Below are positions 1 to 64,000 of a stretch of DNA of 64,000 bases, piece by piece. The stretch's first letter is position 1; the number at the start of each line of letters is the position of its first letter. The position numbers and the translations under genes are program-made. The notes beneath the pieces were generated by a model. It saw only the letters and a list, made by a program, of their open reading frames with translations. It did no database searches and was not told the origin of the DNA. The stretch is from Pseudomonas sp. ISL-84 (GTDB taxonomy: Bacteria; Bacillota; Bacilli; Bacillales; Cytobacillaceae), in assembly GCA_018613035.1 (NCBI GenBank), contig JAGGRA010000039.1, positions 1 through 64,000 on the forward strand. Reading direction: 5' to 3'.

Positions 1-142
1 ACGAAAACGGAAGCCGGGAAAGAAGAAAGGTCTTCATAGAGCTCTTATGACGACGAAAACGGAAGCCAGGAAAGAAGAAAGGTCTTCATGGTGCTATCAT
101 GACGACGAAAACCGAAGCAAGGAAAGAAAAAAGGGCTTCATA
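1..142. repeat. 52-bp direct tandem repeat, about 2.7 copies
   Basis: The motif ACGAAAACGGAAGCC recurs at 1, 53 and 105, always followed by a GGAAAGAAGAAAGG-like stretch and CTTCAT. The period is exactly 52 bp and later copies are slightly diverged. The array is cut by the left window edge, so the true copy number is unknown. No ribosome-binding site or plausible protein is attached. Confidence 0.85.
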
Positions 143-240
143 TTAGTTCACAAATCATGTTCAATAGGAAACACGTGCCTCACAAACAATTATCTAAAAG
201 ATGATTTGTTTAGTACCTAAAGGAAAGTGTGCTCAAAGAG

Positions 241-268
241 GGAGAATGATTCTCCTGCTTTTTTTTTA
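241..268 (+). terminator. intrinsic terminator upstream of the TPR regulator
   Basis: A 6-bp stem GGAGAA/TTCTCC with a TGA loop is followed by TGC and ten T residues. It would end a transcript entering from the left edge; no coding gene for it lies inside the window. Confidence 0.6.
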
Positions 269-331
269 AAATCTATAGAAAGTCGCTTAGAGTTTAACTA
301 TAATAATAGAAACTTTTAACCGAGGTGCAGC

Positions 332-1579
332 ATGATATTAGGGAAAATCATTAAATTTTACAGAGAAAAAGCAGGCCTTACACAGGGGCAGCTGGGAGAA
401 GGGATTTGTTCCGTTACCCATTTAAGTAAAATTGAACGGGGAATCACCGAATATTCAGGGGAAATTACACTTCTGCTTGCCAAGAAACTTAACATTAATC
501 CTGAAGATGAAATGAATCGATATCATGAGCTTTCCAAAAGGCTGAATGAATGGCATGAACACATGATTATGCAGCGTATTCATGAATCAGAAACACTTAA
601 AAACGAACTGGAAGAAGAATCACTTATCCATATGCCAGAATTTCAGCTATTATATTGCATGCTTTCAGCGAGATATTACTTATCTGTGAATCAATTGGAT
701 TCAGCTTATAAGATCATACAGGGAATTCAAAAGAACGATACGGCACTTTCACCCCATGACCATAATATGTTAAAGCATATATTGGGAATTTACTATTTTC
801 TAACCGGGCAATATCGTGATTGCATCAGCAGTTTAACTTCAATCGACCAAGACCAATACCATCATGAAGAATATTATTATCATTTGGCGATTGCCTATCA
901 TTCAATCCATTCAAATATTACAGCCTACTATTATGGTAAAAAGGCTCTTCAATATTTTCAGCGAACCTTAAACATCCTGCGCATTATTGATACAGAAATG
1001 CTTTTAATTATCCAGCTCAACTCAAAGGAGCTTCATGATTTCTTTGAGACGAAAGAAAAATATGAACAGCTCATTAAATTATGTGATGCCTGCAATTCAG
1101 GTGACAGGAAATCCAAGCTCTATTATAATCTTGGTTTTGAATACTTTCGTCGAAAGAAATATCCGGATTCAGCTGCTCTCTATAAGGAAGCACTTAAATT
1201 AACGGATAAAAACGCCCCTCATTACTTAACAGCCTTGGATGGATATTTACATACCTGCTTTAAAGGCAGCCTGGAATCCCGTGCAACGTTAATCGAACTA
1301 GCGGAAAAAGGGCTGAAGCAGGCAAAGGAAATGGATTCTTACACGCTGATCAATTTTCAGCTGCATCTTCATTTGCTAAAAGATGAAGAAGAAAATTATT
1401 ATCAACTAATAGAAGAGTCAGCCCTCCCTTTCTTTAAGAAAATTGGCTATGGCATTTTAATCGACCATTACGAGAGAAAGCTATTTCATTATTACTCTAA
1501 AAAGGGAGACGACCAAAAAGCATTGGAATTGGCAAGCTCGTTTATTGGCAAGCAAAAAAGCTACTATGATTATGACTAG
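332..1579 (+). CDS. XRE-family regulator with TPR domain (RNPP/NprR-like)
   Basis: A cytoplasmic 415-residue transcription regulator. Residues 1-60 form an XRE helix-turn-helix (LTQGQLGEGICSVTHLSKIE). The rest is helical tetratricopeptide-like repeats, for example YYNLGFEYFRRKKYPDSAAL near residue 270. This layout and length match the RNPP group (NprR, PlcR, Rap-like sensors), in which the TPR domain usually binds a short exported peptide. The ATG follows GAGGTG at a good distance, and a TATAAT hexamer lies at 299-304. No signalling-peptide gene follows; an intrinsic terminator does. The ligand and targets are unknown, so the peptide-sensing role is inferred from architecture only. Confidence 0.8.
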   Translation: MILGKIIKFYREKAGLTQGQLGEGICSVTHLSKIERGITEYSGEITLLLAKKLNINPEDEMNRYHELSKRLNEWHEHMIMQRIHESETLKNELEEESLIHMPEFQLLYCMLSARYYLSVNQLDSAYKIIQGIQKNDTALSPHDHNMLKHILGIYYFLTGQYRDCISSLTSIDQDQYHHEEYYYHLAIAYHSIHSNITAYYYGKKALQYFQRTLNILRIIDTEMLLIIQLNSKELHDFFETKEKYEQLIKLCDACNSGDRKSKLYYNLGFEYFRRKKYPDSAALYKEALKLTDKNAPHYLTALDGYLHTCFKGSLESRATLIELAEKGLKQAKEMDSYTLINFQLHLHLLKDEEENYYQLIEESALPFFKKIGYGILIDHYERKLFHYYSKKGDDQKALELASSFIGKQKSYYDYD

Positions 1580-1585
1580 AAAAAT

Positions 1586-1625
1586 AGGCTTGTTCACCTG
1601 TGTCAGCCGGTAACAAGCCTTTATT
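1586..1625. terminator. intrinsic terminator, probably bidirectional
   Basis: AGGCTTGTT pairs with AACAAGCCT across a 21-nt loop, with T-rich sequence on the right and A-rich sequence on the left. It lies between convergent genes and can serve both. Confidence 0.75.
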
Positions 1626-1630
1626 GTTGT

Positions 1631-2566
1631 TTACCTTATCGCCCCATGCGGCAGCACAGCATGGACTCCTTTAACCCCATTTACCACCTGTGTAATTCTC
1701 AAATCAACCGTTACACTTGCTAATGCTAGTGCTTCAGCTTTTCCAAGCCTATGTGTCTCCTGGATCCATTCCACCATTCCATTCAAAGCATCAGCAGCTG
1801 CAGTATTCAAATCCTCATGAAAACCAAATGTAATCCAGCCTGAAGGAGTATTGGCTGTTGGCAGTTTTAAATGCATATCTTCTCTAACCGTTAACGTAAT
1901 ATCAACTAAATCCATTGGACATTCGATGGCTGTCCCGGATACTTCCCCGTCTCCCTGTGCCGCATGGCCATCGCCAATGGAGAAAAGAGCTCCTTCTACT
2001 GAGATCGGCAAATATAAGGTACTTCCTCTGCCAAGCTCTTTGCAATCAATATTACCGCCGCAATATCGTGGTGGAGAAGTTGAATGAACCCCTGGCTCTG
2101 CAGGTGCAACGCCCATCAATCCGATGAATGGATTAAGGGCTACATGAAATGGACGGCCTGCAATCTGGCTGGTCCCTGTCATGGTGACCGGATTCAGTTC
2201 CCAATCCAATTGAATTCGCTCTCCGCCAGTTAAACCAAGCTGATCGTTCTGCCAGCTTTTATTGCCTCCAGCCCAATTTCGTCCATACCATCCAGGCACT
2301 ACATCATTAAGCTTTACTTCCAAAACCATTCCAGGCTTGGCCTTTTTGATTTCGATAGGTCCTACCATCGGATGTCCAGGCTTCTCCTCATTCTCTTTTG
2401 AATGAAAAACAACGCGCTCTTCATCCATTGTGCCAGAATACCCCCATTGGATATCTGGCGTTTGAAGCCGGAGGGAATCTCCCGAATCTATTGTTAAAAT
2501 AGGCTGGTATTCATTGCTGAATGAACCGTGAAGATGCTGATCTTTTATGGAAAGTGTATGAATCAT
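1631..2566 (-). CDS. acetamidase/formamidase family protein
   Basis: A 311-residue member of the FmdA/AmdA acetamidase/formamidase family, whose members hydrolyse short-chain amides such as formamide or acetamide to the acid plus ammonia. Family-like segments include GPIEIKKAKPGMVLEV, the central NPFIGLMGVAPAEPG and GGNIDCKELGRGSTLYLPI, and GDGHAAQGDGEVSGTAIE. The length fits the shorter Bacillus form. Reading is leftward, and the EamA exporter gene ends 55 bp upstream of its start, so the two may be co-transcribed. Real substrates of Bacillus members are mostly untested, so the specific amide is not assigned. Confidence 0.88.
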   Translation of the reverse strand: MIHTLSIKDQHLHGSFSNEYQPILTIDSGDSLRLQTPDIQWGYSGTMDEERVVFHSKENEEKPGHPMVGPIEIKKAKPGMVLEVKLNDVVPGWYGRNWAGGNKSWQNDQLGLTGGERIQLDWELNPVTMTGTSQIAGRPFHVALNPFIGLMGVAPAEPGVHSTSPPRYCGGNIDCKELGRGSTLYLPISVEGALFSIGDGHAAQGDGEVSGTAIECPMDLVDITLTVREDMHLKLPTANTPSGWITFGFHEDLNTAAADALNGMVEWIQETHRLGKAEALALASVTVDLRITQVVNGVKGVHAVLPHGAIR

Positions 2567-2621
2567 AAATGTTCTCCCCTTAAACGTTTATTATGTACAT
2601 TTCTTAGCTTTGATTAGTAAT

Positions 2622-3557
2622 CTAAGCAGTCTTATTTCTCAGCACATTATTTCGATGCTTTTTATTAAATAATGTTGTATTCGTGCCTACATAAACGCCT
2701 GTTAAAACGAAGCCTGCCCCAATGGCATGAGCCAATGTGAAGGTTTCACCCAAAAAGACGGTAGCCATAATAACAGCAGAAACTGGCATCACATTGATAA
2801 AAATAGAAGCCTTGGCTGCACCCACTTCTTTAATTCCGTTGTAATACATAACAAAGGAAACAACTGTAACGAAAATGCTCATATGAGCAATAGCAGTCCA
2901 AGTTATCATGCTGGCTTGCTGGACATCCTGCCAAGATGTCTCAGTTAAAGCAAATGGCATCAGAAAGACTGTTCCGTATGCCACTGCATAAGTGGTGGAT
3001 TCGACTGAGCTAAATTTCTTTAGTACGATTTTACCCACGACACTGTATAGGGCCCAGCTCACAACAGCTCCGAGCAATACAAAGTCAATTGGTTCAAAAC
3101 CGAATTGAAAAAGGGTGAGCAGGTGACCGTCCGTAATGATAAAAGCAACCCCTGTCAAAGCAATTCCCATTCCAATGATGTTGTTTCTTGTAATCTTCTC
3201 TTTTAAAAATAACCCTGATAAAAGCACGATTAGCACTGGGTTGGAGGCAATAAATAAAGAGCTTTTAATAACCGGTGCATGTTTGGTAGCTAAAAAGAAA
3301 CAGATATTATACAGGGCAATTCCGGTTAAGCCAAGAACAGCAAACAAGCCATGATCTTTTAATGAAGGTTTCTGCCGATCCTTTTCCATGATCCACATAA
3401 GCGGGAAAAGCAGGAGAGCAGCTCCCAAAAATCGCAGAAAAGCTACCGTAGCGGGCTCAAAGCTTTGTACAGCAAACTTTCCGGCAATAAACGCACTGCC
3501 CCAGGTGGCAGTTGCTAATGTCAGCATTCCATATGTAAGCCATAATCTCTTTTTCAA
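2622..3557 (-). CDS. EamA/DMT-family transporter
   Basis: A 311-residue integral membrane protein with about ten hydrophobic segments arranged as two EamA repeats. The first starts at LTYGMLTLATATWGSAFIAGK and the second near residue 155. This is the drug/metabolite transporter superfamily, usually exporters of amino acids or metabolites. The start ATG has a GAAGGCGAAG ribosome-binding site. The acetamidase/formamidase gene follows 55 bp downstream on the same strand. The cargo cannot be predicted from sequence. Confidence 0.88.
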   Translation of the reverse strand: MKKRLWLTYGMLTLATATWGSAFIAGKFAVQSFEPATVAFLRFLGAALLLFPLMWIMEKDRQKPSLKDHGLFAVLGLTGIALYNICFFLATKHAPVIKSSLFIASNPVLIVLLSGLFLKEKITRNNIIGMGIALTGVAFIITDGHLLTLFQFGFEPIDFVLLGAVVSWALYSVVGKIVLKKFSSVESTTYAVAYGTVFLMPFALTETSWQDVQQASMITWTAIAHMSIFVTVVSFVMYYNGIKEVGAAKASIFINVMPVSAVIMATVFLGETFTLAHAIGAGFVLTGVYVGTNTTLFNKKHRNNVLRNKTA

Positions 3558-3889
3558 ATCTTCGCCTTCTTTTTAATTTTTTATAAATAGTATTATAGCA
3601 TCTTTTTCGGAACGCGAAATAGTTATTTTTTTCGATAAAGGCAAGCATTTAAATATAGGAAAAAGGGAGGATGAATGATTGCTTTATTTTTCAATTCTTT
3701 GTCGGTTTAAAGGAGAAAAGCATTTGTTGTCCTATATTTGTACTATAAAAATAGGAGAATAACCAAAATCCTGTACTTTTAATTGGCTGAAAATTCATAC
3801 TTTCAACTCTATTAATAGTCAAGATCTTCTTATACTATTCTTTTAGAGTCCCGAATGAAAACGGGACTACATTAAAGGGGTGAATACAT
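3558..3889. other. intergenic region between divergent genes
   Basis: About 330 AT-rich bases between the leftward EamA gene and the rightward carboxypeptidase gene. Short ORFs here lack ribosome-binding sites. A TATACT hexamer at 3831-3836 could be part of the carboxypeptidase promoter, but no matching -35 box was seen. No RNA gene recognised. Confidence 0.5.
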
Positions 3890-5020
3890 ATGAAGAAGAT
3901 GAACATTGCAGGGAAAGCCAGCATGCTGACAGCCATATTTGTATTGCTGTTCTCCACGCTTTCCTTCGCGGCGACAGTTCCAGGAGGACCATCAACAGAA
4001 GGGAACACAAACATTAACAGCATGCTTTCTTATGAGGAAGTTGTTAAAACTCTCAAAAGCATTGAACAGACAAGCAAGGGGAAAGTAGAAGTTTTTACTT
4101 TGGATCGCTTCGGAAAATCAGAGCAGGGCAGAAGCATTTATGCAGCAAAGGTAGGGACTGGTGAAAAAAAGATCTGGATTCAGGCACAAATCCATGGGAA
4201 TGAAAAACTGGTAACAGAGGCAGCGCTGCAGCTGTTAAAAACTTATGCCAGCAACAATTCAAAGGAAGTTCAAACAGTCCTGGAAGAGTCCACTCTTTAT
4301 TTTATTCCAATGTATAATCCGGATGGGGCGGAAATGAATACCCGCGGCACGAAGATTATGGAAACTGGACAATTACTTGATTTAAATCGTGATTGGGTGG
4401 AAGGCGGCTTTAAAGCTAAAGAATCTGAAGTGGTTTATTCCTATTGGGCAGAATTGAAGCCGGACTTCGCCATTGACTTGCATCATCAGGGATTAAAGCA
4501 GGTTTATGGTACGAATGAAGCGACTTCTTTCTCCCTTGGGGTCTCTCTTGCTCCGAATGGGCCAACATTGCCTGGTTATAAGAATTACAATGATGTAACC
4601 AGACAGATGCTTGCATACGTCTATGACGAAATGAGCGGATATGGCTATACTCATATCGACCGTTACCAGATTGTTGATAGTGAAAACCAGGTTGGCTACG
4701 ATATTGATATTAAAGGCGGAGTTGTGTCAGCGATGATGATGGGATTGAATTATAACGGTTTGAACCCAGACCATTACAGCCATCCGGCAGTGTTTTTTGA
4801 AACAAAAGGAAATTCAAGCGATGGCAGCCTTGGCCAAAAATCGAATGGATACTTAACAAAACAAAACTATTTAGCCTTAAAATCCCTTGTTTATGGATAT
4901 GTGACAGGAGAGGTCAATGAAGTGGATCCAGAACATTGGAATGATATACCGGCCTATCCTTTAGCAGGTTACTGGACGGATTATAACGGTATTGTTCCTG
5001 TTGGGGCATCAGGGTTTTAA
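3890..5020 (+). CDS. secreted M14 family zinc carboxypeptidase
   Basis: A 376-residue exported peptidase. Residues 1-27 are a signal peptide (KK start, hydrophobic TAIFVLLFSTLSFA, cleavage near SFA-A). The M14 fold follows. Zinc ligands are predicted as H102 and E105 in IHGNE and a histidine in DLHHQG near residue 198. An NRD substrate-binding arginine lies near residue 167, and the catalytic glutamate is probably in VFFETKG. It should trim C-terminal residues from peptides outside the cell. The ATG follows AAGGGGTG and an intrinsic terminator follows, so it looks monocistronic. M14 members vary widely in specificity, so the preferred peptide is unknown. Confidence 0.9.
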   Translation: MKKMNIAGKASMLTAIFVLLFSTLSFAATVPGGPSTEGNTNINSMLSYEEVVKTLKSIEQTSKGKVEVFTLDRFGKSEQGRSIYAAKVGTGEKKIWIQAQIHGNEKLVTEAALQLLKTYASNNSKEVQTVLEESTLYFIPMYNPDGAEMNTRGTKIMETGQLLDLNRDWVEGGFKAKESEVVYSYWAELKPDFAIDLHHQGLKQVYGTNEATSFSLGVSLAPNGPTLPGYKNYNDVTRQMLAYVYDEMSGYGYTHIDRYQIVDSENQVGYDIDIKGGVVSAMMMGLNYNGLNPDHYSHPAVFFETKGNSSDGSLGQKSNGYLTKQNYLALKSLVYGYVTGEVNEVDPEHWNDIPAYPLAGYWTDYNGIVPVGASGF

Positions 5021-5044
5021 GATAACCCAGAGAATAAAAGTGAC

Positions 5045-5072
5045 GGAAGCTGGTATTTATGCCAGCTTCTTT
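5045..5072 (+). terminator. intrinsic terminator of the M14 peptidase gene
   Basis: GAAGCTGG and CCAGCTTC form the stem, followed by TTTTTT. It lies just downstream of the peptidase stop codon. Confidence 0.85.
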
Positions 5073-5078
5073 TTTACT

Positions 5079-5222
5079 TCATTTATTATTCTTCCTCTTT
5101 TCATTTTCACCTACCATATTCTTCACGTCTTCTGTCATTTTATCAAAGGTCTGATTTACCCGATTCATTAACACTTCCTGATGAGTGTCGCTGTTCTGAA
5201 ATTCATTTCGATTTTTAGCCAT
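5079..5222 (-). CDS. small hydrophilic protein, 47 aa
   Basis: A small protein starting MAKNRNEFQN and ending in a lysine/asparagine-rich tail. The start at 5222 is chosen because a strong ACGGAGGTG ribosome-binding site sits just before it; the longer in-frame ORF has no such signal. It is hydrophilic, rich in N, E and K, and lacks membrane segments and cysteines, as do many small sporulation or stress proteins in Bacillaceae. I do not recognise a family. It lies between the carboxypeptidase terminator and the divergent spore gene yyaC. Confidence 0.65.
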   Translation of the reverse strand: MAKNRNEFQNSDTHQEVLMNRVNQTFDKMTEDVKNMVGENEKRKNNK

Positions 5223-5533
5223 GTTGTTCACCTCCGTTAATAATAGAGTTTGTATAAGCAACCAAAATATTCCTCAAATTAATATGGTTTGCATGAACCC
5301 TTAATGAATGCTTTTTAGTATGATTGTAAAAAGGGTCTTTCGAATATATATGTGTCTGCAAGGGTACATAATGAAGTAATAAGCTTAACTATATTAATAT
5401 TTCCCTTTTTTGCATTCATTGTTTACACTAAGAATAATTATCATTGCTAAAAAAATATAAACATTGCAAAATAGCGGTTATCAGATAGAACACTTTACAT
5501 AATATCGTTACAGGAGAGGAGGGGAAGCAGGTA
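5223..5533. other. intergenic region upstream of yyaC
   Basis: About 310 AT-rich bases between a leftward small gene and yyaC. A GAATA...15 nt...GGTACATAAT arrangement at 5342-5371 loosely resembles forespore-sigma promoters, as expected for a YyaC gene, but the match is imperfect and distant from the start. No RNA gene seen. Confidence 0.35.
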
Positions 5534-6154
5534 ATGTGGCCTTTTTCAATGAACAAAAAAAGCAAAAAAATAGTGGACGCAGCTAGTTATATATCAGTAA
5601 AGGAAACGACAGAAGAAGCTGAAATCGAAAAAATGGTTTCCAAATTGGAAGATATCTTCTACAGTACTTCAAAGGAAATTGTTATATTGTGTATTGGTTC
5701 TGACCGTTCGACAGGAGATTCACTGGGCCCTATGGTTGGAAAACTTTTAGAAGAACGGAATATTTCTTACCCAGTGTATGGAACCCTTAAAGAGCCGGTC
5801 CATGCTTTAAATATCAAGAAAGTTCTAAAAAAAATACATGAATCCCATGAGGATCCGTTTGTATTCGGGATTGATGCCTGTCTGGGGGATGAGCGGCAAG
5901 TTGGCTATATATTAATGAGAGAAGGCCCATTTATTCCTGGGAATGCTGTCAATAGGGTTTTGCCAAGTGTGGGGGATTACCACTTGAAGGCGATCGTCAA
6001 TACGCTAGATCCTTTATCCCCTGTCCATTCCTTAAACAGTACTCGATTATACACTGTTTTAAAGCTGGCTGAGATTATTAGTGAAATTATTGCACGAGTA
6101 GCTGGGAATGACAGAATATCAAGAGGGAATGAAGAGAAAAGTATTTTTGGTTAA
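5534..6154 (+). CDS. yyaC: spore protease YyaC family protein
   Basis: A 206-residue member of the YyaC (DUF1256) family, related to the germination-protease/hydrogenase-maturation peptidase fold. Diagnostic segments are IGSDRSTGDSLGPMVG (near residues 55-70), FGIDACLGDERQVGYI and NRVLPSVGDYHLKAIVN. The length matches the family's usual roughly 205 residues. In B. subtilis yyaC belongs to the forespore programme; its exact substrate is not settled. The ATG follows GAGAGGAGGGG. The last 15-20 residues are a loose hydrophilic tail. Confidence 0.9.
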   Translation: MWPFSMNKKSKKIVDAASYISVKETTEEAEIEKMVSKLEDIFYSTSKEIVILCIGSDRSTGDSLGPMVGKLLEERNISYPVYGTLKEPVHALNIKKVLKKIHESHEDPFVFGIDACLGDERQVGYILMREGPFIPGNAVNRVLPSVGDYHLKAIVNTLDPLSPVHSLNSTRLYTVLKLAEIISEIIARVAGNDRISRGNEEKSIFG

Positions 6155-6168
6155 AACAACCAGAAAAA

Positions 6169-6216
6169 TTGCTGTTCTGGAAATAGGTAAGTTATAATCA
6201 GTATAAAGTATACCAA
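6169..6216 (+). promoter_or_regulatory. promoter and GTATAC operator of the first GntR gene
   Basis: A -35 TTGCTG (6169-6174) and -10 TATAAT (6193-6198) are separated by 18 bp. An operator-like AAGTATACCAAG covers the expected transcription start (6205-6216, core GTATAC 6208-6213). This is the reverse complement form of the TTGGTATACAA motif found at many promoters up to 20.9 kb. The position suggests autorepression. Confidence 0.65.
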
Positions 6217-6233
6217 GAGAAAGAGGGAACTTG

Positions 6234-6908
6234 ATGGGGAATAATTGGACGGAGGATAATTTGATCTCTATTCGCGAGAGAGTTTATCTTCATATTAAAG
6301 ATTTAATATTAGATGGTGAATTTAAAGCGGGAGACCGGCTGGTGGAACGGGAACTTGCAGAAAGGCTGAACATCAGCAGGACGCCAATTCGCGAAGCGCT
6401 TTTTCGGCTGGAATCCCAGGGGTTTGTCAAAACCGTGCCAAGAAAAGGGGTTATCGTGGCAGATATTTCTGAAAAAGAAATTATAGAAGTATTCACGATC
6501 CTTTCTTCTCTTGAGGTTCTAGCTGCGAAACTAGCAGTGCAAAAGCTGGATGATGAGACGAAAAGCAAGTTCTCAGCAAGCATTAAAAAGGTTGAAAATT
6601 ACCTGAATCATCCTGATGAGGATGCTTCCGACCTTCATAGGGACCTGAATCATCTCCTATACAGCTCTGCAAAAAATGTAAAGCTTTACGAAATGCTAAG
6701 CGGACTATCCGATTATATCCGGGCTTTTGCAAAGATCGGCCACAAAAACCCAGGCAGGGCGAAACAGTCAATGGAAGAGCATTTAAAAATTATGGAAGCG
6801 ATTGTCAATAAAGAAATAGAAATGGCAGAATATTTAACAAAAATACATATTGAAAACTCTAAAAAAGCATATGTAGAAGCCGTTCAGCCGAGCGAAAAGA
6901 AAGACTGA
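6234..6908 (+). CDS. GntR family regulator with FCD domain (first paralog)
   Basis: A 224-residue cytoplasmic regulator of the FadR/FCD subfamily. Residues about 10-75 are the winged helix (AGDRLVERELAERLNISRTPIREALFRLE, split across the GntR signature) and residues about 85-215 the all-helical FCD ligand-sensing domain. The ATG at 6234 is preferred over the in-frame TTG at 6231 because GAGGG is correctly spaced only for the ATG. A close paralog lies at 19923, with near-identical DNA-binding helices. Such proteins usually repress catabolic genes until a small acid binds. The surrounding GTATAC motifs are the likely operators. The ligand is unknown. Confidence 0.9.
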   Translation: MGNNWTEDNLISIRERVYLHIKDLILDGEFKAGDRLVERELAERLNISRTPIREALFRLESQGFVKTVPRKGVIVADISEKEIIEVFTILSSLEVLAAKLAVQKLDDETKSKFSASIKKVENYLNHPDEDASDLHRDLNHLLYSSAKNVKLYEMLSGLSDYIRAFAKIGHKNPGRAKQSMEEHLKIMEAIVNKEIEMAEYLTKIHIENSKKAYVEAVQPSEKKD

Positions 6909-6940
6909 GAAAGAGCAGTATATGCTCTTTCTTATTTTTT
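6908..6940 (+). terminator. intrinsic terminator of the first GntR gene
   Basis: AGAAAGAGCA pairs with TGCTCTTTCT over a GTATA loop, then TATTTTTT. The stem begins in the stop codon. Confidence 0.88.
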
Positions 6941-7009
6941 AGGCCTCATGAACTACGATAACCCAATTATGTACTTGTACTGCATCGCTTTCATCGTTAA
7001 TCCACTTGC

Positions 7010-7420
7010 TTATTCCCATATCAGCTTTGATCGCTCGAAATCGTCGTTAATCCGTGCGATTAACTCCCAAATCAGGAGTGATCGCCTGAAATCGTCGTTA
7101 ATCCGTGCGATTAACTCCCAAACCAGGAGTGATCGCCTGAAATCGTCGTTAATCCGTGCGTTTAACTCCCAAAACAGGAGTGAATGCCCCGAAATCGTCG
7201 TTAATCCGTGCGATTAACTCCCAAATCAGGAGTGAATGCCCCGAAATCGTCGTTAATCCGTGCGGTTAACTCCCAAAACAGGAGTAAATGCCCGGAAATG
7301 GTCGTAAATCCGTTCAATTAACGACCAAAACAGGAGTGAGCGCCGTCAAATGGTAGTTAATCCACTCGATAACTACCATTACAGTAGTAATCAGACCGAA
7401 ATCGTCCCTCAATGAACTCC
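7010..7420. repeat. 51-52 bp direct tandem repeat array, about 7 copies
   Basis: The unit contains TCGTCGTTAATCCGTGCG, then TTAACTCCCAAA and CAGGAGTGA. Unit starts at 7041, 7092, 7143, 7195 and 7247 give periods of 51, 51, 52 and 52 bp; at least two further, more diverged units follow toward 7400. An open frame through the array (6948-7217) is only a consequence of the 51-bp periodicity; it has no ribosome-binding site. Function unknown. Confidence 0.88.
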
Positions 7421-7451
7421 AAAGCTGCTAAATTCAATAATACCCAGCTTT

Positions 7452-8267
7452 TTATACTCCAATTACCAAAGGTGAAGTTAAATTTTTTAATACTTTTGCC
7501 ACACTCATGGCTACAATCGGACTGGATTTAGGGTTTGTTTCATAAGGCACATTTGAAACGGATATCTCAGTTTCGCCAAAATAGCCTTTCGCTTTGATGG
7601 TATGAGTATTTGTTTGAATGGTCGGATCAGCAAAAACCTGTACTTTTGTGTTTTCAAAGCCGACACCGGCAAGACTTAAAGCCGCTGAAACATTTACGCT
7701 TTGCGGGAATAACTTCGAGGATTCACGTGCGTTGCCTTCATAAATGCAAACTGGCTCGGTTAAGGTTGCTAGATCTACTTTTTCCTCTGCAATTGTACCT
7801 GCCCAGCTCCTCGGGTGTTTCCTTGTTATAAGGGTTATCTCTTCGATCTCACCCAAAGCCCCGGCAGCGATTCGGTCCAGTCCGGCAATGGCTGCAGAAG
7901 GAATAAAGATTTGCTGATTGTACTTTTGGGCCGTTTCTTGAAGATTTTCAAAGAAATCCGTGTCTCCCAGCGCCCCAACAGAAAGGATAATAAGGTGGCT
8001 GCCGCTTGCCAGTGCTTTCTCCCCGTACATCTGTAAAGCTTGATGACCTGCTGCTTCAATGACAATATCTAAATCCCCATTAAAAAATTCTTCTTCATCT
8101 GCAGTAAAACCAAATGTTTGCTGAGATGCTTTCATAGAATCTGTTTCTCTTCTAACAAGTATTGTTTTTAATTCAATATTGCCGGCCTGGTTTCCCTCTA
8201 TTAACTCTGCAATGCCTTTTCCAAGCGTACCATAACCGATGATTCCAGCTTTTAACATATAGGACAC
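7452..8267 (-). CDS. aspartate dehydrogenase-like NAD(P)-dependent enzyme
   Basis: A 271-residue protein resembling L-aspartate dehydrogenase (NadX family). It has an N-terminal Rossmann motif (GIIGYGTLGKGIAELI, residues 7-22), a central nucleotide-fold segment DIVIEAAGHQALQMYGEKAL, and a C-terminal catalytic region with TRKHPRSWAGT and SVAKVLKNLTSP. Members oxidise or reductively form aspartate with NAD(P), and some act in catabolic clusters on other amino acids. The second methionine (MLKAG, residue 4) is an alternative start with the ribosome-binding site nearby. A GTATAC operator lies 68 bp upstream, tying it to the GntR regulon. It reads away from the permease gene. The physiological substrate is uncertain. 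Confidence 0.8.
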   Translation of the reverse strand: MSYMLKAGIIGYGTLGKGIAELIEGNQAGNIELKTILVRRETDSMKASQQTFGFTADEEEFFNGDLDIVIEAAGHQALQMYGEKALASGSHLIILSVGALGDTDFFENLQETAQKYNQQIFIPSAAIAGLDRIAAGALGEIEEITLITRKHPRSWAGTIAEEKVDLATLTEPVCIYEGNARESSKLFPQSVNVSAALSLAGVGFENTKVQVFADPTIQTNTHTIKAKGYFGETEISVSNVPYETNPKSSPIVAMSVAKVLKNLTSPLVIGV

Positions 8268-8331
8268 TCCTTATTTTATGTATTCTATTAATATGGTGAA
8301 AAGGGGAAGCAAACGCATTTTTTGGTATACG

Positions 8332-8343
8332 ATATACTATATA
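8332..8343 (-). promoter_or_regulatory. GTATAC operator upstream of aspartate dehydrogenase-like gene
   Basis: TTGGTATACGA (core 8335-8340), followed by the further palindromic stretch GATATACTATATAC. It sits 68 bp before the leftward gene start, where its promoter should be. Confidence 0.6.
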
Positions 8344-8459
8344 CAAATTTACCATTGATTCTATCCAAATACAGATTAAAATGCAAGGTATTTTCAGGAA
8401 TTTGCTAAAACATCTAAATTTTCAAAATTATTTGCACAATATACATTTTTAGTGTTATT

Positions 8460-8718
8460 ATAGTATACAAGTTATTAATAGTGGCAATGGGAGGTGATTA
8501 GCAGGTAGGGTCTTACCAGTTTCAAGAGTAGGTAAAAAGCAAGCTGAAATCATTATAATAGTTGTACAGTAGAATGAACCTTCATGAGCTACTCGAAAGA
8601 AGGCAACATGTTTTTTTAACCATAATTGGTATACAATCCACCAAATGCAGTATGCTATTTGGTAAATTTTTCTTATCCTCCTGGTCATATTTTCTAATTG
8701 TGAGAATGAGGTATACAT
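8460..8718. promoter_or_regulatory. three GTATAC operator candidates upstream of the first permease
   Basis: Cores lie at 8463-8468 (TAGTATACAAG), 8629-8634 (ATTGGTATACAATCC, a match to the full motif) and 8711-8716 (AGGTATACATAG). They occupy the 560-bp divergent gap (8268-8826) between the aspartate-dehydrogenase-like gene and the permease. Apart from these sites and AT-rich DNA, no gene is supported there. Confidence 0.55.
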
Positions 8719-8826
8719 AGACAGCTAGATCAAGCATAATCATAGCCTCTTTTCAACCAGAATTTTACAATCTATTTGCTTTTCTTAATAGGGAGTTACA
8801 TTTCATAAAAAAATGGAGGGGAATTA

Positions 8827-10272
8827 ATGGAATTAACATTTGCTCATTGGGTATATGCACTTGTAACTGTGTCAGTTATTGCCACGATGCTTTTTAGGAG
8901 AGGTGTTGTGCTGCCGGTTATTATGGGAACATTCTTAGTGGCAGTCATTTATAAAGGAAATTTGATATCAGGTTTCCAGGCCGTTTTTAACGCGAACCTC
9001 CTGGCAGCAAAAGAGCTTTTTAGCATATTCTTAATCATTTCCCTCATGATTGCCTTACTTAATTCTTTGAAAGACTTGGGAGCTGATAAGAAGCTTATTG
9101 GTCCGATTGAAAAAATCATGGTGAATGGGCATGTTTCGTACCTTGTTTTAATGGTGACAACATACGTCATTTCATTATTTTTCTGGCCAACTCCTGCGGT
9201 TCCGCTTATTTGCGCCTTGCTGGTTCCTGCAGCGGTGCGTGCTGGTCTTCCAGTGATGACTTCCGCGATGGTTATTGTTATCGCAGGCCAAGGTATGGCT
9301 CTTTCTTCAGATTATATTATGCAAGTAGCACCGATGCTAAGTGCCAAAGCAGCTGGCATTGATAAAGTGTTAGTTGCTGATAAAACGTTAGTTCTTTCAT
9401 TGATTACTGGAGTAAGTGCACTTGCCTATATCTATTTTGCTCATAGAAAATCAATCGTCAAGAATGATAACGCTGAATCGGGGCTTAATCCTGAAGATGC
9501 AGCTTTTTTCGGTGTAGCCAATGAACTTGCTGCAACAGCAGAAGAAAGTGCTGAAGCGATCCAGAGAAAAAATACATGGGGAAAGGTATTTGCTGTTTTA
9601 GTTCCTTTATCCATGCTTGCTGTTATGATTTATATGTTCCAATCAAAATTAACTGGAGCAACAGGCTTTGAAGGAACAGATGGAGCTGCATTTATCGGAG
9701 GGGTTGCAACACTTCTGTTGGTGCTCGCGACCATTGCATTTAACCGCATCCATGCTTTAGATAAGATTAGCGATCATTTGACAGAAGGTTTTGTGTTTGC
9801 GTTCAGGGCGATGGCACCCGTTATTCCGATTGCCGGATTCTTCTTTATGGGAAGTGCAGACTTCACAGGCACAATCCTATCATTAGATGAAAGCGCTGCC
9901 AAACCGGCATTTTTGTTTGATATGATCCAGGCAGGCCAATCCTATATTCCCGAAAATGCATTTATTGCAGGTTTTGGTATTTTAATTGTTGGACTTATCA
10001 CAGGATTGGACGGTTCAGGCTTTTCTGGCCTGCCATTAACCGGTGCATTATCTGGTGCATTGGCAAATGGAAGCGGCATCGATCCTTCCACATTGGCAGC
10101 GATTGGACAAATGGGTGCCATTTGGGGAGGAGGAACAATTGTTGCATGGTCATCCCTTGTGGCAGTAGCAGGCTTCCTGCAGCTTTCTCCGCTCGAATTG
10201 GCCAGGAAAAACTTTATCCCGGTTATCACCAGCCTATTCCTCGCAACTCTAATTGGAATACTAATCTGGTAA
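8827..10272 (+). CDS. putative IT-superfamily permease
   Basis: A 481-residue polytopic membrane protein with about twelve hydrophobic segments. It has two symmetrical halves, each with a loop rich in G, P and polar residues (SLFFWPTPAVPLICALLVPAA, split, and LDGSGFSGLPLTGALSGALA). That organisation is typical of ion-transporter superfamily carriers (GntP, CitMHS, DctM-like) for small organic anions. A hydrophilic loop lies near residues 210-255. The ATG follows TGGAGGGGAATTA. The gene is preceded by GTATAC operators and followed by a terminator, so it is probably a single-gene unit induced with the cluster. Substrate unknown; an organic acid is the likeliest guess. Confidence 0.7.
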   Translation: MELTFAHWVYALVTVSVIATMLFRRGVVLPVIMGTFLVAVIYKGNLISGFQAVFNANLLAAKELFSIFLIISLMIALLNSLKDLGADKKLIGPIEKIMVNGHVSYLVLMVTTYVISLFFWPTPAVPLICALLVPAAVRAGLPVMTSAMVIVIAGQGMALSSDYIMQVAPMLSAKAAGIDKVLVADKTLVLSLITGVSALAYIYFAHRKSIVKNDNAESGLNPEDAAFFGVANELAATAEESAEAIQRKNTWGKVFAVLVPLSMLAVMIYMFQSKLTGATGFEGTDGAAFIGGVATLLLVLATIAFNRIHALDKISDHLTEGFVFAFRAMAPVIPIAGFFFMGSADFTGTILSLDESAAKPAFLFDMIQAGQSYIPENAFIAGFGILIVGLITGLDGSGFSGLPLTGALSGALANGSGIDPSTLAAIGQMGAIWGGGTIVAWSSLVAVAGFLQLSPLELARKNFIPVITSLFLATLIGILIW

Positions 10273-10300
10273 AAGTATAATCAGCATGCTTGAAAAATAG

Positions 10301-10352
10301 AGGGCTATCCTGCAAAGTTAGAAATAATCTAACTGAAGGAAAGCCCTTTTTA
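10301..10352 (+). terminator. intrinsic terminator after the first permease
   Basis: AGGGCT and AGCCCT enclose a second stem AGTTAG/CTAACT, followed by TTTTTAT. Confidence 0.75.
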
Positions 10353-10387
10353 TAGTTAAAAGTGTTTAGCAGATAAGGAGTGATCTA

Positions 10388-11083
10388 GTGAAGAAACTCA
10401 AAGTTGCCTTGGCGGGCATTGGAAAATTGGGTGCAGCTATGATGGCGCATTGGAATGAAGAAAACATCCAAATAGGTATCTATCATCCAAGCAGGACGAA
10501 AGCCGAACAATTTATTCGGCGTTTTCCAAACGGTTATTTATTAAATGAACAGGATCTGAGAGAGGTGGATATCCTCATATTGGCTTTGCCGGCCGGCAAG
10601 GTGATTCCCTTTATGGAAAACATAGCAGCTGAAGCACTTTCTTCCTCGGTAATCTTTATCAATATGGCTACAGCTCTGCCTACAAAAGTAGTCTGCAAGA
10701 GATTCCCGTCTTACAATGTGTATGGCATAAAATATATGGGCCATTCCAGAGATTTATTGGAGCATGGAAATGGATTGTTTATTACCGAGGAGCATTTGCC
10801 AGAACAAGTAATGGAACTATACAAACCATTGGGAAAAATCAATAAAGATGGCGAAGACAGATTAGTTGAAATTAACAAACTGGCTACCTATTATGCAGTA
10901 AAAACGGCAGTGGAAATCGAAAAAGACTTCACCAATAAAGGCTACCCGTCCGCTTATATAAAAAGGGCACTCACATCACTCGCTCCTGAAGTCATCCGCT
11001 CCTATAGCGAAGGCAATTTGGGTCATTTTGCACAGGAGATTGTGAGAGAAATAAAAGAAAGCAGTGAAAAAGATGCTGATTGA
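10388..11083 (+). CDS. NAD(P)-binding dehydrogenase-like protein
   Basis: A 231-residue protein with an N-terminal Rossmann fold (VALAGIGKLGAAMMAHWNEENIQIG, split) and an arginine after the second strand (HPSRTK) that suggests NADP preference. Then comes ILALPAGKVIPFMENIA, as in pyrroline-5-carboxylate-reductase/6-phosphogluconate-dehydrogenase-type enzymes. The C-terminal part is helical and short, so it is smaller than a typical beta-hydroxyacid dehydrogenase. Start is GTG, supported by AAGGAGTG six bases upstream. No GTATAC site was seen directly before it. The reaction is not identifiable. Confidence 0.7.
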   Translation: MKKLKVALAGIGKLGAAMMAHWNEENIQIGIYHPSRTKAEQFIRRFPNGYLLNEQDLREVDILILALPAGKVIPFMENIAAEALSSSVIFINMATALPTKVVCKRFPSYNVYGIKYMGHSRDLLEHGNGLFITEEHLPEQVMELYKPLGKINKDGEDRLVEINKLATYYAVKTAVEIEKDFTNKGYPSAYIKRALTSLAPEVIRSYSEGNLGHFAQEIVREIKESSEKDAD

Positions 11084-11104
11084 CTACATCAGCATCTTTT
11101 TTTG
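11067..11104 (+). terminator. intrinsic terminator overlapping the end of the dehydrogenase-like gene
   Basis: AAAAAGATGCTGA pairs with TCAGCATCTTTTT across a nine-base loop, with a run of seven T. The left arm encodes the last residues of the gene at 10388. Confidence 0.88.
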
Positions 11105-11138
11105 CCTTTGAGCAATCATATTCAGCCCGGTTTTCGGA

Positions 11139-11214
11139 TATCAACAAAAACCAGGCATATCAACGAAATCACGGATATATCAATGAAAAGCAAGCATATA
11201 TCAACGAAAATTCA
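11139..11214. repeat. 19-21 bp direct repeat array, four copies
   Basis: TATCAAC(or T)GAAA-type units start at 11139, 11158, 11178 and 11199, with non-identical linkers. A similar array with another core occurs at 26221. Confidence 0.7.
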
Positions 11215-11230
11215 TTTTTATCGGCCAAAT

Positions 11231-11264
11231 CGATAAAAAATCCCCCTGCACCTGCAGCGGGGAC
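11231..11264 (-). terminator. intrinsic terminator of the leftward second permease
   Basis: Read on the minus strand, TCCCCGCTGCA and TGCAGGGGGA form the stem, followed by TTTTTT. It lies just past the stop at 11276. Confidence 0.75.
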
Positions 11265-11275
11265 CCGGAAATCTA

Positions 11276-12694
11276 TTAACTTAACAGGCTTTCTAATAAG
11301 AATAAATACAGCATAACACAAGCAACATATATAGCTGCAAATGGCATATTCCAGTTGGACACTTTATAGGAATTGACTTTAATAATGTTTGACATAAGGC
11401 CCAGCGTAGCATTATAAGGACCTACCAAAAAGGAGGAAACAGCTCCTGACAGCATCGCGACTGTCAAAATGTGCGGAGAGATTCCGATTGCATCCGGGTT
11501 AACACCTTCAATCATTAAAGCGAGTGATACTGCAGGGTGAAGGCCTAAAAAGGCCAGTCCCAAAGGAATGAGTGGCAGGATAATCAGAAAAATTTCCACT
11601 CCTGCAACGTCAATAAAAGCTGCAATCCAGCCATACAATTTTTCATTGAAATTGGAATAATTAATAGCTGAAATAAAAAATCCGGTAGATAGAAAGATGA
11701 AGAATTGATCCTTCATGCTCATAGAAAAAGTTTGAAGGTGTTCAATCAGCTGATTGCCAAATTCTTTTCCTTTTTTTAGGAAGAGGGCCCAGCTAAACGC
11801 AAATGGAATGACAATCAATGAGACAAGAATTAAGAACGGCAATGAGAATTGAGTTTCTGCAAGGGAAACAATAAGATTAAAGATAGCAATTGCAACCAGA
11901 ATTTGAAAAACCCGGCCAGGCCGCCCCGCAAAGCCTCCTTCCAGAGCTGCTGCCGTTTCATGTACGGATTTTTCAGTGGGTGGGATGGCCATCGTTTGGG
12001 ATTTGCGGGAACCAATAAACCAATCCAATCCTAATCCCAACATGCTTAACGGAATGACATAGGGAAGGATGGATCCCCAGCTAACTCCAGTCATTGTAAT
12101 AACAATCCCAACAATGGGTGTAACAGGAGCCCATAATAAAGGCATGGCAAAACCTCTCGAGATCGCCCTGCTCATAAACCGCTCCTTATTCCGGACCGGA
12201 AAGCTTCCCAGCGCTGGACGTATGGAATAGTATGTCATGGGAAGCGTTGCAAGGTTCATAAAAATGCTAAAAAAGTAAGAGATACCGGAAGTCATCATAT
12301 ATAAATGGCCGGAAGTCTTTACTTTTTTCTGAATAATCGCCTGTATCCCCTCGCCATATCTCCCAATCCTAATGGGAATTCCCAAGATAGGTATTAAAGT
12401 AAACATGGTAAGCAAGTCAAGCATCGGTCCAAAAGCAAGGATATAATTTTGCCACTGTGAGCCGCTTGTCCAAAGCAGCAAAACCCCGAGCCCAAGGAAG
12501 ATGCCCCCCAAGACTTGGACGAATCTCTTTGCAATCCTGAATGTCAAAACAACAATAATGAAACATAAAATGGAGAGGAGGGGACCGATCTTCCATTCAG
12601 GCATTAGAGTGGACAGCAAATATAGGCTAATGACAGATAAAAATAAAACTCTAAGCATATCAGACACCCTCGCAATCATTAAAGAATCCTTCAT
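11276..12694 (-). CDS. putative 12-TM permease of the gene cluster
   Basis: A 472-residue hydrophobic membrane protein with about twelve segments. It includes a polar-interrupted central helix region (GISYFFSIFMNLATLPMTYYS, split) and a mirrored C-terminal region (LTVAMLSGAVSSFLVGPYNATLGLM, split). The P/N-rich re-entrant segments in both halves suggest an ion-transporter superfamily carrier such as an organic-anion permease, distinct from the one at 8827. A GTATAC operator sits 72 bp upstream of the start and a terminator follows. It is divergent from the 28-codon micro-gene, and both are flanked by the same motif. Substrate unknown. Confidence 0.7.
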   Translation of the reverse strand: MKDSLMIARVSDMLRVLFLSVISLYLLSTLMPEWKIGPLLSILCFIIVVLTFRIAKRFVQVLGGIFLGLGVLLLWTSGSQWQNYILAFGPMLDLLTMFTLIPILGIPIRIGRYGEGIQAIIQKKVKTSGHLYMMTSGISYFFSIFMNLATLPMTYYSIRPALGSFPVRNKERFMSRAISRGFAMPLLWAPVTPIVGIVITMTGVSWGSILPYVIPLSMLGLGLDWFIGSRKSQTMAIPPTEKSVHETAAALEGGFAGRPGRVFQILVAIAIFNLIVSLAETQFSLPFLILVSLIVIPFAFSWALFLKKGKEFGNQLIEHLQTFSMSMKDQFFIFLSTGFFISAINYSNFNEKLYGWIAAFIDVAGVEIFLIILPLIPLGLAFLGLHPAVSLALMIEGVNPDAIGISPHILTVAMLSGAVSSFLVGPYNATLGLMSNIIKVNSYKVSNWNMPFAAIYVACVMLYLFLLESLLS

Positions 12695-12762
12695 CTTATA
12701 ATATCGTGAATGAAATATCTTTTGTTAAGGGAAAAGAAATTAAAAACCCTTTTTAAATTAAG

Positions 12763-12776
12763 GTTGTATACCAAAA
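12763..12776 (-). promoter_or_regulatory. GTATAC operator upstream of second permease
   Basis: TTGTATACCAAAAT (core 12766-12771) lies 72 bp before the leftward permease start. It is the reverse complement of the consensus TTGGTATACAA. Confidence 0.65.
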
Positions 12777-12833
12777 TGTTTATTTTAAAGGTTTAATTCA
12801 CCAATTTGCCATAAATTAAATAAAATTATGGTA

Positions 12834-12879
12834 TTTGGTATACAATTTAGTTGTAAACCAGTAAAACTCATTATATAAT
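12834..12879 (+). promoter_or_regulatory. promoter with adjoining GTATAC operator for the micro-gene
   Basis: A -35 TTGTAA (12851-12856) and -10 TATAAT (12874-12879) are 17 bp apart. A full operator match, TTGGTATACAATTT (core 12838-12843), abuts the -35 box. Transcription would start near 12886, about 30 nt before the ATG. Confidence 0.7.
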
Positions 12880-12916
12880 AATGATAACAGGAAAGAAAAA
12901 AAAGGAGGAAATCCCA

Positions 12917-13003
12917 ATGTTCAACTTTCTATTTGGTTCTAAATATGCAGTTGAAAAATCCGAAAGAAAATTAGCGCGATTGAGAAAGACATTAAAATTC
13001 TAA
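12917..13003 (+). CDS. 28-residue micro-protein with its own promoter and terminator
   Basis: A very short ORF starting MFNFLFGSKYAVEK and ending KTLKF. The ATG follows an ideal AAAGGAGG ribosome-binding site at seven bases. The first seven residues are hydrophobic/aromatic; the rest is a strongly basic, probably amphipathic helix (K, R, E repeats). A consensus promoter with a GTATAC operator lies upstream and an intrinsic terminator starts five bases after the stop, so it is a complete transcription unit of about 150 nt. It could be a small membrane-associated peptide or a dual-function RNA. No family recognised. Confidence 0.7.
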   Translation: MFNFLFGSKYAVEKSERKLARLRKTLKF

Positions 13004-13007
13004 CCAG

Positions 13008-13035
13008 GCCGCCATCCTTGGCGGTTTTTTATTTT
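13008..13035 (+). terminator. intrinsic terminator of the micro-gene
   Basis: GCCGCC and GGCGGT form the stem with an ATCCTT loop, followed by TTTTTATTTT. Confidence 0.85.
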
Positions 13036-13120
13036 ACAGAGACCTTTGAAAGTTCATAGTTAGTATATAAAGCGATCCACTACAAGATATTCCGCTGAAC
13101 CATTCTCTTCCTGAACAACA

Positions 13121-13151
13121 AACCCGGAAGAAGAGAAGCTTCCTCCGGGTT
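13121..13151 (-). terminator. probable terminator of the 111-aa gene
   Basis: AACCCGGA...TCCGGGTT with an inner AGAAG/CTTC extension makes a long hairpin immediately downstream of the leftward gene. The minus-strand tail (TTTGTTGTTC) is only partly T-rich. Confidence 0.6.
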
Positions 13152-13175
13152 CAAAATCTTCTTATTAAAAGAGGT

Positions 13176-13511
13176 TTACACAGCTACTTCATCAGACTTA
13201 ACAAGCTTGGAGTGGATAGAGTCCTCACTGTTGCCTGAAGCTTTTACAATCTCATCTAATTCCTCGCGGGCTGCTTCAAGGGTTCCAAATCGCTCAAAGA
13301 ATTTCACACCGATATGGTTAACATATTCTTTTCCTTCATATTCTTCAAACAACTGGATTTTCATATTCTCATCTAAAACCTCTGCGATCGTGTATTTTGC
13401 CTTTAATTTATCGAAGAAATAAAAATGATAGGTTTCAACCGGCTTTAAGCCCTCATTTTCTAGAATCGTTTGGAAGGTATCTTTATTTGTTAAAACAATA
13501 TATTTTCCCAT
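13176..13511 (-). CDS. uncharacterised 111-aa cytoplasmic protein of the regulon
   Basis: A soluble protein starting MGKYIVLTNKD. The start at 13511 is supported by AAAGGAGTG; the longer upstream extension has no such site and crosses the operator. It has short beta-strand-like segments (KYIVLTNK, VETYHFYFFD, KIQLFEEYEG), then a C-terminal helix (TLEAAREELDEIVKASG), suggesting a small alpha/beta domain. It has no cysteines, signal peptide or membrane segment. A GTATAC operator 97 bp upstream places it in the same regulon as the ferredoxin and diiron-protein genes. It could be an accessory or carrier component of the oxidation system, but no family is recognised. Confidence 0.75.
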   Translation of the reverse strand: MGKYIVLTNKDTFQTILENEGLKPVETYHFYFFDKLKAKYTIAEVLDENMKIQLFEEYEGKEYVNHIGVKFFERFGTLEAAREELDEIVKASGNSEDSIHSKLVKSDEVAV

Positions 13512-13603
13512 ATTTACCACTCCTTTAATATTTTTAGAATGCGCAGGTGAAAAAATGTCTCTCCTAATATGTATGCTTCTCGCATATCTCCTCCCGTCTG
13601 GAA

Positions 13604-13617
13604 TATTGTATACCATA
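13604..13617 (-). promoter_or_regulatory. GTATAC operator upstream of the 111-aa gene
   Basis: ATTGTATACCATAT (core 13608-13613), 97 bp before the start of the leftward gene. Confidence 0.65.
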
Positions 13618-13733
13618 TATCTTAAATGTATTTTATAACAAGGAGAAGAAATGTTCAATGATATATTCTAAATTTTTTAATAATTCCGTTAAAGTGATAA
13701 AAAATATATAATGATAGCCGGTTAAAATTAGGT

Positions 13734-13846
13734 GTTGATTTCCGATCAGACACTAGCTTTCCGAGGGCTACTGAGAGCTCCTCGGCGTTCTAAGCCTGCG
13801 GGGTCTCCCTTGGTTCGCTTGTCCCGTACCTTCCCCTCAAGTCAAC
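13734..13846. repeat. degenerate MITE-like palindromic repeat
   Basis: Begins GTTGATTTCCG and ends AAGTCAAC, with the usual internal GCGGGGTCTCCCTTGG segment. It is diverged compared with other copies and lacks recognisable outer inverted repeats. Confidence 0.75.
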
Positions 13847-13888
13847 ACGATTCTAAATCAGTAGATAACTTATCACAGATAATAAATT

Positions 13889-14130
13889 AGGCTGTTTTCT
13901 AAAAGATTGTTGTTTTTGAATAGATTTATGAATAGAACAATAAATAATGTTGGTTGATTGGAGCGTAAGGTGCGAGACTCCTGCGGGAGGAGTGGGACAG
14001 GTGAGACCCCACAGGCGCAGCGCGCTGAGGAGGCTCACCGCCTACCCCGCGTTCGCTGAGCAGCCTGGAGCGGAAATCAACCTCTCTACAATATTTGTTT
14101 AAAAAGCAACAAAGTTTGCGAAAACAGCCT
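13889..14130. repeat. MITE-like element, AGGCTGTTTTC class
   Basis: Outer inverted repeats AGGCTGTTTTC (13889-13899) and GAAAACAGCCT (14120-14130) enclose an inner palindrome from GTTGATT (13953) to AATCAAC (ending 14081), containing GACTCCTGCGGGAGGAG and GTGAGACCCCAC. It carries no protein gene. It lies between the 111-aa gene and the first ferredoxin gene. Confidence 0.85.
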
Positions 14131-14148
14131 AAATTAAAAAAATCCTAT

Positions 14149-14177
14149 TTGCCAATCTTCCAGAAAGGTTGTATACT
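14149..14177 (+). promoter_or_regulatory. promoter of ferredoxin gene with operator over the -10 box
   Basis: A -35 TTGCCA (14149-14154), 17-bp spacer, and -10 TATACT (14172-14177). The -10 box is part of the motif TTGTATACTTT (core 14171-14176), so a bound GntR protein would block RNA polymerase. This is the clearest sign that the motif is a repressor site. Confidence 0.7.
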
Positions 14178-14224
14178 TTTTGAAAGTATCTAAATTTTTC
14201 GAATAAACTGAAAGGGGTAATGAT

Positions 14225-14557
14225 ATGCCAAAGGTTACTCTCCATGTTGATGGGAAGAAAGTGGAACAGCAAGTAAAAGATAATGCAAATTTAGTAGTAT
14301 TAGCGGGGATCCGCCAATTCCCAGAGTTAAAGTATGGCTGCGGAATGGGAAGATGTACAAAGTGTACTTGCGTTGTTATTAGCGGGGGAGAAGATTTAGC
14401 ACCGCCTAATTGGAAAGAGGAAAAAATGCTAGGTGACAAGGTGAATGAGGGCTACAGATTAACTTGCCAACTAACAATTCAGAAGGATATTGAAATATCT
14501 CAGGAAAATATCTCTGTAACTCCGCCAAAGAAGACAACAGCAGCTATTACGAAATAG
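14225..14557 (+). CDS. plant-type [2Fe-2S] ferredoxin (first)
   Basis: A 110-residue electron carrier. The cluster-binding loop is YGCGMGRCTKC (C-x4-C-x2-C), with the fourth cysteine in RLTCQL near residue 80, the usual spacing for plant-type/adrenodoxin-like ferredoxins. A short lysine-rich tail follows. The ATG has AAAGGGGTAATG upstream. Its promoter overlaps a GTATAC operator and the creatininase-family gene follows after 60 bp. It probably passes electrons to an oxygenase of the cluster, the heme-oxygenase-like protein at 15610 being the best candidate; that pairing is inference. No ferredoxin reductase gene is nearby. Confidence 0.92.
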   Translation: MPKVTLHVDGKKVEQQVKDNANLVVLAGIRQFPELKYGCGMGRCTKCTCVVISGGEDLAPPNWKEEKMLGDKVNEGYRLTCQLTIQKDIEISQENISVTPPKKTTAAITK

Positions 14558-14578
14558 TTTTTTATTTTTTAAATTAAA

Positions 14579-14592
14579 TGGTATACAAAATA
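14579..14592 (+). promoter_or_regulatory. GTATAC operator upstream of the creatininase-family gene
   Basis: ATGGTATACAAAAT (core 14581-14586), 32 bp before the gene start and directly after the ferredoxin gene. Confidence 0.62.
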
Positions 14593-14617
14593 CCTTAGAG
14601 TAGCGGGTGATTATTAA

Positions 14618-15388
14618 ATGAATTGTTATGATCTAACGAAAATGACTTGGAAAGAAGTAGAAGAGTCATTACAAACAGTTGAAATTGCTATTATTCCAGT
14701 CGGTGCACATGAACAGCATGGGCCGCATATGGCTGAAAGCTGTGATGCAGTGCTTGCGGAGAAGATGGCAATAAAGCTGGGAGAAAGAATGTTTCCATAT
14801 GCCATTGTGACTCCTGTTGTGAATATGGGGGTATCCGAGCATCACATGCATTTTCCTGGAACAATCTCACTGCAGCCAGCAACCTTGATTGCTGTTTTGA
14901 AAGATATGGTTTCGTCATTGAAGCAGCATGGTATTAAGAAGTTTCTATTTCTAAATTCACATGGAGGCAACCAATCTACTTTGAATCTTGCCGCCATGAC
15001 GATTACAAAAGAATTGGATGTTGAAGTCTACTATGCAAAAACAACCGCATCAGCCAAGGAGTCAATTGGGAAATTTGTAAAATCGCCTCTTTTTGGTCAC
15101 AGCTGTGAGCGTGAAGTTTCAGAAGCTTTGTACCTGGCACCTGAACTGGTCAGAACCGAACTATTAGAAAAAGGCGATATTCGAGAGGATGGAAGATGGA
15201 AAAGGCTGCGGCCTGGCAAAGCGGTCCAGGGATTCTATTTCTATGAGGAAATGACCCAAAACGGATGTATTGGAGATGGCAGACAGGGCTCTAGGGAAAT
15301 TGGTAAGCAAATTGTAGATGAAGCCTTAAAGAATCTTACTGAAGAACTTTCCGAGCTGCTTGATCTCAAAGCTGAACTGCTATATTAA
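14618..15388 (+). CDS. creatininase family amidohydrolase
   Basis: A 256-residue member of the creatininase family (creatinine amidohydrolase, FAPy deformylase, MftE), which are divalent-metal enzymes that hydrolyse cyclic or formyl amides or trim peptides. Likely metal ligands are E32 and H34 (PVGAHEQHGPH), D43 and H115 (NSHGGNQ), plus a glutamate in HSCEREVSEA. The SHGGN motif is the MftE/deformylase-like version rather than the HYEN of true creatininase, so creatinine is unlikely to be the substrate. It is expressed from its own operator-bearing promoter region just after the ferredoxin gene, and probably opens an amide in the pathway. Confidence 0.88.
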   Translation: MNCYDLTKMTWKEVEESLQTVEIAIIPVGAHEQHGPHMAESCDAVLAEKMAIKLGERMFPYAIVTPVVNMGVSEHHMHFPGTISLQPATLIAVLKDMVSSLKQHGIKKFLFLNSHGGNQSTLNLAAMTITKELDVEVYYAKTTASAKESIGKFVKSPLFGHSCEREVSEALYLAPELVRTELLEKGDIREDGRWKRLRPGKAVQGFYFYEEMTQNGCIGDGRQGSREIGKQIVDEALKNLTEELSELLDLKAELLY

Positions 15389-15442
15389 TTCTAGTTCTCA
15401 ACAGAAACTTTAATTAATCTTTAAAAAATTCTAAAAATTGTG

Positions 15443-15488
15443 TTTACAAGTGAAAAAGAATAGGTTATTATTCAATTAAGGTATACCA
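15443..15488 (+). promoter_or_regulatory. promoter and operator of the diiron-protein gene
   Basis: A -35 TTTACA (15443-15448), 17-bp spacer, -10 TATTAT (15466-15471), then the operator AAGGTATACCAAAG (core 15481-15486) over the expected start of transcription. Confidence 0.6.
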
Positions 15489-15511
15489 AAGACCAAAAAA
15501 ACAAGAAGAAT

Positions 15512-15545
15512 AGAGGTTGTAAAATAGCAACCTATTATTTTTTAA
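15512..15545 (+). terminator. leader terminator upstream of the diiron-protein gene
   Basis: AGGTTG and CAACCT form a six-pair stem with an eight-base loop, followed by ATTATTTTTT. It lies between the promoter and the start codon, so it would stop leader transcripts unless antiterminated or bypassed. Confidence 0.55.
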
Positions 15546-15549
15546 AAGT

Positions 15550-15563
15550 TTTGGTATACAAAA
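15550..15563 (+). promoter_or_regulatory. second GTATAC operator of the diiron-protein gene
   Basis: TTTGGTATACAAAA (core 15554-15559), after the leader terminator and 51 bp before the start codon. It is the best match to the consensus in the window. Confidence 0.65.
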
Positions 15564-15609
15564 TATCAAATGCCAATAGGCTACATAAAAATCGAGGAGG
15601 AGTTTATAC

Positions 15610-16341
15610 ATGCCAGAATTATTATCTAAAGATGAATTTCGCAAAGAACTAGAGGAAGCGATTAAAGGAAATCATAGTCAGAAAGCTCCATTTACAGTAG
15701 CTTGGGCTGAAGGAAAGCTTGAAAGAAAGCACTTTGCAAGATGGGCTGAAAACCATTACCACTATGTAGGACCTTTCGCAGACTACTTAGCGTATATCTA
15801 CCATAACACTCCATCAGATCCAAAATTCGAAGCAGCAAAAGACTTCACACTTCAAAATATGTATGAAGAAGAAATTGCTGCTGACCGTCATACAGACCTG
15901 CTGATTCGCTTTGCTGAAGCTTGCGGAACAACTCGTGAACGCGTCATCAATCCTGAAAACATGGCTCCAACAACATTAGGTTTGCAAAGCTGGTGCTACG
16001 CAGTGGCTGCTCGAGAAAACTTTGTTGTTGCAACAGCAGCTCTAGTTGTTGGCCTTGAGTCTCAGGTACCTGATATCTATCGTAAACAAACCCCTGCTCT
16101 TCGTGCACAATATGGATTTACAGATGAAGAAATTGAATTCTTCGACCTTCACATCGTATCCGATGAAATCCATGGCGAACGCGGCTACAAAATTGTACTA
16201 GACCACGCAGACACGCCAGAACTGCAGCAGCGCTGCCTGGAAGTAGTACGTACAGGTGCCAAAATGCGCCGCATGTACATGGATGGCCTATGGAGAGAGT
16301 ACCTGGAACAGGATTTGGGATCTTTAGTAGAAGCTAAATAA
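15610..16341 (+). CDS. heme-oxygenase-like (PqqC/TenA-type) diiron oxidase
   Basis: A 243-residue all-helical protein of the PqqC/TenA/CADD superfamily. Many members are heme-oxygenase-like diiron oxidases, which use O2 to cleave or hydroxylate unactivated substrates. Likely metal-binding residues are E87/E88 and H94 in MYEEEIAADRH, E150 in VVGLESQ, and H181, D185 and H188 in DLHIVSDEIHGE. PQQ biosynthesis partners are absent, so PQQ synthesis is unlikely. Two operators and a leader terminator precede it, a TCGAGGAGGAG ribosome-binding site drives it, and ferredoxin genes are neighbours. Strong regulation and good codon use suggest it is the key inducible enzyme. The substrate is unknown. Confidence 0.8.
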   Translation: MPELLSKDEFRKELEEAIKGNHSQKAPFTVAWAEGKLERKHFARWAENHYHYVGPFADYLAYIYHNTPSDPKFEAAKDFTLQNMYEEEIAADRHTDLLIRFAEACGTTRERVINPENMAPTTLGLQSWCYAVAARENFVVATAALVVGLESQVPDIYRKQTPALRAQYGFTDEEIEFFDLHIVSDEIHGERGYKIVLDHADTPELQQRCLEVVRTGAKMRRMYMDGLWREYLEQDLGSLVEAK

Positions 16342-16402
16342 ATATGAAATAATTATTAATAGTATTGGCTGTATGAAAGCCAACTAAATGATTTAGCACC
16401 CT

Positions 16403-16530
16403 GTTGATTGAAGTGGAAGGAGTAAGACTCCTGCGGGAGGAGCGGGACAGGTGAGACCCCACAGACGCGAAGCGGCGAGGAGGCTCACCGCCCGCCCCGC
16501 GGAAAGCGAGCTCCTGAAACGGAAATCAAC
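16403..16530. repeat. MITE-like palindromic repeat (inner element)
   Basis: Runs from GTTGATT (16403) to AATCAAC (ending 16530), with CTCCTGCGGGAGGAGCGGG and GTGAGACCCCAC inside. No outer inverted repeats are recognisable. It occupies part of the 360-bp gap before the aldehyde dehydrogenase gene. Confidence 0.85.
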
Positions 16531-16596
16531 AGGCCAAATTACCGGAGCTAAATAACCAAAAAAGACTCATTCAAGTTGAAGAATTTTCAATTCCAG

Positions 16597-16645
16597 GCCG
16601 TCACACTAAATCTTGTCAATCGAGGTCTAAGTGGCGGCTATTTTT
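16597..16645 (+). terminator. probable terminator after the diiron-protein gene
   Basis: GCCGTCAC and GTGGCGGC (one G-T pair) form the stem around a long loop, followed by TATTTTTAT. It lies beyond the MITE-like repeat and separates this unit from the aldehyde dehydrogenase operon. Confidence 0.55.
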
Positions 16646-16702
16646 ATAACTATGAATTTGGCGCAGTAAAGGGAGAAATAAACAGAAAGTAAGGTGATCG
16701 TT

Positions 16703-18166
16703 TTGATTACAACAAAAGTAGAAACATTCCATAACTACATTAACGGAGAATGGCAGGAATCAGCCAGCCAAAAAAAGTTTTATAGCGTAAATCCTGCAAA
16801 CACTGAAGATGTAGTTGGTGTTTTTCAGGCATCAAATGAAACCGATGTAAAACAGGCAATCGAAGCTGCAAACGAAGCTTTTCCAGAATGGGCAAAAACA
16901 GCCCCATCCAAGCGGGCTGCCATTTTAAACAAAGCTGCTTCCATTCTGGAAGAAAATTCGGCCAAATATGCGGAAGAACTGTCAAGAGAAGAAGGAAAGC
17001 ATGTGAATGATGCTAAAAATGAAGTGTTAAGATCAGCACAGACGCTTCGCTATTATGCAGTTGAAGGCCAAAGCTTCACAGGCGAAACCTTCCCGAATGA
17101 TGACCCGAATATGAAAGTATCCACGGAAAGAGAGCCGCTTGGGGTAGTGAGTGTCATTACACCTTGGAACTTTCCTATTTCCATTGCTGCCAGAAAAATT
17201 GCTCCAGCTTTAATTACAGGCAACACAGTTGTCTTCAAACCTTCTTCAGATACTCCACTAATCGCTGTTCGTCTTGTTGAAGCATTGCAGCAGGCTGGAC
17301 TGCCAAAAGGTGTCCTGAACTTTGTCACTGGCAGGGCATCTGATGTTGGGGATCCATTAGTCACTCATCCTGCTGTTAAAGCTGTCACTTTTACCGGTTC
17401 AACCGCTGCTGGAGAAGATATCCACCGCAAGAGCTCTTTCACTACCCGTACCCAAATGGAGCTTGGCGGGAAAAATCCGCTCGTTGTCATGGATGATGCG
17501 GATCTTGACCTTGCTGCGACGTTAACCGTAAATGGAGGCTTCTCCTTAACAGGGCAAGCGTGTACGGGAACAAGCAGAGTTATAGTATTGAAAGAAGTAA
17601 AAGAAGCCTTCGTTCAAAAATTGATCGAAAAAACAAGCGCCCTTAAAATCGGCAACGGTTTTGAAGAGGGAGTTAAAATCGGCCCGCTTGCAAATGAAAA
17701 GCAATTAAAAAATGTTTTGAAGTATATTGAATTCGGCAAAGAAGATGGAGCTGAACTTGTATATGGCGGTGAACATTTGACCAATGCTGCTTACGAGAAA
17801 GGATTCTTTGTATCCCCGGCCATTTTCACCAATGTAAAACCAAATCACCGCATTGCCAAAGAAGAAATATTTGGTCCAGTGATTGCCGTTATCGAAGTAG
17901 ATACATATGAAGAAGCCATCGCGATCGCGAATGATGTTAACTATGGATTGTCTGCTTCGATTGTGACCAATAATTTAAAAACGGCAAACAGGTTCACAAA
18001 AGACATTCAGGCAGGGACGGTAAAAGTGAACCGGACAACGACCGGCAACTTGATTAATGCTCCGTTCGGCGGCTTGAAGCAATCCAGCACGGCAACCTTC
18101 CGTGAATCCGGCAGAGTTGGCCTTGAATTCTTCACGCAAGTCAAAACTGTTTATATCGGCTACTAA
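16703..18166 (+). CDS. aldehyde dehydrogenase family protein
   Basis: A 487-residue NAD(P)-dependent aldehyde dehydrogenase. It has the proton-relay region PWNFPISIAARKIAPAL, the general-base glutamate in QMELGGKNP and the catalytic cysteine in GQACTGTSRVI, all in place. The start is taken as TTG at 16703 because AAGGTG is correctly spaced for it; a GTG at 16694 lies inside that signal. It begins an operon with the GlcG-like gene (21 bp gap), followed by the chromate-transporter-type pair and the second GntR. It likely oxidises an aldehyde made by the upstream enzymes. No GTATAC site was found directly upstream. Confidence 0.93.
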   Translation: MITTKVETFHNYINGEWQESASQKKFYSVNPANTEDVVGVFQASNETDVKQAIEAANEAFPEWAKTAPSKRAAILNKAASILEENSAKYAEELSREEGKHVNDAKNEVLRSAQTLRYYAVEGQSFTGETFPNDDPNMKVSTEREPLGVVSVITPWNFPISIAARKIAPALITGNTVVFKPSSDTPLIAVRLVEALQQAGLPKGVLNFVTGRASDVGDPLVTHPAVKAVTFTGSTAAGEDIHRKSSFTTRTQMELGGKNPLVVMDDADLDLAATLTVNGGFSLTGQACTGTSRVIVLKEVKEAFVQKLIEKTSALKIGNGFEEGVKIGPLANEKQLKNVLKYIEFGKEDGAELVYGGEHLTNAAYEKGFFVSPAIFTNVKPNHRIAKEEIFGPVIAVIEVDTYEEAIAIANDVNYGLSASIVTNNLKTANRFTKDIQAGTVKVNRTTTGNLINAPFGGLKQSSTATFRESGRVGLEFFTQVKTVYIGY

Positions 18167-18187
18167 TTAGATAGAAGGAGAATGAAC

Positions 18188-18667
18188 ATGAAAACAGCCC
18201 TTAAATTGGAACTAGAAGAAGCAAAATTAATGATTGAAGCAGCGAAGGAAAAATCAGCTGAAATTAATGTCCTTGAAACGATTGCAATTGTAGATGATGG
18301 GGGAAGCCTGCTTGCTCTTGAAAGGATGAACGGAGCTAGAATCACAGGCCCTGAAATTGCCATTGCTAAAGCCTATACAGCTTCAGGCCATAAACGTTCG
18401 ACTCATTTATTTAATAAAGAGCCAAACGGCCCGGCACTGCCAGGAAATGAAGCATTCGGCATCCAGCATATGCTTAACGGGAAGTTTGCTGTGTTTGTTG
18501 GCGGTTTCCCAATCGTGGTAAACGGAGAAGTAGTTGGAGGAATCGGAATCAGCGGCGGGAATGGCGAGCAAGATACGGCTGTTGGAACCGCTGCTTTACA
18601 AGCACTTCAATCTTATCTGGAAAAAGACGGATATGAAGTGGTAACAGAAGCAGACATAAAAAGATAA
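18188..18667 (+). CDS. GlcG/HbpS-family protein
   Basis: A 159-residue protein of the GlcG (haem-binding HbpS, DUF336) family. Diagnostic pieces are AIVDDGGSLLALERMNGA, PEIAIAKAYTA and GGFPIVVNGEVVGGIGISGG. Family members accompany glycolate, diol and aromatic-compound catabolism genes; some bind haem or cobalamin or protect enzymes from oxidation, and a single function is not established. The ATG at 18188 is chosen because AGAAGGAG is seven bases upstream; the in-frame ATG at 18182 is too close. It is co-transcribed with the aldehyde dehydrogenase gene. Confidence 0.88.
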   Translation: MKTALKLELEEAKLMIEAAKEKSAEINVLETIAIVDDGGSLLALERMNGARITGPEIAIAKAYTASGHKRSTHLFNKEPNGPALPGNEAFGIQHMLNGKFAVFVGGFPIVVNGEVVGGIGISGGNGEQDTAVGTAALQALQSYLEKDGYEVVTEADIKR

Positions 18668-18673
18668 TAGAAA

Positions 18674-18714
18674 AGGGCCTCATTCGTTATGGCAATAGCG
18701 GAATGGGGTCCTTA
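18674..18714 (+). terminator. imperfect hairpin after the GlcG-like gene
   Basis: AAGGGCCTCATTCG pairs imperfectly with CGGAATGGGGTCCTT, with a short T-poor tail. It could be a weak terminator or mRNA-processing hairpin between the enzyme pair and the transporter pair. Confidence 0.4.
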
Positions 18715-18759
18715 TTCAGTCATAGGAACTTATGAAAGAGGATAGAGAGGGAGGATCGC

Positions 18760-19356
18760 ATGAAACCTTATCTTGAATTGGCGATTGGATTTGCCCGCAC
18801 CGGTGTGACAGGGTATGGAGGAGGTCCTTCGACAATACCGCTGATCGAATTTGAGGCGGTTAAAAAATATAAGTGGATGAGTGAGGAAGAATTTGGGGAG
18901 ATTTTAGCTTTAGCCAATACGATGCCTGGGCCTATAGCAACAAAAATGGCAGCTTATATTGGCTTTAAAGTAAAAGGAGGGCTTGGGGCAACCGTAGCAA
19001 TCCTTACACATATCCTGCCATCCATCATCGCCATGCTTGGCTTGCTGGGCGTGCTTTACTCGTTCCGCCAATCGCCTATCGTAAGCGGAATGGTCCAAGG
19101 TGTAACACCTGTTATCGGCTTTATGCTTGCTGAAATGGCCTACCGGTTTTTCCAAAAAGGCAGCAAGGGACTGGGCATGGCGAAAACACTGTTGCTCGCG
19201 GCCATATCATTAATCTTTGTCCAGATTATGGAATGGCATCCGGGAATATTGATTGCGGCTGTCCTGATTTCTGCTTTTTATATAGCGCATCGGAAAGAAA
19301 AGACTGAGAAGAGTGTTAAGGAAGAATTCATTCCAGTAAGGGAGAAAAGCTCATGA
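18760..19356 (+). CDS. chromate-transporter family protein, first of pair
   Basis: A 198-residue single-domain CHR membrane protein with about six hydrophobic segments. The family signature GYGGGPSTIPLIEFEAVKK is near residue 22 and NTMPGPIATKMAAYIGF near residue 50. Short-chain CHR proteins usually act as heterodimers, and the second partner overlaps the stop codon by four bases. The ATG follows AGGGAGGATCGC. Characterised members export chromate, but oxyanion or organic-anion export is possible for a copy lodged among catabolic genes. The C-terminus is a charged tail. Confidence 0.88.
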   Translation: MKPYLELAIGFARTGVTGYGGGPSTIPLIEFEAVKKYKWMSEEEFGEILALANTMPGPIATKMAAYIGFKVKGGLGATVAILTHILPSIIAMLGLLGVLYSFRQSPIVSGMVQGVTPVIGFMLAEMAYRFFQKGSKGLGMAKTLLLAAISLIFVQIMEWHPGILIAAVLISAFYIAHRKEKTEKSVKEEFIPVREKSS

Positions 19357-19883
19357 TCTATTGGGATATTTTCTGGGCGTTTTTAATTGCGAATTTATTA
19401 GGCTACGGAGGCGGACCGGCAACCATCCCGCTGATTCAGATTGAAGTGGTAAACAACAATGGGTGGATGACTCTATCTGAGTTTGGCGATGTACTTGCTA
19501 TAGCGAATGCTCTGCCGGGTCCCATCGCCACAAAAATGGCAGGCTTTATCGGCTACGAATTAGGCGGGGTATTAGGAGCGGTTATAGCTCTTGCAGCAAC
19601 CATTCTTCCATCCGCTTTGGCAGTCATTTTGCTGTTTAAGTTTGTTAACTTATTTAAAGACTCGCCTAAGGTCAAACTTATGACGAAGTCCGTACAGCCG
19701 ATCATTGCTGTACTGCTGGCTGTCATGGCATACCAATTCTTTTTAACAGCGTTTGAAAACAGCGGCGTCCTTCATCTTGTGCTGCTTGCAGCAGTCAGCT
19801 ATTTAACATTAATCAAGTTCAAGGTACATCCTTCTCTCGTCATTTTTGGCGCATTGTTTTATGGAGGTATTTTCTTATCTTAA
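19353..19883 (+). CDS. chromate-transporter family protein, second of pair
   Basis: A 176-residue single-domain CHR membrane protein, paralogous to the preceding gene. It has GYGGGPATIPLIQIEVVNNN and NALPGPIATKMAGFIGY. Its ATG overlaps the upstream stop by four bases (ATGA), indicating translational coupling and equal amounts of both subunits. The second GntR gene follows 39 bp later on the same strand, so the pair may be encoded on one message with its regulator. The transported anion is not known. Confidence 0.88.
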   Translation: MIYWDIFWAFLIANLLGYGGGPATIPLIQIEVVNNNGWMTLSEFGDVLAIANALPGPIATKMAGFIGYELGGVLGAVIALAATILPSALAVILLFKFVNLFKDSPKVKLMTKSVQPIIAVLLAVMAYQFFLTAFENSGVLHLVLLAAVSYLTLIKFKVHPSLVIFGALFYGGIFLS

Positions 19884-19922
19884 TCTCTATCGGACTATAA
19901 AAAAATAATAGCAGGTGGAAAA

Positions 19923-20603
19923 ATGGAAAAAACATGGGAGGAAAATCAGCTAATATCAATACGCGAACATGCTTATCTGTACTTAAAAAAGTTAATTTTA
20001 GAAGGGGAGTACCAGGCTGGCGACCGTCTAGTTGAGAGAGAACTGGCTGCCAAGCTGAATATAAGCCGCACCCCAATTCGTGAGGCTTTATTCCGGCTTG
20101 AATCACAAGGCTTTGTAAAAACCGTCCCAAGAAAAGGAGTTGTTATTTCCAATATTTCAGAAGATGAAGTATTGGAGGTATTTACGATTCTCTCTTCCCT
20201 GGAAGTCCTTGCTGTAAAATTGGCAGCCCAAAGAATGGATAGGGAAACACAAAAAGAATTGGACCGGAAAATTCAAGAACTGATGGAACTTAATGAACAG
20301 GCTGAAGAAAACTTTAATTCTGAGCATATCCAAATGAATAGGCTAATTAATAAAGCATCCAAAAGCCCTAAATTATACGAAATTCTTTCCGGCCTTATCG
20401 ATTTTATTCATATGGCTGCCAATATGGGTTATGAAACACCAGGCAGAAGGAAGGATTCACTAAAAGAACATATCGATATCATGAAGGCACTGCGTGACAA
20501 AGATACTGAAATAGCTGAGTACCTGATGAGGATTCATATTGAGAATTCAAAGAAAGCCTATATAGCCTATATGGAAGGCATTAAAAAGAAGTTTAATAAC
20601 TAG
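19923..20603 (+). CDS. GntR family regulator with FCD domain (second paralog)
   Basis: A 226-residue FadR/FCD-type regulator. The winged helix has GDRLVERELAAKLNISRTP and IREALFRLESQGFVKTVPRK, almost the same as in the protein at 6234, so the two should recognise the same or closely similar DNA. The FCD domain is more diverged, which suggests different ligands or cross-regulation. The ATG follows GCAGGTGG. It sits 39 bp after the CHR pair with no clear terminator between, so probably co-transcribed. A degenerate MITE-like repeat follows it. Confidence 0.9.
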   Translation: MEKTWEENQLISIREHAYLYLKKLILEGEYQAGDRLVERELAAKLNISRTPIREALFRLESQGFVKTVPRKGVVISNISEDEVLEVFTILSSLEVLAVKLAAQRMDRETQKELDRKIQELMELNEQAEENFNSEHIQMNRLINKASKSPKLYEILSGLIDFIHMAANMGYETPGRRKDSLKEHIDIMKALRDKDTEIAEYLMRIHIENSKKAYIAYMEGIKKKFNN

Positions 20604-20629
20604 ACTTAAGCAGGCGGCTATCCTGGAGC

Positions 20630-20843
20630 AGCCTGTTTTCCATATTTTCAGATGCAAGTAGAACAGTAAAAAAATGCATAAAGAAAGGCACTTGTTTAAA
20701 AGTTGTTTCTTTAAAGGAATTGAGAAAAGGATCAGTGAGAAATAAAAGTGGTTGATTGGAACGTATGGTTCGAGCATTCTGTAGTGGTAATCACCCCTCT
20801 GTTGCCAAAAGTTAAAAAACTACAAAGCTAGGGAAAACAGCCT
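20630..20843. repeat. degenerate MITE-like element, AGGCTGTTTTC class
   Basis: Left outer repeat AGCCTGTTTTC (20630-20640) and right outer repeat GGAAAACAGCCT (ending 20843) enclose a worn inner part starting GTTGATTGGAACG (20751). The left edge also forms a weak hairpin (CAGGC/GCCTG from 20611) that may terminate the GntR gene. Confidence 0.65.
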
Positions 20844-20876
20844 AAAGAAAAACTTTAATTTTTTAAAAGTTTTATA

Positions 20877-20913
20877 TTGTCTGAATATTATTTATATGGT
20901 ATATTGTATACCA
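20877..20913 (+). promoter_or_regulatory. promoter and palindromic operator of the second ferredoxin gene
   Basis: A -35 TTGTCT (20877-20882), 17-bp spacer, -10 TATATT (20900-20905). The palindrome TGGTATA-TTG-TATACCA (20897-20913) covers the -10 box and start point. Binding here should repress. Confidence 0.72.
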
Positions 20914-20942
20914 AGAAGAGAAGAACAAGGAGGAAATCGATC

Positions 20943-21293
20943 ATGCCAAACATCTATTTTGTAAACAGCAATAAGAAATTAGAGGTGCCTGAGGATTCAA
21001 ATATATTAAGAATGTCGCTTCGTTATGATGGAGAACTTCCAAATCGCTGTGGCGGCGGAATTTGCGGAACATGTGTCTTTAAAGCAGAAGAAGGATCCCA
21101 ATACCTGGATAATGTCAAAATTCAGGAAAGAAGAAAATTGGGGGAAGAGTGGCTGGAGAAAGGCTATCGTTTAGGATGCCAGACATTTGTCACAAACGGT
21201 GATATCGCCATCTCCTGGGACGAGGAAGTAACCAGCCAGGTGAAAAAAAGAAAGCCGGATAAATTAAAGCCGACTGTATCTGCAAGCAATTGA
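20943..21293 (+). CDS. plant-type [2Fe-2S] ferredoxin (second)
   Basis: A 116-residue ferredoxin. The cluster loop is NRCGGGICGTCVFK (C-x4-C-x2-C) with the fourth cysteine in RLGCQTF near residue 81. The start MPNIYF at 20943 is set by the AAGGAGG sequence; an earlier in-frame start would lie within the operator/promoter. It differs clearly from the first ferredoxin (basic C-terminal tail KKRKPDKLK), so the two are probably not redundant. A repressor-style operator precedes it. A long hairpin and the small CxxC protein/RidA genes follow. Confidence 0.9.
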   Translation: MPNIYFVNSNKKLEVPEDSNILRMSLRYDGELPNRCGGGICGTCVFKAEEGSQYLDNVKIQERRKLGEEWLEKGYRLGCQTFVTNGDIAISWDEEVTSQVKKRKPDKLKPTVSASN

Positions 21294-21306
21294 TATGCCG
21301 GCACAT

Positions 21307-21352
21307 TTCAATCTGTAATAGACGTATCTAAACTTGCCTATTACAGATTGAA
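21307..21352 (+). other. 15-bp perfect hairpin between ferredoxin and CxxC-protein genes
   Basis: TTCAATCTGTAATAG (21307-21321) is perfectly complementary to CTATTACAGATTGAA (21338-21352), with a 16-base loop. The tail is not a T-run, so it may stabilise or process the message or terminate weakly. Confidence 0.7.
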
Positions 21353-21385
21353 GAGTTTAAAAGAATACCAAAAGAGGGTGAAATA

Positions 21386-21583
21386 ATGTGGGTTTGCAAT
21401 AGTCATCTAAAAGAAGTTATACAATTATTGAAAACGCCTCATATTCGAAAAGCTCCGTACCAAATCAAATGCTCGCTTTGTGAAAATCATGCTTTTGCCA
21501 AAGTTTATTATACTCACCGCTCTTTCAAGTTCACGAAAAAGCTTTATTCTTCATTAAAACAAAGTGTTTCCCAGGAGGCTTAG
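21386..21583 (+). CDS. small CxxC protein, 65 aa
   Basis: A small basic protein with a single CSLC motif (residues 49-52 of the DNA reading, near the middle of the protein: IKCSLCENHAFAKVYYTH) plus an N-terminal cysteine in MWVCN. This could bind zinc together with a nearby histidine. It has AGAGGGTGA before the ATG and ends two bases before the RidA start, so the two are co-transcribed. A partial operator-like AATACCAAAAG lies at 21364. It resembles small uncharacterised Bacillaceae proteins, but I cannot name a family. Confidence 0.7.
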   Translation: MWVCNSHLKEVIQLLKTPHIRKAPYQIKCSLCENHAFAKVYYTHRSFKFTKKLYSSLKQSVSQEA

Positions 21584-21585
21584 CA

Positions 21586-22059
21586 ATGGAAGGATTGAAA
21601 AAGGGCATTGAAGAAAGATTGGAAGAGTTAAATATCCAGCTTCCTGTTCTAGTTGATGTCAAGATGCCGTTTGAACCGGGGGTTATCTCAGGAAATATGG
21701 TCTTCCTATCCGGTCAAACGCCAAGAGTAAATGGTGGCCAGAAGTACACTGGGACTGTTGGAGCAGACATCAGTATCGAGGAAGCTCAGGAGGCAGCAAG
21801 AATCTGTACGCTAAATTCACTGGCAGCCCTTAAAGGAATTATTGGAGATTTAAACAAAGTCAAAAGAGTAGTCAAAATGGATGGATACGTTGCTGCAACT
21901 AGTGACTTTAAAGACCATCCAGCCGTTATAAATGCCGCATCAAATCTGCTTCACGAAATTTTCGGTAAAGAAAATGGACATGCACGCAAAGCAGTAGGAA
22001 TGGCTTCTCTCCCAGGAGGAGCCCCGGTAGAAATTGAAATGGTTGTTGAAATTAAATAG
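21586..22059 (+). CDS. RidA family protein
   Basis: A 157-residue member of the RidA/YjgF-YER057c-UK114 family, whose members hydrolyse reactive enamine/imine intermediates or act as deaminases in catabolic routes. The chain is longer than archetypal RidA (about 125 residues) and belongs to the group with VDVKMPFEPGVISGNMVFLSGQ near the N-terminus. Its C-terminus GMASLPGGAPVEIEMVVEI lacks the usual R-x-R/E pocket pattern as I can see it, so the activity is not certain. The ATG follows CCAGGAGGCTTAGCA. Co-transcribed with the small CxxC protein. Confidence 0.88.
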   Translation: MEGLKKGIEERLEELNIQLPVLVDVKMPFEPGVISGNMVFLSGQTPRVNGGQKYTGTVGADISIEEAQEAARICTLNSLAALKGIIGDLNKVKRVVKMDGYVAATSDFKDHPAVINAASNLLHEIFGKENGHARKAVGMASLPGGAPVEIEMVVEIK

Positions 22060-22077
22060 CTTTAAATTCTTTTAATG

Positions 22078-22112
22078 GGCTGCTCAGTAATATGGGCAGC
22101 TTTTTATTTTTT
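22078..22112 (+). terminator. intrinsic terminator after RidA gene
   Basis: GGCTGC and GCAGCT form the stem, followed by TTTTATTTTTT. Confidence 0.75.
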
Positions 22113-22125
22113 GCCTCTTTTCTAA

Positions 22126-22346
22126 AGGCTCTTTTCGTATAGATTGTTGTTTTTTCTTAAGAACTTTACCCGTTGATTTCCGCTGCAGGCACTCGCTTTC
22201 CACGGGGCTACCGGGAGCCTCCTCGACGCTCTGCGTCTGCGGGGTCTCCCTTGGAACGCTACTCCCGTAGGAGTCTCGCGCCTTCCGCTCCAATCAACTC
22301 AGTGATTAAACTTGGTTCGAAAGCAACAAACTTTGCGAAAACAGCG
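22126..22346. repeat. MITE-like element, AGGCTGTTTTC class
   Basis: Left outer repeat AGGCTCTTTTCG, right outer repeat GCGAAAACAGC, inner palindrome GTTGATTTCCGCTGCAGGC to CTCCAATCAAC. A separate fragment of the right end (AAGCAACATAGTTTCG...) recurs at 22389-22412. Together they fill most of the 430-bp gap before the MBL gene. Confidence 0.82.
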
Positions 22347-22492
22347 TTTCTAAAAACGGAAATCAAACTCCCCCCAATGTTTGTTAAAAAAGCAACATAG
22401 TTTCGAAAACAGTCTATTTTTTTAAAATAGAAAAAGGTGTCCAGATATTTTTACCGAATTAATGTAAGAAAGCAATAATAGGGGGAGATTTT

Positions 22493-23368
22493 ATGCAAAC
22501 TTTAGAAAAAATCAGTGATCGATTTTGGTATCAGACCCCTGTTTCTGAGACAGATAGGCCTATTTTGGGTGCAGTTGTCGGCGAGAATCGAACTTTGATG
22601 ATTGATGCGGGTAATTCCGAGGAGCATGCAGCTTACTTTTTAAGCGAGCTTGCGAGGCATGATATTCCGGCACCAAGTATGGTTGTGCTGACACATTGGC
22701 ATTGGGATCATATTTTTGGCTTACCAGCTTTGGATATGGTCTCTGTTTCTTCAAGTCAAACAAAAGCTGAAATGAAAAAGCTTATTCCGTTTGAGTGGAC
22801 AGATGAAGCATTAGATGACCGAGTGCTGATGGGAGTTGAGATTGAATTTTGCGCCAGCGCGATAAAGAAAGAGTTTGGTATAGAAAGAAATATTAGAATC
22901 AAACTGCCCGAGGTGACATTCGAAAAACAGCTGAAAATCAATCTAGGCGGAATTACATGTCAAGTGCAGCATGTTGGAGGGGACCATTCTGCAGATTCTG
23001 TGGTTATATATATTAAGGAAGAAAAAATTTTATTTTTGGGAGATGCCATATACGCAAACCTTTATTCTAGCAAATGGAACTACACGTCAAAGCGTATGCT
23101 TCAATTATTGGATTCGCTAGATCGATTTGATGCAGATACATATATACTATCCCACTGGAAGGCCCTTTCGAGGAATGAATACCTCCAAGAAGCCAATTTG
23201 CTTAGAAAGGCTGCCCAACTAACCGAGCAATTAGAAGGGCATTCAGAAAAAATTAGAAAGGCCTATAAAACGTCTATAAATCGTGAACTGAATGAGAAGG
23301 AGCTTGAGACAATAGAGTATTTTGTGAATGGGTTTGAACTCGAAAATGAACGGCAAATTGACAACTAA
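22493..23368 (+). CDS. MBL-fold metallo-hydrolase
   Basis: A 291-residue metallo-beta-lactamase-fold hydrolase. Metal-binding motifs are THWHWDH (residues about 67-73), the histidine in VGGDHSADS near residue 165, the aspartate in LFLGDAIY near residue 185 and the histidine in LSHWKA near residue 223. The C-terminal third is helical. The ATG follows AGGGGGAG. The M42 peptidase gene starts 23 bp downstream, and the following three genes are tightly spaced, forming a four-gene operon. The substrate (thioester, lactone or other ester) cannot be told from sequence. Confidence 0.88.
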   Translation: MQTLEKISDRFWYQTPVSETDRPILGAVVGENRTLMIDAGNSEEHAAYFLSELARHDIPAPSMVVLTHWHWDHIFGLPALDMVSVSSSQTKAEMKKLIPFEWTDEALDDRVLMGVEIEFCASAIKKEFGIERNIRIKLPEVTFEKQLKINLGGITCQVQHVGGDHSADSVVIYIKEEKILFLGDAIYANLYSSKWNYTSKRMLQLLDSLDRFDADTYILSHWKALSRNEYLQEANLLRKAAQLTEQLEGHSEKIRKAYKTSINRELNEKELETIEYFVNGFELENERQIDN

Positions 23369-23391
23369 GATCGTGTAAAGGAGCTAAAAAA

Positions 23392-24453
23392 ATGATAGAT
23401 TTACTAAGAAAACTTACCAGCTTATCGGGTCCGTGCGGTTATGAACATGCCGTATCCTACTATTTAAAGGAGTATCTGGAGGATAAAACGGACTCCGTCA
23501 TGATTGACCCAATCGGGAATGTGATAGCAAGGAAGAAAGGTGAGAAGCCTGGACCGGTTATTTTACTAACGGCTCATGTGGATGAAATCGGCTTTATGGT
23601 TAAAAAGATAGAAGAAAACGGCCTGCTGCGTTTTGAAAAATTAGGCGGAAACGATGACCGCATTCTTCTTGCTCAGCCGGTGAAAGTGATAGGGACAGAA
23701 GGTGATGTGCATGGTGTGATCGGAACAATGTCTGCGCATTATGTAAAATTTGATGACCCAAATAAAGTGAGAAAGCATTCTCAAATGTATATTGATATTG
23801 GTGCTTCTTCAAAAGAAGAGGCGGCGGAAATGGGTATTGAAGTTGGAACACCTGTTACCTGGGGTACCGGGTTCCAGGTTTTTGGCCCTGAAAAGAGCAG
23901 AAAGATTCGATCGAAGGCACTGGATGATCGGGCTGGGTGCGCTGTGCTGGTACAAGCACTTGAAGAAATAAAAGATGCATCTTTTGCCGGCGAATTGATT
24001 TTCCTTTTCGCAGTTCAGGAGGAGGTCGGTTTAAGAGGAGCTAAAACAGCGGCAGAACATTTAAAAGCCGATGCCGCTATTGCTATTGATACGACTGCGG
24101 TCAGTGATACACCAGAAGAAACTATGGATGGCAGTCTCGGTCTGGGCAGAGGAACAGGCATTAAAGTGATGGATTTCAGTTTGATTGTACATAAAACGAT
24201 GAAAGATTTACTGATAAAGCAGGCAAAGGAAAGCAAAATACCTTATCAGCTTGAAGTCTTCCCGGGAATTGGAACAGATGGCGGTGCAGTGGCTTACGCC
24301 AATAAGGGAATTCCAACAGGTGTTCTCTCAATCCCTTCCCGTTATGCCCATTCGCCCGTTGAGGTTATTGATTATGCGGACCTTGAAGCCACAAAAGATT
24401 TGGTTAAAGCATTTATCTTAAATCTGGAGGAAGATCAAAAATTTCCTTTTTAA
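23392..24453 (+). CDS. M42 family metallopeptidase (FrvX/PepA-like aminopeptidase)
   Basis: A 353-residue M42 (glutamyl aminopeptidase/cellulase M-like) peptidase. Predicted di-metal ligands are the histidine in LLTAHVDEIGF, the aspartate in SKALDDRAGCAVL and the catalytic glutamates in AVQEEVGLRGA. The remaining ligands are D in AIAIDTTAV and a C-terminal H in PSRYAHSPVEVIDY. M42 enzymes form large dodecameric aminopeptidases; some relatives cleave non-peptide amides. It is the second gene of the MBL-M42-isomerase-dehydrogenase operon, which suggests hydrolysis of an amide or dipeptide-like intermediate. Confidence 0.92.
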   Translation: MIDLLRKLTSLSGPCGYEHAVSYYLKEYLEDKTDSVMIDPIGNVIARKKGEKPGPVILLTAHVDEIGFMVKKIEENGLLRFEKLGGNDDRILLAQPVKVIGTEGDVHGVIGTMSAHYVKFDDPNKVRKHSQMYIDIGASSKEEAAEMGIEVGTPVTWGTGFQVFGPEKSRKIRSKALDDRAGCAVLVQALEEIKDASFAGELIFLFAVQEEVGLRGAKTAAEHLKADAAIAIDTTAVSDTPEETMDGSLGLGRGTGIKVMDFSLIVHKTMKDLLIKQAKESKIPYQLEVFPGIGTDGGAVAYANKGIPTGVLSIPSRYAHSPVEVIDYADLEATKDLVKAFILNLEEDQKFPF

Positions 24454-24468
24454 TTAATGGAGGTTATG

Positions 24469-25239
24469 ATGGAAAAATTCGCCGTTAATATTTCAACCGT
24501 TTTTACAGAATTTCCTTTTTTGGAGCGGTTAAAAAAAGCCAGGGAAAATGGTTTTTCATATGTTGAGTGCCAATTTCCGTATGACTGTACAATAGAAGAA
24601 ATTCAGAGGGAGCTCGAGCAGAATCGGTTATCATTGCTTTTGATTAATTTGCTGCCAGGTAATTGGGAAAAAGGAGATCGTGGCATAGCTGCTAACCCCC
24701 GCCGTATTGAAGAGTTTAGGAGATCAGTAGATGAAGCAATCCGTTATGCAAATGCCTTAAAGGTTACAAACATCCATTGTATGGCTGGAATCGTTTCTGA
24801 AAGCGATCAAGAAGAAGCAAACCAAGTATATATTGATAATCTTTTGTATGCTGGTTCAAAAATGGCGGCATATGGAATCTCTCTATTAATAGAACCTATC
24901 AACCCTTTCGATATGCCTGGCTATTTCTTAAATGATCTAGAACAGGCTGTGGAGATATTGAAAATTGTTGATTTGCCAAATGTGAAGCTTCAGTTTGATT
25001 TTTACCATATTGAAAGAATCCATGGAAACCCGCTTTCAATCTATCAAAAATATTCTAATCTTGTGGAGCATGTACAGATTGCAGATCACCCGGGAAGGCA
25101 TGAGCCAGGTACAGGAGAAATGAATTATAAGAATATACTTCAGCATTTGAAAGATTCCTATAAAGGCTATATTGGCCTTGAGTATAACCCGCAAGGCAGA
25201 AGCGAGGAAAGCTTTGAGTGGCTAAAGGAATTAGAGTAG
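24469..25239 (+). CDS. hydroxypyruvate isomerase-like TIM-barrel protein
   Basis: A 256-residue TIM-barrel enzyme of the hydroxypyruvate isomerase (Hyi)/xylose-isomerase-like family. It shows LLINLLPGNWEKGDRGIAANP, the metal-binding glutamate in LLIEPINPFDMPGYFL and the histidine/aspartate region QFDFYHIERI plus HVQIADHPGRHEPGTGEMNY, all typical of Hyi. The ATG at 24469 fits GGAGG at the right spacing; an upstream in-frame ATG overlaps that signal. The 3-hydroxyisobutyrate-dehydrogenase-like gene is 12 bp downstream. Hyi and tartronate semialdehyde reductase together normally form the glyoxylate/hydroxypyruvate to glycerate route, so a C2-C3 acid product is plausible. Confidence 0.88.
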   Translation: MEKFAVNISTVFTEFPFLERLKKARENGFSYVECQFPYDCTIEEIQRELEQNRLSLLLINLLPGNWEKGDRGIAANPRRIEEFRRSVDEAIRYANALKVTNIHCMAGIVSESDQEEANQVYIDNLLYAGSKMAAYGISLLIEPINPFDMPGYFLNDLEQAVEILKIVDLPNVKLQFDFYHIERIHGNPLSIYQKYSNLVEHVQIADHPGRHEPGTGEMNYKNILQHLKDSYKGYIGLEYNPQGRSEESFEWLKELE

Positions 25240-25251
25240 GGAGGATATAGC

Positions 25252-26145
25252 ATGAAAATTGGTTTTATTGGAACCGGAGTAATGGGCTCACGGATGGTTA
25301 AACGCATGCTTAATAACGGCTATCAGGTGTATGTATATAATCGGACGATTGAAAAGGCTAAGGCGCTACTGGATCAGGGAGCTGATCATGCTGATTCCAT
25401 CAGCTCGCTTGCCCGCCAATGTGACGTGATTTGCACTTGCTTATCCATGCCAGGGGATGTTTTGGAGGTTTATACAGGAAATGAGGGCATTATCGAATAT
25501 GCCCGCCCTGGAACTGTCTGCATTGACTTGACATCAGTAGGAGAGGGTACAAGTAAAGAAATATATGAGCAGGCAAATGTGAAAGAGATCCGTTATCTTG
25601 ATTCTCCTGTAAGCGGTGGGCCAGAAGGTGCGGAAAACGGCACTTTAACGATAATGGTCGGAGGAGAGAAAGCGGCTTTCGAAAAAATAAACCATATCCT
25701 GACGGTGCTGGGTGAAACCGTTGAATATCTTGGTCCTTCTGGTTCAGGCAGCATTGCCAAACTCATCAATCAGTATCTTGTTGCAGTCCATTCTCTGGCA
25801 GCATCAGAGGCAATGGTAGCCGGAGCAGCGTATGGTTTAGATTCCGAACAGCTCTTTAACATTTTAAAGGTTAGCTATGGAGATAGCAGGATTTTGCGGA
25901 GACATATGGAACAGTACGTATTTGATAGAAATTTCGAACCTGGCGGGGCAGTGAAATATGTCCATAAAGATGTCCGCCTGGCCAACAGGCTTTTGGAGGA
26001 AACAGGGCTGATGCAATATACAGGGCAAATGGCAGAAAAGGCTTTTCAAAACGCTGCGGACAAGGGACTTAGTGATCAGGATATGTCTTCTGTCATTCAG
26101 ACGCTGGAGGAACAAGCAGGAGTGGTTGTTAAAAGAAAAAAATAG
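25252..26145 (+). CDS. 3-hydroxyisobutyrate dehydrogenase/tartronate semialdehyde reductase family
   Basis: A 297-residue beta-hydroxyacid dehydrogenase. It has the N-terminal Rossmann signature GFIGTGVMGSRM (residues 3-14), the substrate-binding DSPVSGGPEGAENGTL and the catalytic lysine in GSGSIAKLINQ (near residue 170). Members include GarR/GlxR (tartronate semialdehyde reductase) and MmsB. Its position 12 bp after the Hyi-like gene favours a GarR/GlxR-like role in making glycerate, but sequence alone does not separate these from other members. A terminator follows, ending the operon. Confidence 0.9.
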   Translation: MKIGFIGTGVMGSRMVKRMLNNGYQVYVYNRTIEKAKALLDQGADHADSISSLARQCDVICTCLSMPGDVLEVYTGNEGIIEYARPGTVCIDLTSVGEGTSKEIYEQANVKEIRYLDSPVSGGPEGAENGTLTIMVGGEKAAFEKINHILTVLGETVEYLGPSGSGSIAKLINQYLVAVHSLAASEAMVAGAAYGLDSEQLFNILKVSYGDSRILRRHMEQYVFDRNFEPGGAVKYVHKDVRLANRLLEETGLMQYTGQMAEKAFQNAADKGLSDQDMSSVIQTLEEQAGVVVKRKK

Positions 26146-26152
26146 ATTAGAG

Positions 26153-26182
26153 CGGGGGCTGAATTGCCTCCGTTTTTATTAT
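26153..26182 (+). terminator. intrinsic terminator of the MBL-M42-Hyi-dehydrogenase operon
   Basis: CGGGGGC and GCCTCCG form the stem over TGAATT, followed by TTTTTATTATTTT. Confidence 0.82.
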
Positions 26183-26220
26183 TTTCCAAGTGAAATTAGT
26201 GACAAGCTGGTCCGAAGCGA

Positions 26221-26315
26221 ACTGACCGATAAAATTAAAAACTGACCGATATATCGGAAAACTAACCGATATATTAAAGATTTGACTGATAAACTATGTA
26301 ATCTGACCGATAAAT
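26221..26315. repeat. about 20-bp direct repeat array, five copies
   Basis: ACTGACCGAT-type units start at 26221, 26241, 26261, 26281 and 26302, alternating with AT-rich linkers. The core differs from the array at 11139, but period and layout are alike. Confidence 0.75.
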
Positions 26316-26377
26316 ATTTTGCCAGTTTGAAAAAGGGAATAATAACAGAGAGACTTTTCTATTAAAATTATAATGCT

Positions 26378-26406
26378 TTGCCGTTATTCTCCTAAATTAG
26401 TATAAT
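26378..26406 (+). promoter_or_regulatory. sigma-A-type promoter of the lysozyme-like gene
   Basis: -35 TTGCCG (26378-26383), 17-bp spacer, -10 TATAAT (26401-26406), 40 bp before the ATG. Confidence 0.7.
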
Positions 26407-26445
26407 AGAAAAAACTGAACTAATAGAAAAACCGGGAGAACAGCA

Positions 26446-27120
26446 ATGAAGCGTAAAAAAAGCAAAAAAAGAGTAAAACGCAGTTCAAATATAGCTTTAT
26501 TATTATTTACGATTATTTTTTCCTTTGTCCTAATTGACCAATTTCTAAAGCTCAACGTAGAGGAAAAAGCGGTGAAGTTCCTGCCAAATCCTGTAGCTGA
26601 AGATGTGCACAAATACACGCCGGTTCTTCGAAGGGAATTGGAAGAGGTAAATCTTGAAGAATATACGTTGGTGCTTGCGGCTATTATGCAGCAGGAAAGC
26701 AAAGGAAAGGGCGGAGATCCCATGCAGGCCTCTGAATCTGCAGGTTTGCCCCCCAACTCCATCAGCGATCCGGAAAAGAGCATTAAACAGGGAGTAAAAC
26801 ATTTTCAGAGAGCTTTTAATTATGGCAACCAGAAAAATGTAGATTTCCCTACCGTTATCCAGGCTTATAATATGGGGATTGGCTATATTGACTTCGTAGC
26901 TAAGCAAGGCGGGAAGCATAGTGAGGAGATAGCCAAGAAGTTCTCTCTTGTACAGGCAGAAAAGAACCCCCAGGTTTATAACTGCGGCGGTGATAAAAAT
27001 AACTTCCGCTACCCATATTGTTATGGCGATTTCACTTATACAACGAAAGTAACCAAAAACATAGAAATCCTAACAGCAAGCAATTCTGAGAAGACCGGGG
27101 ATTTTAAATCGGTTTGGTAA
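26446..27120 (+). CDS. membrane-anchored lysozyme-like protein (CwlT N-terminal type)
   Basis: A 224-residue protein with a basic N-terminus (KRKKSKKRVKRS), one transmembrane helix at about 20-38, and an extracellular lysozyme-like domain. LAAIMQQESKGKGGDPMQASES contains the catalytic glutamate, and VIQAYNMGIGYIDF is the goose-lysozyme-like follow-up motif. It is the fold of the muramidase half of CwlT of conjugative elements, but it occurs here alone without an NlpC/P60 half. It probably cuts peptidoglycan glycan strands at the membrane-wall interface. Stands as a single gene between two terminators. Confidence 0.85.
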   Translation: MKRKKSKKRVKRSSNIALLLFTIIFSFVLIDQFLKLNVEEKAVKFLPNPVAEDVHKYTPVLRRELEEVNLEEYTLVLAAIMQQESKGKGGDPMQASESAGLPPNSISDPEKSIKQGVKHFQRAFNYGNQKNVDFPTVIQAYNMGIGYIDFVAKQGGKHSEEIAKKFSLVQAEKNPQVYNCGGDKNNFRYPYCYGDFTYTTKVTKNIEILTASNSEKTGDFKSVW

Positions 27121-27169
27121 ACGGTCTCCAACACTGGTGCAAAAATAAAACATAATAAATATTGTAGTC

Positions 27170-27205
27170 AAAAACCGCACTAAAAAATTTTGTGCGGTTT
27201 TTGGT
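27170..27205 (+). terminator. intrinsic terminator after the lysozyme-like gene
   Basis: AAAAACCGCAC and GTGCGGTTTTT make an 11-bp stem with a T-rich tail; the A-rich left arm would let it work both ways. Confidence 0.85.
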
Positions 27206-27982
27206 TTGTATTTTTTTAAAATACTCTTCTTTATTCATAATTCATATTTAAATACGTTCTATATGTGTTATGTTAAAACCACTTCTCTTTCAAACCAAAA
27301 AACCCCTCACTTTTATATTTTTAAGCTGATGGGGTTTAAAAGTATTCTCCAAGAGGAATTGTTCATAGGTCATGACTGAAGCTATTTAGATTATGGCAGC
27401 AGTAGCAAGTAACCTTTATTTCTGAGTATTGTTTAGCGCAGGATTTTGCCGAGAGCAGCATCGTTAAATGATTATTGTCAGCCAGATTGTCCATTTAGTG
27501 ATGTAAATTATGTTTTACCGCCATGTTAAATTTCCGCATCAAGGTATATTTTTTTATTGCCTATCATATAAATGGGCTGTTGTCTGTTTTTTCTCTTTGG
27601 TTCAAAAATTATATTTTAATAAGTTTTTACATAAAAAATGAAACTAAATAGCTTTTCAATCGTCTATATATACGTGAGTTTATTTTCTGTTAAGTAATTA
27701 GATGGTTCTATCATTTCATAGAAAGATCACTTAAAAGCACTTCGGGTTCAGAGCCTAAAGTACTGTTCTTATAGGCGGGAATAGCTGTTTTATCCGGACA
27801 TGCTTGACTTTTTGCAAAAACGGAGTATAGTTATATTCTTGCACAGTACTTTAAGTTATTTCTTAGTTTGTTCATAGTTTTTTAATATTTAACAGTTATA
27901 CTAATTACTAGATTGATTGCCAACATATGATTTTAAAATTGATAGTGAATTATGTTAGAATAATGTGCTAGAAGGTAGGTGT
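27206..27982. other. 780-bp non-coding region upstream of LTA synthase gene
   Basis: AT-rich, with no ORF carrying a ribosome-binding site. AAACCCC/GGGGTTT at about 27299-27337 can pair weakly. A plausible promoter (TTGACT 27804-27809, 16 bp, TATAGT 27826-27831) would give a leader of about 140 nt before the LTA synthase gene. No riboswitch fold was recognised; the length is unusual for the window. Confidence 0.5.
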
Positions 27983-29983
27983 ATGATTTTGAATACTTTA
28001 CTTCAAAAGAGTCATGGTATTTTTAATAAATATATTGGCTTTTTCTTTTTGGCAGTATTTCTGCTTTGGATGAAAACGTATATAACTCAAATGACACAAT
28101 TTAATTTAGGTATTGAAAGTACATTGCAGCAGATCCTTTTATTTATTAATCCGCTTGGGTCTTCACTGCTATTTTTAGGACTTGCATTTTTCTTTAAGGG
28201 AAGAAAGAAGTATATAGCCTTAATGGTTATTTATTTCATTTTATCTTTCCTACTATTTGCGAACGTGGTGTACTATCGTTTCTTTAACGACTTTATTACG
28301 CTGCCTACATTAACCCAAACCCAAAACTTTGGTGATGTAAGCAGCAGTGTAAGCTCTCTTTTGAATTCCTATGACTTCCTTTTCTTTATTGATGTTTTAG
28401 TGCTGATAGGATTGCTTGTTTTTAAAGTCGTAAAAGTTGAAACAAAGGATATGTCCCGCCGCAGAGTGGCAGCATTGATTTATGCCTCACTGGCTGTTTC
28501 CTTTGCAAACCTGGGCATTGCTGAAACAGACCGTCCTGAACTATTAACTAGAGGATTTGACCGCAACTATATCGTTAAGTATCTGGGTATGTACAACTAT
28601 ACGATCTATGATGCGGTACAAAGTACGAAAGCATCCGCTCAGCGTGTTATGGCGGATAGCAGTGATACAACAGAAGTCATAAACTTTACAAAATCGAATT
28701 ACGCAGAACCGAACCCGAAGTACTTTGGTGCAGCAGAGGGTATGAATGTGATTTATCTTCATCTTGAATCTATTCAGACGTTCCTTATGAACTATGAGTT
28801 GCATGGTGAAGAAGTAACGCCATTCTTAAACTCATTAACACGTGAAGAAAACACAATGTATTTTGATAATTTCTTCCATCAGACTGCGCAAGGTAAAACA
28901 GCAGATGCCGAGTTTATCTTGGAAAACTCTTTATACGGATTGCCACAGGGCTCTGCATTCACAACGAAAGGTATGAACACATACCATGCTGCTCCGGCGA
29001 TCTTGAAGGATAAAGGCTATTCATCTGCCGTATTCCACGGTAACTCCGGAAGCTTCTGGAACCGTAATGAGATTTATAAATCATTTGGCTATGACAATTT
29101 CTTTGATGCAAACTATTATGATCTAAAGCCAGAGGACATGGCTGACTATGGATTAATGGATAAACCATTCTTTGAGCAATCCATGCCATATTTGGAATCA
29201 CTTCCACAGCCATTTTACTCAAAATTTATTACTGTATCGCATCACTATCCGTACCATATGGATCAGGAGAAGGCGACGATTGAGCCGCATACAACTGGCG
29301 ATAAATCGGTGGATAATTACTTCCAGACAGCCCGTTATGCTGACGAAGCACTTAAAGAGTTCTTTGAGCAGCTTAAAGCATCCGGCCTGTACGACAACTC
29401 CATTATCGTGATGTACGGTGACCATTATGGTATTTCCAAAAACCATAACAAAGCAATGGAAGAAGTTCTCGGCAAAGAAATTACGCCGTTTGATAGTGCT
29501 GGACTTCAGCGTGTTCCATTATTTATTCGTGTACCTGGCATGGAAGGCGGAGTAAACCATGAATTTGGCGGTCAGATTGATTTAATGCCAACTCTAATGC
29601 ACTTGCTGGGTATCGATACTAAAGATTATCTGCAGTTTGGTACAGATTTATTATCAGAACAGCACGATGATCTTGTACCGTTCAGAAACGGTGACTTTAT
29701 GAGCCCGACAATCTCTTCTGTTGACGGCAAGTTCTATGATTCAAAGACAGGCGAACTGCTTGAAGAAGAACGTTTGGAAGAAGCGAAAAAGCTTCAGGAA
29801 AGTGCTGAGCAAAAACTGGCGCTTTCTGATAAAGTAGTAAATGGCGACCTGCTTCGTTTCTACACACCTGAGAATTTTGAACCGGTAGACCGTTCGGAAT
29901 ATGACTATAAACCTGAAAAATCCGAAGGTGCAAATACAGAAGTGGAAAGTGAAAAAACAGTAGAAGAACAATCTAATAAATAA
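27983..29983 (+). CDS. ltaS: lipoteichoic acid synthase family protein
   Basis: A 666-residue LtaS-type polyglycerolphosphate synthase. Five membrane helices lie within residues 1-205, then an extracellular sulfatase-like domain. The nucleophilic threonine is in QGKTADAEFILENSLYGLP near residue 300, the manganese-site glutamate in YLHLESIQTF, and the C-terminal metal ligands in MYGDHYG. The C-terminus is a charged E/K-rich tail. The ATG at 27983 is preferred over the GTG at 27965 because GAAGGTAGG is well placed. Bacillaceae carry several LtaS paralogs, so this may be the primary or a stress paralog. The gene is monocistronic with a strong terminator. Confidence 0.92.
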   Translation: MILNTLLQKSHGIFNKYIGFFFLAVFLLWMKTYITQMTQFNLGIESTLQQILLFINPLGSSLLFLGLAFFFKGRKKYIALMVIYFILSFLLFANVVYYRFFNDFITLPTLTQTQNFGDVSSSVSSLLNSYDFLFFIDVLVLIGLLVFKVVKVETKDMSRRRVAALIYASLAVSFANLGIAETDRPELLTRGFDRNYIVKYLGMYNYTIYDAVQSTKASAQRVMADSSDTTEVINFTKSNYAEPNPKYFGAAEGMNVIYLHLESIQTFLMNYELHGEEVTPFLNSLTREENTMYFDNFFHQTAQGKTADAEFILENSLYGLPQGSAFTTKGMNTYHAAPAILKDKGYSSAVFHGNSGSFWNRNEIYKSFGYDNFFDANYYDLKPEDMADYGLMDKPFFEQSMPYLESLPQPFYSKFITVSHHYPYHMDQEKATIEPHTTGDKSVDNYFQTARYADEALKEFFEQLKASGLYDNSIIVMYGDHYGISKNHNKAMEEVLGKEITPFDSAGLQRVPLFIRVPGMEGGVNHEFGGQIDLMPTLMHLLGIDTKDYLQFGTDLLSEQHDDLVPFRNGDFMSPTISSVDGKFYDSKTGELLEEERLEEAKKLQESAEQKLALSDKVVNGDLLRFYTPENFEPVDRSEYDYKPEKSEGANTEVESEKTVEEQSNK

Positions 29984-29985
29984 AT

Positions 29986-30022
29986 AAAAAAGGCTGCCTG
30001 GGTAAATCCAGGCAGCCTTTTT
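29986..30022. terminator. bidirectional intrinsic terminator between ltaS and the nitrate transporter gene
   Basis: AGGCTGCCTGG and CCAGGCAGCCT form an 11-bp stem flanked by A-run and T-run; serves both convergent genes. Confidence 0.92.
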
Positions 30023-30049
30023 GCTGTTTTGGTATTAGGGATGTTGGTC

Positions 30050-31561
30050 TTATAATGCCTTTCGTTCCCTTATGCTTTCTTTAACCCGTGGGGCCTCGTT
30101 AGTTTGACGATCCTGTTCAGATAAATAATATTCCGAGCTAAAGGAGTTTTTAGGCTCTTCCAGCCAGAAAAAGCAAATGGCAAAGCTGATCAGCGCCCCG
30201 GCTGCCAGGATAAAAAAGAAAGTTTGTGGTGAAACGAAAGTATACAGGATTAAATAGATCGTTGCCCCGACATTTCCATAAGCTCCTGCCATTCCGGCTA
30301 TTTGCCCTGTTATCCGTTTTTTTATCATGGGGATGACGGCGAAGGTTGCCCCTTCAGCTCCTTGTATGAACATGGAAGTCAGAATCGTCATCATAACAGC
30401 AGCGAATAATGGCCAATTGGAATCGATAAACCCCATACCTAAGAGGCCGGCCGAAATACCAAGCATATAAACGAGCATGACTCTCTTTCTGTTTCCCATC
30501 CGATCCGAGAGCATGCCGCCGAGTGGACGGGCAATAAGATTAATAAAAGCGAAAGAAGCTGCAATCAATCCGGCTGTCGAAGGTGTCAGGGAGAATGTCA
30601 GCTGAAAGAACATGGGCAGCATGGATACAATCGCAAGCTCTGCGCCGAAGTTCGCAAAGTATGTACTGTTCAACGCAGCCACGTTTTTAAATTTATATTG
30701 ATCTTCCTCGGGAACTCCCGCTTTTAATATAGGAATATTCACTTCCAATATCTTATAAACCTGTATAAGAAATACCAGTCCAATCAGGCTCCAGACAATA
30801 TATAAAGCACTCTCCGACATAAAGCCCAGATTTTCAATTCTCCAGGCACTGACGGCTAGAGCGCCGCTAAGCGGGATGGACCATACGATTAGACGAAACA
30901 TATCTCCCCATGTGCTAACCTCCATGGCCCCTGATCTTTTCGGTTTAACGAGGGATTTTCCTTCAGGGGTATCCTTTACAGCCCAATAGTAGAATACTCC
31001 ATAAGCAAAACAAATAAGTCCTGTTAAGGCTAATGCGTATCTCCATCCGTCTTCGCCTCCCAAAAGGTTTAAGCCGATAACCGGCAGGATCATGGCTGCC
31101 GCTGCAGATCCAAAATTCCCCCAGCCCCCATATATTCCTTCTGCAAAGCCGACATCTTTTGGGGGGAACCACTCAGAAACCATTCGGATGCCAATGACAA
31201 AGCTTGCACCTATACTGCCGAGGACTAAGCGGGATATCATCAGCTGGAGCCAATTATCTGCAAATGCGAAAATTAATGTTGGAATGGACATGACAATCAA
31301 AAGAGAAGAATAAACCAGTCGTGGGCCATACCGATCCAGCAGGTTCCCAATGATGATTCTGGCTGGAATCGTTAAGGCGACATTCAGAATACCTAGTGCA
31401 GCAATATGTTGTACAGTTAGCCATTTCATTTCCTCCAGCATGGTGGTAGCTAAAGGAGCCATGTTGTACCAGGTGAAAAATGAAATAAAAAATGCGAGCC
31501 ATGTATAGTGCAATACTTTCATTCGCTCATCTTTAAATTTGAAAACATCTGTAACGTTCAT
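30050..31561 (-). CDS. nasA: MFS nitrate/nitrite transporter (NarK/NasA family)
   Basis: A 503-residue major facilitator with about twelve membrane helices, belonging to the nitrate/nitrite porter group. It shows the nitrate-signature-like GGWGNFGSAAAAMILP and AGAYGNVGATIYLILYTF, and a conserved arginine-containing segment NLIARPLGGMLSDRMGN. It reads away from the nas assimilation operon, with a perfect TnrA-type box 70 bp upstream. It should import nitrate for assimilation. The C-terminal 40 residues are a hydrophilic tail. Import versus nitrite export is not decided by sequence, but the context favours import. Confidence 0.9.
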   Translation of the reverse strand: MNVTDVFKFKDERMKVLHYTWLAFFISFFTWYNMAPLATTMLEEMKWLTVQHIAALGILNVALTIPARIIIGNLLDRYGPRLVYSSLLIVMSIPTLIFAFADNWLQLMISRLVLGSIGASFVIGIRMVSEWFPPKDVGFAEGIYGGWGNFGSAAAAMILPVIGLNLLGGEDGWRYALALTGLICFAYGVFYYWAVKDTPEGKSLVKPKRSGAMEVSTWGDMFRLIVWSIPLSGALAVSAWRIENLGFMSESALYIVWSLIGLVFLIQVYKILEVNIPILKAGVPEEDQYKFKNVAALNSTYFANFGAELAIVSMLPMFFQLTFSLTPSTAGLIAASFAFINLIARPLGGMLSDRMGNRKRVMLVYMLGISAGLLGMGFIDSNWPLFAAVMMTILTSMFIQGAEGATFAVIPMIKKRITGQIAGMAGAYGNVGATIYLILYTFVSPQTFFFILAAGALISFAICFFWLEEPKNSFSSEYYLSEQDRQTNEAPRVKESIRERKAL

Positions 31562-31631
31562 TAAAAATCCTCCTTAAAAAGTCTGAATATTTTAACATCA
31601 TCGCATACTTTAAATATTTATGTAATAGTTA

Positions 31632-31648
31632 TGTAAGGTTTTCTTACA
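31632..31648 (-). promoter_or_regulatory. TnrA box upstream of the nitrate transporter gene
   Basis: TGTAAGGTTTTCTTACA fits TGTNA-N7-TNACA exactly and is nearly palindromic. It lies 71 bp upstream of the leftward gene start, as expected for nitrogen-limitation activation by TnrA. Confidence 0.8.
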
Positions 31649-31818
31649 TAATTCAAAATCCCTATTTCCATCTATATCCATTGCTGGCAGCGGGATTAAA
31701 CGCTTACATATCAATAGAGAATAGGTAAAAACGGAGCATAAAAAGTAAATATGAAAGATGGGGCAAAAGTTTTGTAATGATGAAAATAATCAAAAAGTTA
31801 TGTTAATTATAAATTTCA

Positions 31819-31835
31819 TGTGATAATATCTAACA
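31819..31835 (+). promoter_or_regulatory. TnrA box upstream of nasB
   Basis: TGTGATAATATCTAACA fits TGTNA-N7-TNACA. It ends 52 bp before the nasB start, which is closer than TnrA activation sites usually lie, so the precise start of transcription needs care. The rest of the 326-bp divergent gap holds no gene. Confidence 0.75.
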
Positions 31836-31887
31836 TAACAAAAAGAAAAATATAGAAAGGTGGGAATCAAGTTGTTGGAGGGTTACT

Positions 31888-34239
31888 ATGGCTAAAGAAA
31901 AACTAGTCCTTATTGGAAACGGAATGGCAGGAATTCGCTGTGTAGAGGAAATCCTCCATCAGGATCCCAACCGGTTTTCCATTTCGGTTTTCGGAAGTGA
32001 AAAGCATCTAAATTACAATCGCATCTTATTGTCTTCTATCCTGCAAGGGAAGTCTTCCATTGAAAATCTGACAATCCATAAATCTGATTGGTATGTGAAA
32101 AGGCAAATCGAATTATTCAACAATGAAACAGTTATGAAGTTAAACACTGCGCAAAAGGTACTTACTACAAATAAAAATCGGAAAGTTTCCTATGACAAGC
32201 TTATACTGGCTACTGGCTCGACTCCTTATGTCCCGCCGCTCCCCGGCTGCAGCAAAGAAGGAGTAATGACATTCCGTACTATAGAAGATTGCAGGCAAAT
32301 CATTCATTCATCAAAAAAAGGTAAAAATGCCGTTGTAATTGGGGGAGGCTTACTGGGATTGGAGGCTGCTCAAGGCCTTATCCATTTAGGAATGGATGTC
32401 CATGTTATCCATAATGCAGCAAGAATCATGAATAAACAGCTGGACTCTAAAGCAGCAAATCTTTTGCAAAGATCGTTTGAGAAACAGGGCATAAAATTCT
32501 TATTGGAGAAGGAAACGCAATCCTTTGAAGGAAGCGGCCGTGTTGAAAGGGTTATTTTTATAGATGGAACAGAACTTCCCGCTGATCTGGTGATTATAGC
32601 AGCTGGTGTCAGGCCTAATATTAAGCTTGCACATGATTGTGGAATAAAAACGAATAGGGGAATATTAGTCAATGATTTTATGCAAACGAGTATCCCTGAT
32701 ATTTATGCTGTAGGTGAATGTGCTGAACATAGAGGGATTGTATACGGACTTGTAAAGCCGCTGTATGAGCAGGGAAAGGTACTGGCGAAACATATCTGCG
32801 GAAAGTTTACTGAGGAATATAAAGGTTCTATTTTATCTTCGAAGCTGAAGATATCCGGAACGGATGTATTTTCTGCAGGGGAGCTTTTTGAAAAAGGCTA
32901 TAAAAAAGCTCTGACTTTATATGACGAAGATGAACAAACGTATAAAAAAATAGTGTTTAAGCATAACAAAATGGCTGGATTTTTATTAATGGGTGACATA
33001 AAAGACCATGTAAGGTTATTGGACATGATGGAGAAGAAGAAAGACTTTTCCGATGAAGAAAAGCTGCTTCTTTTGAATTCTTCTAAAAAGGAATGCAGCA
33101 TAAGTTCAATGGCTCAAACCGGTATCGTTTGCAACTGTAATGGTGTCACAAAAAAGGCGATTGCAGAAGCTGTATTAACAAGAGGGCTGAAGACAGCAGA
33201 AGAAGTGAAAGAATGTACAAAGGCTTCTGGGGCATGCGGAGGATGCAGGCCGCTGGTCGAAGAGCTTCTGTACTATATAAAAAGCGATGATTTCCATGAA
33301 GATATTGAACCTGAAACATTATGTGCGTGTACGGATCTATCAGAAGAAGAGGTTGTAGAGGAGATCCAGCTTCGCGGATTGCAAAGTGTGGAAGGGATAT
33401 TTACAGATCTTGGCTGGCGCAAAGAAAATGGCTGCCCCATCTGTGTGCCTGCTTTGCATTATATCCTGCGAATGACAGTTCCCGATTATGAGGGAGATGG
33501 TCAATCTGTCTTCGTTGGTGAAACACACAACGCAGTTAGGGAGGCAAACGGCACCTATACAATCAAACCGCAAATATATTTGGGAGAAACGAACAGCAAT
33601 CAATTGCAAAGAATAGCAGCCGTAGCTGAACAATACAGTATTCCGGAAATAGTCATCAGCAATGACGGACGAATCATGCTAAAAGGAATCCAAGAGGAAG
33701 ATTTGCAGAAAATTTGGCAGTCCTTAAACATGAAATTAATCCCTATACATGACAATAATTCAGTCAGCATCACCTTGCTTACCGGTTTCAAAGGCTGTAG
33801 CTGTGAAAATGGTATTTCAAAGAAACTGGCTCTCCAGCTTCAGAAAAAAACGGAATATCTAGCATCTCCGCACCGGCTGGAAATTGGAATCGCTTCTTGC
33901 ATCCATGGCAGGGGAGGCTTTGGTGTTAAGGATATTGGAGTCATCAAACTTAGACAGTGCTGGGAAATCTATATCGGCGGAAATGCAGGAATCCAATTAA
34001 AAGCTGGAGAGCTTTTGGCTATTGCTTCAACTGAGAAGGAAGCGGAAGAGGTGATTTGCACATTGGTTCAATATTTCAGGGAATCCGCCAAATATTTGGA
34101 GAGTGTTTCGGAATGGACAGAAAGGATTGGGCTTATACACCTGCGGGAAGTGGTGTTTGATTTGGAGCTAAGAAAACTCTTAATCCAGCGCCTTGCAGAA
34201 GATTCATATAATTGCCGCCAAAAGTTACCCGTTTTTTAG
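31888..34239 (+). CDS. nasB: assimilatory nitrate reductase electron-transfer subunit
   Basis: A 783-residue flavoprotein that should pass NAD(P)H electrons to the NasC molybdoenzyme. Domains: FAD-binding (KLVLIGNGMAGIRCVEE, residues 5-21), NAD-binding (VVIGGGLLGLEAAQGL near 150), then two BFD-type [2Fe-2S] domains (CNCNGVTKK...CGGCRP and CACTDLSEE...CPICVP). A C-terminal sulfite/nitrite reductase-like half follows in which the siroheme cysteine pattern of NasD is lost (FKGCSCENG and ASCIHGRG instead). It is thus a paralog of NasD with a dead siroheme site, as in other Bacillus NasB. nasC follows 47 bp downstream. Confidence 0.88.
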   Translation: MAKEKLVLIGNGMAGIRCVEEILHQDPNRFSISVFGSEKHLNYNRILLSSILQGKSSIENLTIHKSDWYVKRQIELFNNETVMKLNTAQKVLTTNKNRKVSYDKLILATGSTPYVPPLPGCSKEGVMTFRTIEDCRQIIHSSKKGKNAVVIGGGLLGLEAAQGLIHLGMDVHVIHNAARIMNKQLDSKAANLLQRSFEKQGIKFLLEKETQSFEGSGRVERVIFIDGTELPADLVIIAAGVRPNIKLAHDCGIKTNRGILVNDFMQTSIPDIYAVGECAEHRGIVYGLVKPLYEQGKVLAKHICGKFTEEYKGSILSSKLKISGTDVFSAGELFEKGYKKALTLYDEDEQTYKKIVFKHNKMAGFLLMGDIKDHVRLLDMMEKKKDFSDEEKLLLLNSSKKECSISSMAQTGIVCNCNGVTKKAIAEAVLTRGLKTAEEVKECTKASGACGGCRPLVEELLYYIKSDDFHEDIEPETLCACTDLSEEEVVEEIQLRGLQSVEGIFTDLGWRKENGCPICVPALHYILRMTVPDYEGDGQSVFVGETHNAVREANGTYTIKPQIYLGETNSNQLQRIAAVAEQYSIPEIVISNDGRIMLKGIQEEDLQKIWQSLNMKLIPIHDNNSVSITLLTGFKGCSCENGISKKLALQLQKKTEYLASPHRLEIGIASCIHGRGGFGVKDIGVIKLRQCWEIYIGGNAGIQLKAGELLAIASTEKEAEEVICTLVQYFRESAKYLESVSEWTERIGLIHLREVVFDLELRKLLIQRLAEDSYNCRQKLPVF

Positions 34240-34286
34240 TTTGTAAAGAAAAAAATGAACATATGAAAGGCGGAAAGGAATGAGCT

Positions 34287-36428
34287 ATGACAGAACTGTT
34301 ATTAAAATATTTCCGAACTAAGCAGCAGAAAGGTCAATCTGAGAAAATTTATGAGACACAATGTCCTTTCTGCAGTATGCAATGCAAAAAACAGGTAATT
34401 GAACAGTCTATTGTAACGAGGAAGCAATATCGGGTTATTGGAAAAGCAAATCCTGCATCACATGGACGTTTATGCATAAAAGGGATGAATGCCCATCAGC
34501 ATGCTCTGCATCCTGAACGCCTCAAATATCCGCTTCAGAAAGTGGACGGGAAATTTGAACAGGTGTCATGGGAGAAAGCCATGGGGATGATTAAGGAAAA
34601 GTTCCAAGAAATTCAATCTGAGCATGGATTAAATGCTTTGTCCGTGTATGGCGGAGGCTCTTTAACCAATGAAACAGCTTACCTTCTGGGCAAATTTGCG
34701 AGAGTGGCATTAAGGACGAAATATATTGATTATAACGGGCGGTTCTGCATGTCTTCAGCTGCATCTGCTGCCATTCATGCTTTCGGGCTGGACCGGGGAA
34801 TGACGAATGGATTAAATGATATTCCGCTGGCTGAATGTATCATTCTGGCGGGAACCAATATTGCTGAATGCCAGCCAACACTTCTTCCTTATTTTGAGAA
34901 AGCGAAGGAGAACGGCGCTTTTATTATCACCATTGATCCGCGGGAGACTGCCACAACTAAAATGGCAGACCTGCACTTAAAACCGAAGCCGGGCAGTGAT
35001 GCAGCCTTGGCAAACGGGATTTTGAAGGTCCTGATAGAAGAAAAAGAGATTGATCTTCCGTTTATAGAGGCGAGGACAAAAGGATTTGAAGAAATTAAGG
35101 CCTATGTAGACACCCTTACGTTAGAAGAAGTTGAAGAATTGACTGGGGTAACTGCCAGTCAAATTAGGAAAACAGCTATTATATTTGGGAAAGCAGCAAC
35201 CGGCATGGTTTTTACAGCAAGGGGCGTTGAACAGCAAACAGATGGATACCACACCGTCCGGAATTTTTTAAATATTCTTTTAATAACAGGGAAGATTGGT
35301 AAGCCTGGATGCGGCTATGGGGCAATCACAGGACAGGGAAACGGACAGGGTGGACGGGAGCATGGCCTTAAAGCTGATCAGCTCCCCGGTTACCGTTCCA
35401 TTGAAAATCACGATCATCGCCATTATATCGCACGTGTTTGGAATATACACGAAAGTGAATTGCCAGGCAAAGGCGTCTCTGCTTATGAAATGATGAATAA
35501 AATCGAGGATGGTGAGATAAAAGGAATGCTATTAATGGGCTCAAATCCCATTGTCTCTAACCCGAATGCAGACTTTGTGAAAAAAGCCCTGAAAAAACTA
35601 GATTTTCTTGTTGCTGCCGATATGTTTATTTCAGAAACAGCAATGCTTGCCGATTTGATCCTGCCGGTAACTTCTTATTTGGAAAACGAGGGAACGATGA
35701 CGAATCTGGAAGGAAGAGTGCTGCTTCGCCCGGCAAGCAAGCCGTGTCCTGGAGAAGTAAAACATGATTGGCAAATCATTTGTGAGATTTCCAGAATGCT
35801 AGGGAAGGAAGAGTATTTTTCTTTTTCCGGACCAGAAGAAATATTCAATGAACTAAGAGAAGCCAGCAGGGGTGGTACTGCCGATTATTATGGAATTAAT
35901 TATGAGCGTCTTAAAAAGGGGGAAGGAATTCTATGGCCTTGCCCGGATCCTGGCCATAAAGGAACTGAAAGGCTTTTTGAACATTCCTTTGCCCACGAAG
36001 ACGGAAAAGCTGTGATGATACCTGTATCCAATACATCTGAAATAGCAAAAGAGGCAACTGACGGGGAATATCCGCTGTTCCTTACGACAGGAAGAGTGAT
36101 TGCCCATTATTTAACCGGAGTCCAGACAAGAAAAAGCCCATCACTAGCGGCAAGAAACTTTGAGTCTTTTGCTGAAATTCATCCGGAAACCGCTAAGAAG
36201 TACGGGATTCAGAATAAGTCATTGATGAAGATTAAATCAAAAAGAGGCAGCATTATTGTTAGGAGCCAATGGACAGAAGATATAAGGCAGGATACCATTT
36301 TTGTCCCTTTTCATTGGGCTGAAAATCAAAATGTTAATCTCCTGGTATCGGACCAGCTCGATCCTGTTTGCCGTATGCCAGGATTTAAAGTTACTGCGGT
36401 GAAAGTAAGTCACTTAGGAAACCTATAA
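34287..36428 (+). CDS. nasC: assimilatory nitrate reductase catalytic subunit
   Basis: A 713-residue molybdopterin oxidoreductase that reduces nitrate to nitrite in the cytoplasm. The N-terminal [4Fe-4S] motif is CPFCSMQC (residues 27-34) with the last cysteine in GRLCIKG near residue 66. The bis-MGD binding core includes RFCMSSAASA, GTNIAECQPT and GCGYGAITGQGNGQGGREHG, and the C-terminal dinucleotide-binding domain has LTTGRVIAHYLTGVQTRKS. There is no Tat signal, consistent with the soluble assimilatory enzyme. Length matches B. subtilis NasC (about 710). The start MTELLL follows AGGAATGAGCT. Confidence 0.92.
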   Translation: MTELLLKYFRTKQQKGQSEKIYETQCPFCSMQCKKQVIEQSIVTRKQYRVIGKANPASHGRLCIKGMNAHQHALHPERLKYPLQKVDGKFEQVSWEKAMGMIKEKFQEIQSEHGLNALSVYGGGSLTNETAYLLGKFARVALRTKYIDYNGRFCMSSAASAAIHAFGLDRGMTNGLNDIPLAECIILAGTNIAECQPTLLPYFEKAKENGAFIITIDPRETATTKMADLHLKPKPGSDAALANGILKVLIEEKEIDLPFIEARTKGFEEIKAYVDTLTLEEVEELTGVTASQIRKTAIIFGKAATGMVFTARGVEQQTDGYHTVRNFLNILLITGKIGKPGCGYGAITGQGNGQGGREHGLKADQLPGYRSIENHDHRHYIARVWNIHESELPGKGVSAYEMMNKIEDGEIKGMLLMGSNPIVSNPNADFVKKALKKLDFLVAADMFISETAMLADLILPVTSYLENEGTMTNLEGRVLLRPASKPCPGEVKHDWQIICEISRMLGKEEYFSFSGPEEIFNELREASRGGTADYYGINYERLKKGEGILWPCPDPGHKGTERLFEHSFAHEDGKAVMIPVSNTSEIAKEATDGEYPLFLTTGRVIAHYLTGVQTRKSPSLAARNFESFAEIHPETAKKYGIQNKSLMKIKSKRGSIIVRSQWTEDIRQDTIFVPFHWAENQNVNLLVSDQLDPVCRMPGFKVTAVKVSHLGNL

Positions 36429-36488
36429 GTTTAATAAGAGATACTTTATTCTAATAAATTCAAATGATCGGGGAGGCTGTTTTTAAAA

Positions 36489-38903
36489 ATGGATAAGAAG
36501 AAATTGGTCCTTGTTGGGAATGGAATGGCTGGTGTCAGGGCAGTGGAGGAAATTTTAAAGATCGCTCCGGAGAAGTTTGAGATTACGATATTTGGAAGTG
36601 AGCCCCATCCCAATTATAATCGCATTCTATTATCAAAAGTTTTACAGGGGGATACAGAAGTAAAGGATATTACCTTGAATGATTGGGACTGGTATGAGGC
36701 CAACAATATTAGATTATATACAGGTGAAACGGTGGTGAAGGCAGATCCTGGAAGGAAGGTTGTCATCTCAGATAAAGGAAGAATTGAGCCATATGATGAG
36801 CTCATCCTGGCAACGGGGTCAGTACCATTCATCCTTCCAATACCGGGAGCTGAAAAGAAGGGGGTTACAGCTTTTCGGGACCTGGAGGATACCGATAAAA
36901 TGCTGCAGGCTTCGAAAAAATATAAAAAGGCGGCTGTCATTGGCGGGGGATTGCTTGGTTTGGAGGCAGCAAGAGGCTTATTAAACTTAGGCATGGAAGT
37001 ATCTGTGATTCATATCTCCCCTTATTTAATGGAAAGGCAGCTGGACGAAACTGCAGGAAAGCTATTGCAAAAAGAACTTAAAAAACAGGGTATGAACTTT
37101 TTACTTGAAAAACAAACACAGGCCATTATCGGAAATGAACGTGTAGAAGGATTGACCTTCAGTGACGGTACTGTGCTGGAAGCTGATTTGGTTGTAATGG
37201 CTGTTGGAATCCGTCCGAATATTAAACTTGCGCAGGAAAGCGGTTTACATGTGAATCGCGGCATTGTGGTAAATGATTTTCTTGAAACAAGTATTCCCCA
37301 TATATATTCAGTCGGAGAATGTGCTGAGCATAATGGTATTCCATATGGTCTGGTCGCCCCTTTATATGAACAGGGGAAAGTGCTGGCCAAACATATTTGT
37401 CGTATGAAGACAGACCCATATAAAGGTTCTGTACTTTCAACCCAGCTAAAAGTGTCAGGTGTGGAAGTATTCTCTGCAGGAGATTTTTTAGAAGATAAAG
37501 AGAAAAAAGCCTTAAAAATATTTGATGACCATGAAGGTGTCTATAAGAAAATTGTCTTTCGTGGAAATCAGATCGTAGGAGCGGTTCTTTTTGGAGACAG
37601 CCAGGAAGGAAATCGTCTTTTCTCCCTGATTAAAAAGCAGGCCGATATCTCTGAAACTGCAAAGGTCTCCCTATTACAGCCGGTTGGCCAGGATCCGGGA
37701 GATAGCCTGGTCGCCGAAATGAGCAGCGAAGAAATAGTGTGCGGATGCAATGGTGTTTCCATAGGGACGATCATTGATGCCATTCAAGCTGAAGGATGCA
37801 CAACAGTGGATCAAATTAAAGCCTGTACAAGCGCTTCCCGTTCCTGCGGAGGCTGTAAACCGCTGGTAGCTGATTTGCTTCAGCATACGCTTGGAGCGGA
37901 TTTTGATCGAAGCATCCAAAAGGAAGCGATCTGCAGCTGTATTTCATTATCGAGGGAAGAAGTAGTTGAAGAAATACGATCAAAAGGGTTAACCCATGTT
38001 AAGGAAGTAATGAATGTCCTGGGCTGGATCACTGAGGAAGGCTGTTCCAAATGCCGACCAGCTATAAATTATTATTTGGGAATGGTTCATCCCACCCGAT
38101 ATGAGGATGAACGGGAATCTCGTTATGTCAATGAAAGAATGCATGCCAATATACAAAAAGACGGCACCTATTCGGTGGTTCCAAGGATGTACGGCGGAGT
38201 GACGAATTCGAATGACCTGCGCAAGATTGCCGATGTCGTTGATAAATATGAAATTCCTTTAGTAAAGGTAACCGGGGGCCAACGGATTGATTTATTCGGT
38301 GTGAAAAAAGAAGATTTGCCTAAAGTATGGTCCGACTTGGATATGCCATCAGGCTATGCGTATGGAAAATCGCTTCGCACTGTTAAAACTTGTGTCGGCG
38401 AGCAATTCTGCCGTTTCGGAACCCAGGATTCAATGGGTGTTGGGGTAGCATTGGAAAAGAAATTTGAAGGATTGCAGACTCCCCATAAAATCAAAATGGC
38501 GGTATCCGCTTGCCCTAGAAGCTGTGCTGAGTCAGGATTCAAGGATATCGGTTTTATTGGCATAGACGGCGGCTGGGAAATCTATGTTGGCGGCAATGGA
38601 GGCACCCATGTAAGAGGGGGAGATTTGCTTTATAAAGTGAAGACAGATGAAGAATTGATGGAAATCACAGGAGCTTACCTTCAATATTACAGAGAAACGG
38701 CCAGTTATTTGGAACGCACCTCTGCGTGGGTAGACCGTGTAGGTCTGGCGCATATCCAGTCGGTGCTGGATGATAAAGAGAAGCGCAAAGAATTAAATGC
38801 CCGAATGGATGAGGCGCTATCAGTATACAAAGATCCTTGGAAAGAGATTATCAATAACAATAAAACAAAAAATGAGTTATTTGAAAGTCTTGTAAGATCA
38901 TAA
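36489..38903 (+). CDS. nasD: nitrite reductase [NAD(P)H] large subunit
   Basis: An 804-residue siroheme nitrite reductase that makes ammonium from nitrite with NAD(P)H. Order: FAD domain (LVLVGNGMAGVRAVEE), NAD domain (AVIGGGLLGLEAARGL), BFD [2Fe-2S] domains (CGCNGVSIG...CGGCKP, then CSCISLSRE...CSKCRP), ferredoxin-like half-domain (VTNSNDLRKIADV near 575), and the [4Fe-4S]-siroheme site TCVGEQFCRFG ... SACPRSCAESG with all four cysteines present. Length matches family (about 805). The ATG follows GGGGAGGCTG, and NasE is 24 bp downstream. Confidence 0.95.
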   Translation: MDKKKLVLVGNGMAGVRAVEEILKIAPEKFEITIFGSEPHPNYNRILLSKVLQGDTEVKDITLNDWDWYEANNIRLYTGETVVKADPGRKVVISDKGRIEPYDELILATGSVPFILPIPGAEKKGVTAFRDLEDTDKMLQASKKYKKAAVIGGGLLGLEAARGLLNLGMEVSVIHISPYLMERQLDETAGKLLQKELKKQGMNFLLEKQTQAIIGNERVEGLTFSDGTVLEADLVVMAVGIRPNIKLAQESGLHVNRGIVVNDFLETSIPHIYSVGECAEHNGIPYGLVAPLYEQGKVLAKHICRMKTDPYKGSVLSTQLKVSGVEVFSAGDFLEDKEKKALKIFDDHEGVYKKIVFRGNQIVGAVLFGDSQEGNRLFSLIKKQADISETAKVSLLQPVGQDPGDSLVAEMSSEEIVCGCNGVSIGTIIDAIQAEGCTTVDQIKACTSASRSCGGCKPLVADLLQHTLGADFDRSIQKEAICSCISLSREEVVEEIRSKGLTHVKEVMNVLGWITEEGCSKCRPAINYYLGMVHPTRYEDERESRYVNERMHANIQKDGTYSVVPRMYGGVTNSNDLRKIADVVDKYEIPLVKVTGGQRIDLFGVKKEDLPKVWSDLDMPSGYAYGKSLRTVKTCVGEQFCRFGTQDSMGVGVALEKKFEGLQTPHKIKMAVSACPRSCAESGFKDIGFIGIDGGWEIYVGGNGGTHVRGGDLLYKVKTDEELMEITGAYLQYYRETASYLERTSAWVDRVGLAHIQSVLDDKEKRKELNARMDEALSVYKDPWKEIINNNKTKNELFESLVRS

Positions 38904-38927
38904 ATCATAGGATTGGAGGAGTTTCTA

Positions 38928-39254
38928 TTGTTAAATAAAAGTGTTGTCAAGGTTCTGATAGGTTCTATGCATGATTTGCCTGAAAAACTGGGAAAAACGG
39001 TGAAAGTCGGCGGAACTGATATTGCTGTGTTCAGATTATCTAATGGGAAGATCCGTGCAATAGAAAATAGATGTCCCCATAAAGGCGGTGTACTGACTGA
39101 GGGATTGGTCAGCGGAGATTCTGTTTTTTGCCCCATGCATGATTGGAAAATTTGTCTGGAAGACGGCAAAGTGCAAGCTCCAGATACAGGGTGTGTTCAA
39201 ACTTATAAAACAGTTGTTGAGAATGGTACAGTCTATCTTATAATAGAAGAATAA
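38928..39254 (+). CDS. nasE: nitrite reductase [NAD(P)H] small subunit (Rieske-type)
   Basis: A 108-residue Rieske-fold protein that partners NasD. The cluster motifs are CPHKGG (C-x-H) and CPMHDW (C-x2-H), both complete here. Start is taken as TTG at 38928, eight bases after GGAGGA; the in-frame TTG at 38913 lies within that signal region. [13 protein letters not shown] is the usual C-terminal segment. It may carry a [2Fe-2S] cluster, whereas some NasE/NirD proteins have lost ligands and are structural. Confidence 0.92.
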
Positions 39255-39281
39255 AAGAAGATTAGGCTGGAGGTTTTTTGG

Positions 39282-40097
39282 ATGAAAAAGCTGGAGGGAA
39301 AGCGAATTGCTCTTCTTGGATCAAGAAAAATAGAAGAAATAAGCAAAATTGTTGAAAATCTGGGGGGTATCGCTGTTAGCAGGCCTGCGCAAGGTACATC
39401 CTTGCGTGTAGATACCAAATTAAAAGACCATATACAACGAATTACAGCAGGCAAGTTTGATTGGATTATCTTTACCACTGGTATAGGTGTGGAGACCTTG
39501 TATAATACAGCTTTAGAAATGGGGATGGGAGAAGAGTTTATTGGGACTCTTCATAATACAAGAATTGCAGCACGAGGCTATAAAACGGTTAATTTGCTAA
39601 AGAAGTTGGGACTATCACCTGAAGTCCGGGATGACGATGGAAGTACCGCGGGGCTGGTGCGCAGCCTAGCAGCTTATTCTTTTGAGAAAAGTAATGTGGC
39701 TCTTCAGCTTCATGGCGACCCTGCACCTAAGCTAATCCAGTGGCTGGACGAACAGCATGCTCAATATGAAGAAATTCTTCCGTATATCCACAATCCGCCG
39801 GAAACGGAAGTAATGGAAAGACTTCTATCTGAGCTGCTTGAAGGAAAACTGGAAGCAGCGGTTTTTACGAGTACTCCACAGGTACGTCATTTAATTCAAT
39901 TTGCACGTAAACAGGATGCCGAAAATGTATTGAAAAGGGCTTTCTCCGATAAAGTTATTGCTTTGGCAGTCGGTAAGGTAACCGCACAAGCTTTATATGA
40001 TGAAGGAATAAATCGGGTGATTTTCCCCAAGGTGGAGAGAATGGGCAGTGCTATTGTAGAACTGGCCAATTACTATCAGATGAACACCGGCGATTAA
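39282..40097 (+). CDS. uroporphyrinogen-III synthase (HemD-like)
   Basis: A 271-residue protein of the HemD family (two alpha/beta subdomains), which closes hydroxymethylbilane to uroporphyrinogen III, precursor of siroheme. Recognisable segments are DWIIFTTGIGVETLYN, RIAARGYKTVNLLKKLG, AVFTSTPQVRHLIQFA and ALAVGKVTAQALYDEGI. It is placed between nasE and nasF, so it supplies siroheme for NasD. The following gene carries another HemD-like domain, so the operon has two. The ATG follows GGAGG at eight bases. Confidence 0.85.
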   Translation: MKKLEGKRIALLGSRKIEEISKIVENLGGIAVSRPAQGTSLRVDTKLKDHIQRITAGKFDWIIFTTGIGVETLYNTALEMGMGEEFIGTLHNTRIAARGYKTVNLLKKLGLSPEVRDDDGSTAGLVRSLAAYSFEKSNVALQLHGDPAPKLIQWLDEQHAQYEEILPYIHNPPETEVMERLLSELLEGKLEAAVFTSTPQVRHLIQFARKQDAENVLKRAFSDKVIALAVGKVTAQALYDEGINRVIFPKVERMGSAIVELANYYQMNTGD

Positions 40098-40120
40098 AAA
40101 GAAGACAAAGGGGTGGGGAC

Positions 40121-41602
40121 TTGAAAAAAGGTAAGGTGTTTCTTGTAGGAGCAGGTCCTGGGGATGAAGGCTTGATGACAATTAAAGGGTTAAAAGCAAT
40201 TCAGCAAGCAGATGTTATTTTATATGACCGGCTTATAAATCCCAGATTATTAGAGTATGCCCCTTCCCATTGTGTGTTGATTTATTGCGGGAAATTTCCG
40301 CAGCAGCATTTACTTAAACAGGAATTAATCAATGATTTTCTCATTCAAAAAGCAATGGACGGATGCAGCGTGGTCCGCTTAAAAGGCGGTGACCCGGGAG
40401 TTTTTGGCAGAGTCGGCGAGGAAGCCGAAGCGCTTGTAACAAATGAAATTCCATTTGAAATTGTTCCGGGAGTATCCTCCGGAATTGCGGCACCTTTATA
40501 TGCAGGCATCCCTGTTACACATCGCGAATATGGTGTTTCCTTTGCGGTGGTAACAGGGCGTGACAAATCGAAAGAAGGGAAGCCCAATATCGATTGGGCC
40601 GGATTGGTTGCTAGTGTCGATACCATTGCCTTTTATATGGGTGTATCCAACATCTCCTTTATTGCTGAAAATCTTATCATGCATGGAAAACCGGAAGAAA
40701 CCCCGGTCATTCTTATCCAATGGGGGACGTATGGAAGGCAGCAGACGGTGCAGGGAACCCTGGGGAATATTGCCAAAAAAGTGAAAGAGGCAGGAATTAA
40801 AAATCCTGCTGTTATTTTAGTAGGTCATATTGTTTCATTAAGGGATAAATTAAAATGGTTTGAAAAAAAACCTCTGTATGGAAGGCAAATTTTATTAGCT
40901 CGTACCGGTACCGCTAAAAGCCATGTAGCGGAAATGTTAAAAGATCAGGGGGCAGATGTCATTGAATTTCCGAAGTGGGCTAAAAAAGAAAGTCAGATAA
41001 ATGAAACCATCCTCAATCAATTATTTATGTATGAGCGGATTTTATTCACCTCGCCTGAGGGTATCAACGAGTTTTTTGATTTGATGATTAGCAGAAAAAT
41101 AGATATTAGAAACCTGCACGCAACGATTTACAGCTTGTCTAAAAAGTCGTTAAAGGTCTTAATGGAGCGGGGGATATCTGGTCATCTGGCGGATGAAATG
41201 GATCATTGCAGAGGGCTTTTAATTATTGGTAACCGTAAAATGGATGAAAATAGAGGCTATTATTTTGACCGTTATGGAAAACATGATATTTTTCAGACCA
41301 GCGAAACTATACTAGATGAAGCTTTTATTCCTGTGGTAAGAAATATGCTTATGGAAGCTTCACTTGATACAATCGTATTTCCAAGCAGTACCTCTGTGGA
41401 TGCCTTTATCGAAAATGGAAGTCTATATGGTATAGAGGCAGAAGAAATCATAAAAAACTCAACAGTAATTTGCATGGGAAGCAGTTCGGAAAAGCGAATC
41501 AGGGAGTTTGGGTTTGAGCCCGATTCTACTCCTGCAGAACCATGTGCATCTAAGTTGCTGGAGGCATTAATTCTAGATAAAGTGCAGGAAAGAGTATTAT
41601 GA
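40121..41602 (+). CDS. nasF: uroporphyrinogen-III C-methyltransferase with HemD-like domain
   Basis: A 493-residue fusion. Residues 1-245 are SUMT (CobA/NasF) that methylates uroporphyrinogen III to precorrin-2 with SAM: VFLVGAGPGDEGLMTIKGL, the RLKGGDPGVFGR motif near residue 88, PGVSSGIAAPLYAGIPVTHR and YMGVSN. Residues about 255-493 are a diverged uroporphyrinogen-III synthase-like domain (QILLARTGTAKSHVAEML). TTG start after AAGGGGTGGGGAC. Last gene of the nas operon; an intrinsic terminator follows. The later siroheme steps (dehydrogenase and chelatase) are not in this window. Confidence 0.92.
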   Translation: MKKGKVFLVGAGPGDEGLMTIKGLKAIQQADVILYDRLINPRLLEYAPSHCVLIYCGKFPQQHLLKQELINDFLIQKAMDGCSVVRLKGGDPGVFGRVGEEAEALVTNEIPFEIVPGVSSGIAAPLYAGIPVTHREYGVSFAVVTGRDKSKEGKPNIDWAGLVASVDTIAFYMGVSNISFIAENLIMHGKPEETPVILIQWGTYGRQQTVQGTLGNIAKKVKEAGIKNPAVILVGHIVSLRDKLKWFEKKPLYGRQILLARTGTAKSHVAEMLKDQGADVIEFPKWAKKESQINETILNQLFMYERILFTSPEGINEFFDLMISRKIDIRNLHATIYSLSKKSLKVLMERGISGHLADEMDHCRGLLIIGNRKMDENRGYYFDRYGKHDIFQTSETILDEAFIPVVRNMLMEASLDTIVFPSSTSVDAFIENGSLYGIEAEEIIKNSTVICMGSSSEKRIREFGFEPDSTPAEPCASKLLEALILDKVQERVL

Positions 41603-41629
41603 ACCATATAAAACGATAAATGAATTCTT

Positions 41630-41662
41630 TTCCGGCCTGTACAAAAATGGGGCCGGTTTTTT
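41630..41662 (+). terminator. intrinsic terminator of the nas operon
   Basis: CCGGCC and GGCCGG pair over a 13-base loop, followed by TTTTTTA. Confidence 0.85.
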
Positions 41663-41723
41663 ACTTTGATTATGGGATTAGAAACTAATTTAAATTAATT
41701 CACATTTTTTCCCCAAATAATAT

Positions 41724-41737
41724 TGAAAGGGTTTTCA
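41724..41737 (+). promoter_or_regulatory. candidate cre (CcpA) site upstream of the lacI-type gene
   Basis: TGAAAGGGTTTTCA matches the cre consensus TGWAANCGNTNWCA with one mismatch. It would give carbon catabolite repression of the alpha-glucoside genes. Confidence 0.5.
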
Positions 41738-41755
41738 CCGCGTGTTATTATTACA

Positions 41756-41771
41756 ACGTAAACGTTTTCGT
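41756..41771 (+). promoter_or_regulatory. LacI-type operator upstream of its own gene
   Basis: ACGTAAACGTTTTCGT is a one-mismatch version of the perfect palindrome at 42840. It implies autoregulation. Confidence 0.7.
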
Positions 41772-41809
41772 AATCAATCTAAAAAATAGTGAAATAAAGT
41801 AGGTGGGAT

Positions 41810-42817
41810 ATGTCCTTTACCATCAAAGATGTTGCCAAAAAGGCAAATGTTTCAATTGCAACCGTTTCAAGAATCCTGAATGGCCAGGGCGGCTATTCGG
41901 AAAGAACAAAATTAAAAGTTCTTAAAGTGATTGAAGAGCTTGGCTACCAGCCGAATGCGGTGGCAAGAGGATTAATAAATAAAAGAACCCATACGATTGG
42001 CGTGCTTTTTCCAAAGCTTTCCAGCTCCTTGGTTACTGATTTGCTGGACGGTATTGAAAAAGCCGCAAATGATAACGGTTCCAGCGTCATTGTCTGCCAT
42101 ACAGAATCAAATGGCGAGAAAACAATGAAATATCTTCAGCTGCTCATAGAAAAACGAGTAGACGGCATTATTTTCGCCAGTGAGATACTAAAAGATGAAT
42201 ATTATCAGTATGTGGCCAAGTCGAAAATGCCGATGATTTTGTTATCTACAGAATCGTATGCGTACCCGGTGCCGTTTGTAAAGGTCAATGACTTTCATGC
42301 AGCCTATTCAGCTGCCAAGTATTTGATCGATAAGGGGCATACAAAAATCGGGATGATAAGCGGTAATAAAGAGGACATCATTGCCGGTATTCCAAGGATA
42401 GAAGGCTTTAAAAAAGCGCTGGCCGATCACGACATTCCGCTGGATGATCAAAACATTGTTTTCAGCAGGGGATTTACCTTTCCTGATGGAGTCGAAGGCT
42501 TAAAAAGAATGGTCGATCAGTTTCCTGATGTCACAGCTATTTTTGCAGCTAGTGACGAGATTGCGATCGGTGCATTATCAGCCGCTTATCAAAGGGGAAT
42601 TAAGGTGCCAGATGAGCTATCGGTCATGGGTTATGATAATTTGAGCCTTGCTGAAATGTCCATCCCGCCGCTGACCACAGTAGGACAGCCTTTGGCAAAA
42701 ATGGGTGAAACATCTGCAGAAATGCTTTTTGCTCTTTTGGAAACGGGCGATACGCCTGAAAGCCGAATAATGCCGCATAAAATCGTTGAAAGAATGAGTG
42801 TGAAAGAGAGGAAATAA
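41810..42817 (+). CDS. LacI family transcriptional regulator
   Basis: A 335-residue LacI/GalR repressor. The N-terminal helix-turn-helix is IKDVAKKANVSIATVSRILNG (split) with the hinge YQPNAVARGL; the sugar-binding periplasmic-like domain follows from about residue 60. It precedes alpha-glucoside transport and hydrolysis genes, and operators of the ACGTAAACGTTTACGT kind lie before its own gene and before the binding-protein gene, so it most likely represses both until maltose, isomaltose or a similar sugar binds. The ATG follows AGGTGGGAT. Confidence 0.92.
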   Translation: MSFTIKDVAKKANVSIATVSRILNGQGGYSERTKLKVLKVIEELGYQPNAVARGLINKRTHTIGVLFPKLSSSLVTDLLDGIEKAANDNGSSVIVCHTESNGEKTMKYLQLLIEKRVDGIIFASEILKDEYYQYVAKSKMPMILLSTESYAYPVPFVKVNDFHAAYSAAKYLIDKGHTKIGMISGNKEDIIAGIPRIEGFKKALADHDIPLDDQNIVFSRGFTFPDGVEGLKRMVDQFPDVTAIFAASDEIAIGALSAAYQRGIKVPDELSVMGYDNLSLAEMSIPPLTTVGQPLAKMGETSAEMLFALLETGDTPESRIMPHKIVERMSVKERK

Positions 42818-42832
42818 TGACTCTCTTTTTCT
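42802..42832 (+). terminator. intrinsic terminator of the lacI-type gene
   Basis: AAAGAGAG and CTCTCTTT form the stem across the stop codon, followed by TTC and pyrimidines. Confidence 0.7.
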
Positions 42833-42839
42833 TGGGCCG

Positions 42840-42861
42840 TTCACGTAAACGTTTACGTGAA
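42840..42861 (+). promoter_or_regulatory. perfect palindromic LacI-type operator before the sugar ABC genes
   Basis: A 22-bp perfect palindrome with the centre ACGTAAACGTTTACGT. It lies 38 bp before the binding-protein gene. Confidence 0.85.
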
Positions 42862-42898
42862 TAGCTATAGTAAATAAAAAATTTAGGGGGAAAAAATC

Positions 42899-44131
42899 AT
42901 GTTTAAAAAAATGACTGCAGGTGTGATGGCTTTAACATTAGGTGCCTCTTTATTAGCGGGATGCTCTTCAGGCGGATCCGATGATGGAAAGGTAACTTTG
43001 GAACTCTTCTCCAATAAGTCAGAAAGCATTGAAACCTATAAAGGTTTAATTAAAGAATTTGAAGCACAAAACCCTGATATTAAAATCAAGCTGGATGCAC
43101 CGCCAGAAGCGGAAACAGTTTTAAAAACACGCCTAACAAAAAATGACCTGCCTGACATTATGTCCATCGCAGGTAACGCAACCTATGGTGAGCTGGGCCG
43201 GGCAGGTGTCCTTGAGGACTTTGCAGGCACAGAAATGGAAAAAAAGGTTCAGCCATCTTATATCGATATGATTAATCGTTTGGTTGGTCCTGAAACAGAT
43301 GGAACATTTGGGCTTCCATATGCTACAAATGCCAATGCAGTAATATACAACAAAGCAAAATTTGAGGAACACGGTCTTGAAGTACCGGCAACTTGGGATG
43401 AATTTATCGCAAGCCTTGAGAAAGTGAAAGCAGCAGGAGATACACCAATCTACTTTACATTAAAAGACGCATGGACAGGCATGATTCCATGGAACTCTCT
43501 TGGTGCTAATATCGCAGGTGAAGACTTCGCTGAAAAGAAAAATGCCGGCGAAAAATCTTTCTCGGAAAATTATGATGAAGTTGCAGACAAAATGTCCACG
43601 TTAGTCCAATATGGCCACAAAGATAATATGGGTGTTGCTTACGGCGATGGAAATAATGCTTTTGCCAACGGAAAATCTGTTTTCTATCTGCAAGGCAACT
43701 GGGCCATTCCTGAAATTCTGAAAGCAAATCCTGACATGGAGCTAGGCGTATTCCCAATGCCTGTAACAAATGATCCTGAACAAAACAAACTTGTTTCTGG
43801 AGTAGACGTTCTTTTAGCAGTCAGTGAAGGTACTGAGCACAAAGAAGAAGCAAAGAAATTTGTTGAATTCATGATGAATAAAGACACAGCTCAGAAATAC
43901 ATTGACGAGCAAAAAGCTTTCTCTGCCATTGAAGGTGTATATCAGGAGAATCCTGTGTTTGAAGGAATCAAAGCTAACTTTGAAAATGGAACCATCACAA
44001 GCTTCCCGGACCACTACTACCCAGCAGGCATGGGAGCTGAAAACCTTGTTCAGGAATTCCTAATCAAGAAAGATAAAGAAAAATTCCTGAAGAAAATGGA
44101 CAGCGAGTGGGAAAAAGTACAAAACCGCTAA
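42899..44131 (+). CDS. sugar ABC transporter substrate-binding lipoprotein
   Basis: A 410-residue family-1 extracellular solute-binding protein. The signal sequence ends in a lipobox (LLAGC, cysteine near residue 22), so it is lipid-anchored on the outside of the membrane. The mature protein has LELFSNKSESIETYKGL, GLPYATNANAVIYNKAKFEEHG and a C-terminal DHYYPAGMGAENLVQEFL, as in maltose/oligosaccharide binding proteins. The operator palindrome is just upstream; GGGGGAAAAAATC provides the ribosome-binding site. The exact sugar is inferred from the two alpha-glucosidases downstream. Confidence 0.9.
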   Translation: MFKKMTAGVMALTLGASLLAGCSSGGSDDGKVTLELFSNKSESIETYKGLIKEFEAQNPDIKIKLDAPPEAETVLKTRLTKNDLPDIMSIAGNATYGELGRAGVLEDFAGTEMEKKVQPSYIDMINRLVGPETDGTFGLPYATNANAVIYNKAKFEEHGLEVPATWDEFIASLEKVKAAGDTPIYFTLKDAWTGMIPWNSLGANIAGEDFAEKKNAGEKSFSENYDEVADKMSTLVQYGHKDNMGVAYGDGNNAFANGKSVFYLQGNWAIPEILKANPDMELGVFPMPVTNDPEQNKLVSGVDVLLAVSEGTEHKEEAKKFVEFMMNKDTAQKYIDEQKAFSAIEGVYQENPVFEGIKANFENGTITSFPDHYYPAGMGAENLVQEFLIKKDKEKFLKKMDSEWEKVQNR

Positions 44132-44140
44132 TGCATAGAC

Positions 44141-44170
44141 GCCAGGGGATCCCTTATGATTCCCTGGCTT
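44141..44170 (+). terminator. intercistronic hairpin after the binding-protein gene
   Basis: GCCAGGGGA and TCCCTGGC pair; the tail TTTCT is short. Such hairpins in sugar ABC operons commonly stabilise the binding-protein message and let only some transcription continue to the permeases. Confidence 0.6.
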
Positions 44171-44190
44171 TCTAAAAAGGAGTTGTCAAT

Positions 44191-45054
44191 ATGAAAAAGA
44201 AAAACAGTGTGTTTCTGATTATCACGATACCCGCTTTCCTCCTTTTCTTCATTTTTCATAGCTTTCCTGCCTTACAAGGGATTTTTTACAGCTTTACGGA
44301 TTGGAAAGGGTATGGAGATTGGAATTTTGTTGGATTAAAAAACTATCTGAACGTTTTTAAAGATGAGCGAGCAGGGGATGCCTACCTATTTACCTTTAAA
44401 TTTGCAATCGTTTCTACCATTCTCGTTAATATCATCAGTCTTTTGGTTGCAATCGGGCTTAACTCGAAGATAAAATTTCATAAAACGCTGCGGGCGATTT
44501 ACTTTTTGCCTTATATCCTTAGTATTTTAATCGTTGGCTTTATCTTTAACTTTATTTTTGCTCATTTTCTGCCGCAGATCGGTGATGCCTTCGGCTGGGA
44601 GTTTTTAACCCGTAACATTCTTGGGAATCCTGATTTGGCCTGGATTGGAATCGTGATCGTAGCAGTTTGGCAGGCAGTGTCTTTCAATACGATTCTGTAC
44701 CTTGCCGGCCTAGTAACGATTTCAGAGGATTTATACGAAGCCGCAAGCATTGACGGTGCAGGTGTTTGGACAAAGTTCTGGAAGATTACATTCCCGCTGA
44801 TCGCGCCATTCTTCACGATTAATATGGTGCTGTCACTGAAAAACTTCCTGATGGTGTTCGACCAGATTGTTGCCTTAACAGGCGGAGGTCCAGGAAAGTC
44901 AACAGAATCCATCTCTTTGCTTATTTACCGTGGAGGATTTGAGGGTGGAGAATTTGCCTATCAATCGGCAAATGCAGTCATTTACTTTATCGTCATTATC
45001 GTCTTCTCTGTCATTCAATTAAAATTCTTAAATAAAAGAGAGGTGGAAAACTAA
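44191..45054 (+). CDS. sugar ABC transporter permease (MalF-like)
   Basis: A 287-residue inner component with six hydrophobic helices, and the ATPase-contacting EAA loop YEAASIDGAGVWTKFWKITFPLIAP near residues 190-215. It pairs with the permease encoded immediately downstream (4-nt overlap region ATTAATG... with stop at the next start). The ATG follows AAAAAGGAGTTG. No ATP-binding subunit is encoded in this operon, so a shared ATPase such as MsmX probably energises it. Confidence 0.9.
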   Translation: MKKKNSVFLIITIPAFLLFFIFHSFPALQGIFYSFTDWKGYGDWNFVGLKNYLNVFKDERAGDAYLFTFKFAIVSTILVNIISLLVAIGLNSKIKFHKTLRAIYFLPYILSILIVGFIFNFIFAHFLPQIGDAFGWEFLTRNILGNPDLAWIGIVIVAVWQAVSFNTILYLAGLVTISEDLYEAASIDGAGVWTKFWKITFPLIAPFFTINMVLSLKNFLMVFDQIVALTGGGPGKSTESISLLIYRGGFEGGEFAYQSANAVIYFIVIIVFSVIQLKFLNKREVEN

Positions 45055-45875
45055 TGAATCGCAAAAATACTAGCTGGCTTGTCACCACTCTCTTAATTTT
45101 AGGTTCATTGCTTATTCTTTTTCCACTATATTTAACGATCACAATCGCCTTCAAAACACCGCCTGAAATGGCTGGCAATTTAATGGCGCTTCCAAAATCA
45201 TGGTCGTTTGATAACTTTGCAAAAGCAATTGAAATGACTAATTTTTTCAATGCATTTAAAAACAGTGCGTTTGTTACTATTTTTGTAGTCATCTTTACAG
45301 TGCTGACAAATTCACTGGTATCCTACGCCATTGCACGCAATCTTCATAAAAAGTTTTATAAGTTCCTATACTTTTACTTTTTAAGTGCGATGTTTATCCC
45401 GTTCCCAATTATCATGCTTCCGCTTGTAAAGCAGACTAGTTCATGGGGAATGGATAATCTGGTTGGGTTAATCATTCTATATATTGTTTTCAATCTTTCC
45501 TTTAATGTATTTATCTACATTGGCTATATCAGAGCTATTCCCGTTGAACTGGAAGAAGCAGCCATTATGGATGGCGCAAGTACTTGGGGTGTTTTCTGGA
45601 AAGTCATATTCCCGCTGCTTGCCCCAATGAATGCAACAGTCGCAATCATTACCAGCCTTGGAGCCTGGAACGACTTCATGCTCCCGCTCGTACTTCTGAG
45701 TGACCGGGAAATGGCCACACTCCCGCTCGTCCAATATATTTTCCAGGGACAATTCAGCACAGACTATAACCTGGCATTCGCCTCCTATTTAATGGCACTT
45801 GCTCCTATGATCATCGTATACATCTTTGCCCAGAAGTGGATCATTAGCGGAGTAATGAAAGGGTCAATTAAATAA
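45054..45875 (+). CDS. sugar ABC transporter permease (MalG-like)
   Basis: A 273-residue membrane permease with six hydrophobic helices and the EAA motif EEAAIMDGASTWGVFWKVIF near residue 175, plus a C-terminal QKWIISGVMKGSIK as usual for MalG-type subunits. The start codon overlaps the last base of the previous gene's stop (TAATG), so translation is coupled. It forms the channel with the preceding protein. A shortened MITE-like repeat follows before the alpha-glucosidase gene. Confidence 0.9.
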   Translation: MNRKNTSWLVTTLLILGSLLILFPLYLTITIAFKTPPEMAGNLMALPKSWSFDNFAKAIEMTNFFNAFKNSAFVTIFVVIFTVLTNSLVSYAIARNLHKKFYKFLYFYFLSAMFIPFPIIMLPLVKQTSSWGMDNLVGLIILYIVFNLSFNVFIYIGYIRAIPVELEEAAIMDGASTWGVFWKVIFPLLAPMNATVAIITSLGAWNDFMLPLVLLSDREMATLPLVQYIFQGQFSTDYNLAFASYLMALAPMIIVYIFAQKWIISGVMKGSIK

Positions 45876-45937
45876 TAAAAGAATAGGCACTTAGATAAGT
45901 CGCTTGTCAATATGCTTATCATTGGTATTGGCACCCT

Positions 45938-46028
45938 GTTGATTTGAACGGAAGGGGTGAGACTCCCGGTAGCCCGCGGAAAGCGAGTGCCCTGGAGTGG
46001 AAATCAACAGGCCCCATCCAACAGAGCC
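45938..46028. repeat. shortened MITE-like repeat inside the sugar operon
   Basis: GTTGATT (45938) to AATCAAC (ending 46008), only 71 bp because the middle is deleted, followed by a right outer repeat remnant AACAGAGCC (to 46028). It lies between the permease and the alpha-glucosidase genes. Confidence 0.75.
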
Positions 46029-46069
46029 AAATTGTAATATGAATTTATATTCGATCGGAGTTGTAAAAA

Positions 46070-47755
46070 TTGAACAAAACATGGTGGAAAGAAAGCGTCA
46101 TCTATCAAATCTATCCAAGAAGCTTTAACGATTCCAACGGAGACGGAATTGGCGATATCAATGGCATCACAGAAAAAATCCCTTACTTAAGCGAACTGGG
46201 AATCGATGTAATCTGGCTGTCGCCGGTTTATAAATCCCCTAATGATGATAATGGCTATGATATCTCAGATTACCGCAATATCATGGAAGAATTCGGAACC
46301 ATGCAGGACTTTGACCGCATGCTGGCTAAAGCACATGAACACGGCATTAAAATCATGATGGACCTTGTTGTCAATCACTCAAGTGACGAGCACCAATGGT
46401 TCCAGGAATCACGCAAATCTAAAGATAACCCTTACAGAGATTATTATATCTGGAAAAAGACAGACAATGGAGAGCCTCCAACCAACTGGGGCGCTGCGTT
46501 TGGCGGAAATGTATGGGAATTTGATGAACAAACAGGCGAATATTATTTGCATCTTTTCAGCAAAAAACAGCCTGATCTCAATTGGGAAAATCCCGTTCTA
46601 AGAAATGAAGTCTATGAAATGATGCGCTATTGGCTTGATAAAGGCATTGATGGATTCCGAATGGATGTCATCAATTTCATTTCCAAAGATACAAGCTATC
46701 CGCAGGGAGAGATTCGTGAAGGTCATAAATATGGGAACGGAAGCAAGTATTTTATGAATGGACCGAGAATCCACGAATTTCTGCAAGAAATGAATAAAGA
46801 AGCACTTAGCGATTATGATACGATTACGGTTGGCGAGATGCCGGGTGTTACAGTCGAAGAAGGCAAACTTTATACTGGCGAAGACCGTAAAGAATTAAAT
46901 ATGGTGTTCCATTTTGAACATGTTGGGCTGGGTGACGGCCAATTTGGCAAATGGGATCCGCGTCCTTGGAAGTTAACAGACCTAAAAGAAATTTTCACAA
47001 AGTGGCAAAAAGGCCTTGAAAATGATGGGTGGAACAGCTTGTACTGGAGCAATCATGACCAGCCGCGGGCTATTTCCAGATGGGGGAACGACTCCGATGA
47101 ATACCGTGTTGTTTCAGGGAAGATGATTGCTACCTGTCTTCACATGATGCAGGGGACTCCATATATTTACCAGGGCGAAGAAATCGGCATGACAAATGTA
47201 AAATTTAATGATATTAACGATTATCGCGATATTGAAACATTAAATGCATACCGTGATTTAACTCCTGATTCATTGACTCACGAAGAAATTTTTAAAGGGA
47301 TCCATGAGCGGAGCCGTGATAATGCCAGAACCCCGGTTCAATGGGATGCCAGCCCTAATGCAGGTTTTTCGACTGGAACGCCGTGGATCAATGTAAATCC
47401 TAATTTTGAAGAAATTAATGCAGAAGCTGTTTTAAAAGATGAAGAATCAATCTTCCATTATTATAAAAAGCTAATCCAGCTTAGAAAGCAAAACGAAGTC
47501 ATTGTATATGGAACATTTGACTTAGTCATGGAAGATGATGAGCAGATTTTTGCATTTACAAGATCACTTGGCGATGACCAATTGCTGGTCATGTGTAACT
47601 TCAGCGAGGAAACTCCTCTTTTCAAGTTACCGGAGACTTTAGATTATTCTTCTAAAGAATTGCTGATTTCAAATCTAAATGTGAATGAAAATGAATCTAT
47701 TAATGAATTAACGCTGAAGCCTTATGAGGCAAGAGTATACCGTTTAAAGAAATAA
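46070..47755 (+). CDS. malL: GH13 alpha-glucosidase (oligo-1,6-glucosidase type)
   Basis: A 561-residue cytoplasmic glycoside hydrolase of family 13 (subfamily 31 type), hydrolysing alpha-glucosides such as isomaltose, maltose or sucrose. Conserved regions: MDLVVNHSSD, GFRMDVINF with the catalytic aspartate, the general acid glutamate in TITVGEMPG, and WSNHDQPR. VGEMPG followed by T rather than V/A typical of pure alpha-1,4 enzymes is consistent with alpha-1,6 activity, but region II (IDGFRMDVIN) is the safer guide. TTG start after TCGGAG. Probably the main sugar hydrolase for the ABC importer. Confidence 0.9.
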   Translation: MNKTWWKESVIYQIYPRSFNDSNGDGIGDINGITEKIPYLSELGIDVIWLSPVYKSPNDDNGYDISDYRNIMEEFGTMQDFDRMLAKAHEHGIKIMMDLVVNHSSDEHQWFQESRKSKDNPYRDYYIWKKTDNGEPPTNWGAAFGGNVWEFDEQTGEYYLHLFSKKQPDLNWENPVLRNEVYEMMRYWLDKGIDGFRMDVINFISKDTSYPQGEIREGHKYGNGSKYFMNGPRIHEFLQEMNKEALSDYDTITVGEMPGVTVEEGKLYTGEDRKELNMVFHFEHVGLGDGQFGKWDPRPWKLTDLKEIFTKWQKGLENDGWNSLYWSNHDQPRAISRWGNDSDEYRVVSGKMIATCLHMMQGTPYIYQGEEIGMTNVKFNDINDYRDIETLNAYRDLTPDSLTHEEIFKGIHERSRDNARTPVQWDASPNAGFSTGTPWINVNPNFEEINAEAVLKDEESIFHYYKKLIQLRKQNEVIVYGTFDLVMEDDEQIFAFTRSLGDDQLLVMCNFSEETPLFKLPETLDYSSKELLISNLNVNENESINELTLKPYEARVYRLKK

Positions 47756-47757
47756 TG

Positions 47758-47787
47758 AGGAGGGCCTTTAAAAAGGCCCTTTTTTAC
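47758..47787 (+). terminator. intrinsic terminator between the two alpha-glucosidase genes
   Basis: AGGGCCTT and AAGGCCCT with a TAAA loop, followed by TTTTTT. Confidence 0.9.
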
Positions 47788-47803
47788 GAGTTACTAAAGT
47801 TAA

Positions 47804-47986
47804 GGCTCTGTTAAATTTGGCTGTTGATTTCCGTTGCAGGCACTCGCTTTCCGCGGGGCTACCGGGAGCTTCCTCGACGCTCTGCGTCTGTGGGATCTCC
47901 CTTGGTGAGCTACTCCCGCAGGAGTCTCGTGCCTTCCACTCCAATCAACAGGGCTTCTAAAAACAACAATGAGCTTTAACAGAGCC
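47804..47986. repeat. MITE-like element, GGCTCTGTTAAA class
   Basis: Outer inverted repeats GGCTCTGTTAAA (47804) and TTTAACAGAGCC (ending 47986) enclose the inner palindrome GTTGATTTCCGTTGCAGGC to CCACTCCAATCAAC. It is inserted between the two alpha-glucosidase genes. Confidence 0.87.
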
Positions 47987-48009
47987 AAAGTTAAAAAAGA
48001 GGTGTGGTC

Positions 48010-49632
48010 GTGAATAAAATGTGGTGGAAAGAAGCGGTTGTTTATCAAATCTATTGGCGAAGCTTTTTTGATTCCGATGGAGATGGGTATGGTGATTTAA
48101 AAGGAGTAATAGAAAAGCTTGATTATATTAAGGATCTTGGCATAGATGTGATCTGGCTCAATCCATTTTATAATTCACCAGACCGTGATAATGGATATGA
48201 TATTTCAGATTACTATGGAATTATGGAAAAGGCAGGGGATATGGCGATTTTTGAAGAGTTAATCCAGGAAATCCATAATCGCGGGTTAAAGGTAATTATG
48301 GATCTCGTTGTTAATCATACTTCTGATCAGCATCCTTGGTTTGTTGAGTCCCGTTCTTCAAAAGATCACCCAAAAAGAGATTGGTATATTTGGGAAGATC
48401 CAAAGGATGGGAAGGCGCCGAATAACTGGCGGTCCTATTTTGCACCTTCTTGCTGGGAATGGGATGAAGAAACCGGCCAATATTATTATCATTCCTTCGC
48501 GGTCGAGCAGCCAGACCTTAATTGGAAAAACCCTGTGCTTAGAAATGAAATTTATAAAATGATGAGATTCTGGCTTGATAAAGGCATCGATGGCTTCAGA
48601 ATGGATGTCATTAATCTTCTGGCCAAAAAAGAAGATTTTTTAGATGCAGAGAATCCATATAATATCAGCTATTTGGCTAATAATCCCGGCATTCATGACT
48701 ATCTTCAGGAAATGCACAGGGAGGTTCTTCAGCATTATAATGTCATGACAGTCGGCGAGATTCCATTTGTCTCTCCTGATGAAGGATTGCTTTATGTAGA
48801 TGAGAGCCGGAATGAGCTGAATACTTTATTCCATTTCCAAGTAGCAGATGATATGCCAACCTGGGATATGCTTCGGTATAAGGAAATTCAATCAAGCTGG
48901 TATGAAGGCCTTAAGCAAAGGGGCTGGAATTCGCAATTTCTGAACAATCATGATCACACAAGGCAAGTGACCCGATACGGCAATGACGGTAAATATCGTG
49001 TGCAATCTGCGAAGCTGTTAGCGACGATGATTCATACGCTGCCCGGAACTCCTTATATCTTTCAGGGGGAAGAGATTGGAATGACAGGTGTCCGATTTGA
49101 TTCCATTGAGGATTATAATGATATTGCGATGAAAAATAAATTCCATGAAGAAGTATCTAAAGGCCGCGATCCGCAGGAAGTATTTGAAAGCTTGCTTCTT
49201 CTAAGTCGTGATAATTCCAGGACGCCTATGCAATGGAATGATTCACCTCAAGCAGGCTTTTCAATTGGCGAACCGTGGATAAAGGTTAATCCAAACTACA
49301 ACGAAATAAATGTGGAAGCTGCACTAAAAAACCCTGATTCCGTTTACTATTATTATAGAAAGCTGATTGCATTAAGAAAAGAAAACGACGTAATGGTTTA
49401 TGGTGACTATAAGGATATATTGCCTGACGATGACCATTTATATGTTTATACACGCTCTTACAAAAATATCACCTGGCTCATTGTCTTGAATCATTGTGAC
49501 GAGAAGCAGACTTTTACATTTGAGGGATATACTGATCGAGATCTGATTCTCTCCAATTATCAGCGGGATTTAGAAACTAATGAAGAAATCCTTTTTCCTC
49601 ATGAAGTGAGAATATACCAGATAACCAAATAA
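48010..49632 (+). CDS. GH13 alpha-glucosidase, second paralog
   Basis: A 540-residue family 13 hydrolase, clearly paralogous to the one at 46070 and with all catalytic regions: MDLVVNHTSD, GFRMDVINL (aspartate), MTVGEIPF (acid glutamate) and LNNHDHTRQ. GTG at 48010 is chosen because AAAAGAGGTG precedes it at a normal distance; the ORF's upstream GTG overlaps that signal. Differences in loops around the active site (for example VGEIPF against VGEMPG) suggest a different linkage preference. It has no nearby operator and is separated from the first copy by a terminator and a MITE-like repeat; expression may be independent. Confidence 0.88.
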   Translation: MNKMWWKEAVVYQIYWRSFFDSDGDGYGDLKGVIEKLDYIKDLGIDVIWLNPFYNSPDRDNGYDISDYYGIMEKAGDMAIFEELIQEIHNRGLKVIMDLVVNHTSDQHPWFVESRSSKDHPKRDWYIWEDPKDGKAPNNWRSYFAPSCWEWDEETGQYYYHSFAVEQPDLNWKNPVLRNEIYKMMRFWLDKGIDGFRMDVINLLAKKEDFLDAENPYNISYLANNPGIHDYLQEMHREVLQHYNVMTVGEIPFVSPDEGLLYVDESRNELNTLFHFQVADDMPTWDMLRYKEIQSSWYEGLKQRGWNSQFLNNHDHTRQVTRYGNDGKYRVQSAKLLATMIHTLPGTPYIFQGEEIGMTGVRFDSIEDYNDIAMKNKFHEEVSKGRDPQEVFESLLLLSRDNSRTPMQWNDSPQAGFSIGEPWIKVNPNYNEINVEAALKNPDSVYYYYRKLIALRKENDVMVYGDYKDILPDDDHLYVYTRSYKNITWLIVLNHCDEKQTFTFEGYTDRDLILSNYQRDLETNEEILFPHEVRIYQITK

Positions 49633-49689
49633 GCAAACAGCAAAGAGAACTGCATTTGGACCCTTCCATCCCAATTATTTTTTCAAATG

Positions 49690-49730
49690 AAAAGCCGGCA
49701 TCCTTGCATTTAGCACTGGTGCCGGCTTTT
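49690..49730. terminator. bidirectional intrinsic terminator
   Basis: AAAAGCCGGCA and TGCCGGCTTTT make an 11-bp stem with a 19-base loop. It serves the alpha-glucosidase gene and the small leftward gene. Confidence 0.85.
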
Positions 49731-49735
49731 CTTCT

Positions 49736-49894
49736 TTACATTTGTACTTCATTTTTATTCGTTTTTCTCTCCGTATTTTCTGGAGCAACCTTTGAAAGCT
49801 GGTCCATTGGCTCCATCATAGATTCAAGAAGACTGCCTTCCGTACGTTTTGGCTCTTCAGTATTTTTGGGTTGATAGGATTCAGGATTGTTCAC
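49736..49894 (-). CDS. small hydrophilic protein, 52 aa (GTG start)
   Basis: Read leftward from a GTG at 49892-49894 preceded by ATGAGGTGAAA, it encodes a 52-residue chain beginning with an asparagine pair (NNPESYQPKN) and containing LLESMMEPMDQLSK. It is strongly hydrophilic (E, K, N, T, P), with no cysteine or membrane segment. It ends six bases before the shared terminator, which supports a real gene. It resembles the kind of small unstructured proteins found in Bacillaceae spores or stress regulons; no family recognised. Confidence 0.55.
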   Translation of the reverse strand: MNNPESYQPKNTEEPKRTEGSLLESMMEPMDQLSKVAPENTERKTNKNEVQM

Positions 49895-49985
49895 ACTTTC
49901 ACCTCATTTCAGTAAGAATGCCCTTTTGATAGATTGAACAACTTTCTATAAGATTATTCGGGGAAAAAGAATGCGAGAAGCTTTC

Positions 49986-50734
49986 TCAACCAATGCTAAC
50001 TTTTTGGATATTCCATATAAGTGCTTCAACGCCAGTCGAATAATGGGCAACTGGGTTAGTATCTATTAGGTTTATTTTAAAAGGAGAAAGCAGGGAATTG
50101 GACTGTATTTCAAATTCCGCCTTTTGCAGCGCCCAGGGCAGATGATGAATTTCGCCGCAAAAGATTTTCGATGTGTTATTAGTACTATAAAGGCAATATC
50201 TTTCTGTCAGCCAGTGGTCCAGGGAGCCTTCTTCAGGAAAAAATACATTTGAGACCGGCTTATATAACGCTTTGAATGACATTGGACGGTTAGTCTTTTC
50301 TTTGCGCAGACTTTGAAAAGAATAGGCTGTCCCTTTATTTTCAAATGCAACGTTCGCTTCATGATAAGGGAGCCTAAACCAATGCCGTGCGATCTTTAAA
50401 GAAGCCCAATTTTCCACATCAATGGATAAAAAAATATTCCTGGCTTACCATCATATTGTACATAGGTTCTGATATTTATTTCAGGGAAACTTCTTGTCAA
50501 AGGCCATTGTGGCATTCCGCGGAGGTAAATGCCATCCATCAAAAATGCGATATATCCTACCCATGCGTAACCTTGGAAAGTATCTAATTTTAAGGAGGAA
50601 GGAATCCAATTTTTTAAAAGCTCCGGTTTTACTGGCCAGTGCAAAAAAAGGAAGTTTCTCCATCTTTGCCTCATTATCCAATTATTAGAAGGGATGGGCC
50701 AGCTGCGGTGTGCAGTGTTATTTAGCAAGTGCAT
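49986..50734 (-). pseudogene. YqjF-like (DUF2071) gene split by a frameshift
   Basis: Two leftward frames encode the halves of one DUF2071/YqjF-like protein: residues about 1-105 from 50734 (HLLNNTAHRSWPIPSNNWIM... to YDGKPGIFF) and about 145 more from near 50417 (ENWASLKIARHWFRLPYHEANV...). The frame changes at a run of seven A (T on the coding strand) at 50428-50434. Adding one base restores GIFFLSIDVENWAS and gives a chain of about 249 residues, close to the family's usual length. Either a real slip mutation or a sequencing error in a homopolymer. Confidence 0.85.
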
Positions 50735-50944
50735 TTATAGACTCCTTTTATCACAAACTTTAGCAGATATAAAAGATCACCGTTCTTTACTTCTATTATA
50801 TTCTTAGGATTCGTATCAATACTGAGAAACAATTACAAGTTACATTCCTGATTGGAGGAAATGATTCCCTAATCACAGGTTAAATTCTTATCCTATGGCA
50901 ATAATGGAGTACAAAAGACAATTATAGGATTTGGTGAAATTTGT

Positions 50945-52366
50945 ATGTATGATATTTTACAAATAATTATTTTAGGTATGATTACATTATTATTTATTAT
51001 TTTTTTATTCTTGCTTATTGGTTGGCGCTGGATTATGAAACGGATTGTGAAGCTAGCCGGGAAAATTATTTTTACAGACAGCTATCAGGAAAATTTAATT
51101 GAAATAATCCCTGGGTTCCGCCATATGGGTGTACAAAATGCACTTGAAAATAACCTGCGGGCTGAAACAGGTGATATTCTGCACAGACCGTTTGGCTCTT
51201 CGAAAAAATGGCCACATTTTGACCCAATTACCTTTATCCCTGTACAGACATCTCCTTTTCCAATTGATGGTGATGAGGATGTGGATGTTAAAGTGACTAT
51301 TGGCCCAAAAGCGAAAAAGCCGATGAACATTAAAATTCCATTTATGATCAGCGGCATGGCCTATGGTATAGCCTTAAGCGAGCAGGTGAAAATAGCACTC
51401 GCTACAGCAGCCAAGAATACAGGGACTGCCATTAATTCAGGGGAAGGCGGAATCCTCCCGGAAGAGCTGGAAAGTGCGGGAAAGTATATTCTTCAGTTTT
51501 CTAAAACCGAATGGGGGAAAGAAGAAGAAGTCATCAAACGTGCTGATATGATTGAGCTTAAGCTGGGCCAAGGTGCGATGCAGGGAATGGGCGGGAATAT
51601 TTCGCCGGAGAATTTAACTGGACGCGCAAGGGAAATTATGGGCCTTAAGGAGAATGAGGTCGCTCACATCTTAGAACATTATTTTGAAAATCAGACCTTA
51701 AATGATTTGAAGGAACTGGTTGAAGAACTTCGGAAGCTGTCAGGCGGAGTGCCAATCGGGGCAAAAATAGGAGCCGGCGGAAAAATCGAAGAAGATATTG
51801 ACAACCTGCTAGAAATGGGAGTGGATTTCATTGCAGTAGATGGAGGACAGGCAGCCACTATGGGAGCACCGCCTCTTTTAGCTGATGACTTTGGAATCCC
51901 TACTTTGCATGCGGTTGTTCGGGCTGCCAATCATCTTGAAAAAAGAAAAAAGAAGGGAGAAGTCAGTTTAATTGTTTCAGGAGGCCTTTTTACACCAGGC
52001 CACTTTCTAAAGGTTCTTGCCCTTGGAGCAGATGCTGTCTATCTAGGTTCCGTTATACTGTTTACTGTATCCCACCTGCATACCCTAAACGCACTTCCTT
52101 TTGAACCGCCTACTCAAGCCGTTTGGAACCAGGGGAAATTCAAAGATACATTTAAGATAGAAGATGGGGTAAAATCAGCAGAGAAATTTTTAACAGCGAG
52201 TACAGAGGAAATTAAAATCGCCTTGCGTGCGATGGGGAAGAAGTCGCTGCAAGAGTTGTCCAAGAAAGATTTAGTCTCCTATGATGAGTTAACAGCTAAG
52301 ATGATTGGAATACCATTTACTTTTGAACCATGGGAAGAGAAATCGAATAAAAGTGAAAGCAGTTAA
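50945..52366 (+). CDS. FMN-binding glutamate synthase family protein
   Basis: A 473-residue protein with one N-terminal transmembrane helix (about residues 3-27) followed by a glutamate-synthase-type FMN/TIM-barrel domain. Recognisable segments are GEGGILPEELESAGKY, ELKLGQGAMQGMGG, GAKIGAGGKIEEDIDNLLEMGVDF, VDGGQAATMGAPPLLADDFGIP and ALGADAVYLGS. The glutaminase domain and NADPH subunit of true glutamate synthase are absent, so these stand-alone forms likely have another oxidoreductase role. Weak ribosome-binding site (TTTGGTGA). Followed by a terminator-like hairpin and a convergent gerA gene. Confidence 0.9.
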   Translation: MYDILQIIILGMITLLFIIFLFLLIGWRWIMKRIVKLAGKIIFTDSYQENLIEIIPGFRHMGVQNALENNLRAETGDILHRPFGSSKKWPHFDPITFIPVQTSPFPIDGDEDVDVKVTIGPKAKKPMNIKIPFMISGMAYGIALSEQVKIALATAAKNTGTAINSGEGGILPEELESAGKYILQFSKTEWGKEEEVIKRADMIELKLGQGAMQGMGGNISPENLTGRAREIMGLKENEVAHILEHYFENQTLNDLKELVEELRKLSGGVPIGAKIGAGGKIEEDIDNLLEMGVDFIAVDGGQAATMGAPPLLADDFGIPTLHAVVRAANHLEKRKKKGEVSLIVSGGLFTPGHFLKVLALGADAVYLGSVILFTVSHLHTLNALPFEPPTQAVWNQGKFKDTFKIEDGVKSAEKFLTASTEEIKIALRAMGKKSLQELSKKDLVSYDELTAKMIGIPFTFEPWEEKSNKSESS

Positions 52367-52389
52367 CCGGCAAAATTCGAAATCATAAA

Positions 52390-52415
52390 CAGCCTGGCTT
52401 TTAGCCAGGCTTATT
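52390..52415. terminator. weak intrinsic terminator between convergent genes
   Basis: AGCCTGGC and GCCAGGCT with a TTTTA loop; the tail is short (TATTC), so efficiency is unclear. It overlaps the last codons of the leftward gene. Confidence 0.6.
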
Positions 52416-53901
52416 CATCGATATCCTTTTTTACTTTTTTTATTTTTTCCTGAGGAAACCGGTATGGATTTTGTGTTCTTAAATATACTGGCCGAAGCGG
52501 GTTAAAGGGGAACCTGATAAAGGAGTCCTTTAGGTCCCGGTATCTAGGCGGATAAAAAGGCTGCAAAAAGGGCCTGCCAAGTGATGTCAGCCTTATCATA
52601 TGGGTTAATAATATGCATGAGCAAAATAATACACCCACTAACCCCCAAAGATTTGCAAAAACCAAAAACGGGAATCTTAAAAGCCGGATGGTATTGTTCA
52701 TTTTATAGACAGGTGTTGTAAATGCTGCAAGAGCTGCTAATGCAATGAAAATAAGAAGGACATTACTGGTTAATCCAGCTTCAACGGATGCAGTCCCAAT
52801 GACAATCCCTCCAACGATACCGATTGTCTGACCAACCTTCGTTGGCAGCCTTGCTCCAGCCTCTCTCAAGAGTTCAATAACCAATTCAAGCAGCAAAGCT
52901 TCATAGAACGGCGGAAGCGGGATATGCTGTCTTGAGGACACTAGTGTTCCTAATAAGTCAGTAGGAATCATTTCCTGATGGTAAGTAAGCGTTGCTACAT
53001 AAATGGGTGTTATCTGGATGGAAAAGATTACAGAAAACGCCCGGAGTATCCTTACAAAAGAGGCTATGATCCAGTTTAGAAAATAATCTTCAAAGGAACT
53101 GAAAAATTCTGCAAAGGTTGTTGGTGTAATTAAAACATGGGGAGAACCATCAACAACAATTACAATTTTACCCTCCGCCAGTACAGCTGCAGCTCTGTCC
53201 GGTCTTTCAGTATCTAATAATTGCGGAAAAGGTGAATTTGAGTTATCCGATATAAGCTGGGCAATATAGGAACTGTCTGTTATTTCATCAAAATCAACCT
53301 TTTCCAGGCGCTCCTTTACCATTTTGACATAATCCTCATTCGTTATGCCATCGATGTAGACAACCGCTACTGGTGTATGAGATATACTGCCGATCGAATA
53401 TTCTTCAATAGCAAGTTCCGAAATAGGCAGCCTTTTTCTGATTAAATTTAAATTTTGACCAATAGATTCCACAAAAGCTTCTTTTGGCCCAATAACCGTA
53501 TGTTCAACTTCTGCATGAGCAATTTCACGGACAAATTCTTTTTGGGCGGCTATGAAGGCAGCTCTTTTTTCCTCTTCGTCCACCAAAACCATAACATAGC
53601 CATTCAGCAGCTTTTTTTCCGCCACAGATAGGTCCTCACATATTTGGATGTCCGCTGAAGGCAGAAGCTTCTTTAAGTCCTCTAGTCTCGAAAATTCACC
53701 CTGCAGCAGTCCTGGGAGTATATTCCTGCTAATGATTTGTTTATCAGTAAGTGTACTGAAATGAATGAATGAAAAACTTGTACCCGTTTTTTTATTGGTA
53801 TACGGTGTCTTTTTAAAATCATTGGACTTGGAAAAAGATTGTTCCAAATCACTAAGGACAAAGTCAATAAAGGCTCTCTTCTTTTTTAGCTCTTTTTTCA
53901 T
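52411..53901 (-). CDS. GerA-family spore germinant receptor A subunit (orphan)
   Basis: A 496-residue GerA/GerAA-type protein: a hydrophilic N-terminal half (about 1-265, with GIVGGIVIGTAS preceded by domain-specific VVYIDGITNEDYVKMVKERL), then four or more membrane helices (about 290-470) including the diagnostic PPFYEALLLELVIELLREAG and LPTKVGQTIGIVGGIVIG. These sit in the inner spore membrane and sense nutrients. Typical loci encode A, B and C subunits together, but no gerB or gerC gene is here, so it may work with partners encoded elsewhere or be a leftover. Reading is leftward; the ATG is followed by no operon partner. Confidence 0.9.
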   Translation of the reverse strand: MKKELKKKRAFIDFVLSDLEQSFSKSNDFKKTPYTNKKTGTSFSFIHFSTLTDKQIISRNILPGLLQGEFSRLEDLKKLLPSADIQICEDLSVAEKKLLNGYVMVLVDEEEKRAAFIAAQKEFVREIAHAEVEHTVIGPKEAFVESIGQNLNLIRKRLPISELAIEEYSIGSISHTPVAVVYIDGITNEDYVKMVKERLEKVDFDEITDSSYIAQLISDNSNSPFPQLLDTERPDRAAAVLAEGKIVIVVDGSPHVLITPTTFAEFFSSFEDYFLNWIIASFVRILRAFSVIFSIQITPIYVATLTYHQEMIPTDLLGTLVSSRQHIPLPPFYEALLLELVIELLREAGARLPTKVGQTIGIVGGIVIGTASVEAGLTSNVLLIFIALAALAAFTTPVYKMNNTIRLLRFPFLVFANLWGLVGVLFCSCILLTHMIRLTSLGRPFLQPFYPPRYRDLKDSFIRFPFNPLRPVYLRTQNPYRFPQEKIKKVKKDIDE

Positions 53902-54007
53902 ATGAAATCACCGGTTAGTTTGGCATCATCCTTTATTGTTTCCGTTTTTGGAAGGAATATGAATGCTTAGCGGAAAAAGGGAAAAGACAGGTCTTCTTTA
54001 AAACATG

Positions 54008-54038
54008 AAAAAAGCCTGCCCATAAAGGGGCAGGCTTG
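54008..54038 (-). terminator. intrinsic terminator of the TetR-type gene
   Basis: On the minus strand AAGCCTGCCC and GGGCAGGCTT form the stem, followed by TTTTC. Confidence 0.88.
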
Positions 54039-54043
54039 AGTAA

Positions 54044-54940
54044 TTAGACGGGTTCTTCTGTTTGTTTAAGACACGAAGCAGCAAGCTGGTCAAGTGATTC
54101 AAATTCTTTTTCATCTAAATTGGCAAGGCAGGTGCGCAGAGACTGAAGTGCACTATCGATTAAAAACTTTCTAGGCTTTTTAGAATGCAGCAGTTCTTCC
54201 TGAACAAAATCCAAAAGTTCATTGCAATGAGCTTGATCCGGGTGCTGAACGGACTTTTTTAAAGCGAAAATGGTTTTACAAAGATGTTGTTTAAATTCCT
54301 GATCATGATGCTTTAAAGGGTTAAAGCGGTTGTCTATCAGTTCAGGTTTTAGCAGCTGTTCGCCAGCAGAACTAACTTCTTCAACCATTTTTGAAATACG
54401 ATCCACACTATACTGAATCACATGATTGATGCCGGAGGGCTGATCAAAAAATTTCTTATAGAATTTCACGTTATGATGAAGAATCCCGATAAACATAACG
54501 GCACAATCCAGTAAATATGGCTTCTTCTCTTCCCCAAAGATTTCAATAAACCGCTGAAAAATCCAATGCACCATTCTTAATTGTCCTTCTTTTATAAACT
54601 GCATAAGTTCCGGATCGTGTGAAACAAGCACTTCCTCAAAAAGAGTGACTAAATTATTGGAGCGATTCATATTCATTTGAAACTCAATCTGCATAGTAAA
54701 AATCTCGATGCTTGTCGGATCCTTGCCAATAAGAAGCTGATTTCGTTCCTGCTCCATTTTTTTATGCAATGTTTTAAAAATGGATATAAGCAGTTCATTT
54801 TTTGAGGAAAAATAGTTGTAAAAAGTTCCTTTTGATATTCCCGTGTATTCTAAAATATCCTGGATAGATGTAGCTTGGAAGCCTTTATCCAGAAATAATT
54901 GATGTGCTTTCTTAATTACAAGCTGTTTCCTATCATTCAT
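54044..54940 (-). CDS. TetR/AcrR family transcriptional regulator
   Basis: A 298-residue regulator, longer than the usual 190-220. Residues 1-60 are the TetR helix-turn-helix (KKAHQLFLDKGFQATSIQDILEYTGISKGTFYNYFSSKNELLIS, split). The long C-terminal region is helical and probably binds the inducing ligand. It is divergent from an MFS drug-efflux gene with 186 bp between, the standard repressor-pump arrangement; the promoter TTGCAT-17-TATTAT of the pump is in that gap. It likely represses the pump until a drug-like compound binds. Confidence 0.9.
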   Translation of the reverse strand: MNDRKQLVIKKAHQLFLDKGFQATSIQDILEYTGISKGTFYNYFSSKNELLISIFKTLHKKMEQERNQLLIGKDPTSIEIFTMQIEFQMNMNRSNNLVTLFEEVLVSHDPELMQFIKEGQLRMVHWIFQRFIEIFGEEKKPYLLDCAVMFIGILHHNVKFYKKFFDQPSGINHVIQYSVDRISKMVEEVSSAGEQLLKPELIDNRFNPLKHHDQEFKQHLCKTIFALKKSVQHPDQAHCNELLDFVQEELLHSKKPRKFLIDSALQSLRTCLANLDEKEFESLDQLAASCLKQTEEPV

Positions 54941-55038
54941 TCGTTATCACCTGTCATTATATTTGAACTGTCGGTATAATCTTATAGTACCTTATTCTAA
55001 TGATTTATACAAACCCTCTATTTACAAGGTTTTTTTTA

Positions 55039-55067
55039 TTGCATTAGTTGGACTCATGGTATATTAT
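55039..55067 (+). promoter_or_regulatory. promoter of the MFS efflux gene
   Basis: -35 TTGCAT (55039-55044), 17 bp, -10 TATTAT (55062-55067). The sequence TTGGACTCATGGTATATTAT across it may hold the TetR operator, but no clear palindrome was identified. Confidence 0.5.
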
Positions 55068-55126
55068 ATGTTTTATGTGTAACGTAAGTATAAAAGAATG
55101 AACTGAGTGTACAGGAGGAAAAATAA

Positions 55127-56659
55127 ATGGAACATGCTATAAATAATAAAACAGATCGCCCCCCTTATGGGATTTTAGCTGTTTTAATGATAGGGGCTTT
55201 TATTGCCTTTTTAAATAATACATTATTGAATATTGCATTGCCTTCTATTATGGCAGACTTGAAAATAGAAGCGGCAACTGTGCAGTGGCTGACCACCGGA
55301 TTTATGCTTGTTAATGGTATCTTAATCCCTGCTACTGCCTTTTTAATTGAAAAATACACTGTCCGCAGATTATTTATCGTAGCAATGGGTTTATTTACGA
55401 TTGGTACGCTTGTGGCAGGGGTTGCACATGTATTCCCAGTATTGCTGGCAGGAAGAATGCTGCAGGCTTCAGGTTCAGCGATTATGATGCCGCTATTAAT
55501 GAATGTCATGCTGATAAGCTTTCCGGTAGAAAAGCGCGGTGCAGCGATGGGTGTATTTGGTCTGATATTAATGTTTGCGCCTGCTATTGGGCCGACTCTA
55601 TCAGGCTGGATTGTTGAGCATTACGACTGGAGAATGCTTTTCCACTTCCTTTCGCCCATAGCAGCAGTTATTCTCCTGTTGGGCGGTATTTTATTAAAAG
55701 ATAAAAAGGAAAAAGTGAATATTCGTTTGGATATCTTTTCACTTACCTTGTCAAGTATCGGATTCGGCGGAATCCTATATGGATTCAGCTCAGCTGGAAA
55801 TAAAGGCTGGGATAGCCCGCATGTTTACTTAACGATTGCAATTGGAGTTATTACTTTAATATGGTTTATTGTCAGGCAGTCAAAAGCCGACCGTCCCATG
55901 CTTAATTTTGGGGTATACAAATATCCGATGTTTGCATTATCTTCAGCAATTGCCATGACTGTAAATATGGCTCTGTTTTCCGGAATGATCCTGATTCCAA
56001 TTTATGTTCAAACCATCCGTGGGATTTCCCCATTGGATGCAGGATTAATGATGCTGCCGGGTGCGCTAGTCATGGCGATAATGTCTCCTATAACTGGCCG
56101 GCTTTTTGATAAAATTGGCGGCCGTATCTTAGCAATTGTTGGTTTAGCCATTATTGTTGCTACTACCTATGTTTTTAGCAGGTTAACGACGGAAACCACC
56201 TATTCACAATTAATCGTCCTAAATGCAGTAAGGATGTTTGGAATGTCGATGGTTATGATGCCTGTTTCTACAAATGGGCTGAATCAATTGCCAAGACGCT
56301 TGTATCCTCACGGTACAGCCATGAACAATACGTTAAATCAGGTCGCAGGTGCAATTGGAACAGCATTATTGGTCACAGTAATGTCAACCAGGACGGAAAC
56401 CCATGCTGCTGAGATAGCCAAAGAAGCAGCTATGGCAAATGGCGGCACACAAATGACCGAAGCCGCAATGGCAGAAATGCAGCAGCAAGTTTTAATGAGA
56501 GCGATGCTCGGTGGAATCAATGACGCTTTCTTTGTAGCAACTTTTATCGCTGCAGTTGCTCTGGTTCTTGCTTTCTTCATTAAGCGTGCCAAACCTGCAG
56601 AAGATACAATTGAGGAAACAAAGCAGGAAAAAGTGATGCCAAAACTTGCAAGGAATTAA
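55127..56659 (+). CDS. MFS multidrug efflux transporter (DHA2/EmrB type, 14 TM)
   Basis: A 510-residue drug:proton antiporter with 14 predicted membrane helices. The DHA2-type motif C is seen as FGLILMFAPAIGPTLSGWI near residue 140-160, with WLTTGFMLVNGI (motif D1-like) near residue 55. It pairs with the divergent TetR gene, so expression is probably induced by a toxic compound. Strong ribosome-binding site (CAGGAGG). The C-terminal tail is hydrophilic. The drug range cannot be predicted. Confidence 0.92.
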   Translation: MEHAINNKTDRPPYGILAVLMIGAFIAFLNNTLLNIALPSIMADLKIEAATVQWLTTGFMLVNGILIPATAFLIEKYTVRRLFIVAMGLFTIGTLVAGVAHVFPVLLAGRMLQASGSAIMMPLLMNVMLISFPVEKRGAAMGVFGLILMFAPAIGPTLSGWIVEHYDWRMLFHFLSPIAAVILLLGGILLKDKKEKVNIRLDIFSLTLSSIGFGGILYGFSSAGNKGWDSPHVYLTIAIGVITLIWFIVRQSKADRPMLNFGVYKYPMFALSSAIAMTVNMALFSGMILIPIYVQTIRGISPLDAGLMMLPGALVMAIMSPITGRLFDKIGGRILAIVGLAIIVATTYVFSRLTTETTYSQLIVLNAVRMFGMSMVMMPVSTNGLNQLPRRLYPHGTAMNNTLNQVAGAIGTALLVTVMSTRTETHAAEIAKEAAMANGGTQMTEAAMAEMQQQVLMRAMLGGINDAFFVATFIAAVALVLAFFIKRAKPAEDTIEETKQEKVMPKLARN

Positions 56660-56809
56660 CAGTTTAGAGGAAATCTAAGGATTTTCCTTTACTTGTTGTT
56701 CATAAATATCAAACTTGAAACTGAACTGGCTTGACTAGCGGCTAATTGAATTAAGGACTTTTATGGCTAGGCGCATAGTCGCTTTATCCTGGGTTTTGCT
56801 CTTTTCTTT

Positions 56810-57037
56810 AGGCTGTTTTCGCAAACTTTGTTGCTTTTTAAACAAGTATTGTAGAGAGGTTGATTTCCGCTCCAAGCTGCTCGCTTTCCGCGGGGTGGGC
56901 GGTGAGCCTCCTCGGCGCGCTGCGCCTGTGGGGTCTCACCTGTCCCACTCCTCCCGCTGGAGTCTCGCACCTTATGCTCCAATCAACCAACCTTATTTAT
57001 TGTTCTATTCACAAATATATTCAAAAGAAAACAGCCT
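56810..57037. repeat. MITE-like element, AGGCTGTTTTC class
   Basis: Outer inverted repeats AGGCTGTTTTC (56810-56820) and GAAAACAGCCT (57027-57037). The inner palindrome GTTGATTTCCGCTCC to CTCCAATCAAC is in opposite orientation to the copy at 13889 and nearly identical to it. Short open frames across it are not genes. Confidence 0.87.
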
Positions 57038-57102
57038 TTCTTTATATTATCCTTCTTCAATAAATGTCGGCTACAGATTGAGAAAATGAAAGCTTAAATG
57101 GG

Positions 57103-57139
57103 AAAAAGCCTGCAATGCTTAAACATTGCAGGCTTTTTT
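57103..57139. terminator. bidirectional intrinsic terminator
   Basis: AAAAAGCCTGCAATG and CATTGCAGGCTTTTT form a 15-bp stem; it ends the leftward FbpA-like gene. Confidence 0.88.
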
Positions 57140-57320
57140 ATCTATTTTTACCCGTTAACCTAATGGATTGATGTCCGCTATGAGGGTGTGGGGAATATAA
57201 AATATGGTCAAGATACAGAGCTTCCAGTTTCCGGTCACTTAAACGAAATAAATGCTGATTTTGCTGGAATTTTGAAAGTGATAACAGTTTATTAAGTAAA
57301 GTTTCTCTGTTCAATGGCAT
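57138..57320 (-). CDS. small basic protein, FbpA-like, 60 aa
   Basis: A 60-residue basic protein beginning MPLNRETLLNKLL. The ATG at 57320 follows a perfect AAGGAGGGT; the longer ORF starting upstream runs into a MITE and is not used. The segment LFRLSDRKLEALYLDHIL resembles the LYELSLSELE-type core of Fur-regulated basic protein FbpA, which in B. subtilis takes part in the iron-sparing response. I see no Fur box upstream; instead the MITE-like element begins about 25 bp before the gene, so its promoter may lie in that element. The assignment is by pattern only. Confidence 0.55.
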   Translation of the reverse strand: MPLNRETLLNKLLSLSKFQQNQHLFRLSDRKLEALYLDHILYSPHPHSGHQSIRLTGKNR

Positions 57321-57344
57321 TATTTTTAACCCTCCTTGGTTTTT

Positions 57345-57588
57345 GGCTCTGTTAAAACTTATTGTTGTCTTTAGCACCCCTGTTGATCGGAGTGAAAGGC
57401 ACGAGACTCCTCAAAAATGCTATCGCATTTCCTTACGACGAGGTGTTTATTCAAGGAAGCTTATTCAAAGTCCTGCTGCTGTGCGGATCAAAGGGAGACC
57501 CCGCAGGAGCATAGCGACGAGGAGCGTCGGACCGCCCGCGGAAAGGGAGTGCCTCGTGCTGAAATCAACAGGCAATTTTAACAGAGCC
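57345..57588. repeat. MITE-like element, GGCTCTGTTAAA class, with extra insert
   Basis: Outer inverted repeats GGCTCTGTTAAAA (57345) and TTTTAACAGAGCC (ending 57588). The inner part runs from GTTGATCGGAGTG to GAAATCAAC. It is longer than other copies because of an extra roughly 80-bp segment (from about 57414) with a GCATTT-rich portion. It makes up most of the 410-bp gap before the Ena-like gene. Confidence 0.82.
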
Positions 57589-57731
57589 TTGTTATTACAA
57601 TTTTAATTCATATTATTCCGATTTGTCAAGTATGAATTAAACTTATCACATAAACACAGTTAAAAGCACAGGCATCTTGTCCCTATGGCTAATAAAATAG
57701 TATAGAAACTATTATAAGGATGTGATTAATT

Positions 57732-58214
57732 ATGGATTTTTGCCCATATTGTGGCTTTCGATCGGATTTATGCCGTTGTAATTCCGGTTATAATCCACCG
57801 AACTTTCCGCCAGATGATCACCCTGGACATGGAGACGACCATGACCATCACCCGAAGCCACCGCCGCCACCGCCACCGCCTGCGAAGAAGAAAGAAATTA
57901 TTCATGACAATATCTGCGGAAATATAGAACAAAGCTGTGGGGAAGGACCTGAAGAATATTGGAGTGCGATGGACCTTAGCGACCTTCCATCTGCAAGTCT
58001 TTCAGTTTTTAACAAAGGTAATTGCGATATAATCGTTAGTGCAGCTGTGAATGGGGGAGGCACTTTAGGTCAATTATTTACTGTAGCCAGAGGCCAGACA
58101 AAGTCAATAACAATTGGTAATATTGCAAGCCTTTCATTTGAATGTGAAGGCAATGAAGGTGATATATGCAGAGGGACTTATTGCCTTTCTTTGCATTATG
58201 AAAAGGAATGTTAA
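57732..58214 (+). CDS. endospore appendage (Ena/DUF3992)-like protein
   Basis: A 160-residue protein in three parts. Residues 1-16 hold CPYCGFRSDLCRC, a cysteine-rich N-terminus. Residues about 20-52 are rich in G, D, H and P with a run of eight prolines. Residues 55-160 are a beta-sandwich-like core with HDNICGN, SLSVFNKGNCDIIVSA, GQTKSITIGNIASLSFECEG and the ending GTYCLSLHYEKEC. That core pattern resembles Ena1/Ena3 (DUF3992) subunits, which polymerise into spore fibres via disulfides. No other ena gene is nearby. The proline run may be a flexible spacer. Moderate confidence. Confidence 0.55.
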   Translation: MDFCPYCGFRSDLCRCNSGYNPPNFPPDDHPGHGDDHDHHPKPPPPPPPPAKKKEIIHDNICGNIEQSCGEGPEEYWSAMDLSDLPSASLSVFNKGNCDIIVSAAVNGGGTLGQLFTVARGQTKSITIGNIASLSFECEGNEGDICRGTYCLSLHYEKEC

Positions 58215-58779
58215 AAGCTATTGAAGAGAGAAAAACGCTAGTGCTCAAAAGGGTCGAATAATGCCTGTTGTCCTACTGGATCGATTTTTCAGAAAAAATT
58301 GCGAAAACAGAAGGAATCACCAACCTAATGGTATGGCAAGCGCCAGTAGGTGATTATTTTGAATTCAACACTGCCAGCAGTCCTGTGTTGTTACAGGTGC
58401 TATTTCGGCTTCATTTGGAAATCCAGTTGTAGGTCCGCACGAAGAAGATGCGAATGCATTTCGAGGATCGCGTGCCTGCAGCTCCAATCAACAGGGTGTC
58501 AATATCAACAACAACTCTTAAATAGCCAATTGAAGTCCGGAAGGGAGGAGAATCTTCTGGACTTCTTTTTAATTAAATGCAAGTTCTAACAGGAAAAGGG
58601 GTACAGGACGGTCCTGGCAGTGCTAGGCGTATTATGTTCTTTCCTATAATTATTCCTGAAACTGGCAGGTCAAACAAAAAAGGTTCTTCAAGTGAAATCA
58701 GCGAATAACAGCTTTGAAAGGAAAGATGAGCATATATTATTAAAGAGGATATTAAATGGCTATTAAAGGGGGGAGTTAA
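58215..58779. other. intergenic region with a gene remnant and MITE edge
   Basis: About 565 bp. From about 58372 one frame reads SCVVTGAISASFGNPVVGPH and continues to SRACSSNQQGVN, looking like the end of a protein without a credible start. Its last part merges with the right edge of the MITE-like repeat (CTCCAATCAACAGGG near 58483). A long imperfect hairpin terminator closes this at 58532. Nothing else is supported; the annotated-length frame at 58350 is an alternative reading of the same remnant. Confidence 0.45.
58532..58572 (+). terminator. intrinsic terminator in the remnant region
   Basis: GAAGTCCGGAAG and CTTCTGGACTTC (one mismatch) form a 12-bp stem, followed by TTTTTAA. Confidence 0.8.
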
Positions 58780-60117
58780 TTGTACAAAGTAATCATGACC
58801 TCTCTGATCTTTGTGCTATTAGTCTTATCATTTTTAGTAAGTGAGCCATACTCATTCATGATTATTGTGCTATTATCCGTTTTAATGTTTATAACAGAAG
58901 CAATCCCTCCCGTTATAACCGGCTTTGGTATTGTTATTCTCCTGTTTCTTCTTTCTCCAAGTGAGGAACAGGCATTAGCCGTATACGGATTTCATTCACC
59001 GATCATTTTCTTTTTAATTTCTGTCACAGGGATAGGAATTGCCATCTCCAAATCCGGCCTTGGAGGCTGGTTTTTATTTAGTTTTGAAAAAACTGTTTTG
59101 AATTATCCCAGAATGCCGGTACCAGTTCTTTTAATGCTCGCTTTTTTGCCGCTCTCTTTGCTTCTGCCTTCGTCCATTACTCGTAATGCTATGCTGCTCC
59201 CATTATTAAAAAACTTTATACATAATGAACGGCTATGGGAAGGGAGAAGAATATACTTAATGCTGGGGCTCATAAATCCAATGGCTTCCTCTGCTTTCCT
59301 AACGGGGGGGATGTCTGCAATTGTTACAGCAAGTCTGATTGGCGGGATCAGTTGGGGAGAATGGTTTATTTTAATGGCTTTCCCTTATTATTTAATGATG
59401 CTATCCGGCCTGCTTTACATATTATTTAGATTTCCGCTAAAAAACTTGAAGAAGGTCTCCCTTAAACCAACAATAAAGCCGAGCATGAAGAAAGTCTTAG
59501 CTAAGGATGATTGGGTACTCTTATCCGTCCTTATTTTAGTAGTTGTTTTATGGATAACGGATAAGTGGCACATGCTAAATCCTGCAGTACCGGCATTAAT
59601 CGGGTTGGTAATGATTTTCCTTTTTACTGACAGCTTGAATTTGGACGATCTCAAAGCATCATCTATTTGGGAAAACACCATCATTATAGGCTCGTTACTA
59701 TCTTTGATTGAAGCTCTAAATCGTTATGGAGTATTGGATTTGGCAAGCTACTTCATTACTGAAAATATAGGAAATGGCGTGCCAGAGAATGTTCTTATTA
59801 TATGCTGTATTATTTTGACGGTTATTTTCAACCTGTTTATTCCAAATATCACTGTTTGTGTTACATTCCTTGTTCCTTTATATATTGGACTCGCACATAA
59901 CCTGCAAATGAATCCTGTTGTTTTTGGATTACTGGCTGCATTAACAGTCGACTGCATAAAGTTTTATCCGGCCCAATCTACACCGCTTCTAATGGTTTAT
60001 GACCGAAGTGTATTTTCACCAAAAGATGTTTTTGATATGGGACTATTTTTATTTATCACTCTGCTTATAGGAGTGTTTCTTTTAATTTTGCCATATTGGA
60101 AGCTGGTAGCTGCATAA
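58780..60117 (+). CDS. SLC13 (DASS) family permease
   Basis: A 445-residue integral membrane protein with about eleven helices. It resembles the SLC13/DASS (CitT/SdcS) organic-anion group: LSLLLPSSITRNAMLLPLL and GLINPMASSAFLTGGMSAIV occupy the re-entrant SNT-type regions, with the second half as a mirror (FNLFIPNITVCVTFLVPLYI). Substrates of such carriers are dicarboxylates, citrate or sulfate. TTG start with AAAGGGGGGAG. Situated with a convergent MFS gene and, beyond it, CoA-metabolism genes; the transported acid may feed that pathway. Uncertain in detail. Confidence 0.82.
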   Translation: MYKVIMTSLIFVLLVLSFLVSEPYSFMIIVLLSVLMFITEAIPPVITGFGIVILLFLLSPSEEQALAVYGFHSPIIFFLISVTGIGIAISKSGLGGWFLFSFEKTVLNYPRMPVPVLLMLAFLPLSLLLPSSITRNAMLLPLLKNFIHNERLWEGRRIYLMLGLINPMASSAFLTGGMSAIVTASLIGGISWGEWFILMAFPYYLMMLSGLLYILFRFPLKNLKKVSLKPTIKPSMKKVLAKDDWVLLSVLILVVVLWITDKWHMLNPAVPALIGLVMIFLFTDSLNLDDLKASSIWENTIIIGSLLSLIEALNRYGVLDLASYFITENIGNGVPENVLIICCIILTVIFNLFIPNITVCVTFLVPLYIGLAHNLQMNPVVFGLLAALTVDCIKFYPAQSTPLLMVYDRSVFSPKDVFDMGLFLFITLLIGVFLLILPYWKLVAA

Positions 60118-60150
60118 CTTTATATGCAATTGACCTCTGGTTTTGAAAAT

Positions 60151-61374
60151 TTATCCAGCGAATGTACTTGTTTTTACTGAAGGAGTGTTTTTTTCTCTAT
60201 GGATCATAAAGGTGGAAACAATCAAACAGAAAGAAACGATAACCCAGGAAATGCTAAAGCTTGAAAAAGTATCTTTTGTCCATCCAAAAAAGAGCGGAAA
60301 TAAAAATATTCCCAAATAGGTAAAAGTCAAACTAACACCGCTGGATACTGCTGCCGTTTGATCTCCGCCATATTCTATAATTGCGGCTTGATATATTCCA
60401 TTCCATCCGCTTATCGTAAAGCCAAGAATGATAGTTAGCAATATTATTAAAATGGAAGGGATCCTAAAGAAAGGAGTGAGGGATAAAAATACAAGAGAAC
60501 CTGATGAAAGAATTCCTATCAATGTAAGTATTTTTCGTTTATCACCCATACGGTCGCTTGCTGCACCCCAAATCACTCTCCCGATTGCCCCCGAAGCTTG
60601 GGAGAGGGCAAGCAGAACACTGGAAGCAGCTACGGAATATTTTAAATCTAAATTTAAGAACAGAACCAGATACATAAAATACGAAAATTGGGCACCTACA
60701 AAGAAAAAAGATAGGATGCTTAATCGTACAAGCCTGGAATTTTTAAAGAAAACCCTTATATTTTTTAAGTGGCTCTGACTGTCTCCCCTATCAGAACTTG
60801 CAGGATAGTCTTTAAGAATATGCAAAAAATATAGTGAGAAGCACGCCACAAGTGCACCTCCAATAAAAAGTGAAATTCTCCAATTAAACACAAAAGCAAG
60901 CTTTGGAAGCAATAAGGCTGTCAATACTCCTCCTAATGTTACCCCCATTTGCTTTACACTCATGACAAAACCGCGGACCTCCATCGGAAATTCCTGTGTG
61001 ATCAATAGATTTATAGCAGGATTAATTAAGCTGTAGCCCATTCCGGCAATTGCCAATAAGAAGAGCATGATCCAAACAGAATGGGTGAGTGTGCTCAACA
61101 TAATGAAGACTCCAATAATTAAAAGTGAAAAAACAATTGATTTTTGTATTCCTAAAAAATAGATTATTTGACCTGTGAAAAATGAAAAAATAATACAGCC
61201 CAGATAAAAGGAAGCCATTAATAAACCCATGAAAAAGGCCGAAAGCTCCATATCCGTAACAATGAAACTCGACAGCGGGGGTAATGTTAATACTCCAAAA
61301 GCTGATATTGTCTGGGCAAAAAGCGGATTAAACAAAGTTATCTTTGGGTAGGCTGCAAGTTTTCCGTTCCTCAC
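60151..61374 (-). CDS. MFS transporter
   Basis: A 407-residue major facilitator with about twelve membrane helices. The start is taken as GTG at 61374 because AAAGGACGG lies upstream; the longer ORF has no ribosome-binding site. Characteristic are RVIWGAASDRMGDKRKI (motif A) near residue 255 and a gene order divergent from a CoA-metabolism cluster. The type (oxalate:formate, aromatic acid or other) cannot be set from sequence. It probably imports or exports a substrate of the cluster at 61.5-64 kb. Confidence 0.85.
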   Translation of the reverse strand: MRNGKLAAYPKITLFNPLFAQTISAFGVLTLPPLSSFIVTDMELSAFFMGLLMASFYLGCIIFSFFTGQIIYFLGIQKSIVFSLLIIGVFIMLSTLTHSVWIMLFLLAIAGMGYSLINPAINLLITQEFPMEVRGFVMSVKQMGVTLGGVLTALLLPKLAFVFNWRISLFIGGALVACFSLYFLHILKDYPASSDRGDSQSHLKNIRVFFKNSRLVRLSILSFFFVGAQFSYFMYLVLFLNLDLKYSVAASSVLLALSQASGAIGRVIWGAASDRMGDKRKILTLIGILSSGSLVFLSLTPFFRIPSILIILLTIILGFTISGWNGIYQAAIIEYGGDQTAAVSSGVSLTFTYLGIFLFPLFFGWTKDTFSSFSISWVIVSFCLIVSTFMIHREKNTPSVKTSTFAG

Positions 61375-61558
61375 AAAGATCCGTCCTTTCTTAAAGAAAA
61401 ATCGAAACAACAAACTAAATAACAATTAAATTTTAGAAAATATCTATATAATATTGAATTATATTTATATATATAATAATATAAAAACAAAGTTAATTTC
61501 AAACATTCTAAAAATTCTAACTTAAATAATCGTATTCTCATAAGGAAGTGCTTCAATA

Positions 61559-62002
61559 TTGGGTAATATAGATCATATTGTTTTCGCTGTGAAAGACCTG
61601 GAAAAAAGCAAGCAGCTCTTTTCGACCATTTTTAAAGGAAAATTTATAAAAGAAATAGATTTGCCGGAACAAAATGCCCGTGCTGCGTATTTTTTATTGG
61701 GAGAAGTGATAATTGGTTTTGAGACACCTTTGAGTTGCGAGGGGGATGTATACAAATTCCTGGAAAAGAAAGGAGAAGGCTTGCACCATATCGCATTCAA
61801 AATTGAAGACTCCGAAGAGTTACATAACAGCTTACTGGAAAATGAAGTTAACATTATTGGTTCTAAAGAGAATCATGGTGTAAAGAAGGAGTTTTTCACC
61901 CATCCAAAAAGCTCACTTGGCTTGCTGCTGCAGCTAATCGAATGGGAGCATCCATATAAAGATTCATTGGAAAAGAGAATTGAGATTCTTGGAGATGAAT
62001 AA
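61559..62002 (+). CDS. methylmalonyl-CoA epimerase-like VOC protein
   Basis: A 147-residue vicinal-oxygen-chelate (VOC) protein resembling methylmalonyl-CoA epimerase. GNIDHIVFAVKDLEKSKQLF begins it, with metal-ligand histidine H6 and a histidine in GEGLHHIAFKI (near residue 79), and a C-terminal glutamate in HPKSSLGLLLQLIEW as the fourth ligand. TTG start with AAGGAAG upstream. The acyl-CoA dehydrogenase gene starts 25 bp downstream of its stop. It may epimerise a 2-methyl-branched acyl-CoA, which would fit an acyl-CoA dehydrogenase and acyl-CoA synthetase in the same operon. Confidence 0.8.
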   Translation: MGNIDHIVFAVKDLEKSKQLFSTIFKGKFIKEIDLPEQNARAAYFLLGEVIIGFETPLSCEGDVYKFLEKKGEGLHHIAFKIEDSEELHNSLLENEVNIIGSKENHGVKKEFFTHPKSSLGLLLQLIEWEHPYKDSLEKRIEILGDE

Positions 62003-62027
62003 AAGACTTATAGAAAGGTTTGATTAT

Positions 62028-63251
62028 ATGAATTTTGAATTAAGCAATGAAAATTTACAAGTGAAAAACATGGCTAAAGCCATTGCTGAAAAGGAGATTT
62101 TAGAGAATGTAAAATACTTTGAGCAAGAAAGAAGATTCCCGAAGGAAATATTACAGAAAATGGGAGCAGCTGGATTATTTGGAGCCTGTTTTCCGGAAAA
62201 GTATGGCGGATCGGAAATGGGTTTTCTGAACTTAGCCATTATTGCAGAGGAAATTTCTAAAGCCCATCCTTCTTTTGGATACGCTTTCAATATGCAGGCG
62301 ATGACTTGTCCTTTCACAATTTTAAATTGGGGAACAGAGGAGCAAATTCAGAAATATGTTCCCGATTTAATAAAAGCCAATCTCATTGGTATGTTTGCTC
62401 TTACAGAATCAGGCGGGGGGTCTGACCCAGCCGGATCCATGAAGACGACTGCACGTTTAGAGGGCAATGAATATGTAATCAATGGATCAAAGACATGGAT
62501 TACTTTTGCGAACGAAGCAGACGTTGGAGTCCTTTTTGCTAAAACGGACATGAAAGCAGGCCACAAAGGGATCTCAGCATTTATTATTGAAACAAACCGC
62601 CCTGGTTTTACCGCCAAACCCATAGAGATTAGCTCTTTGGGCCACATGATGAGAAGCTGCGAAGTGTTTTTAGAAGATTACCGGATCCCGAAAGAAAATC
62701 TTCTTGGGAAAGAAGGCGAAGGATTTAAAATTGCCATGAATGCACTGGATTACGGGAGGCTTACTGTTTCATCCCGTCTTGTTGGAATTGCGCAGGGGTG
62801 TGTAGATGAATCTATTAAATACTGTAATGAAAGATTAGTAGGCGGGAACCCGATTGGCGAATACCAGATGATCAAGCATTTGATTGCAGACATGGTTGTT
62901 GAAACAGATGCAGCGAGACTCCAAACTTATAGAAGTGCCTACTTGAAGGACAAAGGTGAAACGGCTACAAGGGAAAGCTCTTATGCCAAATATTTTGCCT
63001 CAGAAGTAGCTGCCAAAGTCTCCAGGAACGCTTTAGAAATCTTTGGAGGCAATGGTATATCAGATGAATACCCCATTATGAAATATGTAAATTACGCAAA
63101 TATGCTTCATTTCGGTGAAGGTTCTGCTAATATTCAGCGAATCCTCATTGCTAATGATGCTTTAGGAATAAAAAATGCAAACAGGCATCATATTGAACGA
63201 AGGTTTGCACTAAGCAGTGATATTACAGATGAGAAAAAAGTACGTTTATGA
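62028..63251 (+). CDS. acyl-CoA dehydrogenase
   Basis: A 407-residue FAD acyl-CoA dehydrogenase, which oxidises acyl-CoA to 2-enoyl-CoA and gives electrons to an ETF. Family signatures are GMFALTESGGGSDPAGSMKTTA, YVINGSKTWITFANEADV and GIAQGCVDESIKYC. C-terminal EIFGGNGISDEYPIMKYV is followed by LHFGEGSANIQRILIA, whose glutamate aligns with the base of several family members. The ATG at 62028 is preferred (GAAAGG nine bases upstream). Substrate chain is unknown; the neighbouring VOC epimerase and ADP-forming CoA ligase suggest a short branched or unusual acid. Confidence 0.92.
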   Translation: MNFELSNENLQVKNMAKAIAEKEILENVKYFEQERRFPKEILQKMGAAGLFGACFPEKYGGSEMGFLNLAIIAEEISKAHPSFGYAFNMQAMTCPFTILNWGTEEQIQKYVPDLIKANLIGMFALTESGGGSDPAGSMKTTARLEGNEYVINGSKTWITFANEADVGVLFAKTDMKAGHKGISAFIIETNRPGFTAKPIEISSLGHMMRSCEVFLEDYRIPKENLLGKEGEGFKIAMNALDYGRLTVSSRLVGIAQGCVDESIKYCNERLVGGNPIGEYQMIKHLIADMVVETDAARLQTYRSAYLKDKGETATRESSYAKYFASEVAAKVSRNALEIFGGNGISDEYPIMKYVNYANMLHFGEGSANIQRILIANDALGIKNANRHHIERRFALSSDITDEKKVRL

Positions 63252-63357
63252 ATCGATAAATAGCCGTTCTGTATTAAAAAAGAGCATAGGTTTCCCAATG
63301 AGCAACACGAATATAAAAGAATTTCAATTTTTAAAGTGATTAGAAAGGATATCCTTT

Positions 63358-64000
63358 ATGACAGCTATACAGCATATCATTAACATTTCAAAGGAAGAAA
63401 AAAGAGCAGTTCTTACGGAGATAGAGTCGAAACAAATTCTTCGGCATATAGGAATTCCAGTTCCGGATTTTCGACTGGCAAGATCTGCTGATGAAGCCGT
63501 TGAGCAGGCAAAATATATCGGTTTTCCTTTAGTGTTAAAAATTGTTTCGCCTGACATCGTTCATAAGTCTGATGCTAAAGGGGTAATTCTTAATATCCAA
63601 GACGAGCAGCAACTGAGAAATGCTTATAAAGAGATTATGATAAATGCAAATGAATATAATTCAGATGCGAAAATAATAGGGGTATCCATTCAGCAAATGG
63701 TAAGCGGCGATAAAGAAGTTATTATAGGCATGAACCGTGATGATGTTTTTGGTCCAGTCCTATTATTTGGGGCAGGTGGAATCTTTGTTGAAGTACTTAA
63801 GGATGTAACTTTAAAAGTACTGCCTTTAGCAGAAAAGGATATTGATAACATGTTTACTGAAATTAAGGCGAACAAAATACTCACAGGGTTTAGGGGTACT
63901 TTGCCTGCTGATTCTTCAAGCTTAAAGGCCATCATAAAAAAAGTGGCAGAATTATCTTCTAATTTCCCTGAAATTTCTGAACTTGAATTAAATCCTGTGA
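63358..64000 (+). CDS. acetate--CoA ligase family/ADP-forming acyl-CoA synthetase (ATP-grasp), partial
   Basis: The open frame from ATG 63358 (after GAAAGGATATCC) runs to the window edge with no stop; 214 residues are visible. It is the ATP-grasp half (beta-like domain) of an ADP-forming acyl-CoA synthetase: ILRHIGIPVPDFRLARSADEA, ATP-binding FPLVLKIVSPDIVHKSDAKGVI, QQMVSGDKEVIIGMNRDDVFGPV, LLFGAGGIFVEVLKD and ISELELNPV. The remaining half lies beyond the edge. It should activate a carboxylic acid to its CoA ester or make ATP from one, supplying the acyl-CoA dehydrogenase encoded upstream. Confidence 0.85.
   Translation, partial: MTAIQHIINISKEEKRAVLTEIESKQILRHIGIPVPDFRLARSADEAVEQAKYIGFPLVLKIVSPDIVHKSDAKGVILNIQDEQQLRNAYKEIMINANEYNSDAKIIGVSIQQMVSGDKEVIIGMNRDDVFGPVLLFGAGGIFVEVLKDVTLKVLPLAEKDIDNMFTEIKANKILTGFRGTLPADSSSLKAIIKKVAELSSNFPEISELELNPV

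Follow-up and report, generated by a model that had tools for sequence, protein, structure and literature searches.

We find, with near certainty on the strength of sequence, that the 28-codon open reading frame at positions 12917-13003 of the window (by which we mean the whole stretch of 64,000 nucleotides analysed here) is a real and separately transcribed micro-gene, belonging to a GntR-type regulon. The gene shares its operator sequence, GTATAC, with the gene of a haem-oxygenase-like iron oxidase (HDO) in the same cluster, and the two are arranged as mirror images: at the peptide gene the sites precede the -35 box, and at HDO, the one cluster enzyme included in the comparison, they follow the -10 box. 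Our preferred explanation, held tentatively and at a little short of even chances, is that the peptide is a small trans-acting regulatory or adaptor protein of the HDO pathway, expressed from the GTATAC (GntR/FCD) regulon on a different, perhaps opposite, schedule. Its basis, all of it read from sequence, consists of conservation, coding selection, co-occurrence with HDO, relocation of the gene, operator phasing, mirrored geometry and lineage-specific Fur boxes.

Scanning the window sequence around the open reading frame reveals a complete set of promoter, operator, Shine-Dalgarno sequence and terminator (Table 1). The promoter, which matches the consensus at 10 of 12 positions, the Shine-Dalgarno sequence and the terminator are all located where a first-pass annotation of this DNA had placed them; the distance of five bases that it gave between stop codon and terminator is that to the GCCGCC core, which begins at 13008. 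The same annotation had the operator abutting the -35 box. This must be corrected, as seven bases lie between the two, and the gap is itself conserved (see below). The window contains 22 copies of GTATAC, as compared with a mean of 5.5 in shuffled sequence, and 22 copies were reached in none of 100 shuffles. Thus, the motif is more frequent than chance would allow. From the place of the regulator in the cluster, we infer that a GntR protein binds it. The predicted product of the gene is a strongly basic small protein of 28 residues, which would be translated from its own mRNA of about 145-147 nt.

Table 1. Coordinates of the micro-gene, its control elements and the neighbouring genes discussed in the text (window positions).
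Feature	Position	Strand	Remarks
GntR/FCD regulator	6231..6908	+	candidate operator-binding protein
Divergent permease	11276..12694	-	predicted ion-transporter (DASS/TRAP/AbgT-like) superfamily fold
Distal GntR-type operator core GTATAC	12766..12771	.	72 bp upstream of proximal core
Proximal operator core (TTTGGTATACAA; GTATAC)	12838..12843	.	7 bp upstream of -35 box
Promoter TTGTAA-17-TATAAT	12851..12879	+	TTGTAA 12851-12856, 17-bp spacer, TATAAT 12874-12879
Shine-Dalgarno sequence AAAGGAGG	12901..12908	+	sequence scan
28-codon gene MFNFLFGSKYAVEKSERKLARLRKTLKF	12917..13003	+	ATG 12917, TAA 13001-13003; frame, length and start conserved; pN/pS 0.28
Intrinsic terminator	13006..13027	+	hairpin stem with T tail
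2Fe-2S ferredoxin	14225..14557	+	cluster gene
Creatininase-family amidohydrolase	14618..15388	+	cluster gene
HDO operator	15481..15486	.	just downstream of HDO promoter, repressor-type position; geometry from 51 named loci
Second HDO operator	15554..15559	.	73 bp further downstream
Haem-oxygenase-like iron oxidase (HDO)	15610..16341	+	Haem_oxygenas_2 (Pfam), CADD/PqqC-like; co-occurring marker enzyme
Second GntR-type regulator	19923..20603	+	similar to the gene at 6231; 56-59% cross-matches in L050, L060

A translated search of 101 related genomes detects the peptide at E < 1e-5 in 23 of them, namely its own genome, 19 others of the same genus and three that are more distant. Six other genomes of the 101 gave chance-level matches only; these account, together with a second place in the peptide's own genome, for seven weak matches at E 0.5 to 2.1 that we leave uncounted. 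Within the genus the peptide is present in 20 of 36 genomes, where a second place in G023 (E 0.0096) is not counted as a homologue. Of 490 HDO relatives from named genomes, we took the best 80 as a named set, with 10-kb flanks where contigs allow. Among the 29,597 small open reading frames of these 80 loci, a profile built partly from species that are also in the set identifies the peptide at 37 bits or more in 51 loci and nothing above 9.2 bits in the other 29, which include one contig edge (L165).

The 51 named orthologues are 28 residues long in 48 cases and 27 in three, and they start with ATG in 50 cases and GTG in one. Both ends of the peptide are conserved, and the net charge ranges from +3 to +8 over 41 distinct peptides. 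The entropy at codon positions 1, 2 and 3 is 0.65, 0.42 and 1.31, respectively (46 sequences; L166 and L167, which cannot be aligned column for column, are left out), and pN/pS equals 0.28 over the 256 pairs with pS < 0.65, which are non-independent. That is, the peptide frame is under purifying selection. Conservation of the frame had been named beforehand as one of the points on which the gene should stand or fall, and the outcome favours a gene.

In our sample of the order, the peptide occurs in 13 of 135 genera. Among the named loci it is carried, to judge by their titles, by Cytobacillus, Neobacillus, Priestia abyssalis, Rossellomorea, Alkalihalobacillus, Siminovitchia fordii and Schinkia, as well as by Calidifontibacillus, Fictibacillus and Pseudalkalibacillus and by a number of species classed under Bacillus, among others. 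The clusters of four loci filed as Sporosarcina globispora, Chryseobacterium sp. ISL-80 and Paenibacillus sp. (L115, L118, L119, L124) are close to those of Cytobacillus and Neobacillus, and these genomes are likely misnamed. A search across the class recovers the peptide in 4 of 398 genomes. Besides the genome of the window itself, these are one from the same order and two from a different order (G589 and G608).

Known families offer no counterpart. The window peptide has no match in Pfam (E up to 1), NCBIfam (E up to 0.01) or PHROGs (E up to 1), and a profile search of the PDB gives no convincing sequence match (best E 2.5). Two Pfam families, each matched by one of the 14 rows of our first profile, A1 (best E 0.016 and 0.07), were taken as chance. 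We also considered the small proteins FbpA (PF13076) and FbpB (PF13040), and rejected this identity: the window peptide, the 14 rows of A1 and two distant copies all lack an Fbp match in Pfam, where the scan of the two copies included an FbpB protein as the positive control, and the peptide profile scores at most 1.1 bits against 12 FbpA proteins. A tblastn search of an annotated plasmid collection found nothing, and among the papers searched none contains the strings MFNFLFGSK or FLFGSK and nothing pertinent emerged on comparable small proteins. By these sequence comparisons the peptide represents a new small-protein family, of a kind (tiny conserved proteins with a transcription unit of their own) that is already known.

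The gene lies in a catabolic cluster at 6208-21300, which comprises HDO, two ferredoxin-type genes, a creatininase-family hydrolase, an aldehyde dehydrogenase and an aspartate-dehydrogenase-like protein, together with two permeases, two GntR regulators, and GlcG-like and ChrA-like genes (named by eye). A literature search for an HDO/creatininase/ferredoxin cluster found no description. HDO has CADD/PqqC relatives among solved structures, and its sequence relatives at 71-74% identity are found in Cupriavidus, Paraburkholderia and Nonomuraea. Another member of the cluster, a 110-residue protein at 13176-13508 (-), has a GTATAC site of its own and is 51-99% identical in those bacilli where it is found; it matches no NCBIfam model and no Pfam family above cut-off. 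The window also contains GC-rich intergenic look-alikes at 13940-14110, 16340-16555 and about 56800-57000 (junk open reading frames GSHLSHSSRRSLAPYAPINQ and variants), probably a dispersed repeat.

The presence of the peptide follows that of HDO closely. In the genus, the 20 of 36 genomes that have HDO are precisely those that have the peptide. Among 397 genomes of the order, scored on the best 20 candidates per genome so that a few absences may be misses, HDO is found in 30 (E 1e-60 or better) and the peptide in 19 (E < 1e-5); all of the latter are HDO-positive, the comparison being 19 of 30 against 0 of 367 HDO-negative genomes (Fisher P about 4e-25, ignoring relatedness). The first profile, A1, was too narrow for this search: it missed diverged copies in G076, G234, G260 and G362, which were recovered by inspection and a later profile, A4. 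Seven genomes at E 0.0027 to 0.0094 in the A1 search were not counted as homologues, and we likewise left out the HDO-negative genome G119, whose weak match (E 0.0077) falls within a frame of 258 codons.

Of the 30 HDO-positive genomes, 11 have no peptide match among their best 20 candidates. Seven of these 11 belong to a single Gottfriedia-type genus (g47), and the proximal operator is kept in all five g47 genomes whose spacer was read, with relics of the open reading frame apparent in two. Such apparent relics behind intact operators can be read in the Gottfriedia-type loci L095, near 13708 (+), and L104, near 4422 (-), as MLSLVFGF and MLNFDFGNYKI, each followed by a stop. Where Gottfriedia-type and Niallia-like species retain the cluster, the gene is absent or decayed, and thus it is dispensable there. 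In eight loci of Cupriavidus and Paraburkholderia, furthermore, no peptide is seen within 10 kb of HDO. Given these loci and the peptide-less HDO genomes, HDO seems not to need the peptide.

The divergent permease at 11276 has no Pfam family above its cut-off; its predicted fold (mean pLDDT 84) resembles VcINDY-, TRAP- and AbgT-like chains, with TM scores of 0.44-0.61 when normalised by query length. The gene adjoins a permease of this type, divergently, in 46 of the 51 named orthologues. In the other five (B. taeanensis, three Fictibacillus and Pseudalkalibacillus) it lies at the cluster's opposite end, where it converges on the second ferredoxin gene. In G589 and G608 the peptide gene and HDO are even on different contigs, and no cluster gene was matched within the 20-kb region around the peptide gene; GGTATACC is retained upstream. 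The first-pass annotation had named a regulator of the divergent permease as one possibility. Adjacency in 46 of 51 orthologues could indeed point to a role specific to the permease; the specific tie is weakened by relocation in five of 51 loci and by the two copies on contigs other than that of HDO. For the same reasons we set aside a role confined to the permease, which loci L001-L023, all with the divergent permease, had suggested. Since the relocated and unlinked copies keep the operator, the peptide is better described as a member of the regulon, probably acting in trans, and not simply as the partner of the divergent permease.

A broader version of the transporter idea makes the peptide a small regulator or subunit, associated with the membrane, of either cluster permease, the divergent one or the other at 8827; we judge this rival unlikely. 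The Bacillus sp. FJAT-14578 locus (L146, of 20.7 kb only) has neither an 11276-type permease nor the peptide and keeps the remaining cluster, which leaves a transporter role among the alternatives. The permease at 8827, moreover, is of a closer type (at least 64% identity) wherever it is seen with the peptide in the named loci, and is 62-63% identical in G589 and G608; in five bacilli whose version is 38-40% identical (L168, L173, L175-L177), the locus contains no peptide. Conversely, homologues of the 11276 permease (52-53%) occur in G102, G105, G375 and G415, in which the order search detected no peptide among the best 20 candidates per genome, and in Gottfriedia-type clusters both the 11276 permease and the closer-type 8827 persist without it. 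The aromatic N-terminus of the peptide is followed by a basic amphipathic segment with a moment of 0.48, as compared with 0.26 in shuffled peptides, about 9% of which equal it; residues 1-8, however, are too few to span a membrane. From its composition, in particular the positive net charge given above, membrane association is plausible. SpoVM, an amphipathic membrane-binding small protein, is likewise hydrophobic and basic and of about 26-28 residues; the likeness is one of description, and the setting of SpoVM is sporulation where that of the peptide is catabolic.

The arrangement of operator and promoter provides the evidence on how the peptide may be controlled. In all 51 orthologues GTATAC lies 64-93 nt before the peptide start, and a second GTATAC lies above the proximal one, at 61-63 bp in 19 loci and 72-73 bp in 32; these spacing classes, shared like sequence conservation by descent within clades, correspond to roughly six or seven helical turns. 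The proximal operator is separated from the best -35 box by 7-8 bp in 43 of 51 loci and by 17 bp, one turn more, in three; the remaining five gaps are 5, 6, 21, 22 and 25 bp, and that of the unlinked copies in G589 and G608 is 16 bp (counted by eye). The composite pattern GTATAC-N7/8-TTGnnn-N16/18-TATAAT, in which the TATAAT part alone may contain a single mismatch, occurs at 43 of the 51 peptide operators versus 3 of the remaining 1259 GTATAC strand-sites of these 51 loci. A second promoter search passed its threshold in 40 of these loci and in none of the other 11. Within the 40, the distance from the start of the peptide operator down to the -10 box is 35-37 bp in 32 and 46 bp in three, and the best-scoring promoter lies elsewhere in five.

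HDO presents the reverse picture. Its promoter is mostly TTTACA-17-TAnnAT in the 51 named loci, and the first operator follows 15-21 bp past the start of the -10 box in 48 of them (L166 is an exception, and none was called in L159 and L163). Two operators are found at HDO in 45 of 51 loci, and these pairs are helically phased as well; phasing therefore reflects the regulator and does not alone prove activation. The first-pass view that the micro-gene is regulated like the enzymes consequently holds for the operator sequence, which is shared, and not for the geometry, which is opposite to that of HDO.

Because the geometry is mirrored, the peptide is probably not simply co-regulated with HDO. 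Most likely it is controlled differently, and possibly in the opposite sense, so that a GntR regulator would activate it when HDO is repressed; an upstream operator is also compatible with repression. A similar division of sites exists for FadR, a single GntR-type regulator of Escherichia coli, whose sites generally overlap the -10/+1 region of the repressed, catabolic fad genes and which activates fabA and fabB, as passages of PMC9329746 state; passages of PMC3462791 likewise give FadR as a precedent for dual repression and activation. The present case differs from the FadR regulon in its operator sequence and pathway, and in that the putatively activated gene encodes a micro-protein, where those activated by FadR encode biosynthetic enzymes.

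Alternatively, the peptide could be co-induced with the enzymes by release from simple GntR repression at the -45 site, for example as a small partner of HDO or of its ferredoxins. Strict co-occurrence with HDO and the shared operator would suit such a partner, and so would the conservation of both peptide ends, as for a specific protein interface. We nevertheless think it distinctly improbable, in view of the opposed geometry, of the HDO-positive order genomes without the peptide and of the Cupriavidus and Paraburkholderia loci described above. A further point against it comes from Fur boxes, which at three of the 51 peptide promoters are present at the peptide gene and absent at other genes of the same loci.

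The Fur box has the consensus TGATAATNATTATCA. Allowing one mismatch, the three named peptide promoters with a box compare with 0.04 expected from the background rate; allowing two, there are five of 51 versus 0.20 expected, though four of these five are Fictibacillus or Pseudalkalibacillus, and the number of independent events is accordingly small. Three more Fur-boxed peptide promoters lie outside the named 51 (L049, L058 and L059, the last two from the same genus). At up to two mismatches the other 46 named promoters have no Fur box, and in the window none is found near the gene at up to three. Elsewhere in the 80 loci there are eight one-mismatch sites, seven in Gottfriedia-type loci and one in L167. 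The Gottfriedia-type box is situated close to the cluster's permease end, well apart from the place of the peptide, in seven of eight loci (L142, at position 4395, L144, L145, L147, L149, L152 and L179, but not L143). G589 also encodes a protein of 84 residues that contains two peptide-like segments (L196, 1330-1581, -); its gene is preceded by a Fur-box-like sequence and a double GTATAC, and the genes nearby include siderophore-permease-like and cation-efflux-like ones (named by eye).

The occurrence of Fur boxes in several lineages suggests an added iron signal, which would be delivered by binding of Fur. Together with the iron-gene setting in G589, these boxes make the Fbp proteins of Bacillus subtilis the nearest functional comparison. 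Like the peptide, FbpA, FbpB and FbpC are very small, basic and separately transcribed, and they have a tie to an iron-demanding pathway; in a few lineages the peptide promoter, too, carries a putative Fur box. FbpB represses lutABC with FsrA, according to passages in PMC7430163 and PMC12871923. The peptide differs in having no sequence relation to FbpA or FbpB, the two with which it was compared, and in its main control, a GTATAC/GntR operator, most lineages including that of the window being without a Fur box.

Two further readings, both unlikely, place the function in the RNA or in the act of translation. In the first, which the first-pass annotation had raised, the transcript would be a dual-function or regulatory RNA and the open reading frame incidental or secondary. 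A short monocistronic transcript with its own terminator would fit this, and a terminator-like hairpin does occur within 110 nt of the stop codon in 47 of 51 orthologues versus 130 of 510 shuffles. However, third codon positions are free to vary where residues are kept, the predicted 147-nt transcript is no more stably folded than shuffled sequence (z -0.77), a scan of the window against Rfam at gathering cut-offs gave no match, and the 3' hairpins are unrelated in sequence between genera. The suggestion thus gains no support, and we give it very little probability. SR1P of B. subtilis resembles the peptide, by description, in being a tiny product of a short transcript: passages of PMC7430163 describe it as a 39-residue protein from the dual-function RNA SR1 that acts in trans. 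Unlike SR1, the present transcript offers no evidence of a base-pairing function. The second reading, a leader peptide or attenuator of a downstream gene, has in its favour the shortness of the frame and the terminator directly after it, but it makes little sense and has next to no probability, as the next gene of the window is convergent (13176, -) and the downstream neighbours vary among the lineages inspected.

We return, then, to the trans-acting regulatory or adaptor protein, for which we propose the following mechanism. At the peptide promoter the GntR regulator would make contact from upstream of the -35 box, while at the HDO promoter it would sit downstream of the -10 box and repress. 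The peptide would thereby be activated while HDO is repressed, much as FadR represses fad and activates fab genes. Once made, it may tune the iron-costly pathway of HDO and two ferredoxins by binding a protein, an RNA or the membrane, and in several lineages Fur would add an iron signal. Expression of the peptide, binding by GntR and Fur, activation by GntR, and the tuning of the pathway through protein, RNA or membrane are the steps that we infer. A more specific and quite doubtful form of this proposal is that of a guard for the off state, in which GntR, bound downstream of their promoter, silences the HDO and ferredoxin enzymes and at the same time, from phased positions above the -35 box, switches on a peptide that shuts down or clears residual activity of the pathway, with Fur serving in several lineages as the trigger under iron scarcity. 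If so, the gene would represent an iron-sparing device inside a single catabolic regulon.

The micro-protein family, spread over the sampled genera of the order given above, has a signature of operator pair, phased promoter and HDO partner by which it can be found and tested. It also offers a clean test case for what small proteins do, with a single gene in a single regulon that nature has in places lost or moved. If the mirrored promoter logic is real, then enzymes and a small protein would follow different or opposite schedules under a single GntR-type regulator, and the lineages with Fur boxes would connect this logic to the economy of iron.
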